IMG/VR virus record: IMGVR_UViG_3300021364_003460
Location: 124,001-188,000 of that record
Source of the DNA: a virus
Reading direction: 5' to 3' (one strand)
Length of the DNA: 64,000 nt
In this document: piece by piece, positions 1 through 64,000 of the stretch
Numbering within the stretch: position 1 is the first letter of the stretch
How the letters are laid out: every line of letters begins with the position of its first letter
Notes under the pieces: model-generated
What the model was told of the DNA's origin: nothing
The model's input: the letters and a program-made list of their open reading frames with translations, nothing else
Databases searched by the model: none
Position numbers and translations under genes: made by a program

Positions 1-63
1 AAAGTAATAGTAACTCATTGGATGCCTTTACCTAAACCCCCCTATACTTTTTTCTCCATTTTT

Positions 64-110
64 ATAAAACTCCTAAAAGCCTTATTACATAAAGGTTTCA
101 GGGGTTTTAT
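64..110 (-). terminator. imperfect hairpin, possible terminator
   Basis: The 11-nt arms at 64-74 and 100-110 are complementary except at one position. They enclose 25 nt that is itself partly self-complementary. The hairpin lies just downstream of the leftward polymerase-like gene, so it could end that transcript. No clean T-tract follows. The rest of positions 1-158 shows no gene I can support. Confidence 0.3.
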
Positions 111-158
111 ATAGCTATTGGTGCGGTAATAATAGCACCCTAACTAACTTCCTTATAA

Positions 159-1712
159 TTATCTATATTCCTCTTTCTCTAGTAGAAATCCTCTCTCTTC
201 TATCTCTATCCAGTTAACTAGTCTTTGATAACTCTTACTTTCTGAATCTTTACTCTCTATAGTTAATCCATCATAGCTGTAGGTTACTATATTCTCTTTT
301 ATTACTTCTGCTATTAATCTTTGGATTATAGATTGTTCTCTACCTTGGCAATAGAAAGCTAATAATCTGGAAGCTACTTTAACTTTATCAAATCTACCTT
401 CTGAACCTAACTCAACTTTGTAGTTATTTAATTCAGTTTTAAGATTAAACTTTAAACCTAATGAGTTAGTGTGAATTAGCTTAGTAGCTTTAGGCTTCTC
501 TATTAAATCTGCTGTGTACTGATTTAACCATCCATCTCTTAAATTAAGTAAAGGTTTAAGAATACCTGTAAAACATTCCTCTACTTTAGTTTTATTAACA
601 GCATACTCAATATTGTATTTAACTTTAGCTCTTCTACTTGCAAGGTAAGGTAGCTCTGATAACTTGGCTCCAAAACAAAATCCATAGACTATTATTTTCT
701 TGATGTCTTTTGGTAAATCTTTAGACCCAATGTGTCCCCAAATACTATCAGTTCTTATAATGTGAGCTATCTGTTCCTTGACAACCTCAGCTCCTAATAT
801 GTCACAGAGAACTAATAACTGGGCACACTTCAAGTCTACCTCTAAGCAGTAATTATTAGGGTCAGTAGCCTTTATAAAATATTTTCTGAATTTAGTAACC
901 AAAGCCATTGGTCCACCTCTAGTATGCAATCTACCTGGCTTCTGAAGAAAGTAAGAGTCATGGTATTGAGGTTGATTAGTCAAAGCCATCTCATTCATAG
1001 CAAACATTAGAGATAACCTTTGGTACTTATTTAAGTTTAGATTTCTAATAAATTCCTTACCTTTAAGAGAATTAAAGAGGTCTAAATCAAATCTAAACTT
1101 AGAGTTTCTTAACTTCTGCCAAGCATCTCTAGTACATGAAGGTAAATCAGATAGTTTAATATCAGGACCGCCCCATTTAGCAGGCTTAACTCCTACATTC
1201 TTACTACTCCTCAAGAAGTCAGGAGATACTTCTTTGTACTCTAAAATATCAGACACATAATTATCTACTTTTTCCTGGAGTTCATCTATCACTTTAAACC
1301 TCCTACAGTATTCTTTGTTGTAGCCTGTATATGCAACTATACTAGATAAAGGTTCAATAGTATTTTTAGTAACAGTTCCCATATATTTTTGTAAGTTGCG
1401 GTTAGAATATTCTGCTGCTTTAAAAGGAGTCATTAAAGTAAATAGAAGTTGTACAGGTATCTGAAAATAGTCTGAAGGCTCTAGTTGTTGCTCTTTATTC
1501 TTCTTTAGCTTTAGTAATTGAACTAAGTAGGTTATTTGTTCATCTGATAACTTTATACCTATCATTTCATGGGCTACTTCAGCAACTATATAAGATGTAA
1601 ATTTAGAAGCAATATTGCTTTGATAATCTGCTATCTTTTTGATATAATTATTCATATAAGAAATATTCTGTTTTTTATTTAGTTGTAAGAAGAGAGTTGT
1701 TGTCAGAGGCAT
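159..1712 (-). CDS. DNA polymerase family A-like protein (palm/fingers only)
   Basis: The 517-residue product resembles the polymerase half of family A DNA polymerases, which extend a primed DNA strand. Visible motifs, in order: GRLHT at about 260-264, typical just before motif A; EVDLKCAQ at 291-298 with a candidate motif A aspartate at D293; a fingers-like stretch KKIIVYGF at 338-345 with the Lys and Tyr-Gly expected of motif B; CQG at 455-457; and YDG at 480-482 in place of the usual HDE of motif C. No 3'-5' exonuclease signature is seen in the first 250 residues. It is shorter than Pol I and its motifs are divergent, so a relative of single-subunit RNA polymerases cannot be excluded. A second possible start is Met20; neither start has a clear ribosome binding site. 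It is divergent from the small genes that follow. Confidence 0.55.
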   Translation of the reverse strand: MPLTTTLFLQLNKKQNISYMNNYIKKIADYQSNIASKFTSYIVAEVAHEMIGIKLSDEQITYLVQLLKLKKNKEQQLEPSDYFQIPVQLLFTLMTPFKAAEYSNRNLQKYMGTVTKNTIEPLSSIVAYTGYNKEYCRRFKVIDELQEKVDNYVSDILEYKEVSPDFLRSSKNVGVKPAKWGGPDIKLSDLPSCTRDAWQKLRNSKFRFDLDLFNSLKGKEFIRNLNLNKYQRLSLMFAMNEMALTNQPQYHDSYFLQKPGRLHTRGGPMALVTKFRKYFIKATDPNNYCLEVDLKCAQLLVLCDILGAEVVKEQIAHIIRTDSIWGHIGSKDLPKDIKKIIVYGFCFGAKLSELPYLASRRAKVKYNIEYAVNKTKVEECFTGILKPLLNLRDGWLNQYTADLIEKPKATKLIHTNSLGLKFNLKTELNNYKVELGSEGRFDKVKVASRLLAFYCQGREQSIIQRLIAEVIKENIVTYSYDGLTIESKDSESKSYQRLVNWIEIEERGFLLEKEEYR

Positions 1713-1853
1713 CTCTCTTTTTAGTTTTATATAATAAGATTATACTATAAGAGTAAGTAAACTTAGTAAAGATAGATATGTATGACAACTGTATATGTAG
1801 TAACTTCTAGTGAATATAATGCTGGCTTTTAGAAAAGAGTAAGTAGATAAATT

Positions 1854-1994
1854 ATGAATGTAGAAAAACTAAAACAACATTTTAAAAACAAGAAAAATGT
1901 TAGGTTTCATGAGCACTCAGATAGGTTACTAGTTTGTTATATAACAGAGAAAGATAACACTTCAGTAGCTATAGGTTTAACTTTTTATAGGTAA
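1854..1994 (+). CDS. small hypothetical protein (46 aa)
   Basis: This short open frame begins MNVEKLKQHF and ends GLTFYR. The AG-rich stretch agaaaagagtaag upstream could be a weak ribosome binding site, and the next gene starts 4 nt after its stop. It is rich in Lys, His and Arg. No family is recognised. The tight spacing and normal-looking composition favour a real gene that opens the rightward cluster. Confidence 0.5.
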   Translation: MNVEKLKQHFKNKKNVRFHEHSDRLLVCYITEKDNTSVAIGLTFYR

Positions 1995-1998
1995 AAGT

Positions 1999-2631
1999 AT
2001 GACAGTAACAATTAAAGATAGCAATAATCAAGTAATAGGTACTGCTGACAGTATTAAAATTACAACAGAAAGTATTGTAGAGACTTATCAACCTGCTGAT
2101 GTAGTTAGAGATAAAGAGGGTAATTATGTCAGCAGTAAACCTATAGGTAATCCAATTTCTTTTAATGGAGAATTACTTATAAAATTCAGGTTAATTAATA
2201 CTTCTTTTATTGGAAGTAAAAATGAGGAATATAATATCCAAGCTCCTAAAGGCTTTTTTGATAGTACAGAAGAAAGCTTAATTCTTGCTAATCTTAAAAA
2301 GTGTAGATTTACTCATAGTCAAGAAGGTGTTGCACAGGGTATTTTCTTTACTAATCCTAATAGTATTATAGGAGTAATGGAATACTATTTTCCTAAACTA
2401 TATATTCATAGAAACTTTTCTGATAAAGTAATTGGGGGTTTTACTGAATCAGATTTTGATAGCCCTAGTATAGAAGTTAATAAGTTTACAGAAGTATACA
2501 AATCTTTGTTACATTTAGGAGACTCTGATAGTATTTATCTTTATGAATCAACAGATTTACATGAGTTAATGCAAATTACTAAACAAAAGTTAAATAAGTT
2601 ATTTGTAAGTTGGTTGCATAAAATAAATTAA
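1999..2631 (+). CDS. hypothetical protein, paralogue of next gene (210 aa)
   Basis: The function is not recognised. The N terminus (VTIKDSNNQVIGTADSIKI) closely resembles that of the gene 1 nt downstream (VELKDRNNNVVAIYEAVTLKI). Both also share a central CRF motif followed by a polar stretch and Glu-Gly (KKCRFTHSQEG against IGCRFNQNSTNEG). The two therefore look like an ancient tandem duplication. There is no signal peptide, membrane segment or catalytic motif. The predicted make-up is mostly beta strand. Lying in a rightward cluster of small genes outside the structural operon, it may be an accessory or early protein, but that is inference only. Confidence 0.6.
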   Translation: MTVTIKDSNNQVIGTADSIKITTESIVETYQPADVVRDKEGNYVSSKPIGNPISFNGELLIKFRLINTSFIGSKNEEYNIQAPKGFFDSTEESLILANLKKCRFTHSQEGVAQGIFFTNPNSIIGVMEYYFPKLYIHRNFSDKVIGGFTESDFDSPSIEVNKFTEVYKSLLHLGDSDSIYLYESTDLHELMQITKQKLNKLFVSWLHKIN

Positions 2632-2632
2632 T

Positions 2633-3139
2633 ATGGTAGAACTTAAAGACAGAAATAACAATGTTGTTGCTATATATGAAGCAGTCACTTTAAAGATAGC
2701 AGAATGTATTCCTCCTCAAAAAGCTATTCTTCTTGATACAAAGACTTATATAACTTTTAAATTACACAACTTAATTCAAAAAAGAGGATTGCCCATAGAT
2801 CCCTATGAAGGGTTTTCTATTGAGTATAAATACTCTTCAGAGTATATAATTAGGTTAATTGGCTGTAGATTCAATCAAAATAGCACCAATGAAGGAACTA
2901 CCCTTTATAAAGAAACTATAGATTTAAGTAAATATCCTAAAGAGCTCAAACCTGTATTAGCTGAGATCCACTCCCAAGGTTCACTAGGTCTATCTAAATG
3001 GTATGAAGTAGTCTACTTTGATTCAGACATTAGATACTGTTGGTGTAGCTATGCTGGTAGTGATACCTTTAAGAAAGGTGAGCAAGTGGTAGCCTGGGAG
3101 TATGTTGACAATATTGAGTTAAGTAATAAAGTAAACTAA
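2633..3139 (+). CDS. hypothetical protein, paralogue of previous gene (168 aa)
   Basis: No family is recognised. It shares the N-terminal pattern (hydrophobic-x-hydrophobic-KD-x-NN-x-V-hydrophobic) and the internal CRF motif with its upstream neighbour but is about 40 residues shorter. Only one base separates the two genes, so translation is probably coupled. The C-terminal half contains SDIRYCWCSYAGSD with two closely spaced cysteines. No membrane or export signal is seen. Confidence 0.6.
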   Translation: MVELKDRNNNVVAIYEAVTLKIAECIPPQKAILLDTKTYITFKLHNLIQKRGLPIDPYEGFSIEYKYSSEYIIRLIGCRFNQNSTNEGTTLYKETIDLSKYPKELKPVLAEIHSQGSLGLSKWYEVVYFDSDIRYCWCSYAGSDTFKKGEQVVAWEYVDNIELSNKVN

Positions 3140-3144
3140 TGTAG

Positions 3145-3152
3145 GCGATCGC
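3145..3152. repeat. HIP1 octamer GCGATCGC
   Basis: This is the palindrome highly over-represented in many cyanobacterial chromosomes. Here it lies in the short gap between two genes. The 15-nt context AGGCGATCGCTAACA at 3143-3157 is repeated exactly at 60403-60417. HIP1 seems rare in this window (I found two), which fits phage DNA in a cyanobacterial host. Confidence 0.8.
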
Positions 3153-3169
3153 TAACAATCAATAAAATA

Positions 3170-3177
3170 AAGGAGGT
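3170..3177 (+). promoter_or_regulatory. strong Shine-Dalgarno AAGGAGGT
   Basis: This is a full anti-16S complement 3 nt before the ATG at 3181. It is much stronger than the leaders of most structural genes here and fixes the start of the 163-residue protein. Confidence 0.8.
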
Positions 3178-3180
3178 TAC

Positions 3181-3672
3181 ATGACTAAACCCATTATTGG
3201 AGAAATTTACATATATAAAGATGAAGAGTATACTTACACAGAAGAATGTGATAAGTTACAGAAAACCCCTTATTCTGAACTATATGTAGAAAGAGATGAA
3301 CAGATAACTACAATACCTAATGGTAGCTATAAAAAGAAAACTGAAGTTGACTTATATAATGAACTGTTTAAGTTAACTAACTATTATTGGTATGTTGAAC
3401 CTATTACAGTTAAGACTAAAAATAATAGAAACGTTACCAGAGGTTATAGATTTAGTAGAACTTTAAATCTAGTTAACTTAGAAGGCTTCTATTGTTTAGA
3501 AGATAGTAAATGGGAATCTAAATATAAGTTAACTATTAGGTATAAAGATACTGAAGAAAGAGGATATATCTTAGAAAGTGTTAAGTCAGATAACTCTCTT
3601 GAAGAAGTTATAAATCAAACAAAAGAATACTTAGTTAACTTATACAAAGCAGACTTAAAGGAGCTTGCATGA
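3181..3672 (+). CDS. hypothetical protein (163 aa)
   Basis: The function is not recognised. The start is fixed by a consensus ribosome binding site. The protein is rich in Tyr, Lys and Glu and probably beta-rich in its middle (LTNYYWYVEPITVK), with a C-terminal helix (LEEVINQTKEYLVNLYKADLK). There is no export signal. The stop overlaps the ATG of the next gene (ATGA), so the two are probably translationally coupled. Confidence 0.65.
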   Translation: MTKPIIGEIYIYKDEEYTYTEECDKLQKTPYSELYVERDEQITTIPNGSYKKKTEVDLYNELFKLTNYYWYVEPITVKTKNNRNVTRGYRFSRTLNLVNLEGFYCLEDSKWESKYKLTIRYKDTEERGYILESVKSDNSLEEVINQTKEYLVNLYKADLKELA

Positions 3673-3884
3673 ATTACACTAAAGAGTTTGAAGACTGGTG
3701 GACATATACCTACAAAGGAAAGTTAAACCCTACTCCTAGTTTAGAAGAAGCCTTTAAAGAGGTAGCTTATGCAGCTTGGCAACATCAGCAAACTGAAATA
3801 CAAGAAGCTAGAAATATAGCTGAAAAAGTTAGAGATGAATTAAATGAAGAAGTATCAAAATATTACAAGTTTAGTTGGGAGTAA
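3669..3884 (+). CDS. small hypothetical protein (71 aa)
   Basis: The start overlaps the preceding stop by 4 nt (ATGA). The protein begins MNYTKEFEDWWTYTYKG and contains AAWQHQQTEIQEARNIAEK, a probable helix. The FxxWW pattern followed by a helix ending in AAW-H resembles small cyanophage and enterophage proteins of unknown role. No function can be assigned. Confidence 0.6.
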   Translation: MNYTKEFEDWWTYTYKGKLNPTPSLEEAFKEVAYAAWQHQQTEIQEARNIAEKVRDELNEEVSKYYKFSWE

Positions 3885-3890
3885 TTAAAC

Positions 3891-4226
3891 ATGACTATAC
3901 AAAAAGGTAGCCCTCTCTACATAGCTCAAAGACAGTATAGAAAAGGGCTAAAAGAAGCAAAAAGAATTATTGAACTAGAGTTATCTCAGTTTGATGAAAA
4001 TGGAGAGTATAATAGAAAGTTTCCTCCTAGTATCTATAACAACTTATATCAGTTAACTACATTGTCAGCTAAGTTTGAAGCACTATTAGAAGTAGAGGAA
4101 GAGATAAAAAGTTCTTCTTTTGAAGTTGTTAGTAACCCTACTAATGCAATTATTGAGAAACTTAAATCTACTCAGATCCCTTTTATAGATAAAGAAGGTA
4201 ATGAATGGTATAGATTAAATCAGTAA
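3891..4226 (+). CDS. hypothetical protein (111 aa)
   Basis: The function is not recognised. Residues 1-80 look mainly helical and charged (GLKEAKRIIELELSQFDENG). The C-terminal 30 residues (LKSTQIPFIDKEGNEWYRL) look like a short beta hairpin. It is the last gene of the rightward cluster. Its end overlaps by 7 nt the end of the leftward 933-residue tail gene, leaving no room for an intergenic terminator. Confidence 0.6.
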   Translation: MTIQKGSPLYIAQRQYRKGLKEAKRIIELELSQFDENGEYNRKFPPSIYNNLYQLTTLSAKFEALLEVEEEIKSSSFEVVSNPTNAIIEKLKSTQIPFIDKEGNEWYRLNQ

Positions 4227-7021
4227 ACAACTCCCTTCAGTTTCATAATATAAGGTACTACTTCAGCATTCTGACTACTAAACTCTATCTTTAAAGTTAA
4301 CTTAGTCCTGAGTATTCTAGAAGTATTACCATTGATATCTGTACTTACTGTAGTGGGGTCTAAATCCTTAACTACCCAAGTACCCTTACTCAAGGGAATA
4401 TTGCCATTTACTAACTCTACAGTATCCTCATCTAATTGAATAGCTTGCCAGGTTTCTCCAGCATTAGAGCTAAAGCTAACTGTAATATCAGTACCAGTAG
4501 GTTTATAATAGTCAAACTCTACTTCTACATTTCTATAACCTTTTTTGTAATCTATAGTTCTGCTAACCCAAGTCCCAGTCTTCTTATTCTCTTGAATAGT
4601 AAAGTCAGACTGATTTAGCAACACTATAGGGAACAAGTTAGTAGTCCCACTTAAAACTAACTTAATATCAACTTCACTTCTGTTACCTTCTATTGGCTGA
4701 CTAGAATTAAGAGATAACCAACTACCATTAACATTTCTATAAAAGTATTCTACTCTAGTTGCTTGAGGACAAATAGTTTTAATATTTCTATTAATAAAAT
4801 GAATGTTACCCAGAGGATTACTAATCTTGTAAACTACTTCACTATTGCTAACTGAAGGTACTGCTTGTACTAACTGAAATGTTAAGTCTTTAGATAAATC
4901 CCTTACCCATTGATTCTGTTGTTTAAATAATAGGTCTCCTGCAATTAAAGGCTGCAAATCAGATACAGAGGTAGAATTAATACTTCTTTGACCTGCTTGA
5001 GCATAATAGAATTCTAAAGGCTGCCCATTAGTTAGAGGAGCTATTACTAAAGCATACTGTCCTGTAGATGTTAAAGGTATTGGGATATCAAAGTTAATTG
5101 AACTAAACCTTGTACCATCTGAAGATAAGTTAACATCTACTAATTTTAGTATTCCTTGACCTAATGTCTCTCCAGTAGGTAAATCAGAATTAGCTTTTAC
5201 TACAGAAACCAAAGCTACATTAATATCAGGATTAGTAAACTGAGGTACTCTCCTTAAAGCCAAGTTTACTTTGCTCAACATTAACGGGGCTTCAACAGTA
5301 AAAGTTTGAGCAATACTAGAGTTGTAATCTAGTTTTGTTAACTCACCACCTTTATCTCTAAACAATACATTAGCTGACTGGTTACTGTTAGATACGGTAA
5401 TAGTGTATTGTTTGTAAGATAAGTTAGTTGGCACATTAAAAGTTAATCTAAAGCTGCCATCTTCACTAGCTTTAATAGTGTTAACATTAGTTCCTAAAGT
5501 TCCTTTAAGTAAGTTAAACTCAGTAATCTGAACATTACCAAATACTATTCTTAAATTATCTGCATTAGAGTTAAAACCATAACCCTCTAAAGTTACTAAA
5601 GTAGTTTCTAAAGTAGAAGTAATTACTACATTACTAGGAGTTTGTACTTCTAATTCATAAGAGCTAAAAGGTTCTAATTCTGCTAAAGATTGATATTCTT
5701 TAGTTAATGTATTAGGTCTACCATTAGGAGGATTAACTGTGATAGTAGCTTTAGATGTAGTATCAGTTAAACTAATAAAACCAGTAGCTCTATTTTGCTC
5801 TATTACTATATTCTCACTAAGAATAGGAGTAATAGTGTAAGGTAATCCATTCTTACTATTTACATCTATACCTGTAGAAAGTACCTGAGTCAAGTTACTA
5901 AAGTTAATAGTATTAGAAGTCAGCCCGTTTCTTAGCAAACCATATTTAGGAATTATAGAAGCATTGTAATCTATATTATTAATATCACTATTGTTTAGGT
6001 TAACAAAAGAGTCAGCTATAATACCTAACAAATTAGAATCTTCAAAAGTAAATTTATCTACAGATTGTTTGTTAAGTATATTCTCTAAATAGATTTCTTG
6101 GTTTAACTTATCTCTAGAAAGCAGTAACTTTAAATCTGAGTTAGTTACAGGTCTAGCTTTAGTAGACAGCACTTGAAGTTTACTATCTACTCTTTCTATT
6201 AATCCTAAGAATATAGAATTAAACTTAGAGGTAGGTGCAGCCTTTTCCAATATCAGTCCCCCATAATAAGTTAAATAAACAGAATATTGTACCGTGACTT
6301 CTCTATCTATCTTAAAAGAAGAGGGATAGTATAATTCCACTAATCTACCGTTTATATAGGCTTTCCCAACAGTAATGCTAACTGTATTAATAGAAGTAAT
6401 AGATAATTCTAATCCCTCAGCTACAAAGTCACCAACCTCTTCATATATTCTCTGAGCTAAATAATCAGTAATTAAGGAAGTAATATATTGATTACTATAT
6501 TGTAATGAGTAACCTTCCTCTTTATAGTAAAAAATATGAGGATAATTACTAATAGATTCTCCTTGAACTACAGCTATAGGAAAGCTATCTGCATTTAATA
6601 TAATTTCAGAACTAACTACCAATCTATCTGCTCCTAAGTCTCCACATAACTCACCTCCTGTTAGAGGATCTCTAAACTCAGTAACAGTAGTAAACTTAGG
6701 ATTAATTCCTACATAAGTTCTTTCTCCATATAAAGCTAAAAAAGTAATTTCAGGTATATCTACAAAGTAACCTTTATTCTCAATTCTAATAAACACTTGA
6801 CCTTTAGATAACTTCATTAAGTACCCTTCAGAAGTAAAACTATCTAAAGTAATCTCTAATCCTTTTATAATTCTATAGTTAGAAAATAAGTAATCAAAAG
6901 CTTGAGTGTGCTGGTAATTAATTAAAGATTGTATTTCATTAAACTCAGCAGCTTGAGACTTTTTATCAGGTCTAAATAATATTTTTTGCCAACTATTATC
7001 AAATCTATCAAAATAAGTCAT
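4220..7021 (-). CDS. DUF4815-like tail/baseplate protein (933 aa)
   Basis: The N terminus (FDRFDNSWQKILFRP, then QAAEFNEIQSLINYQ at about 24-38) matches the pattern of DUF4815 phage proteins, which occur in baseplate/fibre regions of cyanophages and related phages. The remainder is long and beta-rich, with repeated Ig-like or jelly-roll-like stretches (for example VTLEGYGFNSNADNLRIVFG and SSIAQTFTVEAPLMLSKVNL). It ends with a domain (WVSRTIDYKKGYRNVEVEFDYY, then SKGTWVVKDLDPTT) that recurs at the end of the 1,466-residue neighbour. It is the last gene of the leftward structural operon and most likely part of a host-contact or fibre-network structure. The exact position in the virion is unknown. 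Confidence 0.65.
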   Translation of the reverse strand: MTYFDRFDNSWQKILFRPDKKSQAAEFNEIQSLINYQHTQAFDYLFSNYRIIKGLEITLDSFTSEGYLMKLSKGQVFIRIENKGYFVDIPEITFLALYGERTYVGINPKFTTVTEFRDPLTGGELCGDLGADRLVVSSEIILNADSFPIAVVQGESISNYPHIFYYKEEGYSLQYSNQYITSLITDYLAQRIYEEVGDFVAEGLELSITSINTVSITVGKAYINGRLVELYYPSSFKIDREVTVQYSVYLTYYGGLILEKAAPTSKFNSIFLGLIERVDSKLQVLSTKARPVTNSDLKLLLSRDKLNQEIYLENILNKQSVDKFTFEDSNLLGIIADSFVNLNNSDINNIDYNASIIPKYGLLRNGLTSNTINFSNLTQVLSTGIDVNSKNGLPYTITPILSENIVIEQNRATGFISLTDTTSKATITVNPPNGRPNTLTKEYQSLAELEPFSSYELEVQTPSNVVITSTLETTLVTLEGYGFNSNADNLRIVFGNVQITEFNLLKGTLGTNVNTIKASEDGSFRLTFNVPTNLSYKQYTITVSNSNQSANVLFRDKGGELTKLDYNSSIAQTFTVEAPLMLSKVNLALRRVPQFTNPDINVALVSVVKANSDLPTGETLGQGILKLVDVNLSSDGTRFSSINFDIPIPLTSTGQYALVIAPLTNGQPLEFYYAQAGQRSINSTSVSDLQPLIAGDLLFKQQNQWVRDLSKDLTFQLVQAVPSVSNSEVVYKISNPLGNIHFINRNIKTICPQATRVEYFYRNVNGSWLSLNSSQPIEGNRSEVDIKLVLSGTTNLFPIVLLNQSDFTIQENKKTGTWVSRTIDYKKGYRNVEVEFDYYKPTGTDITVSFSSNAGETWQAIQLDEDTVELVNGNIPLSKGTWVVKDLDPTTVSTDINGNTSRILRTKLTLKIEFSSQNAEVVPYIMKLKGVVY

Positions 7022-7028
7022 ATCTACC

Positions 7029-10000
7029 TCAAGCTACATAAGTTTTAATATTGAGTACATTAGGTTGAATAGCTAAATTATCTGTAGTAAACTCTACTCT
7101 CCATCTAAATCTATTTCTACCATCTCCATTACTCATATATAAAGTTTCATTAGATAGCTTCCAAGTAGCTTGCTTGATCTGTAAACCAGCATCTATAAAC
7201 TTATCAGTAGTAGTATCTTTAGTTAACTCAAACCATTCTTGCCCTTGAATAGGTAATCCCTCATTAGGGCTGTAGTAAGCTTTAATATCTGTTCCAGCAG
7301 GTTGTAAGTAATCTAAAGTCACGTACACATCTTTATATAATCTGTTGTAAGTAGTTTGATTAGAGATTATATGAGAACTAGCTAACCCTACGTACAAACT
7401 AACTGAAGATCCTTGAAGCACCAATGCAGGAGAAACATTATCTCTTAATGAAGACAACTTAGCTCTAATAGCTACATTAGTTACAGGGTTGTCCAAGCAT
7501 ACTAACCTATTAGAATCAAAGTTAATCCAAGTGTTAGTTCCAATAAGTTGATATTGGTATTGAAGGAAAGTATCTGAAGGAAGTATGTCCCTACTATTTA
7601 AACAGAAAGAAGTAACATAACTTAAATTATCTACTACACCATAGTTGCCTAAATCAACAATTACTTCATTAGCGATAGTAAAAGTAGCTTTTTGTAATTC
7701 ATAAGTTAAGTCTTCTCTTTCTAACCTATTGAGAGACTTACCCTCATTAGAATAGAATAATTCTCCTTCTAGATAAAGTTGGTCTCCTACTGATCCTCCA
7801 GTAAGTAAATCAGTACCAGCAACTTCAGCACTAAATATTTCATACCCGCTACCTTTAGAGTAAAGACTAATATTATAAAGTTTATTGGGGTTTATTAATA
7901 TAGGATAACTAAAAGTAAACTCAGTCCAGTTAGTGCCATCTGTAGAAGGTTGATACAGATTACTAAAAGCACTAGAGTAATAACTTCTATTAGGGGCTTT
8001 GTCTACTAAATCAGATTCACCCAAATTAACTATTAAGTCTTCATTTAGATCAATAGAATTTAACTTTAGTTTTACCTTAGTTAAATAACAATAATCATAT
8101 ACTTTAAAAGTCTGATAAATAGAGTCAAACAGTATAGGGAACTGTTGTTCTGTAGTTAAAGAAGTTAAACTGACATTAGGTAACGTACCTGGATTAACTA
8201 TACTACTGCTAAATTGAAAAGCTTGAGAATCATATTTACTAGACTTTAGTTTTAGTAAGAAAGAATCAGCTATAGGTTTATTAAATGAAATATCCCAATT
8301 CTCTAAAGCAGAAATAACTATCTGACTAAATAAGTTATTGTAGACTCCTATTTGAGTTTTAGCATAACCTTTACTGCCAGTTGGAGCTACTGATATAATT
8401 TCTAAGCTATGAGAACCAAAGACTAAATCAGTGGGTATATTAAAGCTAAAAGAAATAGTACCATCACTTTTACTTCTTATACTACCTGGATACTCTACTG
8501 ATAAAGGTGTACTGTCTAATAAAGTGTAGTTTCTTATCTCTGTCCCAGATAAGTATACTTTATAACCACCATTGTTAGGAGGTAATCCTTCTACTTTTAT
8601 CTTAATTAAGTTAGTATTAGATTTAACTAAGTTAGAAATATATCCAAGGAAACTAATTGTATTTTGAAATATATTTCCTACAGGAGTACCCTCTATAAAA
8701 GACTTATATAATTTCTCTCCAAAAGATTTAAATAATACTTGGTTGTTAGTAGATATTTTTTGAAGTATTAAAGGTTTATTTTCAGAAAGTCTAGTAAGTA
8801 GAGTAGTGGCTTTTGCTAATGGGTCACAAGAAGTAAACTTGCTAAAAGGTTTATTGTTAAATATTAATTCAGGATAAGCAGTAATTTTGGCTCTTTTATT
8901 AATATTTACTTGAGGAGAAACTGCTCTAGTTTTAGTTAATCTATTTTGAGATAATAGTACAGAGTTAGAGTAAGGTAATGTTACAAAGTAGTTGTCTCCA
9001 AACTCATTCTCACTTATTGTGCCTCCAGATACATATTTTAAGCTAACGTCTTTGTGGGTATAACCTCCAGTGAGTGATTGTATAGCAGGAGAGATAGCGC
9101 CTGTACTATTATCTAAATCTACTTTAGATAAGTCTTGAAGAGAAGTATTGTAGTAACCTATCGGAGTGACTTCATTATCAGCAGCATCTAATTGAGCAGC
9201 TACATCTAATCTTTGGTTTTCTAACTCACAAGTATTCTTTTTAACTAACTCTACAATACCTTGAATCTCTTCATTTCTTAGTATCTTACAATCAGAAGGA
9301 GTTACTTCAGTAGAGTTAGCATATAGTTTAAAAGTAGCTAATGGTAATAAATTAGTGGCTACAACAGGTAATTCAGCTACACCAGAAGAAGATAAAGTGT
9401 AGTTTAAATTACCTTCTTTATCTAAAGTTATTACCCCTACTTTAGAAAGATAATAAGTGTAGTCTACATAAAACCTCTGATTAGGAGCAGGAGTAGTATT
9501 AATAAATTCAATAGAGTCAGTGGCTTGATTTAGTTGATAATCAGTTCCTTTTGCTAAAGGTTGAGTATATAGAAAAGACACATAATAAGTGGTTCCAGCA
9601 GCAGGTTCATTAGCACTTACAGAACTAAGAGACCAATCTATTTCAGATTGATTAACTAATTGATAATCCACTCCCTCTACATAAGTAGTATCTCCTTGAA
9701 ATACTTTAACTATTCTAAATATAGAGTCATCTCCTAACTTGTCTGATGTTCCCGGAGTAACTCCCCTGACAATAGGTTTATTGTATTCAGCTAACTCAGC
9801 AGTAACATTAACTATATCTGCTACTGGTCTAAATCCTAGTTGATAAGAGTTAGAGCTGCCTGCTCCTGATAAATTAGCAGAATTAACATCTACTAATAAA
9901 ACTTCAGAGTCTCCTATAACTATATTATTTTCATCTCTTTCTTCAATAGTTATATTAAGTTCTATCTGATTAGCTACTTCATTTAAAGTTGTAGAAGTAA

Positions 10001-11429
10001 TCTCTAAAGCCGTACCCACTCTATCTATAACTAAGTTATTTTTAATAATAGTTCTTAATACTTCACTACTTAATATTACAGTAGTAGAGCTAATAACTAT
10101 AGAACTTAGAGCTTGGTTAATAGGTTTATTAATTTCTGTAGTTATAAAGTCAAGTAGACTCTCTACACTATCAAAATTACTATTCTCTAGAGCTAACTCA
10201 AGTTTGATATCTACAAATTGTTGGTTATATAAAAGTTTAGTAAACTCAATTGTTAGTAAAGTGTTTTGATTAACTACATCAGCCCATAAAGAGCTATCTT
10301 CTAAACTAAAAGTTCTTAAAGTAGTAGCTTGATCACCAGCATAAGTAAAAATGGCTCCATTGACTCTACTAACTTCTAGGCTTTTAGGTACTTCTAATAC
10401 TACTGGAGATAATATAGGAACTCTATAACCTTCTACATAAGCAACTCCAGGAGATATAGAAAAGTAAACTTTATCAGTAAGTAGACTCCTAGCACTAATT
10501 AAAGATTGTTCAGCTTTGTCTGAAATTAGTTTCTTACTTGTGTACAACCTAGATAACTCATTATATCTAGCTGTAATATCTTCTAATCTTGATTCTAAAT
10601 CTTGTAGTGCAATTAAATTAGAGTTAGTTGGAGTTCTATTGTAAAGTAAAGTAGTAGCTTGAACTTGAGAAGTTAAGTTATCTAAAGAAGCCTTAGCATT
10701 CAATACTTGGGAATAGACATCCTGAGTTTCATTAACTAAGTTAGCAGTATTTTCTTGTAGAGCATTATACTTAGCTACATCTGTAACTGCTCTTTCACTA
10801 GCTTCAATAACAGATATTTCTAAACCTCCAGGTAAACAAAAGTTGCCTGTTCTAGCATAAGTATAGTTAGCTAGTGATTCATCTATTTTAGAGTAAATGT
10901 TAGTTTCTTTTTGTATTAAACCTCCGTTGACTACTCTAGCTAAAGTAAAAGCAGAAGCATTGTCTATTACTAAAGTAGTATTCCAAATTAATCTAGCTGC
11001 ACCAGGTAATCCATATAAGGCTCCTCCTTTAACAGGATCTCTTAAGCTAGGTACTTCCTCTTCAGTAATAATAGAAGGAACAATAGATAAACCTATGTTA
11101 AACTCTCCAGTATTATTAACTGTAATAGTTTGTCCTGGTACATCTAGTACAATGCCATCTACATAAAACTTACCAGAAGACATAGTAAACTCACTCTCAT
11201 CTTCTGTTTTAGATAGCAATTCAAATTTGAGTCCATAGATAACAGAACCATTAGCAAACAAAGTATCAAGACCTTGTTTCATAAAATCCTGCATTAGTGA
11301 CTGCATTTCTATTAACTCAGCAGTTTGCAGAGGTCTTCCATGATTAAATAATAACTTTATCCAACCTGTCTCTCTTGTGTATCTATCTCTATAATCACCA
11401 GAATTAAAGTTATATAAATTAGTTGTCAT
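7029..11429 (-). CDS. DUF4815-like large tail/fibre protein (1,466 aa)
   Basis: It starts with the same arrangement as its smaller neighbour (WIKLLFNHGRPLQTAELIEMQ at about 23-43), a DUF4815-type signature. At about 215-310 lies a charged helical stretch suited to a coiled coil (NETQDVYSQVLNAKASLDNL, then LQDLESRLEDITARYNELSRL). Long beta-rich repeats follow. The C-terminal 200 residues resemble the end of the 933-residue protein (YNRLYKDVYVTLDYLQPAGTDIK, then FRWRVEFTT). The two genes are 7 nt apart and look like a diverged pair. Probable virion component at the baseplate periphery or in long tail fibres. Confidence 0.65.
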   Translation of the reverse strand: MTTNLYNFNSGDYRDRYTRETGWIKLLFNHGRPLQTAELIEMQSLMQDFMKQGLDTLFANGSVIYGLKFELLSKTEDESEFTMSSGKFYVDGIVLDVPGQTITVNNTGEFNIGLSIVPSIITEEEVPSLRDPVKGGALYGLPGAARLIWNTTLVIDNASAFTLARVVNGGLIQKETNIYSKIDESLANYTYARTGNFCLPGGLEISVIEASERAVTDVAKYNALQENTANLVNETQDVYSQVLNAKASLDNLTSQVQATTLLYNRTPTNSNLIALQDLESRLEDITARYNELSRLYTSKKLISDKAEQSLISARSLLTDKVYFSISPGVAYVEGYRVPILSPVVLEVPKSLEVSRVNGAIFTYAGDQATTLRTFSLEDSSLWADVVNQNTLLTIEFTKLLYNQQFVDIKLELALENSNFDSVESLLDFITTEINKPINQALSSIVISSTTVILSSEVLRTIIKNNLVIDRVGTALEITSTTLNEVANQIELNITIEERDENNIVIGDSEVLLVDVNSANLSGAGSSNSYQLGFRPVADIVNVTAELAEYNKPIVRGVTPGTSDKLGDDSIFRIVKVFQGDTTYVEGVDYQLVNQSEIDWSLSSVSANEPAAGTTYYVSFLYTQPLAKGTDYQLNQATDSIEFINTTPAPNQRFYVDYTYYLSKVGVITLDKEGNLNYTLSSSGVAELPVVATNLLPLATFKLYANSTEVTPSDCKILRNEEIQGIVELVKKNTCELENQRLDVAAQLDAADNEVTPIGYYNTSLQDLSKVDLDNSTGAISPAIQSLTGGYTHKDVSLKYVSGGTISENEFGDNYFVTLPYSNSVLLSQNRLTKTRAVSPQVNINKRAKITAYPELIFNNKPFSKFTSCDPLAKATTLLTRLSENKPLILQKISTNNQVLFKSFGEKLYKSFIEGTPVGNIFQNTISFLGYISNLVKSNTNLIKIKVEGLPPNNGGYKVYLSGTEIRNYTLLDSTPLSVEYPGSIRSKSDGTISFSFNIPTDLVFGSHSLEIISVAPTGSKGYAKTQIGVYNNLFSQIVISALENWDISFNKPIADSFLLKLKSSKYDSQAFQFSSSIVNPGTLPNVSLTSLTTEQQFPILFDSIYQTFKVYDYCYLTKVKLKLNSIDLNEDLIVNLGESDLVDKAPNRSYYSSAFSNLYQPSTDGTNWTEFTFSYPILINPNKLYNISLYSKGSGYEIFSAEVAGTDLLTGGSVGDQLYLEGELFYSNEGKSLNRLEREDLTYELQKATFTIANEVIVDLGNYGVVDNLSYVTSFCLNSRDILPSDTFLQYQYQLIGTNTWINFDSNRLVCLDNPVTNVAIRAKLSSLRDNVSPALVLQGSSVSLYVGLASSHIISNQTTYNRLYKDVYVTLDYLQPAGTDIKAYYSPNEGLPIQGQEWFELTKDTTTDKFIDAGLQIKQATWKLSNETLYMSNGDGRNRFRWRVEFTTDNLAIQPNVLNIKTYVA

Positions 11430-11430
11430 A

Positions 11431-12009
11431 TTAAAGTTTTAATAATAGTTGGAATATAGAAGTTTTATCAAGTATGTCACTCTTAAATATGGGTGTAAAG
11501 TAAGAAGCCCAATACAAATTCCCTTGGGTTTCTACAGATGTAGGTAGATACCTAATTTGCCCTTCAGTATCAAAAGTAATATCTTTAAACAACCCTACTG
11601 CTCTAAAGTTTTCTATATTAGCAAAAGTCAAATCACTCTCTTCAATTAGTATTCTAAAGTAAAGATAATCTGGAGATATTGCTTCTAAAGTTTCTCTATT
11701 AGTAGTTTCTAAGTTAATAAGACTTAATTCTTCATTACCTATTACTTCACCACAACTTTCAAACTGAACATTACCACATTGACTTTTAGTTGCTAAAGTT
11801 TGAAATATAGGTTGTTTATATAATTTGATATCTGGGATAGTAGTTATAGTTTCTTCAGGAGCAGGAGGATTTTCTTCAGTTATATCAGTACCCCAACTAC
11901 TATCCCAAGCTGTATCTTTACCTATAGCAAAGAAGTAAGTTGAATTTACTAAGTACAGTAGTCTATCTACTTTACTAATAGTAGTATTTATATTTCTAAA
12001 TATTGCCAC
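11431..12009 (-). CDS. putative baseplate-wedge protein, gp8-like pattern (192 aa)
   Basis: Residues 27-60 read FAIGKDTAWDSSWG, then acidic and proline-rich NPPAPEETITTIPD. This resembles the opening of T4 gp8-type wedge proteins and related virion proteins (FGRxxPW, then PP and P). The C-terminal half (YLYFRILIEESDL, then YFTPIFKSDILDK) is beta-rich. The gene overlaps the flavin oxidoreductase gene by 14 nt and lies 1 nt from the large DUF4815 gene, so it is in the same transcript. A structural role is likely from context; the wedge assignment is tentative. Confidence 0.45.
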   Translation of the reverse strand: MAIFRNINTTISKVDRLLYLVNSTYFFAIGKDTAWDSSWGTDITEENPPAPEETITTIPDIKLYKQPIFQTLATKSQCGNVQFESCGEVIGNEELSLINLETTNRETLEAISPDYLYFRILIEESDLTFANIENFRAVGLFKDITFDTEGQIRYLPTSVETQGNLYWASYFTPIFKSDILDKTSIFQLLLKL

Positions 12010-13117
12010 GCTCTATATCCTCTATAATTTCTTTAGCTGTAATACCTGCTGATATTAAAGAATGCTGTCTTGGTCCATCATAAGCAGTAGCTAGTATACC
12101 TGATACATACCAGTTGGCATTAGGATAGTTAACTTTAAAAGTATCAGTAATATCTGGAAAATTAGCTATGTAAGAATTAGTATTTACTTCTACAGGTAAT
12201 GAACTTGAGTTAGGAATCAACCCAGTAACTAAACTAATATAGTCAATCTCTGCATTAATAACTTCAGAATAATCTCTTACTATTACTTTATTAAAGTTAG
12301 TATCTTTAAGTTTAGCTGCTATATAAGGAGTGATAGAAGGCTGCCATTGTTTAACTTTAAATAAGTAATCTAATCTGTCTTTATAAGTATTTAGACTTCT
12401 ATAATAACTACCTAATGCTGACTTAGTACCCCATTCTCTATAGTTAGGAGCAGGATACTGATTTACTTTAGGTTCTTTTTTAATAACCCAAGTCACCTCA
12501 CCTTTTAAGTCACTACTAAAATAATTAACTTGTTCAGCAGCACCTTGACCTGACCCTAACACTAACCATTTCTTATTAAAGTAATCTTCAGGTTTTTGTA
12601 ATACAGTATTTAATTTAACTAATTTATCTTTTAGATTAGTATTCTTAATCCAGTTAGGTATATTATCTTTACCTTTATATCCAGTGCAGAATACTACAGC
12701 ATCTCCTTTTATAAACTTACCATTAGCTAAATTAACAGTATTACCTTCTACAGAAACTACTGTTTGTTTAATTAACTTTATCTTTTTATTAATAAGATAA
12801 CTTAGTACCCATTCAAGATAGCTACAGAAATCCTTTCTCTTAACTTTAATATTACAAGATTCTATAGCTGCCTGACTGTTAGTAAAAGGTAAATTGTAAT
12901 CTAGATACTTACTCAGATTAAACTCTTGAAGCTCTTCTAAATAGGTTACTAAATCAAAAGTAAGTGGACTTCTCATTTCTAAATCTTCTATTAAGTAATC
13001 AGAAGTCCAAGTATGTAAAGGTAAAGGGTCTATTAAAGTAACTTTATGTCCTTTATATAAAGCATATAAAGTTACAGATAACCCCCTTGGTCCAGCTCCT
13101 ACAATAGCAATCTTCAT
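11996..13117 (-). CDS. FAD/NAD(P)-dependent oxidoreductase, N-hydroxylating monooxygenase-like
   Basis: The N terminus KIAIVGAGPRGLSVTLYALY carries a Rossmann dinucleotide-binding GxGxxG motif at 7-12, typical for FAD. A second nucleotide motif GSGQGAAE lies near 201-208, typical of the NADPH site of group-B flavin monooxygenases. VVFCTGYKG near 140 and SLVTGLIPN near 290 correspond to the (A)TG motifs of lysine/ornithine N-monooxygenases and the NAD_binding_9 family. At 373 residues it is slightly short for SidA/IucD enzymes. It would be a soluble redox enzyme with no obvious virion role. Yet it overlaps both neighbours (4 nt and 14 nt) and sits between a fibre gene and a wedge-like gene, so it belongs to the late transcript. 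The substrate is unknown; modification of a tail protein or a host metabolite is conceivable. Confidence 0.75.
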   Translation of the reverse strand: MKIAIVGAGPRGLSVTLYALYKGHKVTLIDPLPLHTWTSDYLIEDLEMRSPLTFDLVTYLEELQEFNLSKYLDYNLPFTNSQAAIESCNIKVKRKDFCSYLEWVLSYLINKKIKLIKQTVVSVEGNTVNLANGKFIKGDAVVFCTGYKGKDNIPNWIKNTNLKDKLVKLNTVLQKPEDYFNKKWLVLGSGQGAAEQVNYFSSDLKGEVTWVIKKEPKVNQYPAPNYREWGTKSALGSYYRSLNTYKDRLDYLFKVKQWQPSITPYIAAKLKDTNFNKVIVRDYSEVINAEIDYISLVTGLIPNSSSLPVEVNTNSYIANFPDITDTFKVNYPNANWYVSGILATAYDGPRQHSLISAGITAKEIIEDIERGNI

Positions 13118-14322
13118 ATAGAGTAAACTCCTATCTCATACTCTATTACAGTCCCATTACTATCTCCTATAACTTTAAACTTTTTATTAGCAGTATTTGT
13201 TATTGTAATAGTTTCCACATCTTTAGCTTTAAAGATATTGGTATCCCAAACAAAAGTGTATGGAGTTGTTCCTTGAATAAAGTTAAAAGTATAGTAACCA
13301 GACTGTAAGTTAGTTAAAGTAAATGAGGTAACATCTCCTATTAAAGTTAAATCATATATATTAGCTAAACTGGCATCTATAGTTACTGCTCCTGATATAT
13401 TCTGATTTACTCTAACATTACCTTGGAAACCAGTATACTGTTGACTCACATTAGTTTTAGCACTGTTTAGAAAAATGGTATCTACATAAGATTTAACTGC
13501 ATTCTGAGTAGGATATAAAGTATCAGAAGTACCTAAACTAACTAAAGTAGATTTATTACTAACATTCTCAGGAGTAAAAGCTAAAGTATTTTGTTTACTA
13601 TCTAAAGCTGTTTGGGTAGCGGTGCTAATTGGTTTATCTAAATCAGAAGTATTATCTACATTATTTAGATTAACATCTGCTTTATCTAATGTAACTGCTC
13701 CTACCTTACCTGACACAGAACTAACGGCTTGAGTTACAGGAGCAGGAATATTAAGTAAATCATTATAATCACCACTTACAGCTACTCCAGCAAAAGTAGG
13801 AATATTAATTAGATCATTGTAGTCTCCTGAGGTAGCTACAGTAGCTAAATCAGCAGAATCAACTTTATCTAGTAAACCAGGAACAGTAGGGTTATCAGCA
13901 GTACCAGCTAAATCACCAGCTAACTGAATAATACCTTTTAATAAAGAAGTAGCATCTGGAATAATAATATTAGTTGCATTATTTATAGCTGTATTTACAA
14001 AAGCTGTAGTTGCTAGTTTAGTAGTATTGTCTCCATTAGCAGGAGTAGGAGCAGTAGGAGTGCCTGTAAAAGTAGGTGAGGTTAAGTTAGCTTTTGATAT
14101 TAGACCTGGTACTGTTGGATTTAATGCAGTACCTCCTAAGTCACCTGTTAACCTAATACTTCCTAAAACACTAGAAGTAGCATTAGGTACAGTTGTAGTT
14201 ATATTACTTCTTTTAACTTTGTAGTTAATATAAGTTCCATTCTCTTCCCTTACAAAAGGGAACTCATCGTTGGCTTCTAATATAGTTTTTTCTTCTAATT
14301 GAGATATCTTTTTATCTGCCAT
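13114..14322 (-). CDS. tail fibre protein with internal repeats (402 aa)
   Basis: It begins MADKKISQLEEKT, a common start for phage fibre proteins. Two copies of a roughly 30-residue repeat are visible at about 46-76 and 123-153 (NATSSVLGSIRLTGDLGG and PDATSLLKGIIQLAGDLAG, each ending NPTVPGL). There are also two SGDYNDL-hydrophobic-NIP units. The segment KLATTAFVNTAI is a hallmark of tail-fibre stalk repeats. The C-terminal 110 residues are beta-rich and could be a receptor-binding or capping domain. Probably a trimeric adhesin. It starts 1 nt upstream of the 143-residue neighbour's coding region on the same strand. Confidence 0.8.
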   Translation of the reverse strand: MADKKISQLEEKTILEANDEFPFVREENGTYINYKVKRSNITTTVPNATSSVLGSIRLTGDLGGTALNPTVPGLISKANLTSPTFTGTPTAPTPANGDNTTKLATTAFVNTAINNATNIIIPDATSLLKGIIQLAGDLAGTADNPTVPGLLDKVDSADLATVATSGDYNDLINIPTFAGVAVSGDYNDLLNIPAPVTQAVSSVSGKVGAVTLDKADVNLNNVDNTSDLDKPISTATQTALDSKQNTLAFTPENVSNKSTLVSLGTSDTLYPTQNAVKSYVDTIFLNSAKTNVSQQYTGFQGNVRVNQNISGAVTIDASLANIYDLTLIGDVTSFTLTNLQSGYYTFNFIQGTTPYTFVWDTNIFKAKDVETITITNTANKKFKVIGDSNGTVIEYEIGVYSI

Positions 14323-14323
14323 A

Positions 14324-14755
14324 TTATATTCTTTCTAAAACTAAAGTTAAAGTTAAATCTGTTGCTGCATTGGAGCTACTAATAGAAATAGTTAAATTGC
14401 TTCCACTTAAAACATTTAAACTAGGTGAGAAATTAGTATTTAATAAAGTAGTAGTAACTCCTATGTCTTGTCCTAATATACTTAACATACAAGTACCACT
14501 CTCAAGTATAGTAGTAGCTCTAGTTATATTAAAGCTATAAGGAGAGTTAAGTATAATGTTATGAGTTTTATCAATTAAACTTCCAGCAATAACTACAGTT
14601 AAAGGATCTGGATTAATTATTTGAGATTTAAGACTACTAAAATCTATAATCTTATTTCTATTTTCTAGTAAGACTTCTTCAGGGTCTACATAAGGGATAA
14701 TACTATTATTAGTTATAATATTATCAGAAATAAATTCACTTATCTTTCTACTCAT
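14324..14755 (-). CDS. short tail-fibre-like protein (143 aa)
   Basis: The N terminus MSRKISEFISDN, with IIPYVDPEE shortly after, mirrors the opening of the adjacent fibre (KKISQLEEKT, then EFPFVREE). It probably attaches to the same baseplate site. The remaining 100 residues are beta-rich and Ser/Thr-rich (LSGSNLTISISSSNAATDL). It lacks the stalk repeats. It could be a short fibre, or a small accessory fibre that shares the attachment domain. Confidence 0.55.
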   Translation of the reverse strand: MSRKISEFISDNIITNNSIIPYVDPEEVLLENRNKIIDFSSLKSQIINPDPLTVVIAGSLIDKTHNIILNSPYSFNITRATTILESGTCMLSILGQDIGVTTTLLNTNFSPSLNVLSGSNLTISISSSNAATDLTLTLVLERI

Positions 14756-14757
14756 AT

Positions 14758-17280
14758 TTATTCAGTTAATAATTCATTGTTATCTTCTAATAATAAATTA
14801 GATAAATCTGTATTTACTGTTCCAGTATCCTCAGTAAAGATAACTAAGTCTGTTTCTTGTAAAGTAGTATCCCCAATCTCTCCTAAAATTGTAGAACTGT
14901 TTATAGTAGCGTCTAATAGTAAATAGAAGTTTTCATTAATGTTTTCTTCTAAACAGTTAGTAGATTCTACTATAAAGTTCTCTAAAGTAATGACTTCATT
15001 TAGAAAACCCTTGGTAGATATAGGTAAACTTTTCTTAGTTTCACTTTCAATAACTGTATTTATAGGTTGTAATGCAGTGACTTCTGCAATATTAGTAGAA
15101 GCATAGTTATTACCTATATAGTAGTTATTTCCTAATAATGTTTGGTTCTTAGTAGAATTTAACTTTAGTATCTGGTTATAAGGCTCTGAGTTAGAGTTAG
15201 CAACATTGAATCTATTAATTTTCTTAGACAACCCTACAAGAGTTATACTATCTTCTTTTCCTCCTAATACAGAGCTAATATAACTAAATAATTCAGAGTC
15301 TAATTCTTGAGGTAATCTAAAGAATCCTAAAGACTTAATATAGTTTAGTAATCTAAAACCTTTTAAAGAGTTTAAATAATTATTGGAGATTATGTCTTTA
15401 CTAAAAACACTAAATGTAGAAAGACTATTTCCTATACTCTTTAGTAACTTATACACATTGCCAGTAAACTGTAAAGCTTTCTTAGAAAACCATCCATAAT
15501 CAGTAGGTAAATCTAATAGCTTATTTAATACTAAACTTCTTTCAAATGACAAATTAGAAGTTAAATAGTAATCTCCTTTTTGAATAACTTCTAAGTTATA
15601 TAAGCTAGGATCACTTAAACAAGAACAAACATATACAAAAGTATTAGTAGACTCCACCTCATTTAAAGTATCTAAAAAAGTAGTTATATAGTTCTGTAGT
15701 TTAAGAGATAGGTAATATTGATTAAGTTGAGATAACTGCAATGAGTAAACTAAAAGCAGATTATTATTACTGATATCTAGTAAAGAAGTATAGGGGTTAG
15801 TTAAAGTAGTAAAGTTTAAAGAAGTAGGATTATTTTCTAAATAGTCTTGAGATAATTTATTTAAGTTGATTATATTAACTCCATCTAAAGATTCTTTAAC
15901 CACTCCATAATTAATTGTTAGATTACTTTCTATTTTAGTAATAAGACTTTCCACTACATCTGCTCTATTTACTAAATTACTAAATAGTAGACCATAAGAT
16001 ATATCTTCTATACTAGAAGTGTTAAACTCTTTCTTTTTAAAGTTATAGAATGTTGACCAAATAGCTTCTTCTAAATTGGTGGTTGTTTCTAAATAACTAG
16101 AGTTAACTGTGTAATCATAATGCTTAAGTAGAGCAATATAAACTACTACAGCAGTTGATAAGTTATATTCTATTATTTCCTCTGACTCAGTTAATACATC
16201 TGTATGAGTCCATCCTTTAGTGGGTAAATTATTAGTAGTATTAATTTGATTTATTAAATAGAAAGCTAGTAAATCTAAAAAATACACGTACTGAGAATTA
16301 TCTAAATAAAGGCTATAAGTATAAATTAACAGATAAAACCAAGCTATAGCTCTAGTAGACACTTCTCTAGATGAAGTTATGTATACAGGTTTGTTAACTA
16401 AACACTCATCTTCAACACATTCTTGTTCTACACATCTAGCTATATTATCTAAATAAAATTTATCCTCATAAAGTAAATCTGGAGTTAGATAAGTAGTAAG
16501 AGTCTTAGGAATACTGTTTAGCCTTCTAGAAGTTGACTTAAAATCTACTAAATCAGCAATAGCACTTATATTATCTTCTATTATTTTCTTAATGTAAAAG
16601 TCTAATTCACCCTTAGTAAAATACTTTACAGTATTAGCTTCTATAGACTTGTAAGTAGAAAATATTAAGTTAATTAACCCTTGGGATAGTAACTCTAAAT
16701 CAGATTGCTGATCTTCAGCATTATACTCTAGTAAATATCCAACTTTAGCTCTAGTTATTCTTCTATTATTTCTGTACTCTCCAAATGAATGTAAAACAGA
16801 GATAGCTTGGTTATAAGATACTTTTCTTAATACAGCTAACTTTATACCCTCAGGTAAAGAAATTCTAGATTTAAAGTAACCACTATTGTTAATAGGTACT
16901 GATTTATCTTTAATTAAAAAATCTCCTGTAGTAGAAGATATAATACCTAAGTCTAGTACCCAAACATTACCTTCTGAGTCTAAAGACCCCGCTATCCAAT
17001 ATTCAATAACTCCATCATTGTTTCTACTAATATCAGAAGTGATAGCAGTAGTCCATATACCTCCTCCAACTACACAACCTTCCTCTACACAAAAAGGGTC
17101 TAATACAGCTTCACTTGATAAATTAAGATTACTAATAATACCTTCTAAATAAGACCTATCTGTAAACTGACTTCCTTTAGTAAACTTAAGAGTAATCTTA
17201 TTACTATCAAATAGAGTAGACTCTCCTCCAGGTTGGTGTAAGTTAACTAATCTTTCATAGCATATATCTTGGGTAGACAA
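14758..17280 (-). CDS. large virion-associated protein of unknown function (840 aa)
   Basis: No family is firmly recognised. The first 150 residues look beta-rich (NKITLKFTKGSQF, then VIEYWIAGSLDSEGNVWVLD) and resemble baseplate-periphery proteins. Residues about 190-700 are mainly helical with regularly spaced aromatic residues (AIAWFYLLIYTYSLYLDN, KGWTHTDVL), which could form an alpha/alpha toroid-like body. The C-terminal 100 residues are acidic. Position between baseplate J and the fibres, with 1-2 nt gaps, argues for a baseplate or fibre-anchor role. Confidence 0.5.
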   Translation of the reverse strand: MSTQDICYERLVNLHQPGGESTLFDSNKITLKFTKGSQFTDRSYLEGIISNLNLSSEAVLDPFCVEEGCVVGGGIWTTAITSDISRNNDGVIEYWIAGSLDSEGNVWVLDLGIISSTTGDFLIKDKSVPINNSGYFKSRISLPEGIKLAVLRKVSYNQAISVLHSFGEYRNNRRITRAKVGYLLEYNAEDQQSDLELLSQGLINLIFSTYKSIEANTVKYFTKGELDFYIKKIIEDNISAIADLVDFKSTSRRLNSIPKTLTTYLTPDLLYEDKFYLDNIARCVEQECVEDECLVNKPVYITSSREVSTRAIAWFYLLIYTYSLYLDNSQYVYFLDLLAFYLINQINTTNNLPTKGWTHTDVLTESEEIIEYNLSTAVVVYIALLKHYDYTVNSSYLETTTNLEEAIWSTFYNFKKKEFNTSSIEDISYGLLFSNLVNRADVVESLITKIESNLTINYGVVKESLDGVNIINLNKLSQDYLENNPTSLNFTTLTNPYTSLLDISNNNLLLVYSLQLSQLNQYYLSLKLQNYITTFLDTLNEVESTNTFVYVCSCLSDPSLYNLEVIQKGDYYLTSNLSFERSLVLNKLLDLPTDYGWFSKKALQFTGNVYKLLKSIGNSLSTFSVFSKDIISNNYLNSLKGFRLLNYIKSLGFFRLPQELDSELFSYISSVLGGKEDSITLVGLSKKINRFNVANSNSEPYNQILKLNSTKNQTLLGNNYYIGNNYASTNIAEVTALQPINTVIESETKKSLPISTKGFLNEVITLENFIVESTNCLEENINENFYLLLDATINSSTILGEIGDTTLQETDLVIFTEDTGTVNTDLSNLLLEDNNELLTE

Positions 17281-17281
17281 G

Positions 17282-18343
17282 TTAACCTCCTGTGTTTAAA
17301 GTTAAGTCTATATTTCTAATCTTTAGCAAAGTGTCTTTAGGTGTGGTTACTTTAGAAGCAGAAGGATCAACTATTCTTATATCTCTAATACCTTGAATGT
17401 TAGAACAAAGTACAGTTAGGTTTACTGGATATAATTCCTGTCCTAATTCTAAACCTTCAAAGTAATCAAAACATATCTGTCTAATATTATCTGAAACACT
17501 TTCTGCAAACTCTACTGAAGTTAAAGTTACTACAAATCTTAAGTCAATAAATGTGGTTTGAATTGACTTAATTTCAAAAGCAGTACCTATAGGTTTTATT
17601 AGCATTAGACTTTCTTCTATTAAATCTATTAAAAATTGATCTAATGTGTTTACATAAACAGTAAAGTACCCTGTGACAGGATAACTTTCTTTAATAAAAA
17701 ACTTAGTAATGTTAAGTTCATTTAACTTATTAATTACAGCATCTATAGTACCTTTAGATTGATTATTAATTTGAGATATAATTCTGCTCCTGAAAGAAGT
17801 ATCTGATTCAGGACTTCTACCTCCCTCTAATCCTCCTATGTAATTTCCAGTTAAGTCTACAGAGTTAGCAACTACAAACTTTACATTAGGGTAAAAAGGA
17901 GAAGTTAATACTGTACCTGCGTTAAGGTTAGCTAACTCTGTAGCTAATAAAGACGTAATAGGTATGTAAGCTCCAATAGCTGTAGATATTGCAGATTGAG
18001 TAGTTTGAAACTGATAATTAATATTAGGAGAGTTGAGTATAGTATTAACTGGAATTGTAGTATCTACAGTAGATGTAGTAAATACATAACCAGAAGCAAA
18101 GCTACCTTGATTTCTAGTAATATTAAAATCTCTAGCTCTAGCATCTAAGTTATCTCCAGTAGCACTAGCTAAAAAACTGTTTAAGTAATAGTTATCTAAG
18201 TCAGAATATTGCTGACTTATAACTGCTCCTATACTTCTAAATATCATAAAGATATTACTATAATTAGTAAAAGAAGATAAGGGAGAGCCTAAATTAGCAA
18301 GGTTAGCTTTAAAAGAATTAATTATTTCTGTAATAGATTTCAT
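17282..18343 (-). CDS. baseplate J-like protein (wedge)
   Basis: The protein matches the gpJ/gp6 wedge family that builds the inner ring of contractile baseplates. The N terminus shows the familiar FRSIGAVISQQYSDLDNYY, then ATGDNLDARARDFNI at about 60-75. Next comes TTIPVNTIL and, centrally, GGLEGGRSPESDTSFRSRI, the hallmark GRxPESDxxFRxR segment. After it come KGTIDAVINKLNEL and VYVNTLDQFLIDLIEESLM. The length of 353 residues is normal for the family. It is followed 6 nt upstream by the gp25-like gene, as in many myophages. Confidence 0.9.
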   Translation of the reverse strand: MKSITEIINSFKANLANLGSPLSSFTNYSNIFMIFRSIGAVISQQYSDLDNYYLNSFLASATGDNLDARARDFNITRNQGSFASGYVFTTSTVDTTIPVNTILNSPNINYQFQTTQSAISTAIGAYIPITSLLATELANLNAGTVLTSPFYPNVKFVVANSVDLTGNYIGGLEGGRSPESDTSFRSRIISQINNQSKGTIDAVINKLNELNITKFFIKESYPVTGYFTVYVNTLDQFLIDLIEESLMLIKPIGTAFEIKSIQTTFIDLRFVVTLTSVEFAESVSDNIRQICFDYFEGLELGQELYPVNLTVLCSNIQGIRDIRIVDPSASKVTTPKDTLLKIRNIDLTLNTGG

Positions 18344-18349
18344 TTCTTA

Positions 18350-18772
18350 TCATAAAGGTAAAGATAATAAAGAGTTTGTAGTTTGCTGATTATAAGTATA
18401 ACTAACCTCTATATCTAAAGAATCTAAAGTGTAGTTAATTATGTTAACTGAGTTAAAAGTTAACCCAGGTACGTCTCTAATTGAGTTTAAACATCTATTA
18501 ATATCAGCTTGGGCTTCTACTATAAAAGATAAAGTTAAAGGTTCTGATAATTTACTATATAAAGGGTTGCCATAATTTTTATCTAACCATTTAATATTGT
18601 TTTCTAATATAGCTTTCTTTATATATCCTAAAGGGGTTTCTAAAGTTCTTCTAACTAATTTAGCTATAAACTGGTCTGTAGTTTCAATAGATAAATCATA
18701 GTAGTAAACATCTTGATTATCATACTCTATCTTATCTATTGAGATATCTCCATAATCTAACAACAAATCCAT
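18350..18772 (-). CDS. putative gp25/W-like baseplate wedge protein (140 aa)
   Basis: It lies immediately next to baseplate J. The central segment TPLGYIKKAILENNIKWL, then YGNPLYSKL, resembles the TP-G...YGS-L motif of the gp25/gpW-like and DUF2634-like wedge proteins. Later come ADINRCLNSIRDVPGL and DSLDIEVSYTY, matching the usual pattern of a helix followed by paired strands. The length fits. The assignment relies on neighbourhood plus weak motif similarity. Confidence 0.5.
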   Translation of the reverse strand: MDLLLDYGDISIDKIEYDNQDVYYYDLSIETTDQFIAKLVRRTLETPLGYIKKAILENNIKWLDKNYGNPLYSKLSEPLTLSFIVEAQADINRCLNSIRDVPGLTFNSVNIINYTLDSLDIEVSYTYNQQTTNSLLSLPL

Positions 18773-19147
18773 TTACATTAATGTGATAGGTGGGTACATT
18801 GAATATGGTATTCCAATAGCTAGGTAAGGTGTAGGTTGAATTAAACCTACTGTAAGCTGTCCTACTTTAGGTTGCTGATCAGATAACATAGTCCCTCTAA
18901 TAGTATAGAAACCTGCATTAAGAGTATTATCAGTTTGATAGAGAAATAAAGTACCAGCAGGATTGCCTTGTATAACTTGCTCCCATATCTTTAATTCAGA
19001 CTTACTACAATTAACCCAATCAAACAGAGGATTATTTTCAGAGTAATATATTTCTAATTTAATAAGATATCTAGAGTTAGTTTCTATAGCAGGGAAAAAC
19101 ACAGTTATACCTTTAGAAAGAAAAGGTAGTATATCAATTGGTTGCAT
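18773..19147 (-). CDS. hypothetical baseplate-region protein (124 aa)
   Basis: No family is recognised. The sequence is beta-rich with many aromatics (GITVFFPAIETNSRYLIKL, then FYTIRGTMLSDQQPKVGQL) and resembles a small jelly-roll or OB-like virion protein. It starts next to the 1,117-residue gene and ends directly before the gp25-like gene. A structural role in the baseplate is inferred from this tight packing only. Confidence 0.5.
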   Translation of the reverse strand: MQPIDILPFLSKGITVFFPAIETNSRYLIKLEIYYSENNPLFDWVNCSKSELKIWEQVIQGNPAGTLFLYQTDNTLNAGFYTIRGTMLSDQQPKVGQLTVGLIQPTPYLAIGIPYSMYPPITLM

Positions 19148-19148
19148 A

Positions 19149-22100
19149 TTAAGCTAGTAAATAAGAGTCAACAATATCAAGGTTAAGAGAGTTACCTATA
19201 GCTTCAGTATTAAATTTATAAAGAATACCTTCTTCATTTTCTAATACTATAGAAGAGTAAGATTTATCATAGTAAGCTACACCAACATTAGAGACAACAT
19301 TGTACTGCTCAATAACAAAAGTATAAACAGAGGGTGTATATTGAAAGTCAGTTTGGTAAGGTACTAAATACTCTCTATTAGATAGAGAATAAAAACCAGC
19401 CACTCTAAGCTGAACTAAATCATTTCTCTTAGGTAGTAAGTAAATATCAGATTTAAGAATATCAAAATTAGTTAATTTGAATACTATGCTCTGAGGTCTT
19501 AATTCTATTACTTCTATTTCTGATTGGAATAAATTAAGTTTAGGTAATTTAAAACAGGTATCTAATACTAAGTTAGAATTAAGTATTCTTTTGTACTCAA
19601 CTAAGTCTATCTCTTCATCTAACTCTTCATTAAGTTGGTTATTAATTTCTTTTAAAGTAAAATCATCTAAGCTGTCTAAAGTATTTTTTAGTTCAGTCAA
19701 TCTACCAGCATCTTCTAAAAAAGCAGCAGTATTCTTACCACTACTTAATCCATTAACAGAATCTAATAAACCTTTAGCTTTATTAAAGAGGTCTAAGCAA
19801 TTAAGAGCTATGCCTACTTGATCTATAGCAGGTATATTATATTCATTCATTAAATTTAATAAGTCTGGTAATAATTTAACAGATTCTACCAAACCTATTC
19901 CATCTTTAACTAAATTAAATACTTTGCTAATTGTGCCTGCTGTTTCTGCTCCTAATACTTGATCTAGTAATCCATTTAAATTATTACCTGTAAGAACAGA
20001 TAATATATCTCCATTACTTATATCTTTTAGTAATCCTTCAATCCCTTTATAAATAGAAGTAGCTTGAGATATAAATTCATTACCTCCTAGTACACCCGCA
20101 ATGTCATTTATGTAATCTGTAGGATTAATAGCCTGACCTAACTTTACTTTATTAAAGATATCTAATAAAGCTGGACTGAGAGAACCAAAATCACCTAATA
20201 CTGTAGATAATTTATCTGTAAGAACCCCTTCAACTTTATTTAGTAATAAGTCTCCTACTCCAGACAAATCTCCAGATAACAAAGACTGACCTATACTTAA
20301 TAAATCAGGATTATTAAGTAGCTGACCAAAAGGAGTACCCTGTAATGCTGATCCTAAAAAAGGTTTAGCTAAATTAAATATCTCTCCTAAATTACCTCCC
20401 TGTACTACATTAATAACGTTAGTTATATTATTAAACGCTCCAACGCCACTACTAATAAACCCAGATATATTACCTATTGCTCCTAGAAAACCTATGGCAG
20501 GTAATACTGTTAAGTCTTTAACTAACTTAACTATTTGTTCTTTTAATGAAGGGTATTCTTGAATTAAAGTTAGTATTTGCTGGACTATGTTTTTATCCGC
20601 ACTAACAAAGTCTTCAATAGTTAGTGCAAAGTTTTCTAACTTTTCTATAGATACTTTAAATAAATCTATGTAGAATTGTGCGTATTTTAAAGTATCTATA
20701 GTAAAACTAGGAACTATATCTTTTACATAATTAGTAATTACTTCTGAGGTTACTAGGTCTTCTGGACTACCTAAACTAACAGCTATTTCTTGAAGTAAAT
20801 CATCTTCTTGTAAAAAGTTAATAAAGTTATTAAACGTATACAGAGTTTCATCAGTAGATAAGTTAACTATGTTATCTTTAGACTCAGAAGTATACCTAGT
20901 TGGTAATACTCCTGCTGCTGTCTGCCAGGGTATAAACAATGCAGAATTACTATCAGAAGTAATTGAGCTTACAGAAGGAGGAGGCAACTTACCACTGAAT
21001 ATATTTTCTCCATTAGGATCATAATTAGGAAAGGTTTCTGAGTCTTTTGGTAACTCTACTTTGTTATTAGCAGAAGGTACTGCTGGAGGCTTAACCTCAG
21101 CTTGGTTACTATCAAAAGATTGAAGATTACTAAAAGTATCTGGATTGAATACAGCATCTTCTGTAGTACCTCCAGTTAGTATAGGTTCTTGCTCAGGATT
21201 AAAATCTTCAAAAGTATTCTTATTTTTAACTCCACTAGGTAAACAATTCTCTAACTGTTGTTGAGGTAAACTAGGTAATACAGGTAGTGAAGGTATATCT
21301 ATTATTTCAGCTTGACCTAAATCTATAATAGGAAAAGATAGTTTACCTAAAAAGGATCTACCTCCTATAGTATAAGTACCTCCTTGAGGGTTGCCAAAAT
21401 AAGTAAATAACTTAGAAGTCATAGCTGCTCCTTTATCTCCTACAGTTAGATTTAGGTCAGCAGACAAGCTAAATTGACTTCCTGTGGTAGAAGATAAAAT
21501 ACCCTGATTACTCATAACTAGCATATCAGAATAATCACTTGAAGAATTGATAATAGATATAGTTGTAGGGGGGCTTAAGTTTTCTATAATCTCTTCACCT
21601 GATGCAGCTATATCTGAGAGTATATTTGGTTTGGTAGATAAGATAGCTATATTACCATTACTTTGCATTCCCATGTCACCATAAGAAGCTATCTGTGCAG
21701 TGTCACCAGAAACAGCCAGCAGGGTATTATCAGCTATTACTTTGTTAACTTTACCTAAACTACTATTTTCTTCTACTCCTACAGTTCTATTTACTTTAGC
21801 TATGTTGTCATTAGTTGCAGTAGCTACATTAAGAGAAGTTTGGGACTGACTAATCTTAGTACCCTCTACAAACTTAACATCTTGTTTAAACTGGTTAAAG
21901 TTAAAATCTGTAACTAAATTAATAGAATTATTACTCTGAATAGAAGTATCTTGAGCAGACAAACTAAAGAAAGGTGATCTATTAACAGTAGCAGTATCAC
22001 TAACTATATGGACTGAGTTACCACTGTTGATAAGAGCATTGAAAGCTCCATTAATAATATGACCATTAGCTAACTCTAAAGTCTTAGCATGAGTTTGAGC

Positions 22101-22502
22101 AATAGTAGTACATTTCTTATTAGTCTTATCAATACAATCTTTAATTTGATTACTATTAATAGCTGAAGGATTCTGAGATAACTCAGCAGCTACTTCTAAC
22201 TTTTCTTTAATAGGATTAACTATAGCCTGACCTAATACATTAACAGCAGCAATAGCAGCATTAATAATAGACTCAGGACTAACTACTCTAATAGGTTCAG
22301 CTAGTATCTGATTACTAATATACTTGTTACCTATATTCTGTTTATCTTTAATCTCTTCAGTAGTAGCTTTAGTAGCTGCATTAGATTGTTGGGTAGCTAC
22401 ATCTTTGTTAACCTCAGCAGTTTGTTTTAAAGTATTAGAATCAGCAACCTTAGATTTCTCTACAACTGGTTGAGGTTTCTGTATATCTGATGGTTTTGTC
22501 AT
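19149..22502 (-). CDS. large baseplate/spike-associated protein (1,117 aa)
   Basis: Unrecognised overall. Residues 1-60 are polar and low-complexity (KDVATQQSNAATKATTEE). Residues about 140-400 show regular short repeats (GNSVHIVSDTA, NNSINLVTDF, GDTAQIASYG, NGNIAILSTK) that look like a beta-helix or spike shaft similar to VgrG/gp5 C-terminal regions. Residues about 560-950 are helical and rich in Leu, Gly and Ile (FLGAIGNISGFISSGVGAF). The last 150 residues form a beta-rich domain. The hydrophobic helices could suggest a tape-measure-like part, but the gene lies deep within the baseplate cluster, so a spike or hub accessory is favoured. Confidence 0.45.
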   Translation of the reverse strand: MTKPSDIQKPQPVVEKSKVADSNTLKQTAEVNKDVATQQSNAATKATTEEIKDKQNIGNKYISNQILAEPIRVVSPESIINAAIAAVNVLGQAIVNPIKEKLEVAAELSQNPSAINSNQIKDCIDKTNKKCTTIAQTHAKTLELANGHIINGAFNALINSGNSVHIVSDTATVNRSPFFSLSAQDTSIQSNNSINLVTDFNFNQFKQDVKFVEGTKISQSQTSLNVATATNDNIAKVNRTVGVEENSSLGKVNKVIADNTLLAVSGDTAQIASYGDMGMQSNGNIAILSTKPNILSDIAASGEEIIENLSPPTTISIINSSSDYSDMLVMSNQGILSSTTGSQFSLSADLNLTVGDKGAAMTSKLFTYFGNPQGGTYTIGGRSFLGKLSFPIIDLGQAEIIDIPSLPVLPSLPQQQLENCLPSGVKNKNTFEDFNPEQEPILTGGTTEDAVFNPDTFSNLQSFDSNQAEVKPPAVPSANNKVELPKDSETFPNYDPNGENIFSGKLPPPSVSSITSDSNSALFIPWQTAAGVLPTRYTSESKDNIVNLSTDETLYTFNNFINFLQEDDLLQEIAVSLGSPEDLVTSEVITNYVKDIVPSFTIDTLKYAQFYIDLFKVSIEKLENFALTIEDFVSADKNIVQQILTLIQEYPSLKEQIVKLVKDLTVLPAIGFLGAIGNISGFISSGVGAFNNITNVINVVQGGNLGEIFNLAKPFLGSALQGTPFGQLLNNPDLLSIGQSLLSGDLSGVGDLLLNKVEGVLTDKLSTVLGDFGSLSPALLDIFNKVKLGQAINPTDYINDIAGVLGGNEFISQATSIYKGIEGLLKDISNGDILSVLTGNNLNGLLDQVLGAETAGTISKVFNLVKDGIGLVESVKLLPDLLNLMNEYNIPAIDQVGIALNCLDLFNKAKGLLDSVNGLSSGKNTAAFLEDAGRLTELKNTLDSLDDFTLKEINNQLNEELDEEIDLVEYKRILNSNLVLDTCFKLPKLNLFQSEIEVIELRPQSIVFKLTNFDILKSDIYLLPKRNDLVQLRVAGFYSLSNREYLVPYQTDFQYTPSVYTFVIEQYNVVSNVGVAYYDKSYSSIVLENEEGILYKFNTEAIGNSLNLDIVDSYLLA

Positions 22503-23776
22503 GTAAGTAAATCAAACTCCACTAATTTATTATCTTCATCTAGCTGACTAAGTATTCTCAAGTTACTACCTATAAGTTGTAAGTGATTAAGATTAGTTTT
22601 CTTTAAACAGTAACCAGCATAAAATATTAATTTGTAAACTCTATCCATTAAATTAATTAACTCTTCATTATTGTCTAAGGGGTAAAGGTTACTATCAGCA
22701 AATTGAGAATAAGTAAGTATATATGCTCTGTTAACTAACTCAGCAGCTATAGCAACTAACCATTGATTTAAACCTCCTACTAAGTTAATAGAGAGTAATC
22801 TATAGCTTTCTGCTGTTATAAACTCAGAAGTATTGTTAACTCTAATCTTAGTAAATAGTTTATTTAGTAAATTCTCTTCTTGTGTAATATTAGTAGTAAT
22901 CTCAAATTGCTTTTGTTTTCTCAAATTAACTATAGCTTGAATACTATCTAAAACTAATAAATCTATTTCTTGGTGTAAAAACTTATAAGGTAGGTTATTA
23001 AAAGATTCTAAGAATAAACCCAATCTAACTACAGATTGAGACATCTCCACTAGTAAACTAAAAGATTTGTAAGCTGAAGTATTCTCTTTGTAAGGGTTAA
23101 TTATATTAACTTGACTGACTCCTGAATACCATACTAATAGTTCCTGAATCCATTCCTCATAAAAAGTTAACTGATTGATAGCTTTAACTAAGTCTAATTC
23201 TCTAATTAGAGAACTACTCATCTGATATAAATTATAGTCATCTGCTAACTTATTTGATCTAATAAAAGATAATACTTTAGTTGAGAAATCAGGTAACTCT
23301 AATTTTTTAACTAACTCCTCTATAGATAATCTAATAAGTTTACTAGGGTGAGCAAAGTGAAGGTTACTCTGAAACAAATATAGATAGTAGCCTAAACTAC
23401 CATAATTAGTTCCCCATACTTTGTAGTTAGTATAGTTAAGATTTTCTAAGTAAGTAGAATTTATAGGCTGAAAGTAGTTAGGGTCTGCTGTTTTCTTTTT
23501 ACTGTAAAAAGAACTAAGCTTACTATTGTCTAAGTTAGATATAGTTGTAGTAGTTAATAGAATATAAAGATAACTTTCTATTACTAAATTTAGAGTCTTA
23601 ACTGTATTAGGTCTTTGTTGAATATTACTATTTAAAGTAGTTAAATAATCACTAATATTGTTTAGAGCTTGTGTAGTATTAAAAGCTAAGTTTAATTGAT
23701 TTTTATACTCTATAGAATTAGAATCTTCTATAGGATTAATAGGTAGTTGATTTAAGTTCAGTTGTTTAAATTCCAT
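22499..23776 (-). CDS. hypothetical helical virion-region protein (425 aa)
   Basis: No family is recognised. It is predominantly alpha-helical, Leu-, Asn- and Tyr-rich, and has no membrane segment. The start overlaps the end of the 206-residue gene by 19 nt and its stop overlaps the next gene by 4 nt, so it is firmly within the late operon. The long helical make-up resembles baseplate or neck scaffolding proteins, but no specific role can be given. Confidence 0.5.
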   Translation of the reverse strand: MEFKQLNLNQLPINPIEDSNSIEYKNQLNLAFNTTQALNNISDYLTTLNSNIQQRPNTVKTLNLVIESYLYILLTTTTISNLDNSKLSSFYSKKKTADPNYFQPINSTYLENLNYTNYKVWGTNYGSLGYYLYLFQSNLHFAHPSKLIRLSIEELVKKLELPDFSTKVLSFIRSNKLADDYNLYQMSSSLIRELDLVKAINQLTFYEEWIQELLVWYSGVSQVNIINPYKENTSAYKSFSLLVEMSQSVVRLGLFLESFNNLPYKFLHQEIDLLVLDSIQAIVNLRKQKQFEITTNITQEENLLNKLFTKIRVNNTSEFITAESYRLLSINLVGGLNQWLVAIAAELVNRAYILTYSQFADSNLYPLDNNEELINLMDRVYKLIFYAGYCLKKTNLNHLQLIGSNLRILSQLDEDNKLVEFDLLT

Positions 23777-24378
23777 ATCTCTATCTTATTAATTACTTGT
23801 TGAGTTAACTTAGTTGGGTAATTAAAGTATTCACAAAAAATAGCAGCCGCTTCAATTCTACTATTATTAACTGCTATATCAATATATTTATCTAAGTTAT
23901 CCATTTCAAAGTTAACTTCATTAAAAAACCTTTCTAATCTTTCTCTAGGTAACACTTCATCTTGAGTGGTAAACAAAGAGTTGCTACCTATTAACCCTAT
24001 AGAATTAACTTGAGTAATAGTATTCTTAAAAAAGATATCTTCAGTTAAATTATAACCAAACAAGTTGTTGTACCTATCTAAGTTTAGCTTAGGAAGCAAT
24101 AAAGAATGTGTAGTTGGAGATAAATCTCTGTTTAGTATGTTGTAAGTTAGCTGTAAAAGTCTAACTGGCTCTATTAAATTAGTAGGTTCAGTTAACTGAA
24201 AGTCGTCTACTATTATTGATTCTAGTGTAGAAAAGATTTGAGCTAACCCTACTTGAATATAATAAGGAAATAAAAATAATAAAGATGCCCCTGCTCTGTA
24301 ATCAAAATAGTTAGAAATAGATTGAGTTAATAAAAAGTTAAAGTAATCTTTGTGAGTTTGGTTGAGTGTGTTTATCAT
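23758..24378 (-). CDS. hypothetical virion-region protein (206 aa)
   Basis: Unrecognised. Helical in composition with many aromatics (LFLFPYYIQVGLAQIFSTL near residues 33-51, which could be a hydrophobic helix). It lies 2 nt from the M23 lysin gene and overlaps the 425-residue gene by 19 nt. The similar composition of the two (Asn-, Leu- and Tyr-rich helices) suggests that they act together. Confidence 0.5.
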   Translation of the reverse strand: MINTLNQTHKDYFNFLLTQSISNYFDYRAGASLLFLFPYYIQVGLAQIFSTLESIIVDDFQLTEPTNLIEPVRLLQLTYNILNRDLSPTTHSLLLPKLNLDRYNNLFGYNLTEDIFFKNTITQVNSIGLIGSNSLFTTQDEVLPRERLERFFNEVNFEMDNLDKYIDIAVNNSRIEAAAIFCEYFNYPTKLTQQVINKIEIWNLNN

Positions 24379-24380
24379 AA

Positions 24381-25730
24381 TTAGAATTTAATATAGTTGG
24401 CTGGGTTTACTGCACCTTTACCATTTAAGCGTATCTCATAGTGGATATGCGCTCCTAAACTTGATCCCGAATTACCTATTCTACCTATCATTTGACCTTG
24501 TTTTACACTTTGACCTTGAGATACCAAGCTAGAACTTAAATGAGCATATAAAGTATGTGAACCTTGATGTCTTAAATAAATAATGTTTCCATATCCTCCA
24601 AAACCTGAAGTACCACATCCACTACCTTTGAAACCATTAACAGGACAACTGGTATGTACTCTTTCTACTATTCCATCAGCAGAAGCATAAATGGGAGTTC
24701 CTATAGAAGCAGCTAAATCTACTCCTCTGTGCATTCTTCCCCATCTTGGACCATAAGGTGAAATAAATCTGTAAGTACCTTTCTTCATAGGATTAATGAA
24801 TCCACCAGGCTTTAACTCACCTTTATAAGGTTCACTAATACCAGCAGCCTGATTGTTAACTGATTGATTAGGTTGATTATTAATAGCATTTACTCCAGGA
24901 GCAGCAGCCCCGCTACCTAACCCATTACCAAAGATAGGATTAGCAGTCTTCTGTAAACAACCTGGATAGATAATTCTATCTTGCTGAGTGTAAGGAGGTG
25001 GTGGACAATTCTGACCTGTAAGTAAAGCAGACTGTATACCTGAACTTAGAGTAGCTAATCCATTAGAAATAACTGAAGCAGCATCTTGAGCTAGAGAACC
25101 TACTTGGTTAGCTGCATTAATAGTAGTATTAGCTAAGTCTCCTAATACAGAGCTGCCTAACACTTGCTGAGTCTTAATGTCCATTCCTCTAGATGCAGAG
25201 TTAGCTGACCAATAGCCTCCTCCAGTTCTTCTTTTTAATCTAGGGTCATAATCAGTATACAAAAAAGAAGCTTGGGCAGTAGGCATCTTAGAATCTCTAT
25301 TTAATCTACCAGCAGCTATATCTAAGTATCTAGCAGGCAGAATGTTTAACAACATTAATTCACCCTGAGTTTGAGGCTTTCTTTTAGCTTGTTTTAGCCA
25401 ATAAGAAAGATGAGTTCTATCCCATATCTCTAGTTGTTTAGCAGGTCCAGCATTTTTAAACCCCTCAAAGCCCCCAACCTCAGCTATTCCTCCATTGGAA
25501 AGAATACTACTAACTGATCTACAAGCTTGTACAACCCCTACACAAGTACCACTATCTCTTCTAGCATTAAACCCTTCAGCTTCTACCATAACCATTTTAA
25601 CTATCCATTCTTCAGCTATTCCATGTTTAGCTGATATAGATTTAATAGTTTTCTTAACTTTTTCACCTTCAGCAGCATCTATATATTTTTTTCTAATACT
25701 GTCTTCAACTGCTCTATCTAATAAACTCAT
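24381..25730 (-). CDS. tail-associated lysin: transglycosylase-like + M23 endopeptidase
   Basis: The C-terminal domain (about 305-449) is a peptidase M23 of the lysostaphin type, which cuts peptide bonds in peptidoglycan. It has HRGVD (H334, D338), YAHL (H397) and GAHIHYE (H428, H430), the expected zinc and catalytic residues. The N-terminal 190 residues look like a lysozyme/SLT-like domain: KMVMVEAEGFN with E50 or E52 as candidate catalytic Glu, then GVVQACRSV, and TYDP-like FLYTDYDPRLKRR. A Gly/Ala/Asn-rich linker joins them. An insertion with paired cysteines (SCPVNGFKGSGCG) lies inside the M23 fold. There is no signal peptide, which fits a virion-borne enzyme. It lies in the baseplate cluster near the amidase and the VanY-type spike. 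Confidence 0.85.
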   Translation of the reverse strand: MSLLDRAVEDSIRKKYIDAAEGEKVKKTIKSISAKHGIAEEWIVKMVMVEAEGFNARRDSGTCVGVVQACRSVSSILSNGGIAEVGGFEGFKNAGPAKQLEIWDRTHLSYWLKQAKRKPQTQGELMLLNILPARYLDIAAGRLNRDSKMPTAQASFLYTDYDPRLKRRTGGGYWSANSASRGMDIKTQQVLGSSVLGDLANTTINAANQVGSLAQDAASVISNGLATLSSGIQSALLTGQNCPPPPYTQQDRIIYPGCLQKTANPIFGNGLGSGAAAPGVNAINNQPNQSVNNQAAGISEPYKGELKPGGFINPMKKGTYRFISPYGPRWGRMHRGVDLAASIGTPIYASADGIVERVHTSCPVNGFKGSGCGTSGFGGYGNIIYLRHQGSHTLYAHLSSSLVSQGQSVKQGQMIGRIGNSGSSLGAHIHYEIRLNGKGAVNPANYIKF

Positions 25731-25799
25731 ATACTAAAAATACCTCTATACAGTTAATTATATAAAGGTATCTTTAGTATATGTTTAATAAGTGAGTTG

Positions 25800-26216
25800 T
25801 TAGCTAATTACTACCATTCCTAATTTTAACTGTTCTATAGGAAACTTAGTTATATCTATTTCTCCTACACCTTCTAATTTAGGTAACTTATATGTTGCTC
25901 CAACTAAATCAAAGTTAGTATCTGTGGCAGGCATATAAGTATAGTCAATTAAGCATCTTATTATCTGATAGTTAGTATTCTCTAAATTATATTCAAGATT
26001 AATACACCTACGTCTGCTTACATAATTTTGTCTACTTCTACTATACTCTTGTTTAATAAAACTACTGTATATAAAACCGTCTTCTAATAAAAAAGCAGTT
26101 TGAAGCTCTCCATTTAAGTAATCTATATTAGGGCAATTTAAATATTTAAAATAAATAGTAGCTTTATCAAAACTTCCTATTATTTCTGAATTACATATTA
26201 AGTTAATTTTATTCAT
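25800..26216 (-). CDS. hypothetical protein (138 aa)
   Basis: An upstream in-frame ATG exists at 26315, but it would overlap the amidase gene by over 100 nt. The Met at 26216 (MNKINLICNSEIIGSFDK) overlaps that gene's stop by only 8 nt and is preferred. The product is beta-rich with a basic central stretch (QEYSRSRQNYVSRRRC) and ends VGEIDITKFPIEQLKLGM. No family is recognised. The coupling to the amidase suggests a virion or lysis accessory protein. Confidence 0.5.
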   Translation of the reverse strand: MNKINLICNSEIIGSFDKATIYFKYLNCPNIDYLNGELQTAFLLEDGFIYSSFIKQEYSRSRQNYVSRRRCINLEYNLENTNYQIIRCLIDYTYMPATDTNFDLVGATYKLPKLEGVGEIDITKFPIEQLKLGMVVIS

Positions 26217-26685
26217 TCTCAATAGCAAAAAAGATTTCTTTAGTTTTAGGATAACTATTCCATAACTTCTCAAACTTAGCTCTATCAAAACTTCTGGGGT
26301 CTTGTCTGCTTCCACTTAGGTCAATATCTTTATGTAAAACTATTCTATCTAAAGATATCCCAGTTTTAGCAGTTAACCAAGCTAAAGAATAATACTGTAA
26401 ATTAGTATATCCAGAGTGGTCAGTCACTTCTGGAATACTATCTAAAGGGGATTCTAAAGCTATATGATAAGCAAACTCATCTACAGAGTTATCAATAGAT
26501 TCTCCATTAAAAGAAGCATTATTACCAGCTTTAGCTATTTCATCCGGAGGTATTAAATAGGTTATTTCTCCAGATAAAGAGATGATAACATGGTAAGAAA
26601 TTGTATTAGGATTAGCTTGGATTATCTTAATTGCTTCTTCTTTAGAAGATATAGTCTCATGAATAACTATAATTGGTTTATACAT
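26209..26685 (-). CDS. N-acetylmuramoyl-L-alanine amidase (Amidase_2/PGRP fold)
   Basis: The enzyme cleaves the bond between N-acetylmuramic acid and L-alanine in peptidoglycan. Visible features: IVIHET with zinc ligand H9; SYHVIISLSGEITYLIP, the usual core strand and hairpin; FAYHIALES; and VLHKDIDLSGSRQDPRSFD with H118 and D129 at the other zinc-ligand positions. The 158-residue length is that of a single-domain T7-lysozyme-like amidase. There is no signal peptide or binding domain. It overlaps the spike gene by 8 nt, so it may be virion-associated rather than a free endolysin; either is possible. Confidence 0.85.
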   Translation of the reverse strand: MYKPIIVIHETISSKEEAIKIIQANPNTISYHVIISLSGEITYLIPPDEIAKAGNNASFNGESIDNSVDEFAYHIALESPLDSIPEVTDHSGYTNLQYYSLAWLTAKTGISLDRIVLHKDIDLSGSRQDPRSFDRAKFEKLWNSYPKTKEIFFAIENE

Positions 26686-28990
26686 CTTTAGAGTTCTTAA
26701 TAAAATTAATAATATCTTGAGTTGCTTTAGATATTACAGATTTAGCAGTAGGATTAAAATTAGTTCCATTAATATTAGTAAACATAGATATTATGTAAGA
26801 CTTGTTATTAATACTAACTAAACCTGCGTTTCCAGTAACTTGAGTAGTAAAACCAGCTTTATTAGCTATTGCATTACTATAATTAAACTTATAAATATTA
26901 GTTTCTAAAGCATTTCTAACTACAGAAGTACCTGTTCTAGTAGAAGAGTAAATTTTATTTAAAGCAGTTGATATATCTGTAACTGTTGATTTATTATTAC
27001 CTGGGTTTCTTTTATCAGCAGACATGTTTAAGTAATTTACAAATCTAGTAGAAGAATAACCACTTAATAGATTATTTATCTGGTTTAACCCTCCTAAATT
27101 TTTTATCAACATATTAGTTTCTAAATTTGTAGAGTTCTTTAACATTTGAATTAAACAGTTTTCTACAGTTATAGATGTTCCTAAATTACCTCCTTCTACA
27201 GGAATTACATCTTCTGTTATATGAAGTAAAGTAGATAAACTTAAATTTCCACTTTGTAATTTATCTAAAATTAAATCAGCTACTATTAACTTAATAGTAG
27301 AAGCTGGTGTTAAAGGAGAACTATTAACATCAACACCATAAAAATTACTATTTGTTTTTACTCCTATAGAGTGTAAATTATATTTGGTTTTTATCTGTTG
27401 TAAAAATATATTAAAATCTGAATTAGGATTACTAGTAGTTGATAAGTTTTGAGAAGTAGAGCAAAACAAAGTATCCTTAGCTTTCTGATTACCTACAAAC
27501 CTCCAATGCCAAGGCTCATAATCAATACCCTCTGAGTTACCTTTAAAATAGCTTAATTCTAAACCAAATTTAGTTGCATTCTTCTGAATAAACTTAAAAG
27601 CATCTGTTTGTTCAAAGGATTGATTAAGATTCTTTTTATCCAATCCATCATCTAAGTCCATAGCATATCCTGTATGGTGTTCACTAAAACCAGGTTTTGC
27701 ATTGACTTTAAATATTTGGGAGTCTGATTGACCTTCTTTTCTTTTTCTATTTATAATAGCTTGTTGGTCAGTAATACTTCTAAAACCAGAAACTAATATA
27801 ATTTTAATGCCTTCTTTTTGAGCAGCTTTCTTTAAGTCAACAAAAGCTTTTGCAGCATCAGGATGTAACTTAACTCCATTCTCTACTTGAATTAGCTGAG
27901 TAGCATCTTTATATTTACATCCTCTAGGTTTAGTATTTACAGGGACTTTCTCTTCTTTAGGTTTATAGTCAGGTTTATTTTGCTGCCCTTCTACATACTG
28001 CTCCCCTTGAGGTAACTCACTACCTAAAGCAGCTTGCATTTGTAATCCTACTAATTGTCTAGCTGCATCTCCTCTATTACAAGCCTGAGCTTGCTCTAAA
28101 TACATCTGAGCTAACTTTTTATATTGGTCTATAAAATATGAGTTAGGAAAAGGACTTCTTAAACTAGACTGACTTTTAACATTACTTTGTTTACTAACTA
28201 TAGGTTTTATTCCTGTAGTCTTTTTAGCTTCTTCTGGTGTAGTTTCTTTAATGATAGAAGTCTGAGCTAACAAGTCAGCTTGTCTATTATAATAATTAGC
28301 AAAGTCAACCAATTTAGCACATTTACTTTCAGCAGTACCCTCAGCTACATTAATAATATTAGCAGTGTAATTGATAATAGAATTAAAAGCATAGTTTACT
28401 TTATCTCCTACAGAAGTGGCTAAGTCTATAATCCCAGGTTGTCTATTAGCTTTAGCCTTGTCTTCTAAATTATCTGTAAACTCAGGAGAAGTAAAACTAT
28501 CATATAGATTGTTAGTTCCATATAAGTTGATAGTAGCTGCTGGGTCAGTAATCCTATTTGGATGACCTGAAGGTTGTTGAATTTCATATAACTGATTACT
28601 GTATTCTTCTAATTGAGCAAACTCTTGTAACTTACCTTCTTGATAGTATTTATCATAATTACCCTCAGTGTAAATAACTCCAGTAATAAACACTTCATCC
28701 CAACTACCATTAGCACAACTTAAAGAAACTAGAGTACCTTCATCTAAAGGAGCATATCTACCAACTCCATTAAAACCCCCTGTAGGAGATATATATTTAC
28801 ACCCTAAGAATAATGACCCTGTTTCTAATTCCTGTACATCATAAACCTGAGCTAAATGGTTCTCTCTACTTACGTTAACTATAGTTCCTTGCTTAACTAT
28901 AGGGGTGTTAGAGTTGTTTCCTCTGTAAACATTATTAAGAGCATTATTCCAAGTGTAAGTATCATTAGGATTATATATTTGATCTAACAT
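26678..28990 (-). CDS. tail spike/hub protein with VanY-type M15 peptidase and class-A beta-lactamase-like domains
   Basis: Three parts are visible in 770 residues. (1) Residues 30-110 resemble the OB-fold of gp5/VgrG-type spikes (GTIVNVSRENHLAQVYDV, then LDEGTLVSLSCANGSWDEV). (2) Residues about 355-500 form a D,D-carboxypeptidase of the VanY/M15 type: SGFRS at 401-405, SEHHTGYAMD with H438 and D445, and EPWHWRF with E492 and H495. (3) Residues about 520-765 match the class-A beta-lactamase/transpeptidase serine-hydrolase fold: SxxK at S564-K567 (PASTIKL), an SxN motif at S620-N622 (KNSTNLETN), and a KxG motif at K711-G713 (NKAGFTTQ). No clear omega-loop Glu is visible, so true beta-lactamase turnover is doubtful; a peptidoglycan DD-peptidase or binding role is likelier. 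The gene lies downstream of the hub gene in the late operon, as expected for a tail spike. Confidence 0.85.
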   Translation of the reverse strand: MLDQIYNPNDTYTWNNALNNVYRGNNSNTPIVKQGTIVNVSRENHLAQVYDVQELETGSLFLGCKYISPTGGFNGVGRYAPLDEGTLVSLSCANGSWDEVFITGVIYTEGNYDKYYQEGKLQEFAQLEEYSNQLYEIQQPSGHPNRITDPAATINLYGTNNLYDSFTSPEFTDNLEDKAKANRQPGIIDLATSVGDKVNYAFNSIINYTANIINVAEGTAESKCAKLVDFANYYNRQADLLAQTSIIKETTPEEAKKTTGIKPIVSKQSNVKSQSSLRSPFPNSYFIDQYKKLAQMYLEQAQACNRGDAARQLVGLQMQAALGSELPQGEQYVEGQQNKPDYKPKEEKVPVNTKPRGCKYKDATQLIQVENGVKLHPDAAKAFVDLKKAAQKEGIKIILVSGFRSITDQQAIINRKRKEGQSDSQIFKVNAKPGFSEHHTGYAMDLDDGLDKKNLNQSFEQTDAFKFIQKNATKFGLELSYFKGNSEGIDYEPWHWRFVGNQKAKDTLFCSTSQNLSTTSNPNSDFNIFLQQIKTKYNLHSIGVKTNSNFYGVDVNSSPLTPASTIKLIVADLILDKLQSGNLSLSTLLHITEDVIPVEGGNLGTSITVENCLIQMLKNSTNLETNMLIKNLGGLNQINNLLSGYSSTRFVNYLNMSADKRNPGNNKSTVTDISTALNKIYSSTRTGTSVVRNALETNIYKFNYSNAIANKAGFTTQVTGNAGLVSINNKSYIISMFTNINGTNFNPTAKSVISKATQDIINFIKNSKDV

Positions 28991-29032
28991 ATTAATTAAA
29001 TTCTTCTTTATAAAACTTCCAACCTTTATATT

Positions 29033-30874
29033 CTAGACATCTGAAACAGAAAGTAGCTGGGTTACAAAGCCTTTATCACCTTGAGCAGTCAGTCTATGCT
29101 GCACTACTCTAACTGTGTAGTAAGGAAGAATAAGATTGTTAATATCAGAAGGTAATCTGTTCACACTATTGATAGTATCATTAACAAATTTAGAAGCAAC
29201 AAGATTAGCTTCACCTCTTTGGTCTTGAGGTAAGTCTTTTACTGTAGCAGCTACTTTTTTAATCTCATCTCCTCTCTTAGTTTCTGTAAAGTTAACAGCA
29301 TCAGCTTTACTATCTACTACAGTATACGTCTTAAAATCATGCAAGAAAGTATTGTAAACTCTGATAGCTTCACCTGGACAGAAAGTAGGGTCCCCTACTA
29401 CTGACATTTCTATACCTTGAGTATCTCTACTCCAGACTCTAGCATTAGCTAAAGCAATAAGTAATGCACCATACTCTTGGTTAGGATAGGTAGCTAAACC
29501 CCCATCATAGATAATCTGTGTTTTACAAGGTGGAGCTACTGACCTATTAGCTAACTTAGGGTCTAATACAGAGTAGCCAAACCTTAGTGAGCCTATTAAT
29601 GAAGTTGCAGATCCTTTAGTAGTAGAGCTGTCTACAATTACAAAGTTATTAAAACTAAACAATGAAGAGCTAACCACTCTCATAGATTGAATCATTGCAT
29701 TGAAACTAGGCGGTTTAACATCAGGTACATCTTTAGGATAAGTTCTATGGAAGTAAGTTCTATATTGTCTGTCTACATCATCAAACCCTGATTCATCTTT
29801 CACTCTTGGACCTAATATAAAATCTCCATTAATGTGACTAGCAAAGAAATCCATAGGTCTCTCTTCAGTCTTAGCTATGTAATCTACTATCTCTAATGGA
29901 GTTTTATTAAGAACTTGTAAACTAGCTTTAGGTTCACCTTTAACTATAGGAGGTTTCTCTACCCAAGTATTAAATCTAGGTTTGGCTCGGTCATTCATTA
30001 TTCTACAAGTAGCAGTCTGAATCCAAGCTGCTGGATCTTGTTGAGGAAACTGTAAGTTAGTCTGTTCATTTTGTATAGTAAAACCTTTAACAGACATTCC
30101 TCTCTCAATCAGTCTCCAACATCTAGCCTTAGTTAAGTTTTCTCCAAAAGGATTACCACTAGCAGCATTAGCTAATTGTAATAAGATTTCTGTTCTATCT
30201 CCACTAGCTAACCCTGATAAAGTAGCTTCATTAGCAGCAGCCTCTTGATTAAGTGCATCTTTGTTAACTTTGCCTTGGAATGCTTTAAGACTAAGAACTC
30301 TAGTATCAGCAAAAACTCTAGTTCTATCTCTACATTGGAGAGTTACTTTAAAACCTTGAGGGTTGGCATCATAAGTAATGTTATCTATAAATCCCCAAAA
30401 GATAGGGCAAAGTGGTTTATCTGGATTGTGAGTTACTTCTTTATTACTATTATTAATATCAGTAAAGTTAAAAGGTACTTCATCTAGTAAGTCAGCAGTA
30501 ATAGGAGTAGTTGAAGAAGATACATAACCTGCATATATTCTTATTTCATCTTCTCTATCTAAGTAAGGATAATCACCTCCTCTATACAACTTTACATCAG
30601 GTAAAGAAGGTAGGAACATAGCAGTGTCAGGTAACTCACAAGTTAATGTTATCTGTGCTCGACTAGTTCCCCAATCTCTAGTTAAGTTAACAATAATTTC
30701 TTTAAGAGTCCACTCTAACTTAACTTTTTTCTTTTCATTAGGATTCTCTGGGTTAATGTAATCCCCTTTATCCCCAAAGTGATTAGTAAATAGAATAGGT
30801 TGGGTATTAGACTCTGCTGTAGCTAATGTGATTGCAGCAGCAGGAGTAGCAGCTTCAGGTGAGTATATTTTCAT
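29033..30874 (-). CDS. baseplate hub protein, gp27/gpD-like (613 aa)
   Basis: It resembles hub proteins of the late-control D / T4 gp27 group that link the tube to the spike. The N-terminal third has the usual strand-rich pattern: WTLKEIIVNLTRDWGTSRAQITL, then REDEIRIYAGYV, and FWGFIDNITYDANPQGFKVT with QCRDRTRVFADTRV. The central TPLEIVDYIAKTEERPMDFF and the C-terminal FCPGEAIRVYNTFLHDFKTYTVVDS are also typical. It sits between the tube gene and the spike/peptidase gene, the standard order. Residues 1-60 include an Ala-rich opening that may be flexible. Confidence 0.75.
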   Translation of the reverse strand: MKIYSPEAATPAAAITLATAESNTQPILFTNHFGDKGDYINPENPNEKKKVKLEWTLKEIIVNLTRDWGTSRAQITLTCELPDTAMFLPSLPDVKLYRGGDYPYLDREDEIRIYAGYVSSSTTPITADLLDEVPFNFTDINNSNKEVTHNPDKPLCPIFWGFIDNITYDANPQGFKVTLQCRDRTRVFADTRVLSLKAFQGKVNKDALNQEAAANEATLSGLASGDRTEILLQLANAASGNPFGENLTKARCWRLIERGMSVKGFTIQNEQTNLQFPQQDPAAWIQTATCRIMNDRAKPRFNTWVEKPPIVKGEPKASLQVLNKTPLEIVDYIAKTEERPMDFFASHINGDFILGPRVKDESGFDDVDRQYRTYFHRTYPKDVPDVKPPSFNAMIQSMRVVSSSLFSFNNFVIVDSSTTKGSATSLIGSLRFGYSVLDPKLANRSVAPPCKTQIIYDGGLATYPNQEYGALLIALANARVWSRDTQGIEMSVVGDPTFCPGEAIRVYNTFLHDFKTYTVVDSKADAVNFTETKRGDEIKKVAATVKDLPQDQRGEANLVASKFVNDTINSVNRLPSDINNLILPYYTVRVVQHRLTAQGDKGFVTQLLSVSDV

Positions 30875-30961
30875 ATAGTAATTTCATAAACAAATAACAC
30901 CTAGTTAGTTAAACTAAGTGCTATTTTAAGAGTTTAATTAAGGTATTAAATAGGAAGTTAA

Positions 30962-31699
30962 TTAAACCACATTACTATTTGAGTTAGTAGTATCAATTCC
31001 TTGTTGAATAGTAGAACCTCCAAACCTATTTGTTACATTAAAAGGTTTAAAGCTCTGTTGATAACTTCCAGTTGGGTCTATAATATATCCTTCAGCTACA
31101 CCTTCCCATCTGTTAGCAATAATACGTCTACCAGGCATAATACCTTCAGACATACTATCTAATTTACATCTAACTAAATGAATTCTTCCTCTATTTTTAG
31201 TTTGTTCAGGAGGATTCAGAAAAGTAGAATTTTTTAATCCAGCCTCAATAGGATTAAAATACCCTTCTGAAGGTCTAGGTCCAGACTCAGCTACATAAAC
31301 ATTTTGATTTATGCCTGTAGTACCTTGTAAACCTATAGCATTATAATCAATTGTAATTTGAAATCTTGGACCTCTTCCTATGTAAACATCTCTATTAAGA
31401 TCATTTGTTCCAAACCATGCAGATAAATTATCTACATTAATTTTACCCCTTTCTAGTACCCAGGCTATCTGAATCTCCCCATCATAGTATGTAGGAATTC
31501 TTTGACCTAAAGTAAGATAAGTTTCCGTAGCATTTCTAATAGTAAAAGTACAAGATTGAAATTGACCAACATCTAATACTTGTCCTGTTGATAAGTCAGT
31601 AGCCCATACTTCTACATCAAACCCTTGCATAGGGTCTATCTGAGTATTGTTAACTACTGCTCTAAAAGGATTTCCAGTTAAACTGCCTCTTATAGTCAT
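30962..31699 (-). CDS. tail tube protein (245 aa)
   Basis: Located directly downstream of the sheath gene. It contains LDVGQFQSCTFTIRNATETY, then LTLGQRIPTYYDGEIQIAW, a pattern characteristic of tube proteins in cyanophage and related myophage genomes, where hexamers stack into the tail tube. The rest is beta-rich with GRIHLVRCKLDSMSEGIMPG towards the C terminus. The leader is A/T-only with no Shine-Dalgarno, as for the sheath gene. Confidence 0.8.
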   Translation of the reverse strand: MTIRGSLTGNPFRAVVNNTQIDPMQGFDVEVWATDLSTGQVLDVGQFQSCTFTIRNATETYLTLGQRIPTYYDGEIQIAWVLERGKINVDNLSAWFGTNDLNRDVYIGRGPRFQITIDYNAIGLQGTTGINQNVYVAESGPRPSEGYFNPIEAGLKNSTFLNPPEQTKNRGRIHLVRCKLDSMSEGIMPGRRIIANRWEGVAEGYIIDPTGSYQQSFKPFNVTNRFGGSTIQQGIDTTNSNSNVV

Positions 31700-31721
31700 A
31701 TTATTTTTTTTATTTAGTTAT

Positions 31722-33956
31722 TTAAATACCTTGAGAAGCTAATCCATCATCATTATTTCTAATAATAGATATCTCAATTTCTCTGATTGAATATAGAGGT
31801 AAGAATCTGAAGCTTACATTGAGTTGTCCTAATGTATAAAGTCCAGGTGGATTATTTTCATTACCTACTAAAACACTGCTGTAATTAGCTATTTTTCCTT
31901 CTATAGAAAGCTGTCTTAAGTATTGCTCCACAGCTACTTGAACCTGACTTCTTACTCTTAAAGTATGAGTTTCCCCAATATAGAAAGAAAGAACATCATA
32001 TAAATCTTGTCTGATAGCGTCATAGCTTCTTCTAATATAGATATACTCCCAAGCAGGATCAGAAGTAAGAGTTCTACCTGTAGTAAATAAAAACGCTTGA
32101 GTAGCAGGATCTACATGAAGGACTTCTAACTTAGCATCTGTGTATAATTGCAATGCTGTAGAACTAGAGTTTCTAAAAGTATCTACTTCAGTAATATTTC
32201 TAACTGAACCAGCAGTTCTTCTAGCATTAGGAGATACATAAAAAGGAATAGCTGCAAGTACACCAGCATACAGAGCATCAGGAGACAAACCAAATCTAGG
32301 TGCATTAGGTTGACCAGCATAGGTAGCCCAACCAGCAACTTTAACCCCTCTTTGACTATTCAAACCTACAGTTTCTTGTTTAGCAGCATTAGGAGATAGG
32401 TTAGGTCTAGCATTTAAGATTGCCACCCTTAAACCATCTTTGTCTTTAGCTTTCTCACAATGAGTAATAAGAGCTTGCTGAATAGCAGCACTAAACTTAC
32501 CTGGAGTTAATACAATGTGAACTGGATAAGCTTCTAAAGCATTGATAGCTTTAATATAGTCATCATCAGTTACAGAAGGACCATCATAACCATCTTCAAG
32601 TGATACATCTAGTAACTTAGAAGGTCCATAGTAATCTACATGTCTAATGTCATCTACATCAGTTACAGTTACATCAGCAGGAGCCAATCTAACAGGAGAC
32701 TGGTTAACTAGGTTAACCTCATAACCTACGGGGTCTACAAACTTAGGTAAGAAAATACCTTTAATATAGATAGATTCAGATAACTGATTTAGTAATCCAT
32801 CTTTGTCTAAATCATTAAAGTTAAGTACATAAGATTCTGTACCTAATCTAGGGTTAAAGTTTCCAGCATTTAAGTCTGATACTTCTAACCTAAAAGAGTT
32901 TTGTGAATCTGGATATAAATTAACTCTAATATTATTACCATAGTCTCCAACATAATTAGCTTGAAGTCTAAGTAAAGGAGTACCGTTAATAGAATAAAAA
33001 TCTCTATAAGCTACTCTTGCACCATCTTCACCTCCAGACATAAATACAGCATTAGCTGAAGTTAAAGCAGGTGTAGTTGTAATACCAGGACTAACTGTAT
33101 CTAGTAACTCAAAGTAATAGCTAAATCTATTACCAATAGTACCTACAATATCAGTTTGATTACTATCTAATTCAAAGACAACTCCATTGTTAGCATCATT
33201 AAGAATTATCTCTTCTAATACTTCTAAACCTGAGACTGCACTAATAAAATTAGTAGCTATTTGATAAGGAATATCATTTTCATTAATAGGAATTGTAAAT
33301 ATATAAGAGTTAACTCTAACTTTAAATTCATCATCTTCAACTAGAGCTAAATCATTAGTTTGACCTACTTGACCAAAAGTAACTTCTACACCATTTGCTA
33401 CTGTCTGAGTAATACCCTTGTCAGCAGTTAAGTCAACTGTAATGTTATCTGTTACAGTAGCCCAATCAATAGTTTCATCTTCACCTAGTACAATAAATTT
33501 ATAATTAATAGTAGCAACATTAGTAGTAATGTCAGTTACTTTAAAAAAGTATCTACCACTAACTGAGCCAGTATATTTTCCAGATGTTACTATTACTTCC
33601 TCAATGTTAGTAACTTCTTGAGGTAAGCCAATAAACTTAAGATTAAAGTAAAGTGTGTTTGCTTTGGTTGCTACACCAGTAAAACTAACTTGACCTTTAG
33701 CTGGTGTAGCATTACCTAATACTCTTACACAAAGAAAGTCTTCTGCCCCTTGGTCTCTAGCAGCCTGATATGCAAGTGAACCTATTGAAGTATCATATCC
33801 ATAGTTGTTAGCAAAAAAGCTATCTCCAGTAATGAAAGTTGGAGTAGTAGACCCTCTGCTAAAAGTAGAAACAATTCCAATTCTATTTCTAATATTCTGC
33901 CTTATAGGAGTAAAACCAACATTATTCTCTATAAAGCTAATGGAGGGAATTCTCAT
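31722..33956 (-). CDS. tail sheath protein (744 aa)
   Basis: The N terminus (PSISFIENNVGFTPIRQNIR, then NNYGYDTSIGSLAYQAARDQG) and the conserved C-terminal sheath fold (WEYIYIRRSYDAIRQDL, then ETHTLRVRSQVQVAVEQYLR and SFRFLPLYSIREIEISI) identify the contractile sheath. A large beta-rich insertion (about 100-330) makes it longer than T4 gp18, suggesting extra surface domains on the tail. The leader is A/T-rich without a ribosome binding site. The tube gene follows after 22 nt. Confidence 0.92.
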   Translation of the reverse strand: MRIPSISFIENNVGFTPIRQNIRNRIGIVSTFSRGSTTPTFITGDSFFANNYGYDTSIGSLAYQAARDQGAEDFLCVRVLGNATPAKGQVSFTGVATKANTLYFNLKFIGLPQEVTNIEEVIVTSGKYTGSVSGRYFFKVTDITTNVATINYKFIVLGEDETIDWATVTDNITVDLTADKGITQTVANGVEVTFGQVGQTNDLALVEDDEFKVRVNSYIFTIPINENDIPYQIATNFISAVSGLEVLEEIILNDANNGVVFELDSNQTDIVGTIGNRFSYYFELLDTVSPGITTTPALTSANAVFMSGGEDGARVAYRDFYSINGTPLLRLQANYVGDYGNNIRVNLYPDSQNSFRLEVSDLNAGNFNPRLGTESYVLNFNDLDKDGLLNQLSESIYIKGIFLPKFVDPVGYEVNLVNQSPVRLAPADVTVTDVDDIRHVDYYGPSKLLDVSLEDGYDGPSVTDDDYIKAINALEAYPVHIVLTPGKFSAAIQQALITHCEKAKDKDGLRVAILNARPNLSPNAAKQETVGLNSQRGVKVAGWATYAGQPNAPRFGLSPDALYAGVLAAIPFYVSPNARRTAGSVRNITEVDTFRNSSSTALQLYTDAKLEVLHVDPATQAFLFTTGRTLTSDPAWEYIYIRRSYDAIRQDLYDVLSFYIGETHTLRVRSQVQVAVEQYLRQLSIEGKIANYSSVLVGNENNPPGLYTLGQLNVSFRFLPLYSIREIEISIIRNNDDGLASQGI

Positions 33957-34021
33957 GTTATATCTAATTTATAAAATCTAAATTAGATACTAAAGAATAC
34001 TTAATTGTTATTGGTATGCAA

Positions 34022-34765
34022 TTACTTCATTAAGTCAACTTCTAAAGATATATCTTCAAGAGGAAACTGCCATATCTTTCTCCAATCTCTTGTCATATAT
34101 CCATTTAATCTTATTAGTAGATAACCTCTAGTATCTAATACTGAAGTTCCTTTTTCCCAGGGTATTGTAGGTAAGTTAATATGTATAGGCTCCACTTTAC
34201 CTAATGTACTATATATATTATTTCCTAAAGGGAATCTCCATTGATGAGAAGTATCTTCTAAAGCTAACCTAGTTAATTCTATATATTGAGTAACAACATC
34301 TAAAGCAGGATTAATATATAAATCTACTTCTTTAGTTTCTCTATTTACCTTACCTATATCTTTAGGAAACACTACATGATTCTTGGGTACTTTAATTAAA
34401 GCTTCATCTTCAATTCTATTCTGACCATCTACATTAATACTTCTATAACTGTAGTCAATAATAAAGTGATATTTAGCTTCATCTTCATTAGCAACCCCTA
34501 AATTATAGCTACTATAAATAACTGAAGCATTAATAGTAGCAGGACTAGTTAAGTTATTATCAACAAATAAAGGATAGATAGAGCAAGTTAATCCATCATT
34601 AAGTGGAAATCCCCCTAAACCTAACCTATACTGAGATATTTCTATAGGTTCTCCAGTTAAAGTATGTTTAACTAATCCATTATTAAGTAAAGGGTGGTTT
34701 ACTAAAAAATAGTAAATAGAATAGTAAAGAGTAGTTATAGAAGGTGCAGCAATATTATCTAACAT
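34022..34765 (-). CDS. putative tail-terminator/neck protein (247 aa)
   Basis: No family is recognised from sequence. It begins with a hydrophobic helical segment (ITTLYYSIYYFLVNHPLLNNG) and is beta-rich later (YHFIIDYSYRSINVDGQ, then YLLIRLNGYMTRDWRKIW). Its place immediately upstream of the sheath in the operon is that of the tail-terminator or tail-completion gene in many myophages, such as T4 gp15. It overlaps the 686-residue gene by 11 nt. Assignment by context only. Confidence 0.4.
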   Translation of the reverse strand: MLDNIAAPSITTLYYSIYYFLVNHPLLNNGLVKHTLTGEPIEISQYRLGLGGFPLNDGLTCSIYPLFVDNNLTSPATINASVIYSSYNLGVANEDEAKYHFIIDYSYRSINVDGQNRIEDEALIKVPKNHVVFPKDIGKVNRETKEVDLYINPALDVVTQYIELTRLALEDTSHQWRFPLGNNIYSTLGKVEPIHINLPTIPWEKGTSVLDTRGYLLIRLNGYMTRDWRKIWQFPLEDISLEVDLMK

Positions 34766-36815
34766 ACCAGTAACCTATTCCTTTCTGTTGAGTAAAACTA
34801 ATTTTGTCTTTAATTGCTTGAATAGTAGAATTAGGAGTAAAGTTAACTTTTTCTGCACCTAACTTTCCATTACTATTTCCACCATCTATAGTAGGATGTC
34901 TTCTTAATGAAGTGGGTATCAAGACAGCATCTACAATAAGTGACCTTGGTTTAGGTTTATAAGGAGTTCTTTCTATAAGACTTGTACCTGTAGCTATCTC
35001 TAAACCTTCAGGTATCTGCAATATATCAATTACTTCTTTAACTTCTTCTTTAGTTCTCTTAAATGCAGTAAACTCTAAAGCATGAGGATATACTAAAGCT
35101 GATAAAACATCTGTATACTGACTTATGGTATAAACTGCTTTTAATACTTCTAAAGCTACATCTTCAGCAGTAGCATTTACCAAATTAATATCTAGTGTTT
35201 TATCTGTAGAGTTTAAGAAAGAGAATATTTCAGGAACATCAGTTAATTTAGTAGAAGCACACCTTAATTTTAGTAATCCTGTTACTGAAGTAAATCCTTC
35301 TTCTAACTTAAAATAGAAAGTATTAATTAAACTATTAGAAGCTGCTGAACTCTCCCTACCTCCTATAGTCTTAAGAGTACCTTCTTTAACATCTAATAGT
35401 AGGGATTTTGGTCCAAGTTTATCTAATTTAGTAAAATCATTTTCTAAACCATACAATAGACCTTCTACATAATCTTGAGATATGTTTCTATATGTACTTA
35501 AGTTCTCATGAGGGCTAAATAATAATTCCCAATAGTCAGCAGAACTATTAGGTACATTATCTAAAGAATCTTGTTTACATACATAGCTTCTAGAGTTGTA
35601 GTCTACTATATTACCTATAGAGTAGTTAGTAGAGTTATCCCAAGTCCCTATATAAGTAAAACTGGGTATATTAAGTTGAGATAACTTAGTAGTAGCTAAA
35701 CTAACTTTATCTAAAGTATAAAACTTCAGAATAATAAGCTCTCTGTTAATTACTGAAGATACTCTTCTAGGACTAAAAGATAAGTAGTCTATTCTAGGTT
35801 GTAATTTAAAAGTGGCTGGCTTTCTATCATAAGTTTTATCTACTTCATTTGAATATAACTTCTGTTTAAAAGTAGATATAGAAGTAGATAGTAGAGTACC
35901 AAGGTTAGGTGCAGCTATTATATTAGTATCTCTAGTTAAGCCAGCATCATTTAAACTATCAGCTAGATTAGTAATTATATCTTCTGAAGTATCTCCAGAT
36001 TTAATAGTAAATGTATCTTCTAATGGAGGGAATATAGTTAACTCTGGATTTAAGAATCCTGTATCTGTAGAACTAACTGACTCAAATTCTGTACCTGATA
36101 TAAAATAATATCCAAATGCTATTTTGTCTGAAGAAATAGTTAAAGATTCTAGAATCTTAACATTAGCAGAAGGATATGCTTGCTCTATTACAATTCTTTC
36201 ATCTACATTACCTACATTAAACCAGTTAGCAGGTAATGTAGTCTTATCAATATCTAATGAAATATAAATACTTTGCTGAAGAGTTGTTTCAGTATTTATA
36301 GTAGATGCAGCAACATTTAATTCATTTCCTTTATATAACTCTACTATTCTATCTAAGTCTTCAAATGCTCTCTTTTCAATATTCTCTCCTAAATCAATAT
36401 TCTTAATATCTGTATTGATAGGAATACTTTTTATTAAAATAGCAGCAGTTAAGGAGGCAGCTACATTAGTAATACCTTCTGAATAAGGACTACTAACATC
36501 AGTCATTAACCTTATGATATTCTCATAAAGAGTATGCCTTAAACCATCATTACCTGGAGAAGCTAACTGAGATTGAGCAAAAGCTAAAGTAGCAAACAGA
36601 GGAGAGTTATCTAGGTTCTTAGCAGCAGCCAATCTTAACCCTATTCTTGGATAAACTTGTCTAATAGCTATATTGATAACATCATTAGGTCTTCTTTGGT
36701 AGCTTTCAAGAATGACTGAATTAGAAACTACCATATTAACAAAATCTGTTGATATGGAATTAACAAATGCTTCTATATCTGGATTGCCTGAAAAACCACC
36801 AAAAGAGTTAACCAT
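34755..36815 (-). CDS. virion structural protein with carbohydrate-binding-like module (686 aa)
   Basis: Overall unrecognised. At about residues 385-430 there is a compact module reading YIGTWDNSTNYSIGNIVDYN, then SRSYVCKQDSLDNVPNSSA and DYWELL. This is the W...Y-x-x-G-x-x-V-x-Y...Y...P...W pattern of type-3 chitin-binding-like (CBM5/12) modules found in phage tail and fibre proteins. The rest is mixed helix and strand (RIVELYKGNELNVAAS). It lies between connector-region genes and the neck candidate, so it may be a collar or whisker protein or a decoration with sugar-binding ability. Confidence 0.5.
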   Translation of the reverse strand: MVNSFGGFSGNPDIEAFVNSISTDFVNMVVSNSVILESYQRRPNDVINIAIRQVYPRIGLRLAAAKNLDNSPLFATLAFAQSQLASPGNDGLRHTLYENIIRLMTDVSSPYSEGITNVAASLTAAILIKSIPINTDIKNIDLGENIEKRAFEDLDRIVELYKGNELNVAASTINTETTLQQSIYISLDIDKTTLPANWFNVGNVDERIVIEQAYPSANVKILESLTISSDKIAFGYYFISGTEFESVSSTDTGFLNPELTIFPPLEDTFTIKSGDTSEDIITNLADSLNDAGLTRDTNIIAAPNLGTLLSTSISTFKQKLYSNEVDKTYDRKPATFKLQPRIDYLSFSPRRVSSVINRELIILKFYTLDKVSLATTKLSQLNIPSFTYIGTWDNSTNYSIGNIVDYNSRSYVCKQDSLDNVPNSSADYWELLFSPHENLSTYRNISQDYVEGLLYGLENDFTKLDKLGPKSLLLDVKEGTLKTIGGRESSAASNSLINTFYFKLEEGFTSVTGLLKLRCASTKLTDVPEIFSFLNSTDKTLDINLVNATAEDVALEVLKAVYTISQYTDVLSALVYPHALEFTAFKRTKEEVKEVIDILQIPEGLEIATGTSLIERTPYKPKPRSLIVDAVLIPTSLRRHPTIDGGNSNGKLGAEKVNFTPNSTIQAIKDKISFTQQKGIGYWYVR

Positions 36816-36816
36816 T

Positions 36817-37287
36817 TTATTTATATTCTTTTTCTAATATGTACTCAATAGCATTAACTTTATTAGTATAGAGTTCTAAACCTAAACCTTCTGCAATAAC
36901 TCTAACTTCAGCAGCTTTCATTTCTTCAAGCTCATTTTTTCTATCTTCTAAAGAAATAGTAGGTTCTGTTACTTTAGACTCTTCAGCTAACTGTTCTTGA
37001 GTTTTAATTACAGGAGCTTTAACTTCAATAGGTTCTACTTTAATTTCTGTAGTTACTATAGAAGTATCAGCAAATATACCAACTCTATTTTTAAAATCTT
37101 GTTTAATGTTTTCTTCTACATACAGCCAACCCTTCTTCATATAAGAGCTATCTAAAATAAACTTTAGTTCTTCTAGCTGCTCTGATAAAGAAGGGTCAAA
37201 GTACATACTATCTCCACATTGTTTATAGCTAGGAGAGCCATAAGTGTATGTGAAGTTAGTCATTACTAAAACCCTAACTTCATTCAT
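36817..37287 (-). CDS. small protein with HeH/LEM-like C-terminal motif (156 aa)
   Basis: The C-terminal 40 residues (ELEEMKAAEVRVIAEGLGLE, then LYTNKVNAIEYILEK) look like the short helix-extended-loop-helix (HeH/LEM/Rho_N-like) motif often found at the ends of phage head-tail connector proteins. The N-terminal half contains a small aromatic-rich domain, and the middle is a Val/Lys/Glu linker. The start at 37287 has AGGA 10 nt upstream and overlaps nothing; Met9 is an alternative. Position after the capsid genes suggests a connector or neck role. Confidence 0.5.
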   Translation of the reverse strand: MNEVRVLVMTNFTYTYGSPSYKQCGDSMYFDPSLSEQLEELKFILDSSYMKKGWLYVEENIKQDFKNRVGIFADTSIVTTEIKVEPIEVKAPVIKTQEQLAEESKVTEPTISLEDRKNELEEMKAAEVRVIAEGLGLELYTNKVNAIEYILEKEYK

Positions 37288-37291
37288 TTAT

Positions 37292-38395
37292 CTATAGTCC
37301 TGTGTCATAAGTATAGTTAATTGCAGAGATAGCAGTGCCATCCCAAGTAATTCTTGCTAACTCACAAGGATAAGCATATTGAGTGAGTCTCTTTAACTCA
37401 GGTTGAGGCAAACGTACTGTACCTGACAATGCTTGGTTATCTAAGAAAATAGGATTCATTCTACCTAAGAAACTAGATACTTGTCTGTCTAACCATTTAG
37501 TTACAATGTAACCTTTATAAGTTTGACCAATATCAGTTGTACCAGGAAGGATGTACTCTTGAATTACATAGTGAGAAGCAGAGAAAGTATAAGCAGTGCC
37601 AGCTTCATCAGCAGCTATAATAGCAGCACTTACATCAGTACCATTGTTATCTAACTGAGCATCACTTAAAGAAGCATAAGATTTAGCAGTCTTAATAAGC
37701 CATAAAGCTGAACCAAACTGAGAAGTAGCATCAGCTCCAGTTAGGATTTTACGTACAGTATTAATCTCTCCTAACTGAGACTTAAGAGTTCTAAACTCAC
37801 TTCTTGTTTTACCAGGAAATACATTAGGAGAAGCAGTATTATCTACATATTGCAATTCACCAATTACAAAATCATAACCTGTAGGAAGCAATGCTTTAAT
37901 AGCAAATTTAGGATCTTGTAATCTTTCTACTTGTTGATAGTAAGCATCATAGTTAGCAATGTCAGCAGTAGTAGGATTAAAATATCTAGCTTGTTTAACC
38001 TTAGCAATTCCACCAGCAGCATTGATTTGAGCTAATACATCTGAAGGAAAGAATCTGTAAGCAATAGCTTCACCTTTAGAATTTTGAGCCACATAGTAAT
38101 CTAAATCAGCAGCTTCAGCAGCAGATTGGGAAGCAGGTTCAGTATAAGAAGCAACTGCAAAGATAGCATAATCTTTGTTAGCTTCCATTAGACTAGCTAC
38201 GTTACCTAAATCTAAGGCTTTAGTTGCTTTGAATCTTTCACCATCTAACTCAACTTCTAAGTCAGTAAAAGTTACTGTATCTCCAGTGTAGGAAGCAGTT
38301 CCCTTGTCAGTAACCAAAGTAGTTACATAAGTTTTAGTAACCCCTTTAGTTCTACCTGCTTTCTGAATAAAATGAATTGGATCTAATAAAGGCAT
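37292..38395 (-). CDS. head-associated protein downstream of capsid gene (367 aa)
   Basis: No family is clearly recognised. It begins MPLLDPIHFIQKAGRTKGV and has Ala-rich helical stretches (SYTEPASQSAAEAADLDYY) and beta-rich segments (TLVTDKGTASYTGDTVTF). The composition (high Ala, Asp, Thr) is like the neighbouring major capsid protein, pointing to an abundant virion protein. Possibilities are a minor capsid, decoration or neck component. It is separated from the capsid gene by a hairpin that could lower its expression relative to the capsid protein. Confidence 0.5.
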   Translation of the reverse strand: MPLLDPIHFIQKAGRTKGVTKTYVTTLVTDKGTASYTGDTVTFTDLEVELDGERFKATKALDLGNVASLMEANKDYAIFAVASYTEPASQSAAEAADLDYYVAQNSKGEAIAYRFFPSDVLAQINAAGGIAKVKQARYFNPTTADIANYDAYYQQVERLQDPKFAIKALLPTGYDFVIGELQYVDNTASPNVFPGKTRSEFRTLKSQLGEINTVRKILTGADATSQFGSALWLIKTAKSYASLSDAQLDNNGTDVSAAIIAADEAGTAYTFSASHYVIQEYILPGTTDIGQTYKGYIVTKWLDRQVSSFLGRMNPIFLDNQALSGTVRLPQPELKRLTQYAYPCELARITWDGTAISAINYTYDTGL

Positions 38396-38431
38396 ATTTA
38401 ATTTATCTCTAATATTTTAAATAGTTATGTC

Positions 38432-38453
38432 AGGAGACTTTAGGTAGCCTCCT
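38432..38453 (-). terminator. hairpin downstream of capsid gene
   Basis: AGGAG and CTCCT arms with an inner 2-bp extension (one mismatch) form a short stem just after the capsid stop codon. It may be a partial terminator that keeps capsid mRNA in excess of downstream genes. It lacks a strong T-tract. Confidence 0.4.
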
Positions 38454-38468
38454 TAAGTAGTTTCAGTA

Positions 38469-39767
38469 TTAGTAAATTCCTAAACTTGTATCACCTAAGA
38501 TGACCAAACGTTTTTGGATATCTTCAACTTCACATACTGTCATGTGAACTACATTTTCTGGATACTTCAGATAAACCATACCTGTGTTACCAATTTGGAA
38601 AGCATAACCAGGAGCATTTGGGGGAGGTACATCCATAGAAGTTCTAGTCCACAGACCAGGTTTTCCACCCATCTCTTCAGAAATACAGTATTGAGTTCTA
38701 CCAGGTTGCTCACCTTGGTTAGATACAAAGATTACTTTATTCTTGGGCATGATACCGTGATAAGTACCATCTCTAGGATCTTTGAACTTAACATTAACTG
38801 TATAAATAGGAATACCTGCAATAGCTGTAATGTTACCAGTATTATCTACAGCTAGACCATTTAAGCCTACTCCGGCTCTATCAATGATAGTAGGTTGAAC
38901 AGAGACAGTAGAATCTCCAGCTTGTGCACCAATTTTAGGAATCCAACCACCTAAAGCTAATACAATCTGTCTGTTCATAGACAGTACGTATCTCATTTCA
39001 GGGTGCATGTACATTGCTGTCAGAGGCTTTTCATAAGTCATCTGATACCAATGAGCAATGTTTCTAACACACTCTACAATAGCTGCATCTGGGTGAGTCC
39101 AGGGTACACCTAAGTTAGCTGCTGCTGGATCTTCAACATTACTATCTACAATGTTTCTAAACCAAGCATGTTCCTTTCTACCTTTATAACCATTGGTTAC
39201 ATTGTAGGCAAATAGGTTTCTAGCAGGAATGTTAGAAGGAATTTCTACATGATGATTAGTTCTAGGGTCATCAAACTCAAACCCACCACATAGCATATAA
39301 GTTCTGATTACATCCCATGTAAGTTCATGAGCCTGCATCATTTCTTTTACTTTGACTTGGATTTGTTCAGCAGGAGACCAACGTTGGTTAGTTGTACCTG
39401 GCTTAACTTTAGAGTTAATTTCACCATGATTCACATAAAATGAACCTCTCATGTAGAAAGGTTGAACCATCCAACGTGACATCATTTTGCCAGACTGACT
39501 TAAGAAGGTATCTGGCATACCTCTTTGAACTAAAGGTAATGTTGTACCAATAGGTTCATGATATTGAACAATCTCTACTGTAGTAGCTTCTACAGTTTCT
39601 TCAGGGAATAATGTTTTAACTGCTGAGGTATCTAAAGTAGGTTTAATACTTTCAGCCAGTTCTGTAATGCTTAAATGACCACCATAATAATCTGAATCTA
39701 CAATTACCTTATCAGTAACTAATGGTCCAAAGTTAGTTGGCAGCCCTTGTTGATAAATAGGAGACAT
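38469..39767 (-). CDS. major capsid protein (gpE-like)
   Basis: It resembles HK97-fold major capsid proteins of the lambda gpE family. The opening has SIKPTLDTSAVKTLFPEE and VEIVQYHEPIGTTLPLVQRG, the latter matching the conserved L-x-LV-xRG turn after the N-terminal arm. Further segments are HELTWDVIRTYMLCGGFEFDD, GGWIPKIGAQAG and IPIYTVNVKFKDPRDGTYHG, then NKVIFVSNQGEQPGR. The 432-residue length fits. It lies directly after the protease/scaffold gene, the classic order. Its leader is A/T-only with no ribosome binding site despite the expected high expression. Confidence 0.85.
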   Translation of the reverse strand: MSPIYQQGLPTNFGPLVTDKVIVDSDYYGGHLSITELAESIKPTLDTSAVKTLFPEETVEATTVEIVQYHEPIGTTLPLVQRGMPDTFLSQSGKMMSRWMVQPFYMRGSFYVNHGEINSKVKPGTTNQRWSPAEQIQVKVKEMMQAHELTWDVIRTYMLCGGFEFDDPRTNHHVEIPSNIPARNLFAYNVTNGYKGRKEHAWFRNIVDSNVEDPAAANLGVPWTHPDAAIVECVRNIAHWYQMTYEKPLTAMYMHPEMRYVLSMNRQIVLALGGWIPKIGAQAGDSTVSVQPTIIDRAGVGLNGLAVDNTGNITAIAGIPIYTVNVKFKDPRDGTYHGIMPKNKVIFVSNQGEQPGRTQYCISEEMGGKPGLWTRTSMDVPPPNAPGYAFQIGNTGMVYLKYPENVVHMTVCEVEDIQKRLVILGDTSLGIY

Positions 39768-39795
39768 ATTTTATTTTCTATAAATATTTATTTAA

Positions 39796-41889
39796 TTAAA
39801 CAAGAGACTTTTTATTAGCTAGTGTTTTGTTTTCTTCTACTAATTGTTGAATAGATGCTTGCAGAGTATTAGCAGGAATTACAGCAGAAGTCTGACCAAA
39901 CTGTTGCAATACAACTGGCTCAGAATTAACTGCACTAATCAACATATCTTTGATAGCTTTAACAACTGGAAGTTCAGTTTCAACTACTTGACCATCAGCA
40001 GCTTTAGTAGATAACTTAACTACGGTTTGTTTGGTATTTAAAGCTTCTTGTACTTGTGAAAACTTTTGAATTAAAACAGGAGGAATACCATAGGAAGCTA
40101 ACTCTTTTTGCTCTTGCAATTTAGCTTGATTAGTTAAACTTGTAGAGAAAGCTTGAGTTACTTGTTCTTGGTTAGCTAACTGAGATTTAAGAGCTTCAAT
40201 TTGGCTATTTAAACCACTAACTACAGTTTCATATTTAGAAGTAACAGCATCTACAGCAGACTTGGTAGATTCAGCAGCTTGACTAGCAAACTTTTCAAAT
40301 AGAGCATTAATGTCTACAGAAGGTGCAGCTACAGGTACACTAACCTCTTCTTCTTTTATAGCAGGCTCTTCATTAATAGTTTTATTAACAACAGGTGAAT
40401 CTGCATTAGTAACACTTGGTTCTACTTTAGATTCACTCTCTTTAGTTAACTGAGATACTACTTCTTCAGCTAACTGATCTGGAGTTTTTTCTAATGTCAT
40501 ATTAAGTTCAGGTGGAGTTTCCTCTTGTATAGGAGGGTTATTATTTTCTTGTATATCTGTTGACAGTTTTATTACAAAGGGAACTGAGTTAGGTAGGCAA
40601 TTGTCTTCTGTATTACTTTGTTGAGAAAGGGCTTCTACTTTAGTATCACCAAAGGGTATAAAAGGAGAGTTTGTCAAAGCTACTCTCATCAAAACAGTAC
40701 CTTTATTAACTCCAGTAAACTTATCTTTGTAGTTTCTTAAAAACTCACCTGAAGAGTATTCATATTCACCATTTTTAACTAAGTTAAATACATCTTCCTT
40801 AGCTTCAAATAAACCAAATAAAACATCATCATCTTCCTCCCAACCTTTTAAATCACCTTTCTTTAACTCACCATCTACAGTTTTGTAAGGTAAGTCAGTT
40901 GGGTGCCCATAGGTAATATAAGGAGTAAAACCTAATACTTCTTTAGATGACTCTTTCTTAATCTGCTCAAAGTCTTGGTCAGTAAAGCTAACTAAACCAT
41001 GTTGATCATGAAACCAACTACCTTTCTTAGCAATAGGAATCTTAACCATTCCATTAGAAAGTAATAGAGGTAAATTAGGTAGTTTTGACTGAGATAACTT
41101 TTGTTTAGATTTCTTAGCTTTAGCTTTTTCTTTCATTGACTTGTATTTATTTAGAAGACTCTGACCTTTAGCAGCTAGTCTTCTTACAGCAGCTAATGTA
41201 GTAGGTGCAGGTTCGCCCCATTTGGTTGCAGCCAAAGCAAAACGGGTTAATTTTCCATTAGGCTTTTTAAGAGGGGGTATATCTTTTCTGTTATAAAATC
41301 TAAGTAAGAATTTTGACTTCCTATAGTAATCATTTAAAGTTTTAGGAGTACCTTGTACACCAGAACGCAACTTTGAGCCTGTTTCTCTATTTAGCTTACG
41401 GATGCCCTCAGGGGTTAATCCTCCATCTCTATCTTTATGTTTACCCATTTTTAAAGAAACAGATTTAGATGAAGATAACTCTTGAGTTTCTGTAGATAAA
41501 TCATCAGCTAAATTTTCTAAGATAGCTTCAAACTTATAGTTTTCTAGTTTAGGGTCTTGAAGTAAATCTAATATGTATAGAAAACCTTCATCCTCCTCTT
41601 CCAAATCAGCAATACTTTGAGATAAACTATAAGTTTCCTGTTCATCTTCAGGACAAGGTTGTACCCAAAACCTACAATGACCTTCAGAAGAGATAGTACC
41701 TTCTACTAACTCACAACTTTTAGCTTCTGCATTAAAGAAACAACACTTTTGGCAATCATGATCAATCTCAGGAACTTCTACATACATAGCTTCCTCTTTA
41801 GACCATTGACCTGTTTCTTCTATAATCTCTTCAAAAGTATCTTCTAATATCTCTTCTTTATTACCATCTAATTTATTATCAATCATCAT
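39796..41889 (-). CDS. fused Cys-cluster / Mu I-like prohead protease / scaffold protein (697 aa)
   Basis: Several parts are visible. Residues 46-79 hold a Cys cluster (C46, C49, C50, C59, C72, C79; HDCQKCCFFNAEAKSCELVEG) with the look of a HiPIP/iron-sulfur-like motif. Residues about 150-260 match a basic phage domain annotated DUF6321 (DRDGGLTPEGIRKLNRETG, then KWGEPAPTTLAAVRRLAAKG). Residues about 275-420 match the Mu I-protein protease family (GLVSFTDQDFEQIKKESS, YSSGEFLRNYKDKFTGVN, LMRVALTNSPFIPFG). The C-terminal 260 residues are acidic and helical with a coiled coil (SKYETVVSGLNSQIEALKSQL), as in scaffolds. It probably shapes the prohead and then matures it. It lies between portal and major capsid genes. 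Confidence 0.8.
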   Translation of the reverse strand: MMIDNKLDGNKEEILEDTFEEIIEETGQWSKEEAMYVEVPEIDHDCQKCCFFNAEAKSCELVEGTISSEGHCRFWVQPCPEDEQETYSLSQSIADLEEEDEGFLYILDLLQDPKLENYKFEAILENLADDLSTETQELSSSKSVSLKMGKHKDRDGGLTPEGIRKLNRETGSKLRSGVQGTPKTLNDYYRKSKFLLRFYNRKDIPPLKKPNGKLTRFALAATKWGEPAPTTLAAVRRLAAKGQSLLNKYKSMKEKAKAKKSKQKLSQSKLPNLPLLLSNGMVKIPIAKKGSWFHDQHGLVSFTDQDFEQIKKESSKEVLGFTPYITYGHPTDLPYKTVDGELKKGDLKGWEEDDDVLFGLFEAKEDVFNLVKNGEYEYSSGEFLRNYKDKFTGVNKGTVLMRVALTNSPFIPFGDTKVEALSQQSNTEDNCLPNSVPFVIKLSTDIQENNNPPIQEETPPELNMTLEKTPDQLAEEVVSQLTKESESKVEPSVTNADSPVVNKTINEEPAIKEEEVSVPVAAPSVDINALFEKFASQAAESTKSAVDAVTSKYETVVSGLNSQIEALKSQLANQEQVTQAFSTSLTNQAKLQEQKELASYGIPPVLIQKFSQVQEALNTKQTVVKLSTKAADGQVVETELPVVKAIKDMLISAVNSEPVVLQQFGQTSAVIPANTLQASIQQLVEENKTLANKKSLV

Positions 41890-41970
41890 ATAAACAGATA
41901 ATTATCCTAGTATGTAAAATCTGCTTATATTTATAGTGGCAGTGTAATTTATTAAAGTAGGCTATTTAAA

Positions 41971-42456
41971 ATGAGGGGACCACTTCACCCAACTAGGATT
42001 GATATACCTTTAGAAACTAGAATTAAAGTAATAAATGAATTAGGAGTATTATTAGCTTCCTGTTCAGATATGTATGCACAAGCAAAGCAAGCTCACTGGA
42101 ACATTAAAGGTAGTAGATTCCAAATGTTACATGAGCTATTTGATAAGGTAGCTGAACCTTTCCCAAGTTATGTAGACGCTTTAGGAGAAAGGATAACTGC
42201 ATTAGGGGGCACTGCTATGGGAACTGTTAGGATGGCGGCTATTTCTAGCATCCTTCCTGAGTTCCCATATACTGAGTTTTCTGAAGAAACTTATCTTGAT
42301 GCTATTGCTAATAGACTAGCTATTATGACAAAAGCTTTTAGAGAGAAAGGTAATATTATTAAAGAAGCAGGAGACCCAACTACAGAAAACTATCTGTTGG
42401 AGACTGCTATGGAAATAGATAAATTATTGTACTTTGTAGAAAGTCATCTGAATTAG
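41971..42456 (+). CDS. dps: Dps ferritin-like protein
   Basis: Dps proteins form 12-mers that oxidise and store iron and protect DNA from oxidative damage. The 161-residue sequence keeps all inter-subunit ferroxidase residues at the standard spacing: H42, H54, D58, D69 and E73 (AHWNIKGSRFQMLHELFDKV, then YVDALGERITALGG). The later helices match too (NYLLETAMEIDKLLYFVESHL). It is intact and likely active. The gene lies on the opposite strand to the late operon, followed by a terminator hairpin, so it is expressed independently. It is probably a host-derived gene that protects phage or host DNA in photosynthetic cells. The start has only a weak ribosome binding site. Confidence 0.93.
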   Translation: MRGPLHPTRIDIPLETRIKVINELGVLLASCSDMYAQAKQAHWNIKGSRFQMLHELFDKVAEPFPSYVDALGERITALGGTAMGTVRMAAISSILPEFPYTEFSEETYLDAIANRLAIMTKAFREKGNIIKEAGDPTTENYLLETAMEIDKLLYFVESHLN

Positions 42457-42478
42457 AAAACTATAATATAATAAACTA

Positions 42479-42512
42479 AAAGAGAGCTGGCTGTAATAAG
42501 CTAACTCTCTTT
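42479..42512 (+). terminator. terminator after dps
   Basis: Arms AAAGAGAG (42479-42486) and CTCTCTTT (42505-42512) pair perfectly. A further inner 6 bp with two mismatched pairs extends the stem. The loop is A/T-rich. It sits 22 nt past the Dps stop and just before the SWIM gene, so the latter may have partly separate expression. Confidence 0.65.
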
Positions 42513-42530
42513 GTCATTTGAGGAGATTAT

Positions 42531-42956
42531 ATGAAATACAAACTAGAAACATTACTGGCTTTTAGAGCATTAAAAGAGACTATTTGGAAGTCTATTAAGA
42601 ATGCAACTATTACAGATAACTTAGTATTAGAATTTGAAGCAGACTTAAAGAGTAACAAGGGTAAACATAAAAAACAACTTAAGAATTTACTAAAGCAGCC
42701 TATACAAGATGAATATAAAACTTTGTTAACTGCTGAAATGTTAGCTGAGGGGTACTTATGTATACCTATTAAAGGAGGCTGGGTAGTTATCAACCCTCAA
42801 GGTGAGAAATATGACTTAACTGAGAATGACTGCTCCTGTAATGATAAGACTTTATTAAATTATGATGGTCCTTGTAAACATCTTGTGTTTAGAGATGGTT
42901 TAAACTTATATAGAAGTAGAGTTAACCAAGAGAAGATTAAGAGAGGCTTAACCTAA
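42531..42956 (+). CDS. SWIM zinc-finger protein (141 aa)
   Basis: The C-terminal part YDLTENDCSCNDKTLLNY, then DGPCKHLVF, contains the CxC...CxH arrangement of SWIM zinc fingers, which bind DNA or protein partners. The N-terminal 80 residues are helical and basic (KSNKGKHKKQLKNLLKQ). A good ribosome binding site (GAGGAGA, about 4 nt from the ATG) supports the start. It is next to dps on the plus strand and its end overlaps the end of the leftward portal gene by 9 nt. The specific role is unknown. Confidence 0.75.
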   Translation: MKYKLETLLAFRALKETIWKSIKNATITDNLVLEFEADLKSNKGKHKKQLKNLLKQPIQDEYKTLLTAEMLAEGYLCIPIKGGWVVINPQGEKYDLTENDCSCNDKTLLNYDGPCKHLVFRDGLNLYRSRVNQEKIKRGLT

Positions 42957-44339
42957 AGGAAACCCTAACAAGTCTTTAATATAATTTCTTTCAGCTTCAG
43001 TCTTATTAAGTTGGTAAGGTTCAAACAAGTTTTTAATACCATCTAATATAGTTTTAAGTTCAGTGTCTCTAGCTGGCTTACATTGAATAGTTCCTGGATG
43101 CAGTGCTTCAGGAATTAATCTAGCATCAAAGTTGTATTGGATAAGTTGTAAGATAGCCTGGTTAAGTATATGCTCTACAACAAAGTCAAACAAACTAGCA
43201 ATCATTTTATTAAACTGCTCAATTTGTCTTTCTGAAGTACCTCCACTACCTAAGCCTCCTATATTGTCTTTCATAATAAGGTTAGGTAGTCCCAAAATAG
43301 CTCTCATGTTATCATCACATAAGTCAATAGCATTGATAAAACTATCTGAGAAGTTATTACCTGTAGTCAATGCTCCTACTTCAACAGGTTGGTCTTTTGA
43401 TAACTGAGTAAATACTAATGCAGATTCATTCTCTACTCCATCTTGTAACATCTCTGTTACTTTTTCCTGCATGCTCTTAGGTCTTACTTCCCCATCAGGC
43501 TCAGTAATCATTTCATCTGTAGCAGTAGGCGGAACTTTAACATAGATAAGTGGAGTAGCATATCTCATAGAAGCCTTAAATAAGATTTCTACAAAGGCGT
43601 GTTTATAGAGATACCAATAAAGACAAGCATTGATTAAAGACTTACCATAAAGGTTAGTAGCCTCAGACCTATAAGCCATGTATACTCTTTTACTTCTAGG
43701 TAGTCTTACTAAACTACCTACAGTATCAGTATTCTTAGATTTAGCTAGTTGAGGTACTTTATGTGGAGGTAGTGGAACCCAGACACCTGATTTGTAGACT
43801 TTATCATATACCTGCTCACCATCTTTTAGTATTCCATAGTCATTGGGTACTAAAGTTACTTGCAGTGGGTGGAAACTAATAAGATCATCTATCCAAGTTT
43901 GTGTCTCTTCATTTTTACCTATCTTTTGCATCCAGTTGATTTCCTGTACAGAATAACCAGACCATAATGCAGTTCTTAAAGCATCTCTAACCCATTTCTT
44001 TAATTTAGTTTCTATGTTAGCTTGTACAAAGTCATCTATCTGAGAATTAGGGTGTGAATAGTTTCCTAACCTAGAAATGACTGCTGACTCAATATATTCT
44101 AAACCTTGCTTTACTATGGGTTCTTTTTCTCTTAAAGAGTCAAGTGCTACTAACTGATAATAGTTAGGTTTGTAGGTAGGAAAGTAATTATCAGCTTGTT
44201 CATTAGGAGTATATGACCTAGCAAAACCTAGTTGTCTAAATGCAGCAGGCTGTCTTCTATAAACTGCACTAGTATTGACTGGAGGTTTAGTTTCTAAAGT
44301 AGATATGTTTCCTTGAGTTGGATGAAGGTCAACTGCCAT
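42948..44339 (-). CDS. portal protein (Mu gp29/DUF935-like)
   Basis: The portal forms the dodecameric channel for DNA entry and exit. Supporting segments: LREKEPIVKQGLEYIESAVIS, ALRTALWSGYSVQEINWM, LISFHPLQVTLVPND, then RVYMAYRSEATNLYGKSLIN and ACLYWYLYKHAFVEILFKAS. The C-terminal DDNMRAILGLPNLIM and GGTSERQIEQFNKMIASLF match the usual helix-rich clip/wing end. The length of 463 is typical of the DUF935 group. It lies upstream of protease/scaffold in transcription. AAGGAGG lies 7-8 nt before the start, one of the few strong ribosome binding sites in the operon. Confidence 0.85.
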   Translation of the reverse strand: MAVDLHPTQGNISTLETKPPVNTSAVYRRQPAAFRQLGFARSYTPNEQADNYFPTYKPNYYQLVALDSLREKEPIVKQGLEYIESAVISRLGNYSHPNSQIDDFVQANIETKLKKWVRDALRTALWSGYSVQEINWMQKIGKNEETQTWIDDLISFHPLQVTLVPNDYGILKDGEQVYDKVYKSGVWVPLPPHKVPQLAKSKNTDTVGSLVRLPRSKRVYMAYRSEATNLYGKSLINACLYWYLYKHAFVEILFKASMRYATPLIYVKVPPTATDEMITEPDGEVRPKSMQEKVTEMLQDGVENESALVFTQLSKDQPVEVGALTTGNNFSDSFINAIDLCDDNMRAILGLPNLIMKDNIGGLGSGGTSERQIEQFNKMIASLFDFVVEHILNQAILQLIQYNFDARLIPEALHPGTIQCKPARDTELKTILDGIKNLFEPYQLNKTEAERNYIKDLLGFPLG

Positions 44340-44410
44340 TAGCTAACCTCCTTACTATTTAATAGTTTAAGAAGGAAGCTAATTAAAGTTTCCATATTAG
44401 TATTATTCAT
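44339..44410 (-). CDS. 23-codon leader ORF overlapping portal start
   Basis: This short frame (MNNTNMETLISFLL...SKEVS) ends with TAATG, so its stop overlaps the portal ATG by 1 nt. The portal ribosome binding site AAGGAGG lies within its last codons. It could be a leader peptide for translational coupling or a tiny hydrophobic protein, or chance. It has no clear ribosome binding site of its own. Confidence 0.3.
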   Translation of the reverse strand: MNNTNMETLISFLLKLLNSKEVS

Positions 44411-44431
44411 ATTGAAGTTTTATAAAACATT

Positions 44432-44450
44432 AGGAGGTAAATAACCTCCT
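44432..44450 (-). terminator. 7-bp GC-rich hairpin after chaperone gene
   Basis: AGGAGGT and ACCTCCT pair perfectly with a 5-nt loop. On the minus strand the hairpin follows the chaperone stop by about 60 nt and is followed by AATGTTTTA, so it may act as an attenuating terminator before the portal gene. The stem on the minus strand also contains AAGGAGGT, a sequestered Shine-Dalgarno-like sequence. Confidence 0.5.
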
Positions 44451-44506
44451 TCTTAAAGTGATATTAAATAGTTTTAACAGAACAAAGATAGTTGATAATA
44501 GGGAGT

Positions 44507-45318
44507 TTATCCCATTTGAAATGTTGGTTTAGGCACTGTAGCAAAAGGACTAACATAAGGTGCAGATTCCTGATTACCAGATATCTGTTTCATCAAACTA
44601 TCTTTCTCTTCTTTTTCTTTCTTGTTTCTAGCTTCTATAACTGAAGAGACTGCTTGGTAGATAGCTTCCTGCCAATAAATATCTTTAGTTAGCCATTTAT
44701 CTAAGTCCATTCCTGTTTGGTTAGCTACAATAACCCATTTTTCTAAACCTGCACTCTCTTTATAGTAAGTACCTACACTTTGGATTACTTGAAGTTTAAA
44801 ACACTCAAACTCATAATCTGTAATGTAAGTATATAAAGATTCTCTTCCTAGTAAGCAGCCTCTATACTTGTAAGTTAAGTCTATTACTGGAGGCAGTAAA
44901 GTACCTCCATAATAGTTAGCAAATAGATTTAGCTTGCGCTCTTTCCAGTGGGTTGACTGGGTGCTGATTTCTTCTGAGTACCAACTAAGCTCTCTCCACT
45001 CAGTAGCTTTTTTGCAGCTTCTTTTGCGGTCTCTCTCTTCTCCATATCAGAGAAGTTTAATGCAGAGAAAATGTCAAAGTAGTAGAAAAAGTCATTTAAG
45101 TTCATTTGACCAATCAAAGTAACAGGGTCAATGTTAGCAGGAGTGGGTTCACCATCAATAGCTTCAATACATCTGATGGCAATCATGTCTTCTGCTGGTA
45201 CACCTGTTTCTTTATCATAGTTTTTGTAAACTTCACTTTTATCTCTGTAGACTGCTGATCTAAAGGTAATTACTGCTTTGGAGTTAGGTAACTCAATTTG
45301 AAAAGGAGTTGTAGACAT
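44507..45318 (-). CDS. tail assembly chaperone, -1 frameshift fusion product (G-T-like, about 270 aa)
   Basis: Long-tailed phages often make a short chaperone and a longer form by -1 frameshifting (lambda gpG and gpGT) to recruit tube subunits onto the tape measure. Here the 0-frame protein reaches the heptamer A AAA AAG at 45013-45007. From it the -1 frame is open without a stop down to 44507: ATEWRELSWYSEEISTQSTH, later YYGGTLLPPVIDLTYKYRG, then MDLDKWLTKDIYWQEAIYQA. The extension has no start codon of its own in its first 100 codons, which argues that it is reached only by frameshifting. Computed length is 104 codons before and 166 after the shift. Confidence 0.75.
44929..45318 (-). CDS. 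tail assembly chaperone, short form (129 aa)
   Basis: This is the unshifted product. The start is set at the Met at 45318 (MSTTPFQIELPNSKAVITF). An in-frame ATG at 45474 would add 52 hydrophobic residues overlapping the divergent giant gene and is disfavoured. The pattern IRCIEAIDGEPTPANIDPV, then LIGQMNLNDFFYYFDIFSAL, matches tail-chaperone/gpG-like proteins (IDG-x-P followed by a helical D-x-x-Y-F region). The C terminus is Lys/Ser/Pro-rich. It is the first gene of the leftward structural operon. Confidence 0.7.
   Translation of the reverse strand: MSTTPFQIELPNSKAVITFRSAVYRDKSEVYKNYDKETGVPAEDMIAIRCIEAIDGEPTPANIDPVTLIGQMNLNDFFYYFDIFSALNFSDMEKRETAKEAAKKLLSGESLVGTQKKSAPSQPTGKSAS
45007..45013 (-). 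promoter_or_regulatory. -1 ribosomal frameshift heptamer A AAA AAG
   Basis: Read on the minus strand, codons GCA AAA AAG give the A AAA AAG slippery site in the correct phase, the same heptamer as in E. coli dnaX. The -1 frame after it stays open for 166 codons. It lies about 26 codons before the 0-frame stop, the typical geometry of gpG/gpGT sites. Confidence 0.75.
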
Positions 45319-45325
45319 ATTTAAT

Positions 45326-45378
45326 TTTATACTCTTTTTAATAACTGTCTTTAATGTAGAGTTTAAAAAGAGTATAAA
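45326..45378. repeat. perfect 16-bp inverted repeat between divergent genes
   Basis: TTTATACTCTTTTTAA at 45326-45341 is exactly complementary to 45363-45378, with 21 nt between. It lies 7 nt before the chaperone ATG and about 90 nt before the giant gene, in the only divergent gap that drives both. It could be an operator for late transcription or a 5'-UTR hairpin of the chaperone mRNA. Confidence 0.7.
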
Positions 45379-45468
45379 GTAGGCAAACTGTATATTGAGC
45401 CTACTAGAACTAATGTAAATTGAGATAGCTTTATCAAAGTAATTAGCACAGCTTTCTCTAATTTCAGT

Positions 45469-48400
45469 ATGCAAGAACCATATAATTTTGAAGGGATATT
45501 TAAAAGTAGAGACAATGATAGTAAACCTAGCTTTCTAAGAGATGTAGTTAGGTTACACACTCATAACTCTATGGAAGGTAATAAAGACTTTATCTTAGAT
45601 AGGGAAGACCAGTTTGAAGGTTTCTTTTCTAAGAACTTTCAAGACCAAATAGAACAAAGAAGTAGAAACTTAGATTACAACAATAGAGAAAGGCTGACTA
45701 GAGAAGCTGTCTTTGAGCATGCTAATTACAGTTTTACAAGTAAACTACTTAACAATGCTAATGGAGTTATGGGAAGAATGTTTGCTTCTTTTGAGACTCC
45801 TAACTTGTTTGATGACTCTGATGAAAGTGAAAGGTTTGGTAGGGAGACTTTACATGAGTTTCTTAATATACTAAAAGAGCCTGATGATATTAGAGAAAAG
45901 AGAATTAAAGAAAGTGTAGCCCCCAAACCTATAGCTGAAATGAACTATAAGTTTGATAACTACATTAACAGTAATATTGAGAATGCTGAAAATGCTAGTA
46001 GACATATCAATAAAGATATTAGAGACTTTACTAATAGAGTTAATGCTCAAGACAGTATTATCAACTATTTTACTAAAGGAGGACAAACTAGGTCTGTTAA
46101 GTTACTAGATAATGTTGGATACATCAACAGACCTGGTATTCTGCCTGCTATAAGTATGATTCATGATGCTGAGAGTGAGTTATCTATTAATATCTTCCAG
46201 CTACAAAACAAACCTATTATTGACTATCTAACTTCTGACTTAGTTAACAGAGCAGAAGAGATTAGAAAACAAAGAAGACAGGGTGTTCAAGTTGATAACT
46301 TTAAATTCAGACTACAATTAGCTTGGAATGAAGAGTTAGCTAATGATGCTGCTGGTTACAATATCCTTGGACCTAACTTAACTGCTATTAGAACCTTTCA
46401 GAACTTAGCAACTAAGTATGCTGATGCTTTAGATATTACTGTGCAAACACTAGATAGAAGAAATCATACTAAATTAATATTCAGTGACCAAGGGGCTTAT
46501 ATCTCTACACAAAACCAAACTGCTCCTGTAGGTAAGTCACTGTATCAAGCTGGTAGTAACTATGAATCAGGTAGGTATGTTAGAAATCTACAGATTACTC
46601 AAGATAGTACAGTTAGTGAAAGAGGTGAAGCTAAACTCTACCAACAGGTAAAAGAGTTGCAAACTAAAATGTTTGGGCAGCAAAAGCTACTGCAAACTAA
46701 TCAACCTAACATTAGTGGACCTGTAGAAACCTATGAGATGATGAGGTCTTCTTTAGATTACCTACAAAAGAATAAAGGTAAAGGAGTTAAAGCAGACTTT
46801 ATATTAGACCAAGTATTTCTCCTTCAATATGACAGTATGTTGTTTGATAAAGTTGCTGAAGGAGAAATGGGTCCTGAGTCTAAAGGTACTATAAAGAGAG
46901 TAATAACAGACTTAGATAAAAAGAAAGCTAAATATAGAGCTGATATACAAGAACCTTTAATGCTGGCTCTTATAGAAGGTAACGCTCATGTTACTACTGA
47001 TGTTAGAAATTTTAAGCAAAATGTTCAAGAACCTATCTATACAGAGTTAATGAAATTAGATAGCTTTAGAGACAGTGGCTATAACTTAGATACCTTCTTA
47101 AATGATGATATATCTTTACCTACTGAAGAGAGAATTAGACGAGTAGAGGCTAAAGTAGGTAGTAGAAGTAGAGCTATCCAATTGTTAGCTATGACTTCTG
47201 GTAATATCCAAACAGCTAATGTACCAAGGCAGCACGTTAAAGCCAGTTTACTATACAGAACAAGTCCTAATGGTATTGAAGGTATAGCTGGTGAACTAAG
47301 CAGTTCTAACAGAGGTTTATACTCTATGTCATTAGTAGATAGTGACTTTGAAAGAGATATGACTAACAATGAGTTAGGTATGATGTTCTACTCAGAAGAC
47401 TTTGCTAAGGGACTTAAAGTGACTAAGCAAAGTCCTTACTCTTTAGAAAGTAATGAGGTTACTGAAGAGTTACAGGAATACACTAAACATTACATTTCTA
47501 TGAAGTCTGATTTGTCTACAAGAAGAGTAGGTCAACTTGAGTATAGTAATGTTAACAACAGAGCTGAGTGGGAAAAGGATGTAGATAGAAAGAAACTAGC
47601 AAACTTGTTTGATAGCTTAAATGAGATGAACAAGTCTACTGGTGGAGATGCTATGAAAATTAGCTATGACTATGATAGCAAAGGTCCTATTTCAATCTTA
47701 GTTGACTTAAACAATGGCTTAAAGTATAGGTTTACTGCATTACAAGGTGGAGTTAATAACCAAGGTTTTATCTATGAAATTAACAAGTCTAAAGTAATAG
47801 GTGAATCTGACTTTATTAACCAAAGTTCAGAAAGTATTAGAACTAGCTTTACTGATAATGGTAATCCTTTGTTTATAAAAGCAGGTGAGAGGTTAACTCT
47901 AACTCCTATACAAACTACTATGTCTATGATTAGTAGTATTAGTTTAGAGGCTTCTCAAATAAGGTTAATCAGAGCACCCTTAATAGAATACCAAACTCAT
48001 TATGCTCCAGGTGCAGAAGGTAGTGATAATTTTGATGCTGGTATCTCAAGGTATTTGTTAGCTTTATCTGGTTATAGTGATAGAGGTGTTACTGATGTAC
48101 TTAGCATTGACCAAGGTTCTATTATCAAAGGTGCATTAGAGAACTTACAACTAAGGATGCGTAATAGTGATGCTACCTTAGATAAAGTTAGACAGTTTGC
48201 TGGTATAGATATTAATAATGAAGATAGACAAGCTAAACTACAATATCTAACTGATTTGATTCAAGTCTTTGGTAGTGTAAATGCTAATGATAGAAGACTG
48301 CTAATTACTGGAGAAGGCTTAGATGGCAGACAGAGTTTAAAGAGATTTATGTCTTCTCTGTTTAGCAGCCATGAGTATGCTGATGTACTTTATGACTTTA

Positions 48401-51400
48401 TCCAATCTCAAGGAGACCCATTATACCAGCAAGCTACAGCTAATTATGTTAAAGAAGTAAGTAGTAGAGTGTTTGACCCTTATCTTAACAGAACTCAGGT
48501 TAGTGTATATGGTTCTACTCAAGCATATAGACAAAGACCTCTTTATGGTGTTAATGAAAGAAGAACTGCCTTTGGTAGAGGAGTTAATAATGCTGCTCTT
48601 AGTAGTCTACAAGGTATGTTTAGATTAGGAGGCTATGCTTTAGCCGCTTCCCCCTTTGACCATAATGCTACTGCTGACTTTGGTACTGACTTTAAAAATG
48701 GTAGTCTGCTCTTTATTCAGATTACTGGTACTGGAGGTAGTAGAGAAAAGTCAGGTTTAGAATACTCTGGATATAATGAGTATGATAACTTGTTACCTTA
48801 CTATCAGCATAAGAAGATAGGTACTGCTACAGGATTAGATATTATACAAGATGCTGGAGTAGGGTCTATTATAGATAAACAAAGTGTAACTGACTATAAT
48901 AAGGCAATCGCCCACTTAGGACTTACTGTAGATTCAGATGACTTACTGCAAGGTAATGACAGGATGTTGCTCTTTAACTTTGATGTTAAAAAGAAAGCAT
49001 CTCAGATACCCCAGCGTATTAAGAATGTTATTGGTAGTAGACCTACTATGGAACTTACTACTCAACTACAAGAATTAATAGAGTTAGGTAGCACCAAGTT
49101 TGCAGGTCAAGACATTAATAATATAGAAGCATTAAGGTCATCATACTTATCTAATCTTAGAAATAGAGTAGGAAATAAAGCTAACCTAATCACAGATATG
49201 TATGCTGTAGGTATAGAGTTTGGTGGACAGATTAGAGCTACCCTTAGTAATGATGTTGCAGAAGTTTTAGAATCTATTAGAGAAGATGTAAACACAGAGT
49301 TTGAAGGTGTAGATGAAGATACTAAAGCTGAAATATTAAGAGTTAGATTACTAAATGCAGACTTATCAGGGCATTCTATTAGAAGCTTTACAGGTAGTTC
49401 AAAAAGAACAGGAAACTCATTTGTACTATTCCAACTTAGTGGAGCTTACTCAGATTACTCATTCTTAAACCCTGAGTTTGGCAGCACTGATACCTTAGAT
49501 GGGATGCGAACTGGGTTTGCTGATAGAGCGGTTAAAGGTCATCAAGCTAGTAAGTTAAGTAGTCAAAGGTTGTTAGGTGCAGAAGGTGACTTTAACTTAG
49601 CTGATGAACTGCTTATCAAATCAGGTAGCTATATTAAGAGAGATAAAGAGACAGGTTTATTTCATGTGTTCTCTTTTGATGAATCTCAGAATACTTATAT
49701 TAGAGGGCAAGCTATCAGTTCTAGAAAAGAGTTTACTGTAGTTAGAAACCTGTTAGAAGCTGTTAAAGCAGAGCCTTCAATAGGTAGGTTAGGGGCAGTT
49801 AGTAATGCTGCTTCTTTTGAAGGAGAAATGGCTATAGAAATCCTTAGAGATGTAAGAATATTAGAAGGCGAAGTTACCTCTAATGAAATCAGAACTGAGA
49901 TAGATTACATAAGAACTGGTAGAAGAGGTGGTAGTGCTAGACAGGAATCTCTATCAGGAGGACTAGCTAAGATGGTTCCTATTTACCTTTATGATGTAGA
50001 CAATACTGAGAGAGGTAAAGGTTTACTCAGGCAAATGTTTGAACAATTTGAGAGAACATCAGGAAGAGTTGGTTCATTTGAAGGTGCAGGTAAACTAAGC
50101 TATAGTCAGTTTTATGGGGTAGTTAACCCAAGTAACCTTAAATCTTACTTCTATGAGCATGGTGCACAGATACTAATAGATAGTAAGAAGAAAGCTGCAC
50201 TATTAGGTACTGACGGTAAAACATTAGCTGCTGCTTTAGTAATGTCATTTGGTACTAGTAGATTTGCTAGTGGAGATAGAAATGGAGTATTAACTCAGTT
50301 AGCTAAAGTTGCTGGGAAAGGTCAATTAGGTCAGTTTTATCAAGACCAATATTTACTAAGCTTTTTACAACATAAAGGAGATGTTACTAAAGTTGGTGAA
50401 GGGTTTATTAATAGCTTTGTTGATAAGAAAACTAAAACAGAAAGTATATCCAACCTTCAAGTTAGAGCATTAGAATACATTGGTTTAGATTTAATCAGAG
50501 ATGCTCTAACTGGAGCAAATCCTAATGCAGCTAGTGAAATTCAAAAGAGAGTAACAGACTTGTTAACTGACACTACTGGGGTAGTAGGTAAAGAGTACCT
50601 TAATACAGGTAAAGATAGAGGTAGAGAGATGGCTATTATAGCTGCCTCTTTAGACTACTTTGTACAGTTAACTCAAGCACAGGCTCATGATATAGCAGTA
50701 GTAAATACTACTAAAGATAGGTCAGCTTATTTGTCTTTAGGAACTATTGGAGGCATGAGCTATGAAGAATTAATTGAGAGAGAAAATGAAGGATTAAATC
50801 AACTAGTCAACCAATTAGGTAGAAGGTCATATACAGTTGGTATGTGGATGAGTTTATCTGGCTCTCAAAGTAAAGTAGCTATATCTAGTAAACTAGAATC
50901 CTTTATTGAAACTCAACATACTATCTTTGAACCTTTCTACACTAACTTAACTAAGTTTCAGAAAGGTGGTTCATTAGACTCACTTAGACAACTAATGGCA
51001 GGTTTCTATGGAGCTATGGCTGGTACTCATACAGGTGAGTTTCTTAATGCTATGTCTGGATTACAGCAAATAAACTTACTTGATACTAGAAACCCTATCT
51101 TTGCTTCTAAAATGGTTGGTTACTATAATGACCCCTTTACTTCAGATGCAGAGTTTAAAGAGTACCAAAGAAATTATGAAATGTTTGGGGTGCTGCAATC
51201 TTTAGTAAGTAATGAGACAGGAGACACTATTAATGCAGCTTTACTAAAGAAAGTAATAGAAAAGTATAGAAAGAATGCTGATGGATTAGACCTAAATCCA
51301 GATACCTTAAATACTGAACTTAGTAACCTAATAGAAGCTGCTGAAAACAACCAATTAGGTAGAGTACAAGAAATCATTAATCAAGGTTATGAGTACAGTC

Positions 51401-54400
51401 TTTACCACTTTGAAAGAATGTATGCTGACTTTAGATTAAATCCTGATAAAGGAGATGCTAATGCAGGTCAAGCTATCTCTACAGGTTTACAAAGAAGTGC
51501 AGGAGCTAAAGGTAGGTTTGCATTCACTTTACCTGTAATGGAGTTTAATGATGATGGTAGTATTAAAGTTTATAAGAATAGTTTACAGAGAAGTTTCTCT
51601 CTAGCAGGTGAAGATTTAAAGATTATTGGTGAAAGCTTTGGTAACGTAGATGCTCCTATTCTTAAATCTCAAGCTATCTTATGGCAAGCATTCTCTCCTA
51701 ATAGTGCAGTAAGCAGGTTATTAGATAGAATCAATGATGGTAAGTCTATTAGTGAAATAGATGTTAGTGTAGAAGATTATGAAGAAATTATGAGATTCTA
51801 CATTACAGCTATTAATATGCCTGTTGAGATAACAGAGGCTGTAGGTGTCTATGGTAATAAAATACTAGGTAACAAAATAGGGTTTGCAGGAGGTACTACT
51901 ACACCAGCAGCTTGGTTTATGGGAGGTACTCAAATGAGTATTCTACCTGAAACTATTATGGAGAGACATGGTGCTGGTAGTAGTAATAGGAGAGATGCTT
52001 ATGATAAAGTGTTGCAGCAGATTAAAGGTATAGATGAAACTTCTCAAACTATTTCTAATATAAGTGAAGATAAAAGAAACTTACAAATACTCAAAAAGTA
52101 TTATTCTAATAGATTTGTAGACGCTGCTGAAAGAACCCCTTTAATCCAGGAAACTAAATCTAAGCAATACTTAACATATCTTGCTAGAACTCTTAACAAA
52201 GGTATATCAGCAGCGTCTACTTCTGAACTTAATTCATTAATTGAAAAGAGTAAAGAGTTTCAAGAGAGATTAAGTTTAGCAGGTAATAATGAACTTGAGC
52301 TTAATAGAATTATTACTGAAATAGAAGGTGGAATTTCTAATGAATCTAAATACTCTATTGCTTACTACAGAAGAAGACTTCAGATTACTAATGTAGATGA
52401 TAAAGAAAGGTTTGGAGTTAACTTAAATGAAGGTGGAGATCCCTTTGTTGACTTACTAGGTTTATATGAATTAAGAACTCTTAGGGCAGCAGCTATTAGT
52501 CAAGGAGGTACTTCTAGTAGGCTTAATGGTGAAGCTTTAGATAAAAGTCTAGAATTTGCTGAAACTATGAAGCACTTTTACTCTCCTTTTAGAGGATTAA
52601 TGATAGGTTCTCAAGCTGATACTAATCTACCTAAAGTTACCCCTGAAGAAATGGCACTTGAAATGAGAAGAGGTGCTAGTAAGTTAGAGAAAGCATTAGG
52701 TCTTAACTTTGATTCCATTAGCGGGTTAGAAAAAACAGCAGGTAAAATTTACTTTGAGAAAGTAATAGGTAATATAGAAAACTTTGCTAAGGAAAGAATA
52801 GATGAGTTACAAAATAGATATAACTCAGAAGTTAATGGTGAGTTAGCTGAAGGTACTATAAAACGACTACAAAAAATGATAGCTGATGTCAAATCTTATG
52901 GTAATAGATTAAGTGACGACATGAGTGAATATGATGTTAGAGATATAGCTTTATTACTAACAGGTGAAGTTGAGAAGTACCATGCTGAAATTAACTTAGG
53001 TATTACTCAGTCAATGAGACCTTCTCCTATGGGAGGTTCTTACTTAGGTAGAGCAGTCTATGACACCTTTGGATTAGGAGATGTTAATAGATTAATGAGA
53101 AGCTGGGAGCTACCTATTAGCTTTACTCCAGGTGGACAAGAAGATGTAGACCACAGAAATAAGACTCTTCACTTGTTTAACCCTTATAGCTGGTTAGTCA
53201 GTCACCTTGGAGACTTTGATGGAGACATGATAACTAATATGTTCAGAACTACAAGTCAACTAGACTTGAGAGTGAGAACTTATGATGCTTCTATTGCTGC
53301 TGCTAAAGAAGAATTAATATTACTAGGAAATAAGATAAATGCTACAGTTCCAGATACAGAAGACTACACTAAGTTAATTAAAACTAAAAGTGATACTGAA
53401 GATAGAATAGTAAACCTTGAGAAACAGAAAGCTGAGTTTAGTAGACTATCTCAGCAAACTAAAGACAACACTACTTATAAAGAATATCAAATAGCTGCTG
53501 CTAAGTGGGTTGGCAACTACCTTAAAGTAGACTATAGAATGTTTCTAGATGAAAAACATGGTGGTTACAGATTAGAAAGTCAAGGTAATGTACCTCCAGA
53601 AGTATTGTTTACTTACACTGAACAAGGTAGAGGTTTGTTTGGTGGGATGGAAGCTATTGTTACTAAGTCAATGGATTTGTTTTATGACTTTAGAAAGTTA
53701 GCTGAGAATAAGTTGACTCTACAGACTTGGGGAGACGTACAGAATAGATTAGATAATCTTAATGATTCTGGTTTAAAAGAACTAATACAAAAAGGTAATT
53801 TACCAGATGAACTTAGGGATGAAATCATTAGATTAAGTAGTGACTTTGAAGGAGACACTTTAGGTAGAGATGCTGCAATAGCTGAATATGTAGCTAGGTT
53901 ATACAGTAGCCAATCAGGTTTAGAAACCTTACAAAAATACAACTTAAAAGGTATTGATGGATCCGCTATGACCCCTGACATCTTCATGGCTATGGAGAAT
54001 ACTTTAGGTCAAGCAGGTTCAGTAGTGTTAGGTAAATCATACAACACAATGGTTGGTATGTTGTATACTGAGTCTCCTAACTTAGCTTTAAGTTATGCTT
54101 TACTAAATGACCCCGATGAGAAACTCCAAACTATTGTCAGGGAAGCTTATGGTGGTGGAGATATAGGTTTAGCTAAGTACAATGAACTAAAAGATGCTGC
54201 ACAGCATAGCTTCCTTAAATCTCAGCAGATGGGTGAGTTTCTACAAGCTACTCAACAGATACTTAGAGATAGTATTAAGCCTAAAGATGCTGCTTTGTTT
54301 ATTAAAGAGTTAGAAGAAGCTTTATTGAAGTATAGAAGTATAGAGGATGCTGATAAGAAACAGGAAGCTTACACTGAAATAGTTAACAAGTTTGGTCCAG

Positions 54401-56493
54401 GTAAAGGTTTAAAAGCTCTTATTCAAATGGAGTCTTTAGTACAAGATTTAACTATACTTAATAATCAAATTAAAGATGACAATAAAGACCTACAATTACA
54501 GAAAACTTTAGAGAAGTATGAGTTAACTGATACTAAGAAAGAAGAGTTATTAAAGAGGCTAGGTTATGATGAAACTACTGGTGATTATGATGTTTTCAGA
54601 GAAAGAGATGCTCAAGGTAATGTAATTGGCAGAGGATTCAATCAAAACATAGCTGCTGCTCAACTCACTAAAGAGTACATAGTAGCAGCTTACAAGACTA
54701 AACAAGATATGGTATCTGTGGTCTCTGACTTTGCTTACAGTAAAGGGCTAAATGATGGAGACTCTACAGGTAGAAGTATGTTGTCTTCTTTTAGAGAAAA
54801 CTTTAGTAAGTTTGATTCTACAGAGCAAGCTAGAATTACTAAGTTAGTACAAGCAGCAGATTCTTATTTTACTGGAGGTGCAGACTTAGTTGGGTTAGCT
54901 GATGCTGAAAGTCAAGCCTTTATTGAAGCTTTGATAGATAGAGAGAACCAGCATAGGTCTTCTTATGTTGATGAAGAAGGTAAGTTTGATAGAAAAAAAG
55001 CTAAAAAATGGTCTTGGACAACAGAAGACTATGAAGGTAAAACTGCTCAACAAGAAGAAGATTATTATAAGAAACTATATGAAGCTCACGTTTATGCAAC
55101 TACCTCTGATGCCTTTGGTAAGACTGTAGGTGACAATGGTGAAATGTTTATTAGGTTTGCTCAGTTTAACCAAGCTAGAAGAGATGTATATAGTGATAAC
55201 CATTGGAGAGATACTGCTACTGGATTTGATATATTAAGTGACCCTCTAGCTATGGCTGAGATGTTAGGTATGGTATCAGGTAAGGTTACTCCTGAGTTCA
55301 TAGGTAAAGCTATGAGAGTAGTAACTAATGCTGTTAGACAAAAAACTGGTGAAGCTAATCCTAGTTTAGAATCTATTACTAATGTAATCTTACAGGGTAC
55401 TAGCATGAGTGAGACTCCTGAAGATAGAAAGATGAAGGAGATGTTTGCTTTTGTTCAGTCTAAAGATAAGAGTGCTACAGAGCTATTAATGCAGACTGTA
55501 GAGAGCATGGCTTTAGGTAATATGTCTGCTACTGCTAAGGAGTTCATACAAAGAGGGCAGTTTGATAACCAAGAAAACTTAACTCAAGCAGTCTTAAAAG
55601 AACACTTCTCTAAGATGGGATTTGATGCAGATGAATCTAATCTATTAGCTAACAGAGCTACTATGAGAGTTACTCAAGGTGCAGTAGCCCAAGTAGAAGC
55701 TAAGAAGATGATGGACAGAAACCAAATGGTTAATGTAATAGGTAGTCTTGGTAAAGATGCTGATGTGAAGGCTCAATCATTTATCTTTCCTGCATTAGGT
55801 CTCATAGGAGCAGCATTAGCTAGTGGTGACTTATCTCCAGAAGCCTTCCAAGTGGCAGCAGGTACAGCACTAACCAACTTAAGTTATGTAAGGTGGAATA
55901 ACCTTGAAAGTAATTTCAAAGGTACTGCTATGAATATGATTGGAGGTGGTGCTTTCAAGATGAGGTTAGCTCTACAAGAAAATGAAGGGGATGCAGGTAA
56001 AGCTATAGTCACTATGGCTACTAGAGAGTTAATAATGGGCAGTACAGCAGCTATAGTTAACAAATACGGCAGTGAGTATATTAATAAAGCTTTAGGGGGA
56101 ATTAAGACTTTAGACTTTGATAGGTTTGAGTCTGCTAGAAATGTGGCTACCTCTACTATAACAGCAGTGGCATCTACTCTATTAGGTATGATGTTAGGTA
56201 ATGGAGTGTTAGCCGCTGGAAAAATTATTAATAATGAGATTAATGAATCTGAACAAATAGTTAGTAAGATTAACCAAAGTATTCAACAAAGAGTATTCAA
56301 TCAAGCTGCTGTTGAAGAGGAAGAAGAGTTAGCAGTTGAAGGGGATGGTGAATTCTTAGAATACAAAACTGTACATAACTGGGGAGAAGAAACTGATGTG
56401 GATTACACTACAGAAGAGTGGAGTATTAATGAAGAATTTAATTATGCTTTCAATAACACTCCTGTAGGTATGTACGCATTTGAACTTACTTAA
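45469..56493 (+). CDS. giant virion RNA polymerase-like protein with N-terminal PLD nuclease domain (3,674 aa)
   Basis: Near the N terminus is a phospholipase-D-like domain: AISMIHDAESELSINIFQLQ at about 226-245 and RNHTKLIFSD with a complete HxK(x)4D motif at H333, K335 and D340, then GAYISTQN. A single HKD motif suggests a dimeric nuclease. At 2582-2586 lies DFDGD in the context HLFNPYSWLVSHLGDFDGDM, the metal-binding signature of the beta'-type double-psi barrel of multisubunit-type RNA polymerases. Upstream, YGNKILGNKIG (K2131, K2136), then MSILPETIMERHG, resembles the beta-type barrel lysines and following segment (GNKG, then RMNIGQILETHLG). Two hydrophobic segments lie near 3440-3460 and 3560-3585. 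Such size and motif recall crAss-like virion polymerase gp66 and, in size, N4 vRNAP. I infer a virion-packaged, injected polymerase, possibly doubling as tape measure. The start has only a weak ribosome binding site. Confidence 0.65.
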   Translation: MQEPYNFEGIFKSRDNDSKPSFLRDVVRLHTHNSMEGNKDFILDREDQFEGFFSKNFQDQIEQRSRNLDYNNRERLTREAVFEHANYSFTSKLLNNANGVMGRMFASFETPNLFDDSDESERFGRETLHEFLNILKEPDDIREKRIKESVAPKPIAEMNYKFDNYINSNIENAENASRHINKDIRDFTNRVNAQDSIINYFTKGGQTRSVKLLDNVGYINRPGILPAISMIHDAESELSINIFQLQNKPIIDYLTSDLVNRAEEIRKQRRQGVQVDNFKFRLQLAWNEELANDAAGYNILGPNLTAIRTFQNLATKYADALDITVQTLDRRNHTKLIFSDQGAYISTQNQTAPVGKSLYQAGSNYESGRYVRNLQITQDSTVSERGEAKLYQQVKELQTKMFGQQKLLQTNQPNISGPVETYEMMRSSLDYLQKNKGKGVKADFILDQVFLLQYDSMLFDKVAEGEMGPESKGTIKRVITDLDKKKAKYRADIQEPLMLALIEGNAHVTTDVRNFKQNVQEPIYTELMKLDSFRDSGYNLDTFLNDDISLPTEERIRRVEAKVGSRSRAIQLLAMTSGNIQTANVPRQHVKASLLYRTSPNGIEGIAGELSSSNRGLYSMSLVDSDFERDMTNNELGMMFYSEDFAKGLKVTKQSPYSLESNEVTEELQEYTKHYISMKSDLSTRRVGQLEYSNVNNRAEWEKDVDRKKLANLFDSLNEMNKSTGGDAMKISYDYDSKGPISILVDLNNGLKYRFTALQGGVNNQGFIYEINKSKVIGESDFINQSSESIRTSFTDNGNPLFIKAGERLTLTPIQTTMSMISSISLEASQIRLIRAPLIEYQTHYAPGAEGSDNFDAGISRYLLALSGYSDRGVTDVLSIDQGSIIKGALENLQLRMRNSDATLDKVRQFAGIDINNEDRQAKLQYLTDLIQVFGSVNANDRRLLITGEGLDGRQSLKRFMSSLFSSHEYADVLYDFIQSQGDPLYQQATANYVKEVSSRVFDPYLNRTQVSVYGSTQAYRQRPLYGVNERRTAFGRGVNNAALSSLQGMFRLGGYALAASPFDHNATADFGTDFKNGSLLFIQITGTGGSREKSGLEYSGYNEYDNLLPYYQHKKIGTATGLDIIQDAGVGSIIDKQSVTDYNKAIAHLGLTVDSDDLLQGNDRMLLFNFDVKKKASQIPQRIKNVIGSRPTMELTTQLQELIELGSTKFAGQDINNIEALRSSYLSNLRNRVGNKANLITDMYAVGIEFGGQIRATLSNDVAEVLESIREDVNTEFEGVDEDTKAEILRVRLLNADLSGHSIRSFTGSSKRTGNSFVLFQLSGAYSDYSFLNPEFGSTDTLDGMRTGFADRAVKGHQASKLSSQRLLGAEGDFNLADELLIKSGSYIKRDKETGLFHVFSFDESQNTYIRGQAISSRKEFTVVRNLLEAVKAEPSIGRLGAVSNAASFEGEMAIEILRDVRILEGEVTSNEIRTEIDYIRTGRRGGSARQESLSGGLAKMVPIYLYDVDNTERGKGLLRQMFEQFERTSGRVGSFEGAGKLSYSQFYGVVNPSNLKSYFYEHGAQILIDSKKKAALLGTDGKTLAAALVMSFGTSRFASGDRNGVLTQLAKVAGKGQLGQFYQDQYLLSFLQHKGDVTKVGEGFINSFVDKKTKTESISNLQVRALEYIGLDLIRDALTGANPNAASEIQKRVTDLLTDTTGVVGKEYLNTGKDRGREMAIIAASLDYFVQLTQAQAHDIAVVNTTKDRSAYLSLGTIGGMSYEELIERENEGLNQLVNQLGRRSYTVGMWMSLSGSQSKVAISSKLESFIETQHTIFEPFYTNLTKFQKGGSLDSLRQLMAGFYGAMAGTHTGEFLNAMSGLQQINLLDTRNPIFASKMVGYYNDPFTSDAEFKEYQRNYEMFGVLQSLVSNETGDTINAALLKKVIEKYRKNADGLDLNPDTLNTELSNLIEAAENNQLGRVQEIINQGYEYSLYHFERMYADFRLNPDKGDANAGQAISTGLQRSAGAKGRFAFTLPVMEFNDDGSIKVYKNSLQRSFSLAGEDLKIIGESFGNVDAPILKSQAILWQAFSPNSAVSRLLDRINDGKSISEIDVSVEDYEEIMRFYITAINMPVEITEAVGVYGNKILGNKIGFAGGTTTPAAWFMGGTQMSILPETIMERHGAGSSNRRDAYDKVLQQIKGIDETSQTISNISEDKRNLQILKKYYSNRFVDAAERTPLIQETKSKQYLTYLARTLNKGISAASTSELNSLIEKSKEFQERLSLAGNNELELNRIITEIEGGISNESKYSIAYYRRRLQITNVDDKERFGVNLNEGGDPFVDLLGLYELRTLRAAAISQGGTSSRLNGEALDKSLEFAETMKHFYSPFRGLMIGSQADTNLPKVTPEEMALEMRRGASKLEKALGLNFDSISGLEKTAGKIYFEKVIGNIENFAKERIDELQNRYNSEVNGELAEGTIKRLQKMIADVKSYGNRLSDDMSEYDVRDIALLLTGEVEKYHAEINLGITQSMRPSPMGGSYLGRAVYDTFGLGDVNRLMRSWELPISFTPGGQEDVDHRNKTLHLFNPYSWLVSHLGDFDGDMITNMFRTTSQLDLRVRTYDASIAAAKEELILLGNKINATVPDTEDYTKLIKTKSDTEDRIVNLEKQKAEFSRLSQQTKDNTTYKEYQIAAAKWVGNYLKVDYRMFLDEKHGGYRLESQGNVPPEVLFTYTEQGRGLFGGMEAIVTKSMDLFYDFRKLAENKLTLQTWGDVQNRLDNLNDSGLKELIQKGNLPDELRDEIIRLSSDFEGDTLGRDAAIAEYVARLYSSQSGLETLQKYNLKGIDGSAMTPDIFMAMENTLGQAGSVVLGKSYNTMVGMLYTESPNLALSYALLNDPDEKLQTIVREAYGGGDIGLAKYNELKDAAQHSFLKSQQMGEFLQATQQILRDSIKPKDAALFIKELEEALLKYRSIEDADKKQEAYTEIVNKFGPGKGLKALIQMESLVQDLTILNNQIKDDNKDLQLQKTLEKYELTDTKKEELLKRLGYDETTGDYDVFRERDAQGNVIGRGFNQNIAAAQLTKEYIVAAYKTKQDMVSVVSDFAYSKGLNDGDSTGRSMLSSFRENFSKFDSTEQARITKLVQAADSYFTGGADLVGLADAESQAFIEALIDRENQHRSSYVDEEGKFDRKKAKKWSWTTEDYEGKTAQQEEDYYKKLYEAHVYATTSDAFGKTVGDNGEMFIRFAQFNQARRDVYSDNHWRDTATGFDILSDPLAMAEMLGMVSGKVTPEFIGKAMRVVTNAVRQKTGEANPSLESITNVILQGTSMSETPEDRKMKEMFAFVQSKDKSATELLMQTVESMALGNMSATAKEFIQRGQFDNQENLTQAVLKEHFSKMGFDADESNLLANRATMRVTQGAVAQVEAKKMMDRNQMVNVIGSLGKDADVKAQSFIFPALGLIGAALASGDLSPEAFQVAAGTALTNLSYVRWNNLESNFKGTAMNMIGGGAFKMRLALQENEGDAGKAIVTMATRELIMGSTAAIVNKYGSEYINKALGGIKTLDFDRFESARNVATSTITAVASTLLGMMLGNGVLAAGKIINNEINESEQIVSKINQSIQQRVFNQAAVEEEEELAVEGDGEFLEYKTVHNWGEETDVDYTTEEWSINEEFNYAFNNTPVGMYAFELT

Positions 56494-56767
56494 CTTCTTT
56501 CATGTAGTCTAATAATAACTTCAAAGGAACTGTATTAAGAACTGCTTTTAGGGTAACAGAAGCAGTTTGCTCATGAGAGCCCTTAATGAACTCACCATCT
56601 TGGTTATACAAGTTAAAAAAGCAATCTATAGGATGTTGTTTGTATTCACTAGGAATAGTAAGCTCATTATCAAAGTGAAGATATTGAGTAGCTGGAGTAA
56701 TAGCAGAATACAGTATTACATTAGGAAGAATAGTAATATGATAAGTCAAAGTAAAGTTATCTAGCAT
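56486..56767 (-). CDS. small hypothetical protein (93 aa)
   Basis: Unrecognised. Beta-rich (MLDNFTLTYHITILPNVILY), then a helical C terminus. Its stop overlaps by 8 nt the end of the giant rightward gene and its start overlaps the end of the next gene by 1 nt. Last gene of the leftward PAAR cluster; a minor virion or tail-tip accessory is possible. Confidence 0.55.
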   Translation of the reverse strand: MLDNFTLTYHITILPNVILYSAITPATQYLHFDNELTIPSEYKQHPIDCFFNLYNQDGEFIKGSHEQTASVTLKAVLNTVPLKLLLDYMKEVK

Positions 56768-57051
56768 TAACCCTCCAAGTGTTCTACTGTATGTGATGTA
56801 AAGTTAAAGTTAGTAATATCAAGTGATATAAGAATTTCTATTATCTGTCCAATAGCTTCTACAATATCAAACTTATTACCTTCTAATGATAGTGAAATAG
56901 AAGTAGGAAACATATCTTTAATAGTGCAGTCTACATAGTCCAAATCTTTCTCTACTAAAAGAGGAAACTCATCTAGAATATCTATAAAAGCTTCCTCTGG
57001 ATTACTAATAGTTATGTAAGCAGTCTGATTATAATTTTCATCTAAATACAT
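56767..57051 (-). CDS. small acidic hypothetical protein (94 aa)
   Basis: Unrecognised. The protein is acidic (AFIDILDEFPLLVEKDLDYV) with alternating strand- and helix-like segments (SISLSLEGNKFDIVEAIGQI). It is packed between two other small genes of the PAAR cluster with 1-3 nt spacing. No motif indicates function. Confidence 0.55.
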   Translation of the reverse strand: MYLDENYNQTAYITISNPEEAFIDILDEFPLLVEKDLDYVDCTIKDMFPTSISLSLEGNKFDIVEAIGQIIEILISLDITNFNFTSHTVEHLEG

Positions 57052-57053
57052 TT

Positions 57054-57365
57054 TTATATATATCTCAACCTCTTAAGAAAGTGTCCAATAGTAGTGTAAA
57101 TAGTTCTTAACATAATAATAAAGCTTCTATCTACACCTTGGAATAGTCTTTTAGAAAGCTGCCTGGAAAATGTATGCAAATGATATGTGTTATCTAGATA
57201 ATAGTAGTCAAGTAAGTATTCTAAGACTTGTTGTTCAGTCAGATTTTTATCTTTAGTAAGTTGAATTAATCTATTTTTATAGTAAGGAGATAATGTAGAT
57301 TGAATAGTTAAGTTTAATTCCTCTTCTGGTATTAAATATTCTTTGTCTTCTATAGTTACAACCAT
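57054..57365 (-). CDS. small hypothetical protein (103 aa)
   Basis: Unrecognised. It opens MVVTIEDKEYLIPEEELN, then has a helical middle (LTEQQVLEYLLDYYYLDNTY) and a basic, hydrophobic C terminus (FIIMLRTIYTTIGHFLKRL). The start overlaps the end of the 296-residue gene by 10 nt. The final 25 residues could be an amphipathic or membrane-interacting helix. Confidence 0.55.
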   Translation of the reverse strand: MVVTIEDKEYLIPEEELNLTIQSTLSPYYKNRLIQLTKDKNLTEQQVLEYLLDYYYLDNTYHLHTFSRQLSKRLFQGVDRSFIIMLRTIYTTIGHFLKRLRYI

Positions 57366-58246
57366 TGTGGGGTAGCAGTCCTCTCAGCTAGTTCAATATT
57401 AGGTAATTGGCCATAATTAGTATTCCAGAAGTTATCAGGTAGGTTAGCTAACCCAGGAGGTTTTAACCTATTTTGATAAGGAGTATTGTAAGGGTGAACT
57501 AAAGTTAGAGGCTCCTGTTGGTTAAAAAGGTTAGCAGGCACATAAGTTCTGTAAGCATACTCCCCATAGAAATTAACTGTAAGCTCTGTATGAGAATTAA
57601 GTGTAATATCTTTAAATGTAATCTCAAGGTAGGGTTTAGTTAAAAGAACAAAGTCTTTGTTAACTAATTCTCCAATATCAGAATCAGTGGATTTGAGTCT
57701 TACTTCTACAGGGTCAACTACCTGAATAGTAGCTCCTAATGCTTGTCCTACATTAATAAGTAAAGTGTAGTTTTCAGGTAGAGGCTCATACTCAACTAAG
57801 CTACTTTCACTATCTGTAGTGCTAGGTCTAGTCCAAGTAAGTGTATTAGTAATCTTATGTTTGTAAATAACCTCTTGTCTAAACTTAGTTTCTTGTTTAG
57901 TCCACTCATTGAAAGGTAAAGTGTACTTGTAGTGAGAAGAATAGCTAGTCTCTTGAAAGTAAGAAATAATAGTGTAATAGAAATCAGCTTCCCATTGGGG
58001 GTCATAAGCACCTAACTCTATCTTTACTAACTTAGCTTCATTGTAGGGAAAAGAAAGTAATGAGTAGTTGCGGCTGACTATATTACCATTAGTATCTACT
58101 TGCTGAGTAGCTATCTCCCATGAGTCACCCCATTGTTCATAGAATTGAGTAAGAGTAGCTGTAGTAGTCTCTTCAGGTAAGTTAAGTTGAAAGTTATCTA
58201 ATGGGTTATTTTTAATAGTTGGAATCATATAAATATTAGCTACCAA
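57356..58246 (-). CDS. hypothetical virion-region protein (296 aa)
   Basis: No family is recognised. It is beta-rich throughout (KLVKIELGAYDPQWEADFYY, then YLEITFKDITLNSHTELTVN) and ends in a Pro/Asn-rich tail. It overlaps the PAAR gene by 11 nt, so the two are co-translated. A tail-tip or spike-associated role is inferred from that neighbour. Confidence 0.5.
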   Translation of the reverse strand: MVANIYMIPTIKNNPLDNFQLNLPEETTTATLTQFYEQWGDSWEIATQQVDTNGNIVSRNYSLLSFPYNEAKLVKIELGAYDPQWEADFYYTIISYFQETSYSSHYKYTLPFNEWTKQETKFRQEVIYKHKITNTLTWTRPSTTDSESSLVEYEPLPENYTLLINVGQALGATIQVVDPVEVRLKSTDSDIGELVNKDFVLLTKPYLEITFKDITLNSHTELTVNFYGEYAYRTYVPANLFNQQEPLTLVHPYNTPYQNRLKPPGLANLPDNFWNTNYGQLPNIELAERTATPQWL

Positions 58247-58496
58247 TAAACACAGTTGAGGAACATTGAACTATCACTCCACAGATAACTTTAGATTTCA
58301 GATGTGCAGCAGGCCTACCATCTACAAATACTGATGAGGAACCTGATATGCAGACTCCGGGTACAGACTTATCACCTAGTCTAACTTGCCCTCTACCATC
58401 TACAAATGAACTAAGTGAGGAAGTAAAGAAAGGTCCACTTGATCTAAAAGGACAAGTCTTAACTACAAAGTCTCCTCTTCTAATTGCTCCAAGCAT
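58236..58496 (-). CDS. PAAR-domain spike-tip protein (86 aa)
   Basis: PAAR proteins form a sharp, metal-bound cone that caps the central spike of contractile tails and type VI secretion systems. The single domain shows RRGDFVV, a central GVCISGSSSVFVDGRPAAHL and the end CGVIVQCSSTVFIG, the repeated (G)SSxVFV/IxG hairpins of the family. The 86-residue length is usual for a stand-alone tip. H and C residues near the C-terminal half are candidate metal ligands. It would cap the spike encoded at 26.7-29.0 kb. Confidence 0.85.
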   Translation of the reverse strand: MLGAIRRGDFVVKTCPFRSSGPFFTSSLSSFVDGRGQVRLGDKSVPGVCISGSSSVFVDGRPAAHLKSKVICGVIVQCSSTVFIGS

Positions 58497-58499
58497 ATA

Positions 58500-58763
58500 T
58501 TATTTTTTATCTAAATTGTGAGTATGATTAAATTCTTCATAAGGTATTTTATTTATATTACCTAAATCAGAAATCATAATATTCTTAATTTCTCTATCAG
58601 TACAATTCTGAAAGATATATTTACCATTAACTATACAGTTTCTAGATGCAGCTAACTTAATATCTCCTTCTTTAGTAAATGTGAGCTGGCTGCCATTTAA
58701 AGTTAGTGTAATGTCTGTTGGAGTAAATAGTGATTTAATATAAGTGTATAGTAATTTAATCAT
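58500..58763 (-). CDS. hypothetical tail-tip-region protein (87 aa)
   Basis: Unrecognised. After a short hydrophobic N terminus (MIKLLYTYIKSLF), the sequence TLNGSQLTFTKEGDIKLAAS, then NCIVNGKYIFQNCTD, looks like beta-helix rungs as found in spike shafts. It ends HTHNLDKK. It lies 3 nt from the PAAR gene and overlaps the next gene by 1 nt. A small spike or shaft component is plausible. Confidence 0.5.
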   Translation of the reverse strand: MIKLLYTYIKSLFTPTDITLTLNGSQLTFTKEGDIKLAASRNCIVNGKYIFQNCTDREIKNIMISDLGNINKIPYEEFNHTHNLDKK

Positions 58764-59137
58764 TACATTAAGTAACCTCTATACAATTGTTCTAATCTTT
58801 CTAAATAAAGTAAGTGAGCATCTTTCATCATTACTCTATAAATAGAATGATCAACTGAAACATAATCTTCTGTATTAATAAGTAGTCTTTCTAATTCTAC
58901 TCTAATTTTAAAAATAAAATGGGATAGCATAGGAACATTATCATACAATCCATAATAATAAGTATCACTAGCTTTACTTGTAGATGAATTAAAACTCTTA
59001 TAAGTTAAACAAGAAGGAAATGTATCTATTTTAGATAACTGATTTAAATTATCTACTGTCCAACATAAGTTATAAATATATTCTTCTAAAGTTTCTGCTT
59101 TAATAACAAAGAACTTTTCTAATTTAAGTGTATACAT
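58763..59137 (-). CDS. hypothetical protein (124 aa)
   Basis: An upstream ATG at 59176 would overlap the divergent RNA ligase gene; the Met at 59137 (MYTLKLEKFFVIKAETLEE) avoids this and is chosen. The product is helical and rich in Tyr and Leu (HLLYLERLEQLYRGYLM at the end). No family is recognised. It is the first gene of the leftward PAAR cluster and starts only 9 nt from the rightward ligase start. Confidence 0.5.
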   Translation of the reverse strand: MYTLKLEKFFVIKAETLEEYIYNLCWTVDNLNQLSKIDTFPSCLTYKSFNSSTSKASDTYYYGLYDNVPMLSHFIFKIRVELERLLINTEDYVSVDHSIYRVMMKDAHLLYLERLEQLYRGYLM

Positions 59138-59146
59138 AATTGCTTT

Positions 59147-59758
59147 ATGAAATATAAGTATCCTAGAACCCCTCACTTACCTTTTAGTCCTGGTGCTACT
59201 TCAGATGACATCTTTAGTACAACTAACTTTAAAGGTAGGGAGATAGTTATTACTGAAAAGATGGATGGTGAAAACACTAGTCTTTATTCTAATTACTACC
59301 ATGCTAGAAGTATTGATAGTAAGCATAATGAGTCTCAATCTTGGTTAAAGAACTATCACTCTCAGATAGCTTATAAGATTCCTCAAAACTGGAGGTTATG
59401 TGGAGAGAATCTTTATACAGTCCACTCACTTTCTTATACTAACTTAAAGAGCTATTTCTTACTATTTAGTATATGGGAAGAAGAACTATGTTTAAGTTGG
59501 CAGGATACTGTAGACTTTGCTAGTGAATTGGAAGTAATTTTAGTTCCTGTACTTTACCAAGGTGAGTATAGTGAAAAGCTAGTTAAAGAGTTAGTGGCTA
59601 GTTTAGATTTGACTAAACAAGAAGGAATTGTAATTAGAATAGCTGACAGTTTTAAGTATAGTGAATTTAGTAACTCAGTAGCTAAATGGGTTAGAAAGAA
59701 TCATGTAACTACTGCTAATCACTGGAAACAAAGTAAGCTAGAACTAAACACTCTCTGA
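59147..59758 (+). CDS. RNA ligase (nucleotidyltransferase family)
   Basis: ATP-dependent RNA ligases seal RNA nicks or breaks through a lysyl-AMP intermediate. Motif I KMDGEN gives catalytic K38. Motif III is LCGENLY with E87, IIIa is FLLFSIW at 104-110, motif IV is EGIVIR at 159-164, and motif V is KWVRK at 180-184. All are in order and properly spaced. At 203 residues it is a minimal catalytic core like the small phage/DRB0094-like ligases, without a C-terminal specificity domain. It could repair tRNA or other RNA cut by host defence nucleases. It is divergent from the PAAR cluster and converges with the gene after it (15-nt overlap). Confidence 0.9.
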   Translation: MKYKYPRTPHLPFSPGATSDDIFSTTNFKGREIVITEKMDGENTSLYSNYYHARSIDSKHNESQSWLKNYHSQIAYKIPQNWRLCGENLYTVHSLSYTNLKSYFLLFSIWEEELCLSWQDTVDFASELEVILVPVLYQGEYSEKLVKELVASLDLTKQEGIVIRIADSFKYSEFSNSVAKWVRKNHVTTANHWKQSKLELNTL

Positions 59759-60232
59759 GACCTCAACTATTTCATCTATGTCTACTTCTACTTGATTCTT
59801 ACCGTCATTGCTATAAGTTTCTACAAGTAAGTCTTTTAGAGTTTGGTAAGCTTTAGAAGTAAGTAATAACTTATTAGGGTCTTTGGGATGGAATTTAAAG
59901 TCATTAAAGGTAGGGTTAGCTGTTAACTTATCTTTAGGTTGGTTGCTAACTAGAAGGTAATATAAGTCATCTGCTGTTAACATAGGTGTCATAATAGCTC
60001 CATCTTCTTCAATAGTTAGAGAGTTGAGCCATTCATAATGGTTAGGATACTTATCAAACAAAGTACCAATCACTTCATCCATTATTAACTCTACTATAGC
60101 TGGAGAATATATCTCAAGAAGGTGTTCTTGATAGTCTATTAAAGCATACTTATCTTCATTTCTACATACTTCTATGAGGTAGTTTTTAGCAGCATTAAAC
60201 AGTCTTGTGTTAAATAGTTTTGTTTTACTCAT
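59744..60232 (-). CDS. hypothetical protein (162 aa)
   Basis: Unrecognised. It is mostly helical and acidic (AIVELIMDEVIGTLFDKYPN, later VEVDIDEIVEVSESV). A basic segment lies near the N terminus. Its end overlaps the end of the RNA ligase gene. There are no export or membrane signals. Confidence 0.55.
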   Translation of the reverse strand: MSKTKLFNTRLFNAAKNYLIEVCRNEDKYALIDYQEHLLEIYSPAIVELIMDEVIGTLFDKYPNHYEWLNSLTIEEDGAIMTPMLTADDLYYLLVSNQPKDKLTANPTFNDFKFHPKDPNKLLLTSKAYQTLKDLLVETYSNDGKNQVEVDIDEIVEVSESV

Positions 60233-60344
60233 ATCACCTTTGTCCTAAGTAGTATATCTACTATTCAATTGTCTACATACTAGTCTACCAGTATATGTAA
60301 CCAATGTGTATTATTAAGATAGGATGTTTACCATGTATTAAATT

Positions 60345-60878
60345 ATGAAATCATTAATTAGTTTAGTTTTGTCAGGTTTGTTAGTTGTTAGTAGTGGTGG
60401 TGAGGCGATCGCTAACAGTAGAAAGAAACCTCTATGCAGCTACCCTATAGAGTCTAACTCTGATACTAATAAAGTGTATAGATATCCTAAGTTTGGTATT
60501 TCTATGGTAATGCCAGATAACTTAGTCTCTATGCTGCTTCAGGATGGTAGTATTGATATCATTGATAGGGGAACTTATAAGCTACTTCAATGTCCTAGAA
60601 GTGAAAGGATAGGTAGGGGTGCACCTGGTACTAGAATTAGCTGGGCTGATGATACTACCTATCACTACTCTACTAACATAAAAGAGAATGTAGACTTATA
60701 TATAAGAAAGGAGGGTGGAGAATACCCTACTTACTTAGTTATCCTCAGATTGGTTAATAAGAAAGGTCAGCTTATAGATATTAATATCTATGATGAAGGT
60801 CCTATAGATAGCAATAATGTAAAAGGATTTATTAAGGACTACATTAAGTTGGGTAGATCAATAGAGTTTATAGACTAA
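60345..60878 (+). CDS. putative exported protein (177 aa)
   Basis: The N terminus MKSLISLVLSGLLVVSSGG, then EAIANS, is a clear Sec signal peptide with a predicted cleavage after AIA. The mature part is beta-rich and charged (YRYPKFGISMVMPDNLVSM), with one internal Cys pair (C at about 31 and 83). It resembles small exported cyanobacterial proteins of unknown role. The HIP1 octamer is embedded in the codons of the cleavage site. An exported phage protein suggests a cell-surface effect such as exclusion of other phages, but this is inference. Confidence 0.65.
   Translation: MKSLISLVLSGLLVVSSGGEAIANSRKKPLCSYPIESNSDTNKVYRYPKFGISMVMPDNLVSMLLQDGSIDIIDRGTYKLLQCPRSERIGRGAPGTRISWADDTTYHYSTNIKENVDLYIRKEGGEYPTYLVILRLVNKKGQLIDINIYDEGPIDSNNVKGFIKDYIKLGRSIEFID
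60405..60412. repeat. HIP1 octamer GCGATCGC
   Basis: Second copy of the cyanobacterial palindrome, inside the signal-peptide codons of the exported protein (Glu-Ala-Ile-Ala-Asn). The 15-nt context is identical to the copy at 3143-3157. Confidence 0.8.
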
Positions 60879-60884
60879 GAAAGG

Positions 60885-60918
60885 TTAGTATACATTGCTG
60901 AGTGGTAGTGTATACTAA
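60885..60918. promoter_or_regulatory. 10-bp inverted repeat, operator or terminator
   Basis: TTAGTATACA at 60885-60894 is perfectly complementary to 60909-60918 with a 14-nt spacer. It lies between two rightward genes, 7 nt after the exported protein's stop and 22 nt before the next start. No T-tract follows, so an operator or 5'-UTR structure is as likely as a terminator. Confidence 0.5.
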
Positions 60919-60940
60919 AGAAAGTATAAGTTATTAATTT

Positions 60941-61303
60941 ATGATAAAACAAGTAACTTTAACTAGAAAACAGTATGACTTTGCTTCAAAAGAGTATACT
61001 AACTTAGAAGACATAAGTGACTGCTCTATTAAATTCTATAAAGATAATGAGGGCATAAGGGGTGCTGACTTAAAAGTACCTGTCACTACTCTTTTGAGAG
61101 AAGATATTAAAGAATATAAATTAGGTTACTTAAGGCTTCTTGGTAGTGTAGATAAGTTTAGCTTTAGTTGTACTATAGAAGATACTTATTATCTTTTTAG
61201 AAGGGGTTTACTAGAAAGTATAGAAGATAATACAGCTCTCTCTGACAAGAGAGATTCTTTAGCTAACTTCTTTTTTATTGATGACAGAATAACAATAATA
61301 TAA
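60941..61303 (+). CDS. hypothetical protein (120 aa)
   Basis: Unrecognised. Charged, mixed helix and strand (TLTRKQYDFASKEYTNLEDI, then YLRLLGSVDKFSFSCTIED). No membrane segment or signal. It is the last rightward gene before the 450-bp gap. The opening TLTRKQYDFA resembles small phage regulatory proteins but no family can be named. Confidence 0.5.
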   Translation: MIKQVTLTRKQYDFASKEYTNLEDISDCSIKFYKDNEGIRGADLKVPVTTLLREDIKEYKLGYLRLLGSVDKFSFSCTIEDTYYLFRRGLLESIEDNTALSDKRDSLANFFFIDDRITII

Positions 61304-61753
61304 TGAATAAACCTTACTGTAGTAAAAGATATGGAGGAGGGTATTTGAGATATGGTTGAGAGAAAGTGTTAGGTGGAGAGTTGGGTTTACTATATCTTTG
61401 AGAATACCAGTTTTTGTGATTCATAAGGTACTTATATTAATAAAGTATAAATTTATTCAGGAGGTATCTTAGGAAAAGGATGAGAGGACTAAAAAGTATA
61501 TAGGGTAAGGGTTCTAGCTATTTATTGAATAACCTATATCTCTTACTTCATATTATCTTCCTCTTATTAGTCTCCTTACCTATAGTCCTCTCATACCTGT
61601 CCTCTTAGTCCTAGCTCCCTCATCTCAGTCTCCTATAAGTCAGTTAGCGCAAAACAGCCATTTCAAGACTTAACAGAAATCCTTTAACTCTAACTTGGTA
61701 TACTTTAACCCTGAAGATTCTCTAGCATAATCAATAGCTAATAACAAACTTTG
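61304..61753. other. 450-bp non-coding convergent gap with strand-composition switch
   Basis: No convincing gene. The left part (to about 61500) is purine-rich on the plus strand (GGAGGAGGG, GAGAGAAAG, GGTGGAGAG). The part after about 61540 is pyrimidine-rich (CTTCCTCTT, CCTCTCA, CTAGCTCCCTC). An 11-bp perfect inverted repeat pairs TGAGAGGACTA (61481-61491) with 61583-61593, and ATATAGG (61498-61504) pairs with 61533-61539. It lies next to the PrimPol/Rep gene. Possible roles are bidirectional terminator, structured RNA or replication origin. Confidence 0.5.
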
Positions 61754-63205
61754 TTATCCTGTATCACCCCACTTAATAGTGAAAAGGTATGATACAGGAT
61801 CTTTCTTATTTAGCTGGGTACTGTAGTTAACTTCTAGCCCCTTAACTCTAATCTTAAGCCTAGTAGAAGGAGTCTTAACTTTAAATCTTGTATCATACCT
61901 TTTCACTATTAAGTGGGGTGATACAGTTAACTCTTTATTAGGCTCTTCAACCTCAGAGCATTCACTTACAGCAGCCTCTTCTAGAGGACTAACAGAAGTT
62001 AAGCCATTAAGAGTTAGTAAATCCTTATGTTTACTAATAGAGTTAATAGAAACCCCAGCTTCTTTAGCTAACAATCTATAAGTTACTTTTACTCCAGATT
62101 CTTTTAAGTTAACTAAAGCTTCAGCTATCTTAGCTCTAATCTCCTTTAACTTAATTAAATTCTTATTCTCTTCTTCAGTCTTTTTAACATAAGTTTTCTG
62201 ATTGAGTGAACCTAAAGGTCTATATTTCTTCCAAGCACACCTAGCCCACTCTGTACATCTCTTTACTATTTCCTTTTGATGGTTACAAAATTGTTGATAT
62301 CCAGGTAGAGTAGTAGCTGTTTCAATTACCATAGAAGCCAACTCTTCAACTGAACTAGCTTTAGTAAATATTCTATGTAATGCAGCTATATCTCCTAAAA
62401 TATCATTAGTCTGGGATTTAGCAGTCCAACCTTCCTTTAATGTGGCTTGAAGGTTGTTATACCAATTAGTTGACTTTTGACCTTTAGCTGTAAACCCACT
62501 TTTATTATTAAATTGATTATTACTTAACTTCCTGCTTTTAAACCAACTTCTAGCCTCTTCACTATAAGATTCAAACAAGTCAGCATCATTTGAGTTAGCT
62601 GCTTCTTCCCAGTCTAATAAGAACCAATTTAGCTCATCTTTATTAGACTCAAATCCTGCTTGAAGAGGAAGTCTATGAGAGTTATATTTACTATTCCAAC
62701 TTTTAGTATTAGGGAATATCTCTAGCTGTCCTTTAGCAATCTCAAATCCAGCAGTAGTCAAAGCTTGAGTCAGCACTACAGCCACAGTCCAAGTAGATAT
62801 CTCTTTATTAAAAGGTATATACCCATGCCATCCTTCAGAACCAGAAGACTTATACCAATTAACTTGATTAATACCTACTTTAGTTAAAGCATCTTCAACT
62901 TTAATAATCTGATAATGAGGGTGATACTGAGAATCTACATCTATGTCTATAAGAGCATATTTAGTATTTTTACCAAAAGTAACTCCTACAAACTTATTAG
63001 GATTCCTCCAATTGATAATTAACTCTTCATTTGTTAAATACTTTTGAGCAGTAATCCAGCTAACTCTTGTGCCATCTAAACTACCCACTCCTATGATAGG
63101 GTCATATCTATAAGGGAATAGCTCAGTAAACTTATCTTGTAAAGTAGGAGTGTAGATTTGCTTAAATAGTTCTGTTAATTCTCTTTCCTGAAGTTGAATA
63201 CTCAT
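61754..63205 (-). CDS. PrimPol/AEP-type Rep-like protein with C-terminal HTH (483 aa)
   Basis: The N-terminal 200 residues match archaeo-eukaryotic primase-type polymerases used as replication proteins in plasmids and phages. Motif I is LIDIDVDS with D87, D89 and D91. Motif II is SSGSEGWHGY with H127. The following LEIFPNTKSW and HRLPLQAG correspond to the motif III region. The C-terminal region near 350-400 (IAEALVNLKESGVKVTYRLL, then AKEAGVSINSISKHKDLL) is a helix-turn-helix. It likely primes or initiates replication. The last 50 codons contain a 38-nt element twice in opposite orientations. Three GTTATAAT repeats lie just upstream of the start. Confidence 0.8.
   Translation of the reverse strand: MSIQLQERELTELFKQIYTPTLQDKFTELFPYRYDPIIGVGSLDGTRVSWITAQKYLTNEELIINWRNPNKFVGVTFGKNTKYALIDIDVDSQYHPHYQIIKVEDALTKVGINQVNWYKSSGSEGWHGYIPFNKEISTWTVAVVLTQALTTAGFEIAKGQLEIFPNTKSWNSKYNSHRLPLQAGFESNKDELNWFLLDWEEAANSNDADLFESYSEEARSWFKSRKLSNNQFNNKSGFTAKGQKSTNWYNNLQATLKEGWTAKSQTNDILGDIAALHRIFTKASSVEELASMVIETATTLPGYQQFCNHQKEIVKRCTEWARCAWKKYRPLGSLNQKTYVKKTEEENKNLIKLKEIRAKIAEALVNLKESGVKVTYRLLAKEAGVSINSISKHKDLLTLNGLTSVSPLEEAAVSECSEVEEPNKELTVSPHLIVKRYDTRFKVKTPSTRLKIRVKGLEVNYSTQLNKKDPVSYLFTIKWGDTG
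61759..61926. repeat. 38-nt element repeated in inverted orientation
   Basis: The sequence at 61759-61796 is the exact reverse complement of 61889-61926, separated by 92 nt. Each copy is itself an imperfect palindrome with TGTATCA and TGATACA ends and a CACT-TAAT-AGTG centre. Both copies are translated within the PrimPol gene, one as the segment ending in VKRYDT and the other as SYLFTIKWGDT. Confidence 0.95.
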
Positions 63206-63239
63206 GTTATAATATCTCTAGTGTTATAATAGTTATAAT
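63206..63239 (-). promoter_or_regulatory. three GTTATAAT repeats upstream of the PrimPol gene
   Basis: GTTATAAT occurs at 63206-63213, 63223-63230 and 63232-63239, directly before the leftward start codon. Read on the minus strand as ATTATAAC, these could contain the -10 region and/or be operator or iteron sites for the HTH of the protein itself. Confidence 0.45.
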
Positions 63240-63254
63240 TAGTTTATAGGCATA

Positions 63255-63278
63255 AGAGGAGAGGTAACAGTCTCCTCT
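63255..63278 (-). terminator. 8-bp hairpin after the 91-aa gene
   Basis: AGAGGAGA (63255-63262) and TCTCCTCT (63271-63278) pair perfectly with an 8-nt loop. It lies between the stop of the 91-residue leftward gene and the PrimPol start, so it likely separates the two transcripts. Confidence 0.6.
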
Positions 63279-63281
63279 ATT

Positions 63282-63557
63282 TTAATATCTAACTTTAGGT
63301 TTAGTGATGGCTTCATAAGGGGGCATACCATTTTCAATTCTCTTCATTACTGTAATGTATTTTACTTCACAATTAAGTTTCTTCATAGCTTGAGGGATGG
63401 TATACTCAATTTCATCAATAACTATAGTTGTTCTTTTCTTAATTGGTTTAGCTTGTTCAAAAGCTTCCTCTTCACTTAAACCTCTATCTCTAAGTCTGTA
63501 GTAATTATCTAATGATTTACCTGCTTCTTTTACTCTCTTTACTGTAGACATATTCAT
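63282..63557 (-). CDS. small protein with two HTH-like repeats (91 aa)
   Basis: Two similar units are visible: SLDNYYRLRDRGLSEEEAFE and YITVMKRIENGMPPYEAITK. The pattern (aromatic-x-x-x-x-R-x-x-x-G-hydrophobic-x-x-x-EA) matches the small DNA-binding repeats found in phage regulators and homing-endonuclease accessory modules. It probably binds DNA. Met3 is an alternative start. Located between an HNH-like remnant and the PrimPol gene, it may regulate the latter. Confidence 0.55.
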   Translation of the reverse strand: MNMSTVKRVKEAGKSLDNYYRLRDRGLSEEEAFEQAKPIKKRTTIVIDEIEYTIPQAMKKLNCEVKYITVMKRIENGMPPYEAITKPKVRY

Positions 63558-63820
63558 AGTTATTCTTTTAGTTAAAATAATTATATATAACTATTATAGC
63601 AGAAAGTAAGCAACTATAAAATACTATATAAGCTTTAATTTTCAGATTTTATTACTGGCTATTTTTCAGATTGCTTAATTTAGTTTTCTATATGTTTAGT
63701 TGACTTTTAATTAGTGAAGTAGATATAGGAAGCTTTGTATTTAAGGTGTTTTATTATAGTTGGTTTTAACTACGTATCTTTAATATTTAGATTGCTGAGT
63801 TGAGTTAGCTTTATGTTAGA

Positions 63821-64000
63821 TTATACAATCTCTTCCCAATGTTTACCTCTAGCTATTCTTTTAACATAAGAATAGTCTATACCAAATTCTTTAGATAACT
63901 TTCTAAGACTGCCTCCATTCTTTTTAGTATCTCTAATTAACTTAACTTTTTCCTCTGTTAATATAGTTTTTCTCATGTTTCTACATTGCTGTTTAGGAGT
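63821..64000 (-). CDS. C-terminal part of HNH/homing-endonuclease-like protein (partial)
   Basis: The leftward frame is open from the window edge to a stop at 63821-63823 and reads TPKQQCRNMRKTILTEEKV, then KLIRDTKKNGGSLRKLSKEF and GIDYSYVKRIARGKHWEEIV. The first residues recall the GTPKQN-x-x-D/N segment that closes the HNH fold. The remainder is a helix-turn-helix of the kind that follows HNH domains (SLRKLSKEFGIDYSYVKRI). An internal ATG at 63976 could instead start a 51-residue HTH protein. The catalytic part, if present, lies beyond this window. Confidence 0.5.
   Translation of the reverse strand, partial: TPKQQCRNMRKTILTEEKVKLIRDTKKNGGSLRKLSKEFGIDYSYVKRIARGKHWEEIV

Follow-up and report, generated by a model that had tools for sequence, protein, structure and literature searches.

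The protein encoded at positions 26678-28990 on the minus strand of the analysed window (64,000 nucleotides, part of a 190,865-base IMG/VR virus record) is best explained as the baseplate injector, or tail spike, of a cyanophage akin to Ma-LMM01. The C-terminal slot of this spike would carry an M15 peptidase together with a virion-borne PBP-A-like DD-peptidase, and the two would loosen the host wall locally at injection. On the strength of sequence comparison and a structure model, this explanation as a whole is given a probability of about 0.62. The architecture, the fold, the catalytic residues, the gene neighbourhood, the modularity and the purifying selection on the domain family were all seen directly.

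The spike gene and its neighbours

The open reading frame starts with ATG, encodes 770 amino acids and lies exactly where the earlier note on this DNA had placed it. The residues named in that note for the M15 and the serine-hydrolase sites were all found under the same numbers. The ORF, Pfam and PHROG results gave the order N-terminal baseplate or stalk part, M15 peptidase and PBP-A/class-A-like domain. The stalk (residues 32-306; 28073-28897, minus strand) matched the PHROG baseplate protein family phrog_30576 with an E value of 3.3e-33 and is 28-29% identical to the baseplate protein of Ma-LMM01/MaMV-DC. Two marks of a gpV/gp5-type spike were found, namely homology to phage baseplate proteins and a place after the sheath and hub genes.

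The earlier note had described an OB-like domain in this part of the protein. The baseplate assignment stood, but an OB fold is at most suggested for a stretch at about residues 64-108 inside the stalk (minus strand). There Phage_base_V (PF04717) stayed below its cut-off in homologues (E about 0.001-0.002), and the profile matched VgrG (2p5z) over the same stretch with an E value of only 0.87. A full-length AlphaFold2 model of the 770 residues, made from a 22-row alignment, was too poor to give the domain arrangement or an OB fold (pLDDT 50, pTM 0.38).

The zinc peptidase domain of the M15B, VanY type (residues 374-500; 27491-27871, minus strand) scored 136.5 bits against VanY PF02557 (cut-off 25, E 6e-40) and matched YodJ (4ox3) with an E value of 6.8e-19. 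H438 and D445 lie within SEHHTGYAMD, and E492 and H495 within YEPWHW. With PF02557 above its gathering score and the HxxxxxxD, E and H residues in place, the domain is predicted to be an M15B (VanY) metallopeptidase; the curated cut-offs of the NCBIfam VanXY, VanY and LdcB models were missed. It is followed by the class-A-like or PBP-A-like serine-hydrolase domain (residues 553-738; 26777-27334, minus strand), for which Pfam, the model and Foldseek agreed. The presence of both domains on a spike or baseplate protein, as first noticed from the letters alone, was borne out by Pfam scores far beyond chance.

The tail genes are arranged in the order sheath, conserved gene (probably the tube), large hub-like gene, spike, amidase and M23, as in the Microcoleus phage My-WqHQDG; Ma-LMM01 has the same order minus the amidase gene. 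The tail is contractile, because a tail sheath gene is present (31722-33956, minus strand; phrog_30392, E 1.5e-182). Its protein shares 43% identity with the sheath of Ma-LMM01-type Microcystis phages and 42% with the My-WqHQDG sheath. The gene directly before the spike (29033-30874, minus strand) matched phrog_34291, a family of no assigned function, with an E value of 2e-86 and occupies the same place in My-WqHQDG and Ma-LMM01. It is probably the baseplate hub; this assignment, like that of the tube, was made by position.

Downstream, an N-acetylmuramoyl-L-alanine amidase gene of 158 codons (26209-26685, minus strand; Amidase_2, PF01510, 43.6 bits) overlaps the spike stop with its start. The M23 endopeptidase gene of the same tail-tip block (24381-25730, minus strand; PF01551, 92.3 bits) encodes 449 amino acids. 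Between them lies a hypothetical ORF (25800-26315, minus strand) with no Pfam or PHROG family, which is absent in locus L122, where the amidase is joined directly to the M23 region. The N-domain of the window's M23 protein was not recognised and by eye resembles that of locus L137, and the M23 gene of L003 (5670-6854) has a GH24 lysozyme N-domain. An inverted repeat of 28 nt without a loop (25728-25783, 86% complementary) is located at the start of the M23 gene. It is 95% conserved in L122 though the surrounding genes have changed, and could be a terminator, a regulatory hairpin or a recombination site. An ORF of 3674 codons (45469-56493, plus strand) runs opposite to the tail genes.

The record also holds nblA (54326-54466 in record numbering), a phycobilisome-degradation gene of cyanobacteria, the presence of which points to a phycobilisome-bearing cyanobacterium as the host. 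No psbA was found in the record.

Modules at the spike C-terminus

The C-terminus of the spike serves as an exchangeable slot for modules that act on peptidoglycan, since the same stalk bears different wall-acting C-termini in relatives. In the window it carries M15 and the PBP-A-like domain. In L137 it ends with M15 alone and is followed by an amidase-like ORF of the same length and an M23-like gene, and in L014 and My-WqHQDG it ends with the PBP-A-like domain alone. L003 and L122 have Amidase_2 in this position, a homologue of the separate amidase of the window fused to the spike, and the Fukuivirus members Ma-LMM01 and MaMV-DC have a degenerate Amidase_3-like domain. This use of the slot for wall-acting modules is the strongest argument for a function of the unusual PBP-A-like domain. 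It had been proposed in the earlier note that the two enzymes of the window may work in sequence. A need for this found no support; the two domains may work as a pair but need not, since either of them occurs alone.

Over 5604 nt the loci L121 and L122 share 99.93% identity, and they then split abruptly at spike codon 341 into M15 and Amidase_2, respectively. This switch falls in the linker, which in the window comprises residues 307-355 (27926-28072, minus strand). The L121 contig stops within M15, so domains beyond M15 are not visible there. The pair (L121 5604/L122 8023; IMG/VR 3300027805_000822 and 3300042914_001846) marks a very recent module swap in the spike gene. In L137, two ORFs that by eye resemble HNH-type homing endonucleases (5027-5932 and 9431-10060) flank the spike region and are possible drivers of mosaicism.

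The PBP-A-like domain and its relatives

Residues 553-738 matched Beta-lactamase2 (PF13354) with 74.2 bits (cut-off 22, E 1e-20). The structure prediction that had been suggested as a check on the class A fold was carried out with AlphaFold2 for residues 511-770, using an alignment of 47 sequences from which annotated-phage rows were left out. It gave a confident class A fold with a mean pLDDT of 90.3 and a pTM of 0.89. When this model was compared with the PDB by Foldseek, PBP-A came first (E 1.3e-13, TM 0.80) and the class A beta-lactamases were all behind; PBP-A was also the top class-A-fold match in the PDB by sequence.

The serine-hydrolase motifs read S564-T-I-K567 (ASTIK), S620-T-N622 (STN) and K711-A-G713 (KAG). 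Compared with SDN the Ser and Asn are kept and the Asp is replaced by Thr, and KTG has become KAG; these two substitutions were absent from the earlier account. In the 47 aligned sequences, including the window, columns S54, K57, S110, N112 and K201 (S564, K567, S620, N622 and K711) are invariant. The lack of an omega-loop Glu could be confirmed by alignment with PBP-A, which has Leu158 there: the window has no Glu between T648 and N666. A DD-peptidase-type rather than an antibiotic-hydrolysing site, as the note had preferred, is supported by sequence and model, because the nearest fold, PBP-A, likewise has no omega-loop Glu and the NCBIfam model bla_class_A was missed.

Of the features of class A beta-lactamases the domain thus has Ser70-x-x-Lys73, but neither the SDN loop nor omega-loop Glu166, and its score of 33 bits against NF033103 (bla_class_A) did not reach the cut-off of 200. 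As to a PBP-A-type enzyme, a class A fold without the omega-loop Glu is present, the K-T/S-G motif is not, and the domain does not branch within the cyanobacterial PBP-A clade.

Scanning IMG/VR with a two-row and a seven-row profile revealed 31 loci with a PBP-A-like domain. In 30 of these, all except L014, the domain lay in long ORFs, many of which ended at contig ends. Five of the six different long ORFs scanned also matched a tape-measure family, several with M23 or GH24 lysozyme domains. Spikes holding the domain are three in number (the window, My-WqHQDG and L014). A search of genome contigs with the single window domain as query gave no match; with the seven-row profile, cyanobacterial PBP-A and the tape measure of a Tolypothrix prophage were found. 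Among the tape-measure ORFs with PBP-A-like domains (L010-L013 and L015-L040), one near-identical group occurs in about 25 contigs. TEM beta-lactamases on phages P1 and P7 were also among the matches and were discarded as transposon resistance cargo, not virion modules.

In the tree, the phage domains of spikes and tape measures formed one clade (100/100) and cyanobacterial PBP-A stood apart (99/98); this separation is settled, but the deep order is not, given a long connecting branch and rows drawn with a phage profile. By sequence, the phage domains make up a clade of their own of long standing. At the KTG position its other members read KIG, KID or KVG, so that with KAG in the window the Thr/Ser, which normally holds the substrate carboxylate, is lost throughout the clade. 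My-WqHQDG (L007 8857-10815) has also lost the Lys of this motif (E-V-T) and retained the Ser, the Lys and SxN. As the Lys column is invariant in the 47-sequence alignment, this loss is confined to My-WqHQDG, the domain of which may have turned from an enzyme into a binder.

The domain family is under purifying selection. In spikes and tape-measure proteins the domain gave dN/dS values of 0.12-0.20, from pairs that do not include the window domain, which is without a close relative. Between My-WqHQDG and L014 dN/dS was 0.20, which is purifying despite the lost Lys.

Proposed function and alternatives

PBP-A is both a DD-carboxypeptidase and a DD-endopeptidase, and differs from beta-lactamases chiefly by having no omega-loop Glu (PMC11189452). 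For the spike, contraction of the sheath would push the protein past the outer membrane and into the wall, where D-Ala4 of a stem peptide or a 4-3 cross-link would acylate Ser564; hydrolysis would follow, the domain acting as a DD-endopeptidase or DD-carboxypeptidase like PBP-A. The M15B metallopeptidase would trim or cut stem peptides and, along with the Amidase_2 and M23 proteins encoded separately, might cut other bonds of the same mesh; a carboxypeptidase-type M15 alone would not open it. The net outcome would be a wall that is locally loosened at the injection point, with cross-links eased while the spike crosses. The tip position of the modules, catalytic activity of both domains and the exact bonds cut are inferred from domains and gene position.

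The invariant catalytic residues, the PBP-A fold, the wall-enzyme neighbours, the use of the slot and the selection on the family support a peptidase. This reading is weakest where the phage clade lacks the KTG hydroxyl, a loss that could mean a preference for cross-links, slower catalysis or binding only. The STN and KAG changes and the Lys loss in My-WqHQDG are compatible with weak catalysis or a binding role. A possible though less probable explanation is therefore that the domain is a peptidoglycan-binding anchor or a slow covalent trap, which recognises D-Ala ends and holds the spike while M15, amidase and M23 cut. The clade-wide hydroxyl loss and the change from SDN to STN in the window fit such an anchor, as does My-WqHQDG, where the domain is still conserved at a dN/dS of 0.20 with the KTG Lys fully gone. 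Penicillin-type acyl-enzymes would, moreover, be expected to be long-lived without the omega-loop Glu, as in PBP-A. However, PBP-A turns over peptides despite the missing Glu (PMC11189452), pure binding does not require the Ser, Lys, Ser, Asn and Lys that are invariant in the window and 46 other sequences, and the relatives have enzymes in the slot. A bolder idea, which we consider unlikely, is that the phage-only clade, lacking the KTG hydroxyl, has given up the usual D-Ala-D-Ala carboxypeptidase chemistry and serves as a grapple bound covalently to the wall or as an endopeptidase specific for cross-links. If the grapple were true, the spike would bond to host stem peptides during injection, and penicillin or changes in the composition of the stem peptides would block infection.

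It is improbable that the domain is a degenerate passenger, namely a PBP-A-like domain taken from a host by recombination, unneeded and now decaying. The altered SDN and KTG motifs, the absence of the domain from relatives and the highly mosaic slot would agree with decay, but the reading frame is intact, the model is well folded, the catalytic residues are retained and the long-standing phage clade (100/100) is under purifying selection. A beta-lactamase that shields host or phage against beta-lactams has hardly any likelihood at all. The PF13354 match and the class A fold would suit it, whereas the missing omega-loop Glu, the low bla_class_A score, the fusion behind M15 within a virion spike and a nearest fold that is a DD-peptidase do not. 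The PBP-A-like peptidase that would loosen the wall at injection is preferred.

Comparison with known systems

Wall enzymes are common on phage tails. To our knowledge, the peptidoglycan hydrolases of virions are nearly all glycosidases, amidases or metallo- or cysteine peptidases. In phage TM4, a wall hydrolase motif in the tape measure aids the infection of stationary cells (PMC1796659). Gp39 of mycobacteriophage Omega, a virion protein by mass spectrometry, has a beta-lactamase-like DD-carboxypeptidase motif that is reportedly common to many phages (PMC3706429). The beta-lactamase fold on the spike had been called unusual in the earlier note; this holds for a spike of a contractile tail, where the fold is rare, but not for the kind of domain, as Omega gp39 offers a precedent and many tape-measure proteins carry the very domain.

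Tail-borne beta-lactamase-like domains and the database label 'beta-lactamase enzyme family protein' on the My-WqHQDG protein are already known. As far as literature searches show, the PBP-A-like phage clade, the placement on a contractile-tail spike beside M15 and the evidence for swapping are new; no paper describing a PBP-A-like domain in the spike or the tape measure of a cyanophage, My-WqHQDG included, was found in a search that mostly did not extend to subscription journals. A penicillin-binding-type serine DD-peptidase fold is a standing phage module in both spikes and tape measures, and forms a phage branch of the class A beta-lactamase fold without Glu166 and without the KTG hydroxyl. 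The L121/L122 pair shows that these phages exchange their wall-cutting kit within short times, perhaps tracking the wall chemistry of the host.

Like the window protein, Omega gp39 carries a beta-lactamase-like domain in a virion protein, probably at the tail tip (PMC3706429). Unlike it, gp39 is a minor tail protein of a siphovirus and has an FnIII motif, and it is likened here by its published description, not by a family match. Gp26 of Gordonia phage Neville, an actinobacterial phage (L136 4486-11319), has PF13354 in a tape measure with KTG intact, whereas the window spike reads KAG; its class-A-like domain has no clear omega-loop Glu. The cyanophage tape-measure proteins of L010-L013, L016 and L035 share PF13354 and the clade with the window, and some adjoin M23 or GH24. 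Their domains read KIG or KID and belong to a tape measure instead of a spike.

The spikes of My-WqHQDG (WOL31302.1) and L014 have the same stalk and the same PBP-A-like domain as the window, in sheath-bearing cyanophages with amidase and M23 genes downstream. They differ by having no M15, and their PBP-A-like domains are 27% identical to that of the window. The baseplate protein of Ma-LMM01 and MaMV-DC shares the homologous stalk and the gene order, but its C-terminus has neither M15 nor a PBP-A-like domain. The M15B carboxypeptidases VanY, YodJ and LdcB share PF02557 and the full set of metal and catalytic residues with the window, in which this domain is a phage spike module. PBP-A itself (Tll2115 of Thermosynechococcus elongatus; PDB 2j7v, 2j8y and 2j9o) has, like the window domain, SxxK, SxN, KxG and a short omega region without the Glu; its motifs are SDN and KTG, compared with STN and KAG on the spike. 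PBP-A is made by the host and anchored by an N-terminal transmembrane segment (PMC11189452), whereas the domain of the window is carried on a phage spike.

Follow-up and report, generated by a model that had tools for sequence, protein, structure and literature searches.

A probable single-chain RNA polymerase of very large size in Ma-LMM01-like cyanophages

The locus and its phage

The stretch of DNA analysed here, referred to as the window, has a length of 64,000 nucleotides and covers positions 124001-188000 of a 190,865-base viral contig. At 45469-56493 on its plus strand lies an open reading frame that is translated without an internal stop into a protein of 3,674 residues, as an earlier note on this DNA had claimed. 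The note proposed that this giant protein is an RNA polymerase (RNAP) with two double-psi barrels in one chain. In the present work, we examine this proposal by comparing the protein with its relatives and with the proven single-chain two-barrel RNAPs. The features discussed below are the following (window coordinates, residues of the giant protein).

42948-44339, minus strand: portal protein; adjoins the giant gene in most members with flanking sequence
44929-45474, minus strand: small protein between the portal and giant genes (phrog_32670); kept in several members
45469-56493, plus strand: giant protein, homologue of Ma-LMM01 gp080 (phrog_31006), from ORF translation and profile and sequence matches
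46096-46578, plus strand: PLD-like domain, residues ~210-370, with HxKx4Dx6(S/G)(T/S)xN at residues 333-349
48994-49041, plus strand: KxxQxxQRxKNxxGxR, residues 1176-1191, near-invariant in the alignments
49861-50268, plus strand: best candidate for a beta-type (second) barrel, residues 1465-1600, with R1491, K1501 and K1558
51859-51876, plus strand: K2131 and K2136 of the earlier note, variable in the alignment
52981-53268, plus strand: candidate beta'-type barrel, residues 2505-2600, with R2517, from the triad-region alignment
53212-53226, plus strand: DFDGD, proposed Mg2+-binding catalytic triad
53959-54078, plus strand: conserved Gly-rich helix region, residues 2831-2870, with G2831, G2850, G2855, Y2858 and N2859 invariant
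54265-54285, plus strand: RDSIKPK, residues 2933-2939, proposed D..K motif of a bridge helix or trigger loop
57356-58246, minus strand: uncharacterised protein on the far side of the giant gene (phrog_35244), a conserved neighbour in many members

The phage is a contractile-tailed cyanophage and a relative of the Microcystis phage Ma-LMM01, which agrees with its earlier description as a cyanophage-type myovirus. Genes for a tail sheath, a major head protein, a Mu-type portal and baseplate parts are identified in the window by PHROGs and Pfam matches, and the order of the giant gene and its neighbours is the same in Ma-LMM01. The giant protein matches phrog_31006, to which no function is assigned, with an E-value of 3.7e-221, and Ma-LMM01 gp080 is a direct homologue over its length, at 27% identity. 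The family bears no polymerase annotation, the LMM01 homologue being labelled only 'hypothetical' or, in UniProt (A0A7J4), 'PLD phosphodiesterase domain-containing'. Homologues occur in nine Microcystis phage records, from LMM01 and MaMV strains, and in one Microcoleus phage; the giant protein is thus no singleton, and the finding concerns a cultured phage group and not one contig. Its position beside the portal gene is as expected for a virion protein, which it may be.

A few other genes deserve mention. At 26678-28990 (minus strand) a baseplate-like protein is fused to VanY carboxypeptidase and beta-lactamase-family domains, and is probably a cell-wall-cutting part of the tail. The adjacent large proteins at 4220-7021 and 7029-11429 (minus strand) both match phrog_877, phrog_358 and phrog_5986, and appear to be a duplicated pair. 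A 203-residue protein at 59147-59758 (plus strand) resembles the C-terminal part of the RNA-ligase family phrog_24030 (E 4.6e-68). Two open frames appear to share the family-A DNA polymerase between them in the genome of the window (G000:C1 69112-71203), in LMM01 (157489-158636) and in several relatives.

Counting the window, scans of IMG/VR and of a phage collection yielded 23 members that have the core region; two further contigs stop short of the core and are outside this set. The last viral scan added no member to the 23, and a scan of genome contigs for relatives found none. In one member (L005, 6500-6820) the giant gene is broken ahead of the candidate second barrel by a single in-frame stop, with homologous sequence on either side of it. 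Another member, L126, has a DnaQ/RNase H-like exonuclease domain (residues ~1410-1660; phrog_192, E 1.1e-9; RNase_H_2, E 0.01) inserted between the two candidate barrels. Two alignments are used below: one of the triad region with all 23 members (A12), and a full-length one, in which the triad of L126 and the upstream Arg of both L126 and L131 are out of register.

Conserved motifs of the giant protein

The earlier note had pointed to DFDGD at residues 2582-2586, and the motif is indeed there, in the context HLFNPYSWLVSHLGDFDGDM. In A12, DxDGD is present in 23 of 23 members at local identities to the window as low as 16%, with F, Y or W as the second residue. Judged from this alignment, the conservation is more than chance. 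It is important to point out that the pentapeptide alone is little proof, since mouse antibody light chains, retrieved in a PDB search with the A12 profile, also contain DFDGDSY; the argument from sequence rests on conservation and not on DFDGD as such. All 23 members of A12 likewise share an Arg (R2517) that precedes the triad by fewer than 85 residues.

The lysines that the earlier note assigned to the other barrel fare differently. The segment YGNKILGNKIG (K2131 and K2136), followed by MSILPETIMERHG, is present about 450 residues upstream of DFDGD, but a catalytic role for the two lysines is not supported: the positions are Lys in 6/23 and 11/23 members, respectively, while the other members have R, Q, L, E, G, A or further residues there. 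The best candidate for the second-barrel site is most likely formed by residues 1465-1600, about 1,000 residues before DFDGD. Here R1491, K1501 and K1558, which we infer to lie in the barrel, are each conserved in 22/22 members of the full-length alignment. The distance from K1501 to DFDGD is 1,081 residues, some three times the largest among the single-chain RNAPs examined, which counts against the assignment. Over the whole protein, the invariant basic residues are R1491, K1501, K1558, R2517, R2933, K2937 and K2939.

Downstream of the triad, R2933, D2934, K2937 and K2939 of RDSIKPK are each present in 23/23 members of the full-length alignment, as are Y2858 and N2859 of the Gly-rich region. 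The stretch KxxQxxQRxKNxxGxR, for which we have no explanation yet, is among the most conserved of the giant protein, with its R and K in all 21 alignable members. In the PLD-like domain, of which one motif per chain was noted, H333 and K335 occur in 17/17 members alignable there and the Asp in 16/19; in member L013, PLDc_2 matches with an E-value of 0.0008, its score falling short of the Pfam cut-off.

Comparison with known polymerases

We now turn to the proven single-chain two-barrel RNAPs, the comparison set being phi14:2 gp66 (identical to the 6vr4 chain), P23-45 gp96 and gp64, YonO, and the crAss relatives. The charged positions conserved best across 72 crAss RNAPs include, from N- to C-terminus, K1012 (KGV), K1027, R1322 (RIP), the D1361 triad, D1612 and K1615. 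The motifs of the giant-protein family, R1491...K1501G(V/P), GxxNPxNxK1558, RSxPxG, GDFDGD and RDSIKxK, follow the same order as in the known RNAPs. The correspondences for the second barrel and the D..K motif were chosen by eye and post hoc, and are suggestive, not tests in themselves.

The earlier note named YonO, the crAss polymerase and N4 as points of comparison; the tape-measure-fused virion RNAP of P23-45, discovered through a similar DFDGD hint, belongs there too (PMC10770324). Like our protein, P23-45 gp96 has DFDGD within a giant protein (a virion protein in the case of gp96) and is without detectable sequence similarity to other RNAPs. Its motifs are, in order, LKGTVIVDPRAK, FRNPVMG, VDFDGD and SIDFPK; FRNPVMG stands about 40 residues upstream of the triad, and KGTVIVDPRAK is found in the region upstream of it. 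R741 of gp96 and R1322 of gp66 compare with R2517; SIDFPK, like IDFAK of YonO and VDNAK of gp66, compares with RDSIKPK. The two differ in that gp96 has 5,002 residues, a metallopeptidase domain and its RNAP at the N-terminus, whereas in the giant protein a PLD-like domain precedes the core (~1465-2960), with some 1,000 residues between the candidate barrels.

The crAss protein phi14:2 gp66 (AGO48955) is also a giant single chain encoded among structural genes (in its case a virion protein), with KGV, LKYS, RIP, SDFDID and VDNAK ordered as the motifs of the giant-protein family. It differs in its 2,180 residues, in its origin from a podovirus of Bacteroidota, in having DFDID in place of DxDGD, and in a distance of only about 350 residues between its barrels. 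The SPbeta enzyme YonO, from a Bacillus phage, shares the single chain, with RSPHL before FDNDGD and IDFAK after it (PMC5467207), but has 839 residues, no N-terminal domain, and is a non-virion prophage enzyme. The N4 virion RNAP, of about 3,500 residues and thus of a size similar to the giant protein, is packaged and ejected into the host (PMC12633501).

Two other classes of RNAP were considered and set aside. The N4 enzyme is a member of the T7-like RNAP superfamily; the giant protein has no match to PF00940, which is a weak test, as the control genomes gave none either. For a multisubunit beta' subunit, PF04997 (Rpb1 domain 1) was matched in 0/9 records, and the controls were positive in 14/14.

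No significant sequence or profile match of the giant protein to any known RNAP was found. PDB profile searches with A2, A4 and A12 returned only coiled coils, helical surface proteins and antibody light chains. Against the crAss RNAPs the family is not significant either, the best full-length and C-terminal profile alignment falling on the triad. However, the crAss RNAPs align with gp96 at E 0.16 and with gp64 at E 0.17 (both on the triad), and with YonO at E 0.19, out of place; this profile test does not discriminate, because the proven relatives equally miss each other. An hhalign comparison of whole YonO with the family places one YonO strand on NPxNxK1558, at an E-value of 0.4, which is not significant. 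The family barrel profile has its best hit on DxDxD in 60 of 69 known RNAPs, at up to 8.3 bits vs 0.2 for reversed decoys, a signal that owes most to the motif itself. When windows were compared all against all (1,596 pairs), the four triad pairs rank 15th to 25th, and the second-barrel pairs (116th or lower) and D..K pairs (193rd or lower) are unremarkable.

The structural models are of low confidence. AlphaFold gives a pLDDT of 57 and a pTM of 0.38 for residues 1755-2954 of the window protein, and 64 and 0.45 for residues 1510-2709 of L013 (approximately window 1427-2677). Foldseek searches of these models against the PDB found nothing at E <= 0.001; against the BFVD viral models only LMM01 gp080 was convincing, the second hit having an E-value of 8.5e-4 and a TM-score of 0.09.

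Alternative explanations

From the invariant triad, the Arg, the basic residues, the motif order and the gene context, a single-chain two-barrel RNAP is the best explanation of the giant protein. The earlier proposal of beta'-like catalytic aspartates is upheld as far as the behaviour of the triad and the match in motif order with the proven enzymes are concerned, while the two double-psi barrels themselves stay at the level of inference. On sequence grounds we consider it likely that the protein is a very large RNAP of this kind, forming a branch of its own in LMM01-like cyanophages.

A variant that partly overlaps with this assignment would place the second barrel at residues ~2010-2175, near the position in the earlier note, and would assign the part of the lysines to other residues. 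The spacing to DFDGD would then be nearer to that of the known single-chain RNAPs, a beta-hairpin is predicted there with fair local confidence in both AlphaFold models, and the top pair of the blind scan lies in this region (family 2050-2137 with crAss 1019-1104, just after K1027; E 0.0012 per comparison). The matching stretch is, however, a single helix, and the site has no invariant basic residue, K2131 and K2136 varying freely, which makes this placement rather unlikely in our assessment.

A structural or ejection protein devoid of polymerase activity, whose DxDGD would bind calcium or magnesium as, for example, in an EF-hand-like loop or in a dead polymerase, is also an improbable solution, slightly more so than the alternative placement. 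The protein is very large and mostly helical by prediction, its gene is in the head module, and a DFDGD can occur by chance. On the other hand, the loop is not that of an EF-hand, as its position 6 is never Gly and its position 12 is Glu in 1/23 members, and the far-apart invariant Arg, Lys and Asp residues are hard to explain without catalysis. Very doubtful, finally, is a two-barrel polymerase that makes DNA, in the manner of PolD, or primers instead of transcripts. PolD also has a double-barrel active site (PMC4996933), and the exonuclease inserted in L126 is a proofreading kind of domain; yet this insert occurs in one member only, the giant gene sits with head genes, and 11 of 16 records, those of LMM01 and of the window's genome among them, encode pieces of a separate family-A DNA polymerase, a point against the giant protein as the replicase.

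Published work on the phage group also bears on the question. The Ma-LMM01 transcriptome was read, from predicted promoters, as wholly dependent on the host SigA, with the early/middle/late switching left unexplained (PMC5780444), and this reading counts against a phage RNAP. The text of that paper gives no expression class for gp080. The MaMV-DH01 genome paper states that an RNA polymerase is lacking (PMC9927357). Both statements predate knowledge of the motifs of the giant-protein family.

Proposed role and implications

If the giant protein is a single-chain two-barrel RNAP, the DxDGD triad would bind the Mg2+ ions, and residues 1491-1558, in the second barrel, would touch, together with R2517, both the incoming NTP and the end of the growing RNA. 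The segment with the D..K motif (2933-2939) would be part of the bridge helix or trigger loop. By analogy with crAss gp66 and P23-45 gp96 (PMC7886860, PMC10770324), and from the position of its gene, the protein may be packaged and injected alongside the DNA, and would then transcribe phage genes. During entry, its PLD-like domain at the N-terminus may have DNA or membrane as its target. A more demanding proposal, to which we give somewhat less than even weight, is that the family in full represents a deep separate branch of single-chain two-barrel RNAPs: chains of ~3,000-4,700 residues, with a PLD-like domain at the N-terminus and some 1,000 residues between the barrels, which contractile-tailed cyanophages described as wholly dependent on the host RNAP would inject together with their DNA.

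Judging from the conserved motifs, a phage group of which one member was published as being without an RNAP probably carries a very large one of its own. Ma-LMM01 and its relatives are bloom-infecting phages, and if the assignment is true, the question of early/middle/late switching would become directly testable in a cultured phage system. The superfamily to which the cellular RNAPs belong would also gain a very distant branch, which would help to show how small the indispensable part of the enzyme is.

Follow-up and report, generated by a model that had tools for sequence, protein, structure and literature searches.

Why should a primase gene of a phage end in two exact inverted copies of one palindromic element, both of which are translated? 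The window, i.e., the whole stretch of DNA that was analyzed, comprises 64 kb (bases 124001–188000) of a 190,865-bp IMG/VR record. Genes in the window matched phage families for tail sheath, head, and portal proteins, and the capsid protein was 41% identical to that of the Microcystis phages MaMV-DC/Ma-LMM01; the record is a large Ma-LMM01-like cyanophage. GC skew in the window tracked gene direction and did not settle the location of the origin.

Anatomy of the inverted pair

The pair and its immediate surroundings contain the following features:

61741–61757, unstranded: perfect 17-nt palindrome (ATAACAAACTTTGTTAT), adjoining copy 1 just downstream of the stop codon
61756–61800, unstranded: copy 1 extended, with perfect 11-bp terminal arms; overlaps the stop codon; single-stranded DNA (ssDNA) fold of −11.7 kcal/mol, z −4.8
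61759–61796, unstranded: element copy 1, in the orientation opposite to copy 2
61797–61888, unstranded: 92-nt spacer, which with both copies can fold into a large stem-loop with a stem of about 38 bp
61889–61926, unstranded: element copy 2, ancestral by context; exact 38-nt partner of copy 1, with a match in a cyanobacterial integrative element

A sequence-only reading of this DNA had described exact inverted 38-nt copies, near-palindromic with TGTATCA...TGATACA ends and both translated, and each of these statements was confirmed. The copies are reverse complements at 38 of 38 positions across a 92-nt gap, and both lie in the coding frame of the minus-strand open reading frame (ORF) 61754–63205, at residues 427–439 and 470–483. 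Read on the minus strand, 61889–61926 is CTGTATCACCCCACTTAATAGTGAAAAGGTATGATACA, and its exact reverse complement lies at 61759–61796. When one mismatch was allowed, the copies extended to 42 nt (41/42 matching) and the gap shortened to 84 nt. The next exact inverted pair by length in the whole window is only 18 nt, and just two other exact pairs, of 16 nt each, have partners less than 100 nt apart; therefore, the 38-nt pair is far beyond chance. The palindromy of a single copy is unexceptional: extended copy 1 has perfect 11-bp arms (ATCCTGTATCA...TGATACAGGAT), and several 11-bp and two 16-bp arms occur in the window. That is, the remarkable feature is the inverted pair and not the palindromy of one copy. 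Folded as a single strand, the pair formed one stem of about 38 bp with z below −10 both as RNA and as ssDNA; the single copies as ssDNA gave z values of −4.8 and −2.5.

The search of the rest of the genome that had been proposed in the sequence-only reading was run over the 190,865-bp record at up to 3 mismatches and returned no copy beyond the two. IMG/VR held no exact match to the element, and blastn searches against PLSDB and INPHARED found none. The inverted second copy is thus far seen in one record only. A second, weaker inverted repeat (61471–61491 / 61583–61603, 86%, 91-nt spacer) resembles the main pair and lies in a non-coding stretch downstream of the primase gene. A direct repeat (61807–61832 / 61907–61932, 73%) was judged weak, and an Rfam match to MIR1888 scored under the gathering cut-off and was due to the long stem alone. 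A CRISPR repeat and a DGR hairpin were also considered; the CRISPR repeat was set aside as the element is not in an array.

A primase gene with a disordered tail

The gene that carries the pair was divided as follows:

61754–63205, minus strand: PrimPol (archaeo-eukaryotic-type primase, AEP) gene, 483 aa, from the ORF, its homologues, and AlphaFold model matches
61991–63148, minus strand: conserved primase core and helical/HTH region, residues ~20–405, from similarity to relatives and pLDDT
61757–61990, minus strand: C-terminal tail, residues 406–483, predicted disordered and not conserved as protein

The homologues, 28–36% identical and alignable over residues ~20–410 only, are listed as "hypothetical proteins" on plasmids and chromosomes of cyanobacteria; one is carried by pSYSG. 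Similarity begins at residue ~20 and stops within residues 396–430, and no conserved protein tail was found among the homologues. The AlphaFold model had a pLDDT of 77, high to about residue 405 and below 50 for residues 406–483. As these last residues are predicted to be disordered and hold both elements, the elements lie outside the conserved protein.

In Foldseek, the best matches of the model were the CRISPR-associated Prim-Pol (7nqe, E 9e-7) and RSF1010 RepB' (3h20, E 1.8e-5), with further matches to the LigD polymerase domain and the cyanophage S-2L PrimPol. A sequence profile search also matched LigD PolDom, and Prim-Pol PF09250 matched one homologue below the cut-off. The residues D87/D89, S121...H127, and E162 (D87xD89, SS..xxGxH127, E162) were invariant in 38 homologues; the DxD, SxH-type, and third acidic motifs that define AEP/PrimPol proteins are present together with the fold. 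The invariant motifs and the model matches thereby bear out the PrimPol label given earlier from the letters, and the phage protein is an AEP/PrimPol primase with, as modeled, the fold of RepB'-type primases. PrimPol relatives were absent from INPHARED and IMG/VR at the sensitivity used, and the Ma-LMM01-like phages of the phage collection gave no match to this PrimPol; therefore, it is not the ancestral phage replication gene.

Copy 2 is kept in a cyanobacterial integrative element

A pattern scan of 386 cyanobacterial genomes gave one match (genome G134, locus L103), with 2 mismatches in 37 positions, and a second sample of 388 genomes of the same order gave no other. The shared stretch is:

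61881–61926, minus strand: 46 nt common to the phage and G134, conserved at synonymous sites, including rare codons

G134 and phage copy 2 are identical at 44 of these 46 nt, and the surrounding protein has diverged. The single G134 copy belongs to an integrative element that also encodes a KilAC antirepressor and a tyrosine integrase. The 75-aa ORF containing the copy resembles only the tail of the PrimPol (PVSPHLIVKRCGTRFKI...LRIRLTNLEINY) and has no primase domain. This ORF adjoins a homologue of the phage's neighboring 177-aa gene. The element is kept without the primase domain, which speaks for a role at the DNA level. The common codons include CCC, GTG, and AGG, which are rare in the phage (5.5%, 5.5%, and 13%, respectively). 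Identity at 12 synonymous choices has a log10 P of −6.7 from codon usage alone; this calculation ignores common descent and therefore indicates either constraint or a recent exchange, without singling out constraint. These observations point to copy 2 being a DNA-level element.

Given the protein context in G134, copy 2 appears to be ancestral and copy 1 an added inverted copy. The sequence-only reading had named lack of conservation in relatives as evidence against its proposals; on this point, copy 2 is kept in one cyanobacterial element, whereas the inverted second copy is unique so far. An attachment site was also considered and rejected because the G134 match is set in homologous protein, as an att core would not be. 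Beside the G134 copy, an AT-rich block ending in TGTCATCACTAAC...GGTGGTGACA occurs twice (L103:5975–6353) and is possibly an origin region of that integrative element.

Origin-like cassettes in the gene tails of relatives

An origin-like DNA cassette was found in the non-conserved primase gene tail of approximately 73 of 84 relatives. Class A (36 of the 84 loci; e.g., L016, L053, L063, and L034) is a near-clade by a quick tree. Its tails carry a CAAGCTTATT element, with the motif given as CTACAAGCTTATT. We aligned the 26 of 36 class A loci that had a clear hairpin, which in these loci precedes the motif; all 13 hairpin pairs showed two-sided compensatory changes, and 92% of cells paired. The covariation score of this alignment was 0.874; it fell to 0.209 on shuffling, and slid controls did not exceed 0.21. 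As the loci were picked by motif and visible hairpin, the alignment gives no estimate of how frequent hairpins are among the tails. G-T pairs were rare in the hairpin. Most class A tails also have GGNNGTAAY boxes at +23 and +86 (or +83), 60–63 bp apart, and approximately 15 of the 36 have a DnaA-type box near −83. DnaA-type boxes numbered 49 per 51.7 kb of tail and 13 per 637 kb in the rest of the loci, i.e., they were approximately 46 times denser in tails, a count that near-identical paralogues inflate, as they do not the fixed positions.

Class B (37 loci) has the motif TTACACMCC-N12-ATGAAGKGT, which had no match in shuffled loci. Read backwards, class B shows a DnaA box at −74 to −89, C-runs, the motif, and GGKGTGTAAY. 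This order resembles that of class A; therefore, the cassette appears to be inverted relative to the gene in the sister clade. L092 likewise has a class A-type cassette inverted inside the tail. RNAalifold gave no structure for the class B alignment; thus, we claim the covarying hairpin for class A only.

The class A core occurs in three reading frames (34, 1, and 1 loci), and the cassette crosses or follows the stop codon in L012 and L085, with both boxes after the stop in L085. Together with the inversions, the three frames and the boxes past the stop place the constraint on DNA. A covariance model run over 194 genomes matched strongly five times, in each case in the tail of one of five paralogous primase genes in a single genome, and weakly once. 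None of the Rfam families matched the cassette in the six loci tested. A long-arm inverted-repeat scan of the relatives (at least 16 nt) missed the class A hairpins; its two strong matches, in L024 and L063, were set aside, as they resemble MITE-type repeats that surround the end of the gene or lie beyond it.

Several loci have arrangements of their own. Genome G002 (L112 and L114–L117) has five primase paralogues with one cassette apiece, as though they served several compatible replicons. In L017:6147–6892 and L028, two primase genes, one per class, apparently lie tail to tail with converging cassettes. A Tolypothrix PCC 7601 plasmid (Nostocales; L107:5020–5073) has a perfect 25-bp inverted repeat with a 4-nt loop in the primase gene tail.

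The inverted pair as a candidate replication origin

We favor, with modest confidence, the interpretation that the inverted copies are DNA-level recognition or initiation elements of the phage PrimPol, and that the primase gene, at its 3' end, also serves as an origin or part of one. The likeliest function of the motif is to signal the start of replication from within the gene; a switch or a mobile element is less likely. Among the functions suggested in the sequence-only reading, Rep-binding sites forming an origin at the gene end therefore survive best, by way of the tail cassettes of the relatives and the RepB'-type fold. The anatomy of the pair, the conservation of copy 2 at the DNA level, the PrimPol fold, and the cassettes of the relatives are direct results; protein binding, primer synthesis, and origin activity of the phage element are what we infer by analogy.

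The phage element and the cassettes have only their position and palindromic nature in common. Neither the class A nor the class B cassette model matched the phage element, which has neither the covarying hairpin with CAAGCTTATT and GGNNGTAAY boxes nor the class B motif. No DnaA box lies beside it; at up to 1 mismatch, the site at 61147 is one of 31 in the window. Therefore, the link between phage and cassettes depends on position and general structure, and the functional equivalence of the two, which we infer, is the weakest step of the argument. The occurrence of the inverted second copy in a single record and the lack of a match to this PrimPol in the Ma-LMM01-like phages of the collection also weigh against the origin interpretation.

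One of the closest known systems is RSF1010, in which RepB' primes at ssiA and ssiB, 40-nt hairpins placed one per strand (PMC4434180) and thus inverted to each other; within oriV, RepC iterons accompany these sites (PMC4234260). Like the IncQ oriV, the phage locus combines an AEP-type primase with hairpin elements of approximately 40 nt in inverted arrangement, and the 38-nt pair supplies one copy per strand. Unlike in RSF1010, the phage elements are read as the C-terminus of the primase and no iteron series is evident; the likeness drawn here is one of arrangement. In the Sulfolobus plasmid pRN1, experiments showed that replication needs a stem-loop immediately 3' of the PrimPol replication gene, and phage BIP-1 has a similar stem-loop (PMC4234260). 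However, the pRN1 protein has a helicase domain, which the phage PrimPol model lacks, and its stem-loop is downstream of the stop codon, whereas the phage repeat is inside the coding sequence. By analogy with these systems, the phage pair may offer a PrimPol hairpin on each strand or one large stem-loop. The cyanobacterial plasmid replication context is shared with CyRepA, which has DUF3854/Toprim-like and DEXD helicase domains (PMC10079941), and CyRepX, which has helicase-like similarity (PMC10899382); the phage PrimPol family differs from both in being an AEP primase. The Rep of pSYSG was not identified in either study (PMC10079941, PMC10899382).

We propose that, once the region is opened, the copies would put one primase-recognition hairpin on each strand; alternatively, both copies together would form one large stem-loop. 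PrimPol would recognize the hairpin, perhaps helped by its C-terminal HTH, and would prime each strand, giving divergent synthesis. Copy 2 would be the older element and copy 1 an inverted duplicate that arose at the stop codon, and the disordered protein tail would serve as the carrier of the DNA element.

Alternative explanations

The most serious rival, although we consider it unlikely, is a functionless inverted duplication. In this view, template switching recently produced copy 1 from copy 2 in a tail under low constraint, and a single element may function while the pair does not. The copies are still identical at 38/38 positions, the sole relative of the element has a single copy, the tail is non-conserved and disordered, and copy 1 is located at the stop codon, where a change costs little. 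However, identity of the copies in a fast-evolving tail requires either recency or selection. In addition, copy 1 has extended 11-bp arms and lies next to another perfect palindrome, and the relatives have DNA signals in the same gene tail.

A role at the RNA level, in which a very stable hairpin ending the primase mRNA terminates, protects, or silences the transcript, is improbable. The RNA fold is indeed strong (−84 kcal/mol, z −10.8), and the sense-strand hairpin tolerates both G134 substitutions. Nevertheless, a U-tract is absent and terminator detection was negative. The covarying stem of the relatives has almost no G-U pairs and is placed well within the gene, and the sister clade has the cassette in the opposite orientation, all of which fits DNA better.

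It is more doubtful still that a mobile palindromic element (REPIN-, SDR-, or RPE-like) was inserted twice in the gene. A small palindromic element read in frame, in two inverted units with a spacer of less than 130 nt, does resemble REPINs and other small dispersed palindromes. Unlike REPINs, the phage element is not repeated in its genome, there being no further copy in 190 kb, and no RAYT gene accompanies it. It has one relative in ~390–780 cyanobacterial genomes and no exact match in IMG/VR, RAYT/Y1 transposases were not found, and there is no clear target duplication. Moreover, the homologous protein context of the G134 copy indicates that it was inherited, not inserted. The small mobile element suggested in the sequence-only reading is thus unsupported.

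We give the least credence to site-specific recombination at crossover sites that would invert the 92-bp spacer and switch the protein C-terminus. The inverted sites are identical and have palindromic ends, and another part of the record encodes a large serine recombinase, but the record has no detected tyrosine recombinase, the serine recombinase gene is 66 kb from the repeat, and G134 has one site only. By established knowledge, inversion across ~92 bp is sterically unfavorable, and large serine recombinases use unlike sites (attP × attB), not two identical ones, so that two identical sites with 92 bp between them would suit such an enzyme poorly. The translation given in the sequence-only reading for an inverted spacer, GSFLFSWVL and a stop after RYDT, is correct.

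A primase gene that may carry its own origin

Returning to the origin interpretation, we tentatively put forward a broader proposal: a family of cyanobacterial replicons and at least one large cyanophage may keep the origin inside the coding sequence of their own PrimPol. The cassette (a DnaA box, a covarying primase hairpin, and two boxes about six helical turns apart) would ride on the disordered tail and could be flipped relative to the gene; the phage would have retained the hairpin principle, lost the dependence on DnaA, and gained a second, inverted hairpin. Origins that consist of hairpins and are associated with PrimPol genes are already known. A literature search of open-licence papers did not find an origin-like cassette that is in a primase coding tail, flippable, and DnaA-linked. 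From the cassette of the relatives, the origins of dozens of replicons can be predicted exactly and in testable form; in these, an origin-like signal persists in a protein-coding tail in several frames and both orientations and the annotation shows a "hypothetical protein". If the proposal is true, it would provide new cyanobacterial vector origins and a compact module that unites initiator and origin and travels as a single gene.

Other genes of the phage record were also observed. A 529-aa large serine recombinase (L118:346–1935; record ~118–120 kb) suggests an integrating or lysogenic lifestyle for this Ma-LMM01-like phage. An FAD-dependent monooxygenase-like gene (Lys_Orn_oxgnase) lies amid the structural gene cluster at window positions 11996–13117, and a ferritin-like gene and an RNA ligase gene are at 41971–42456 and 59147–59758, respectively. 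A 3674-aa ORF with zero Pfam matches occupies 45469–56493, where GC skew is strongly positive.
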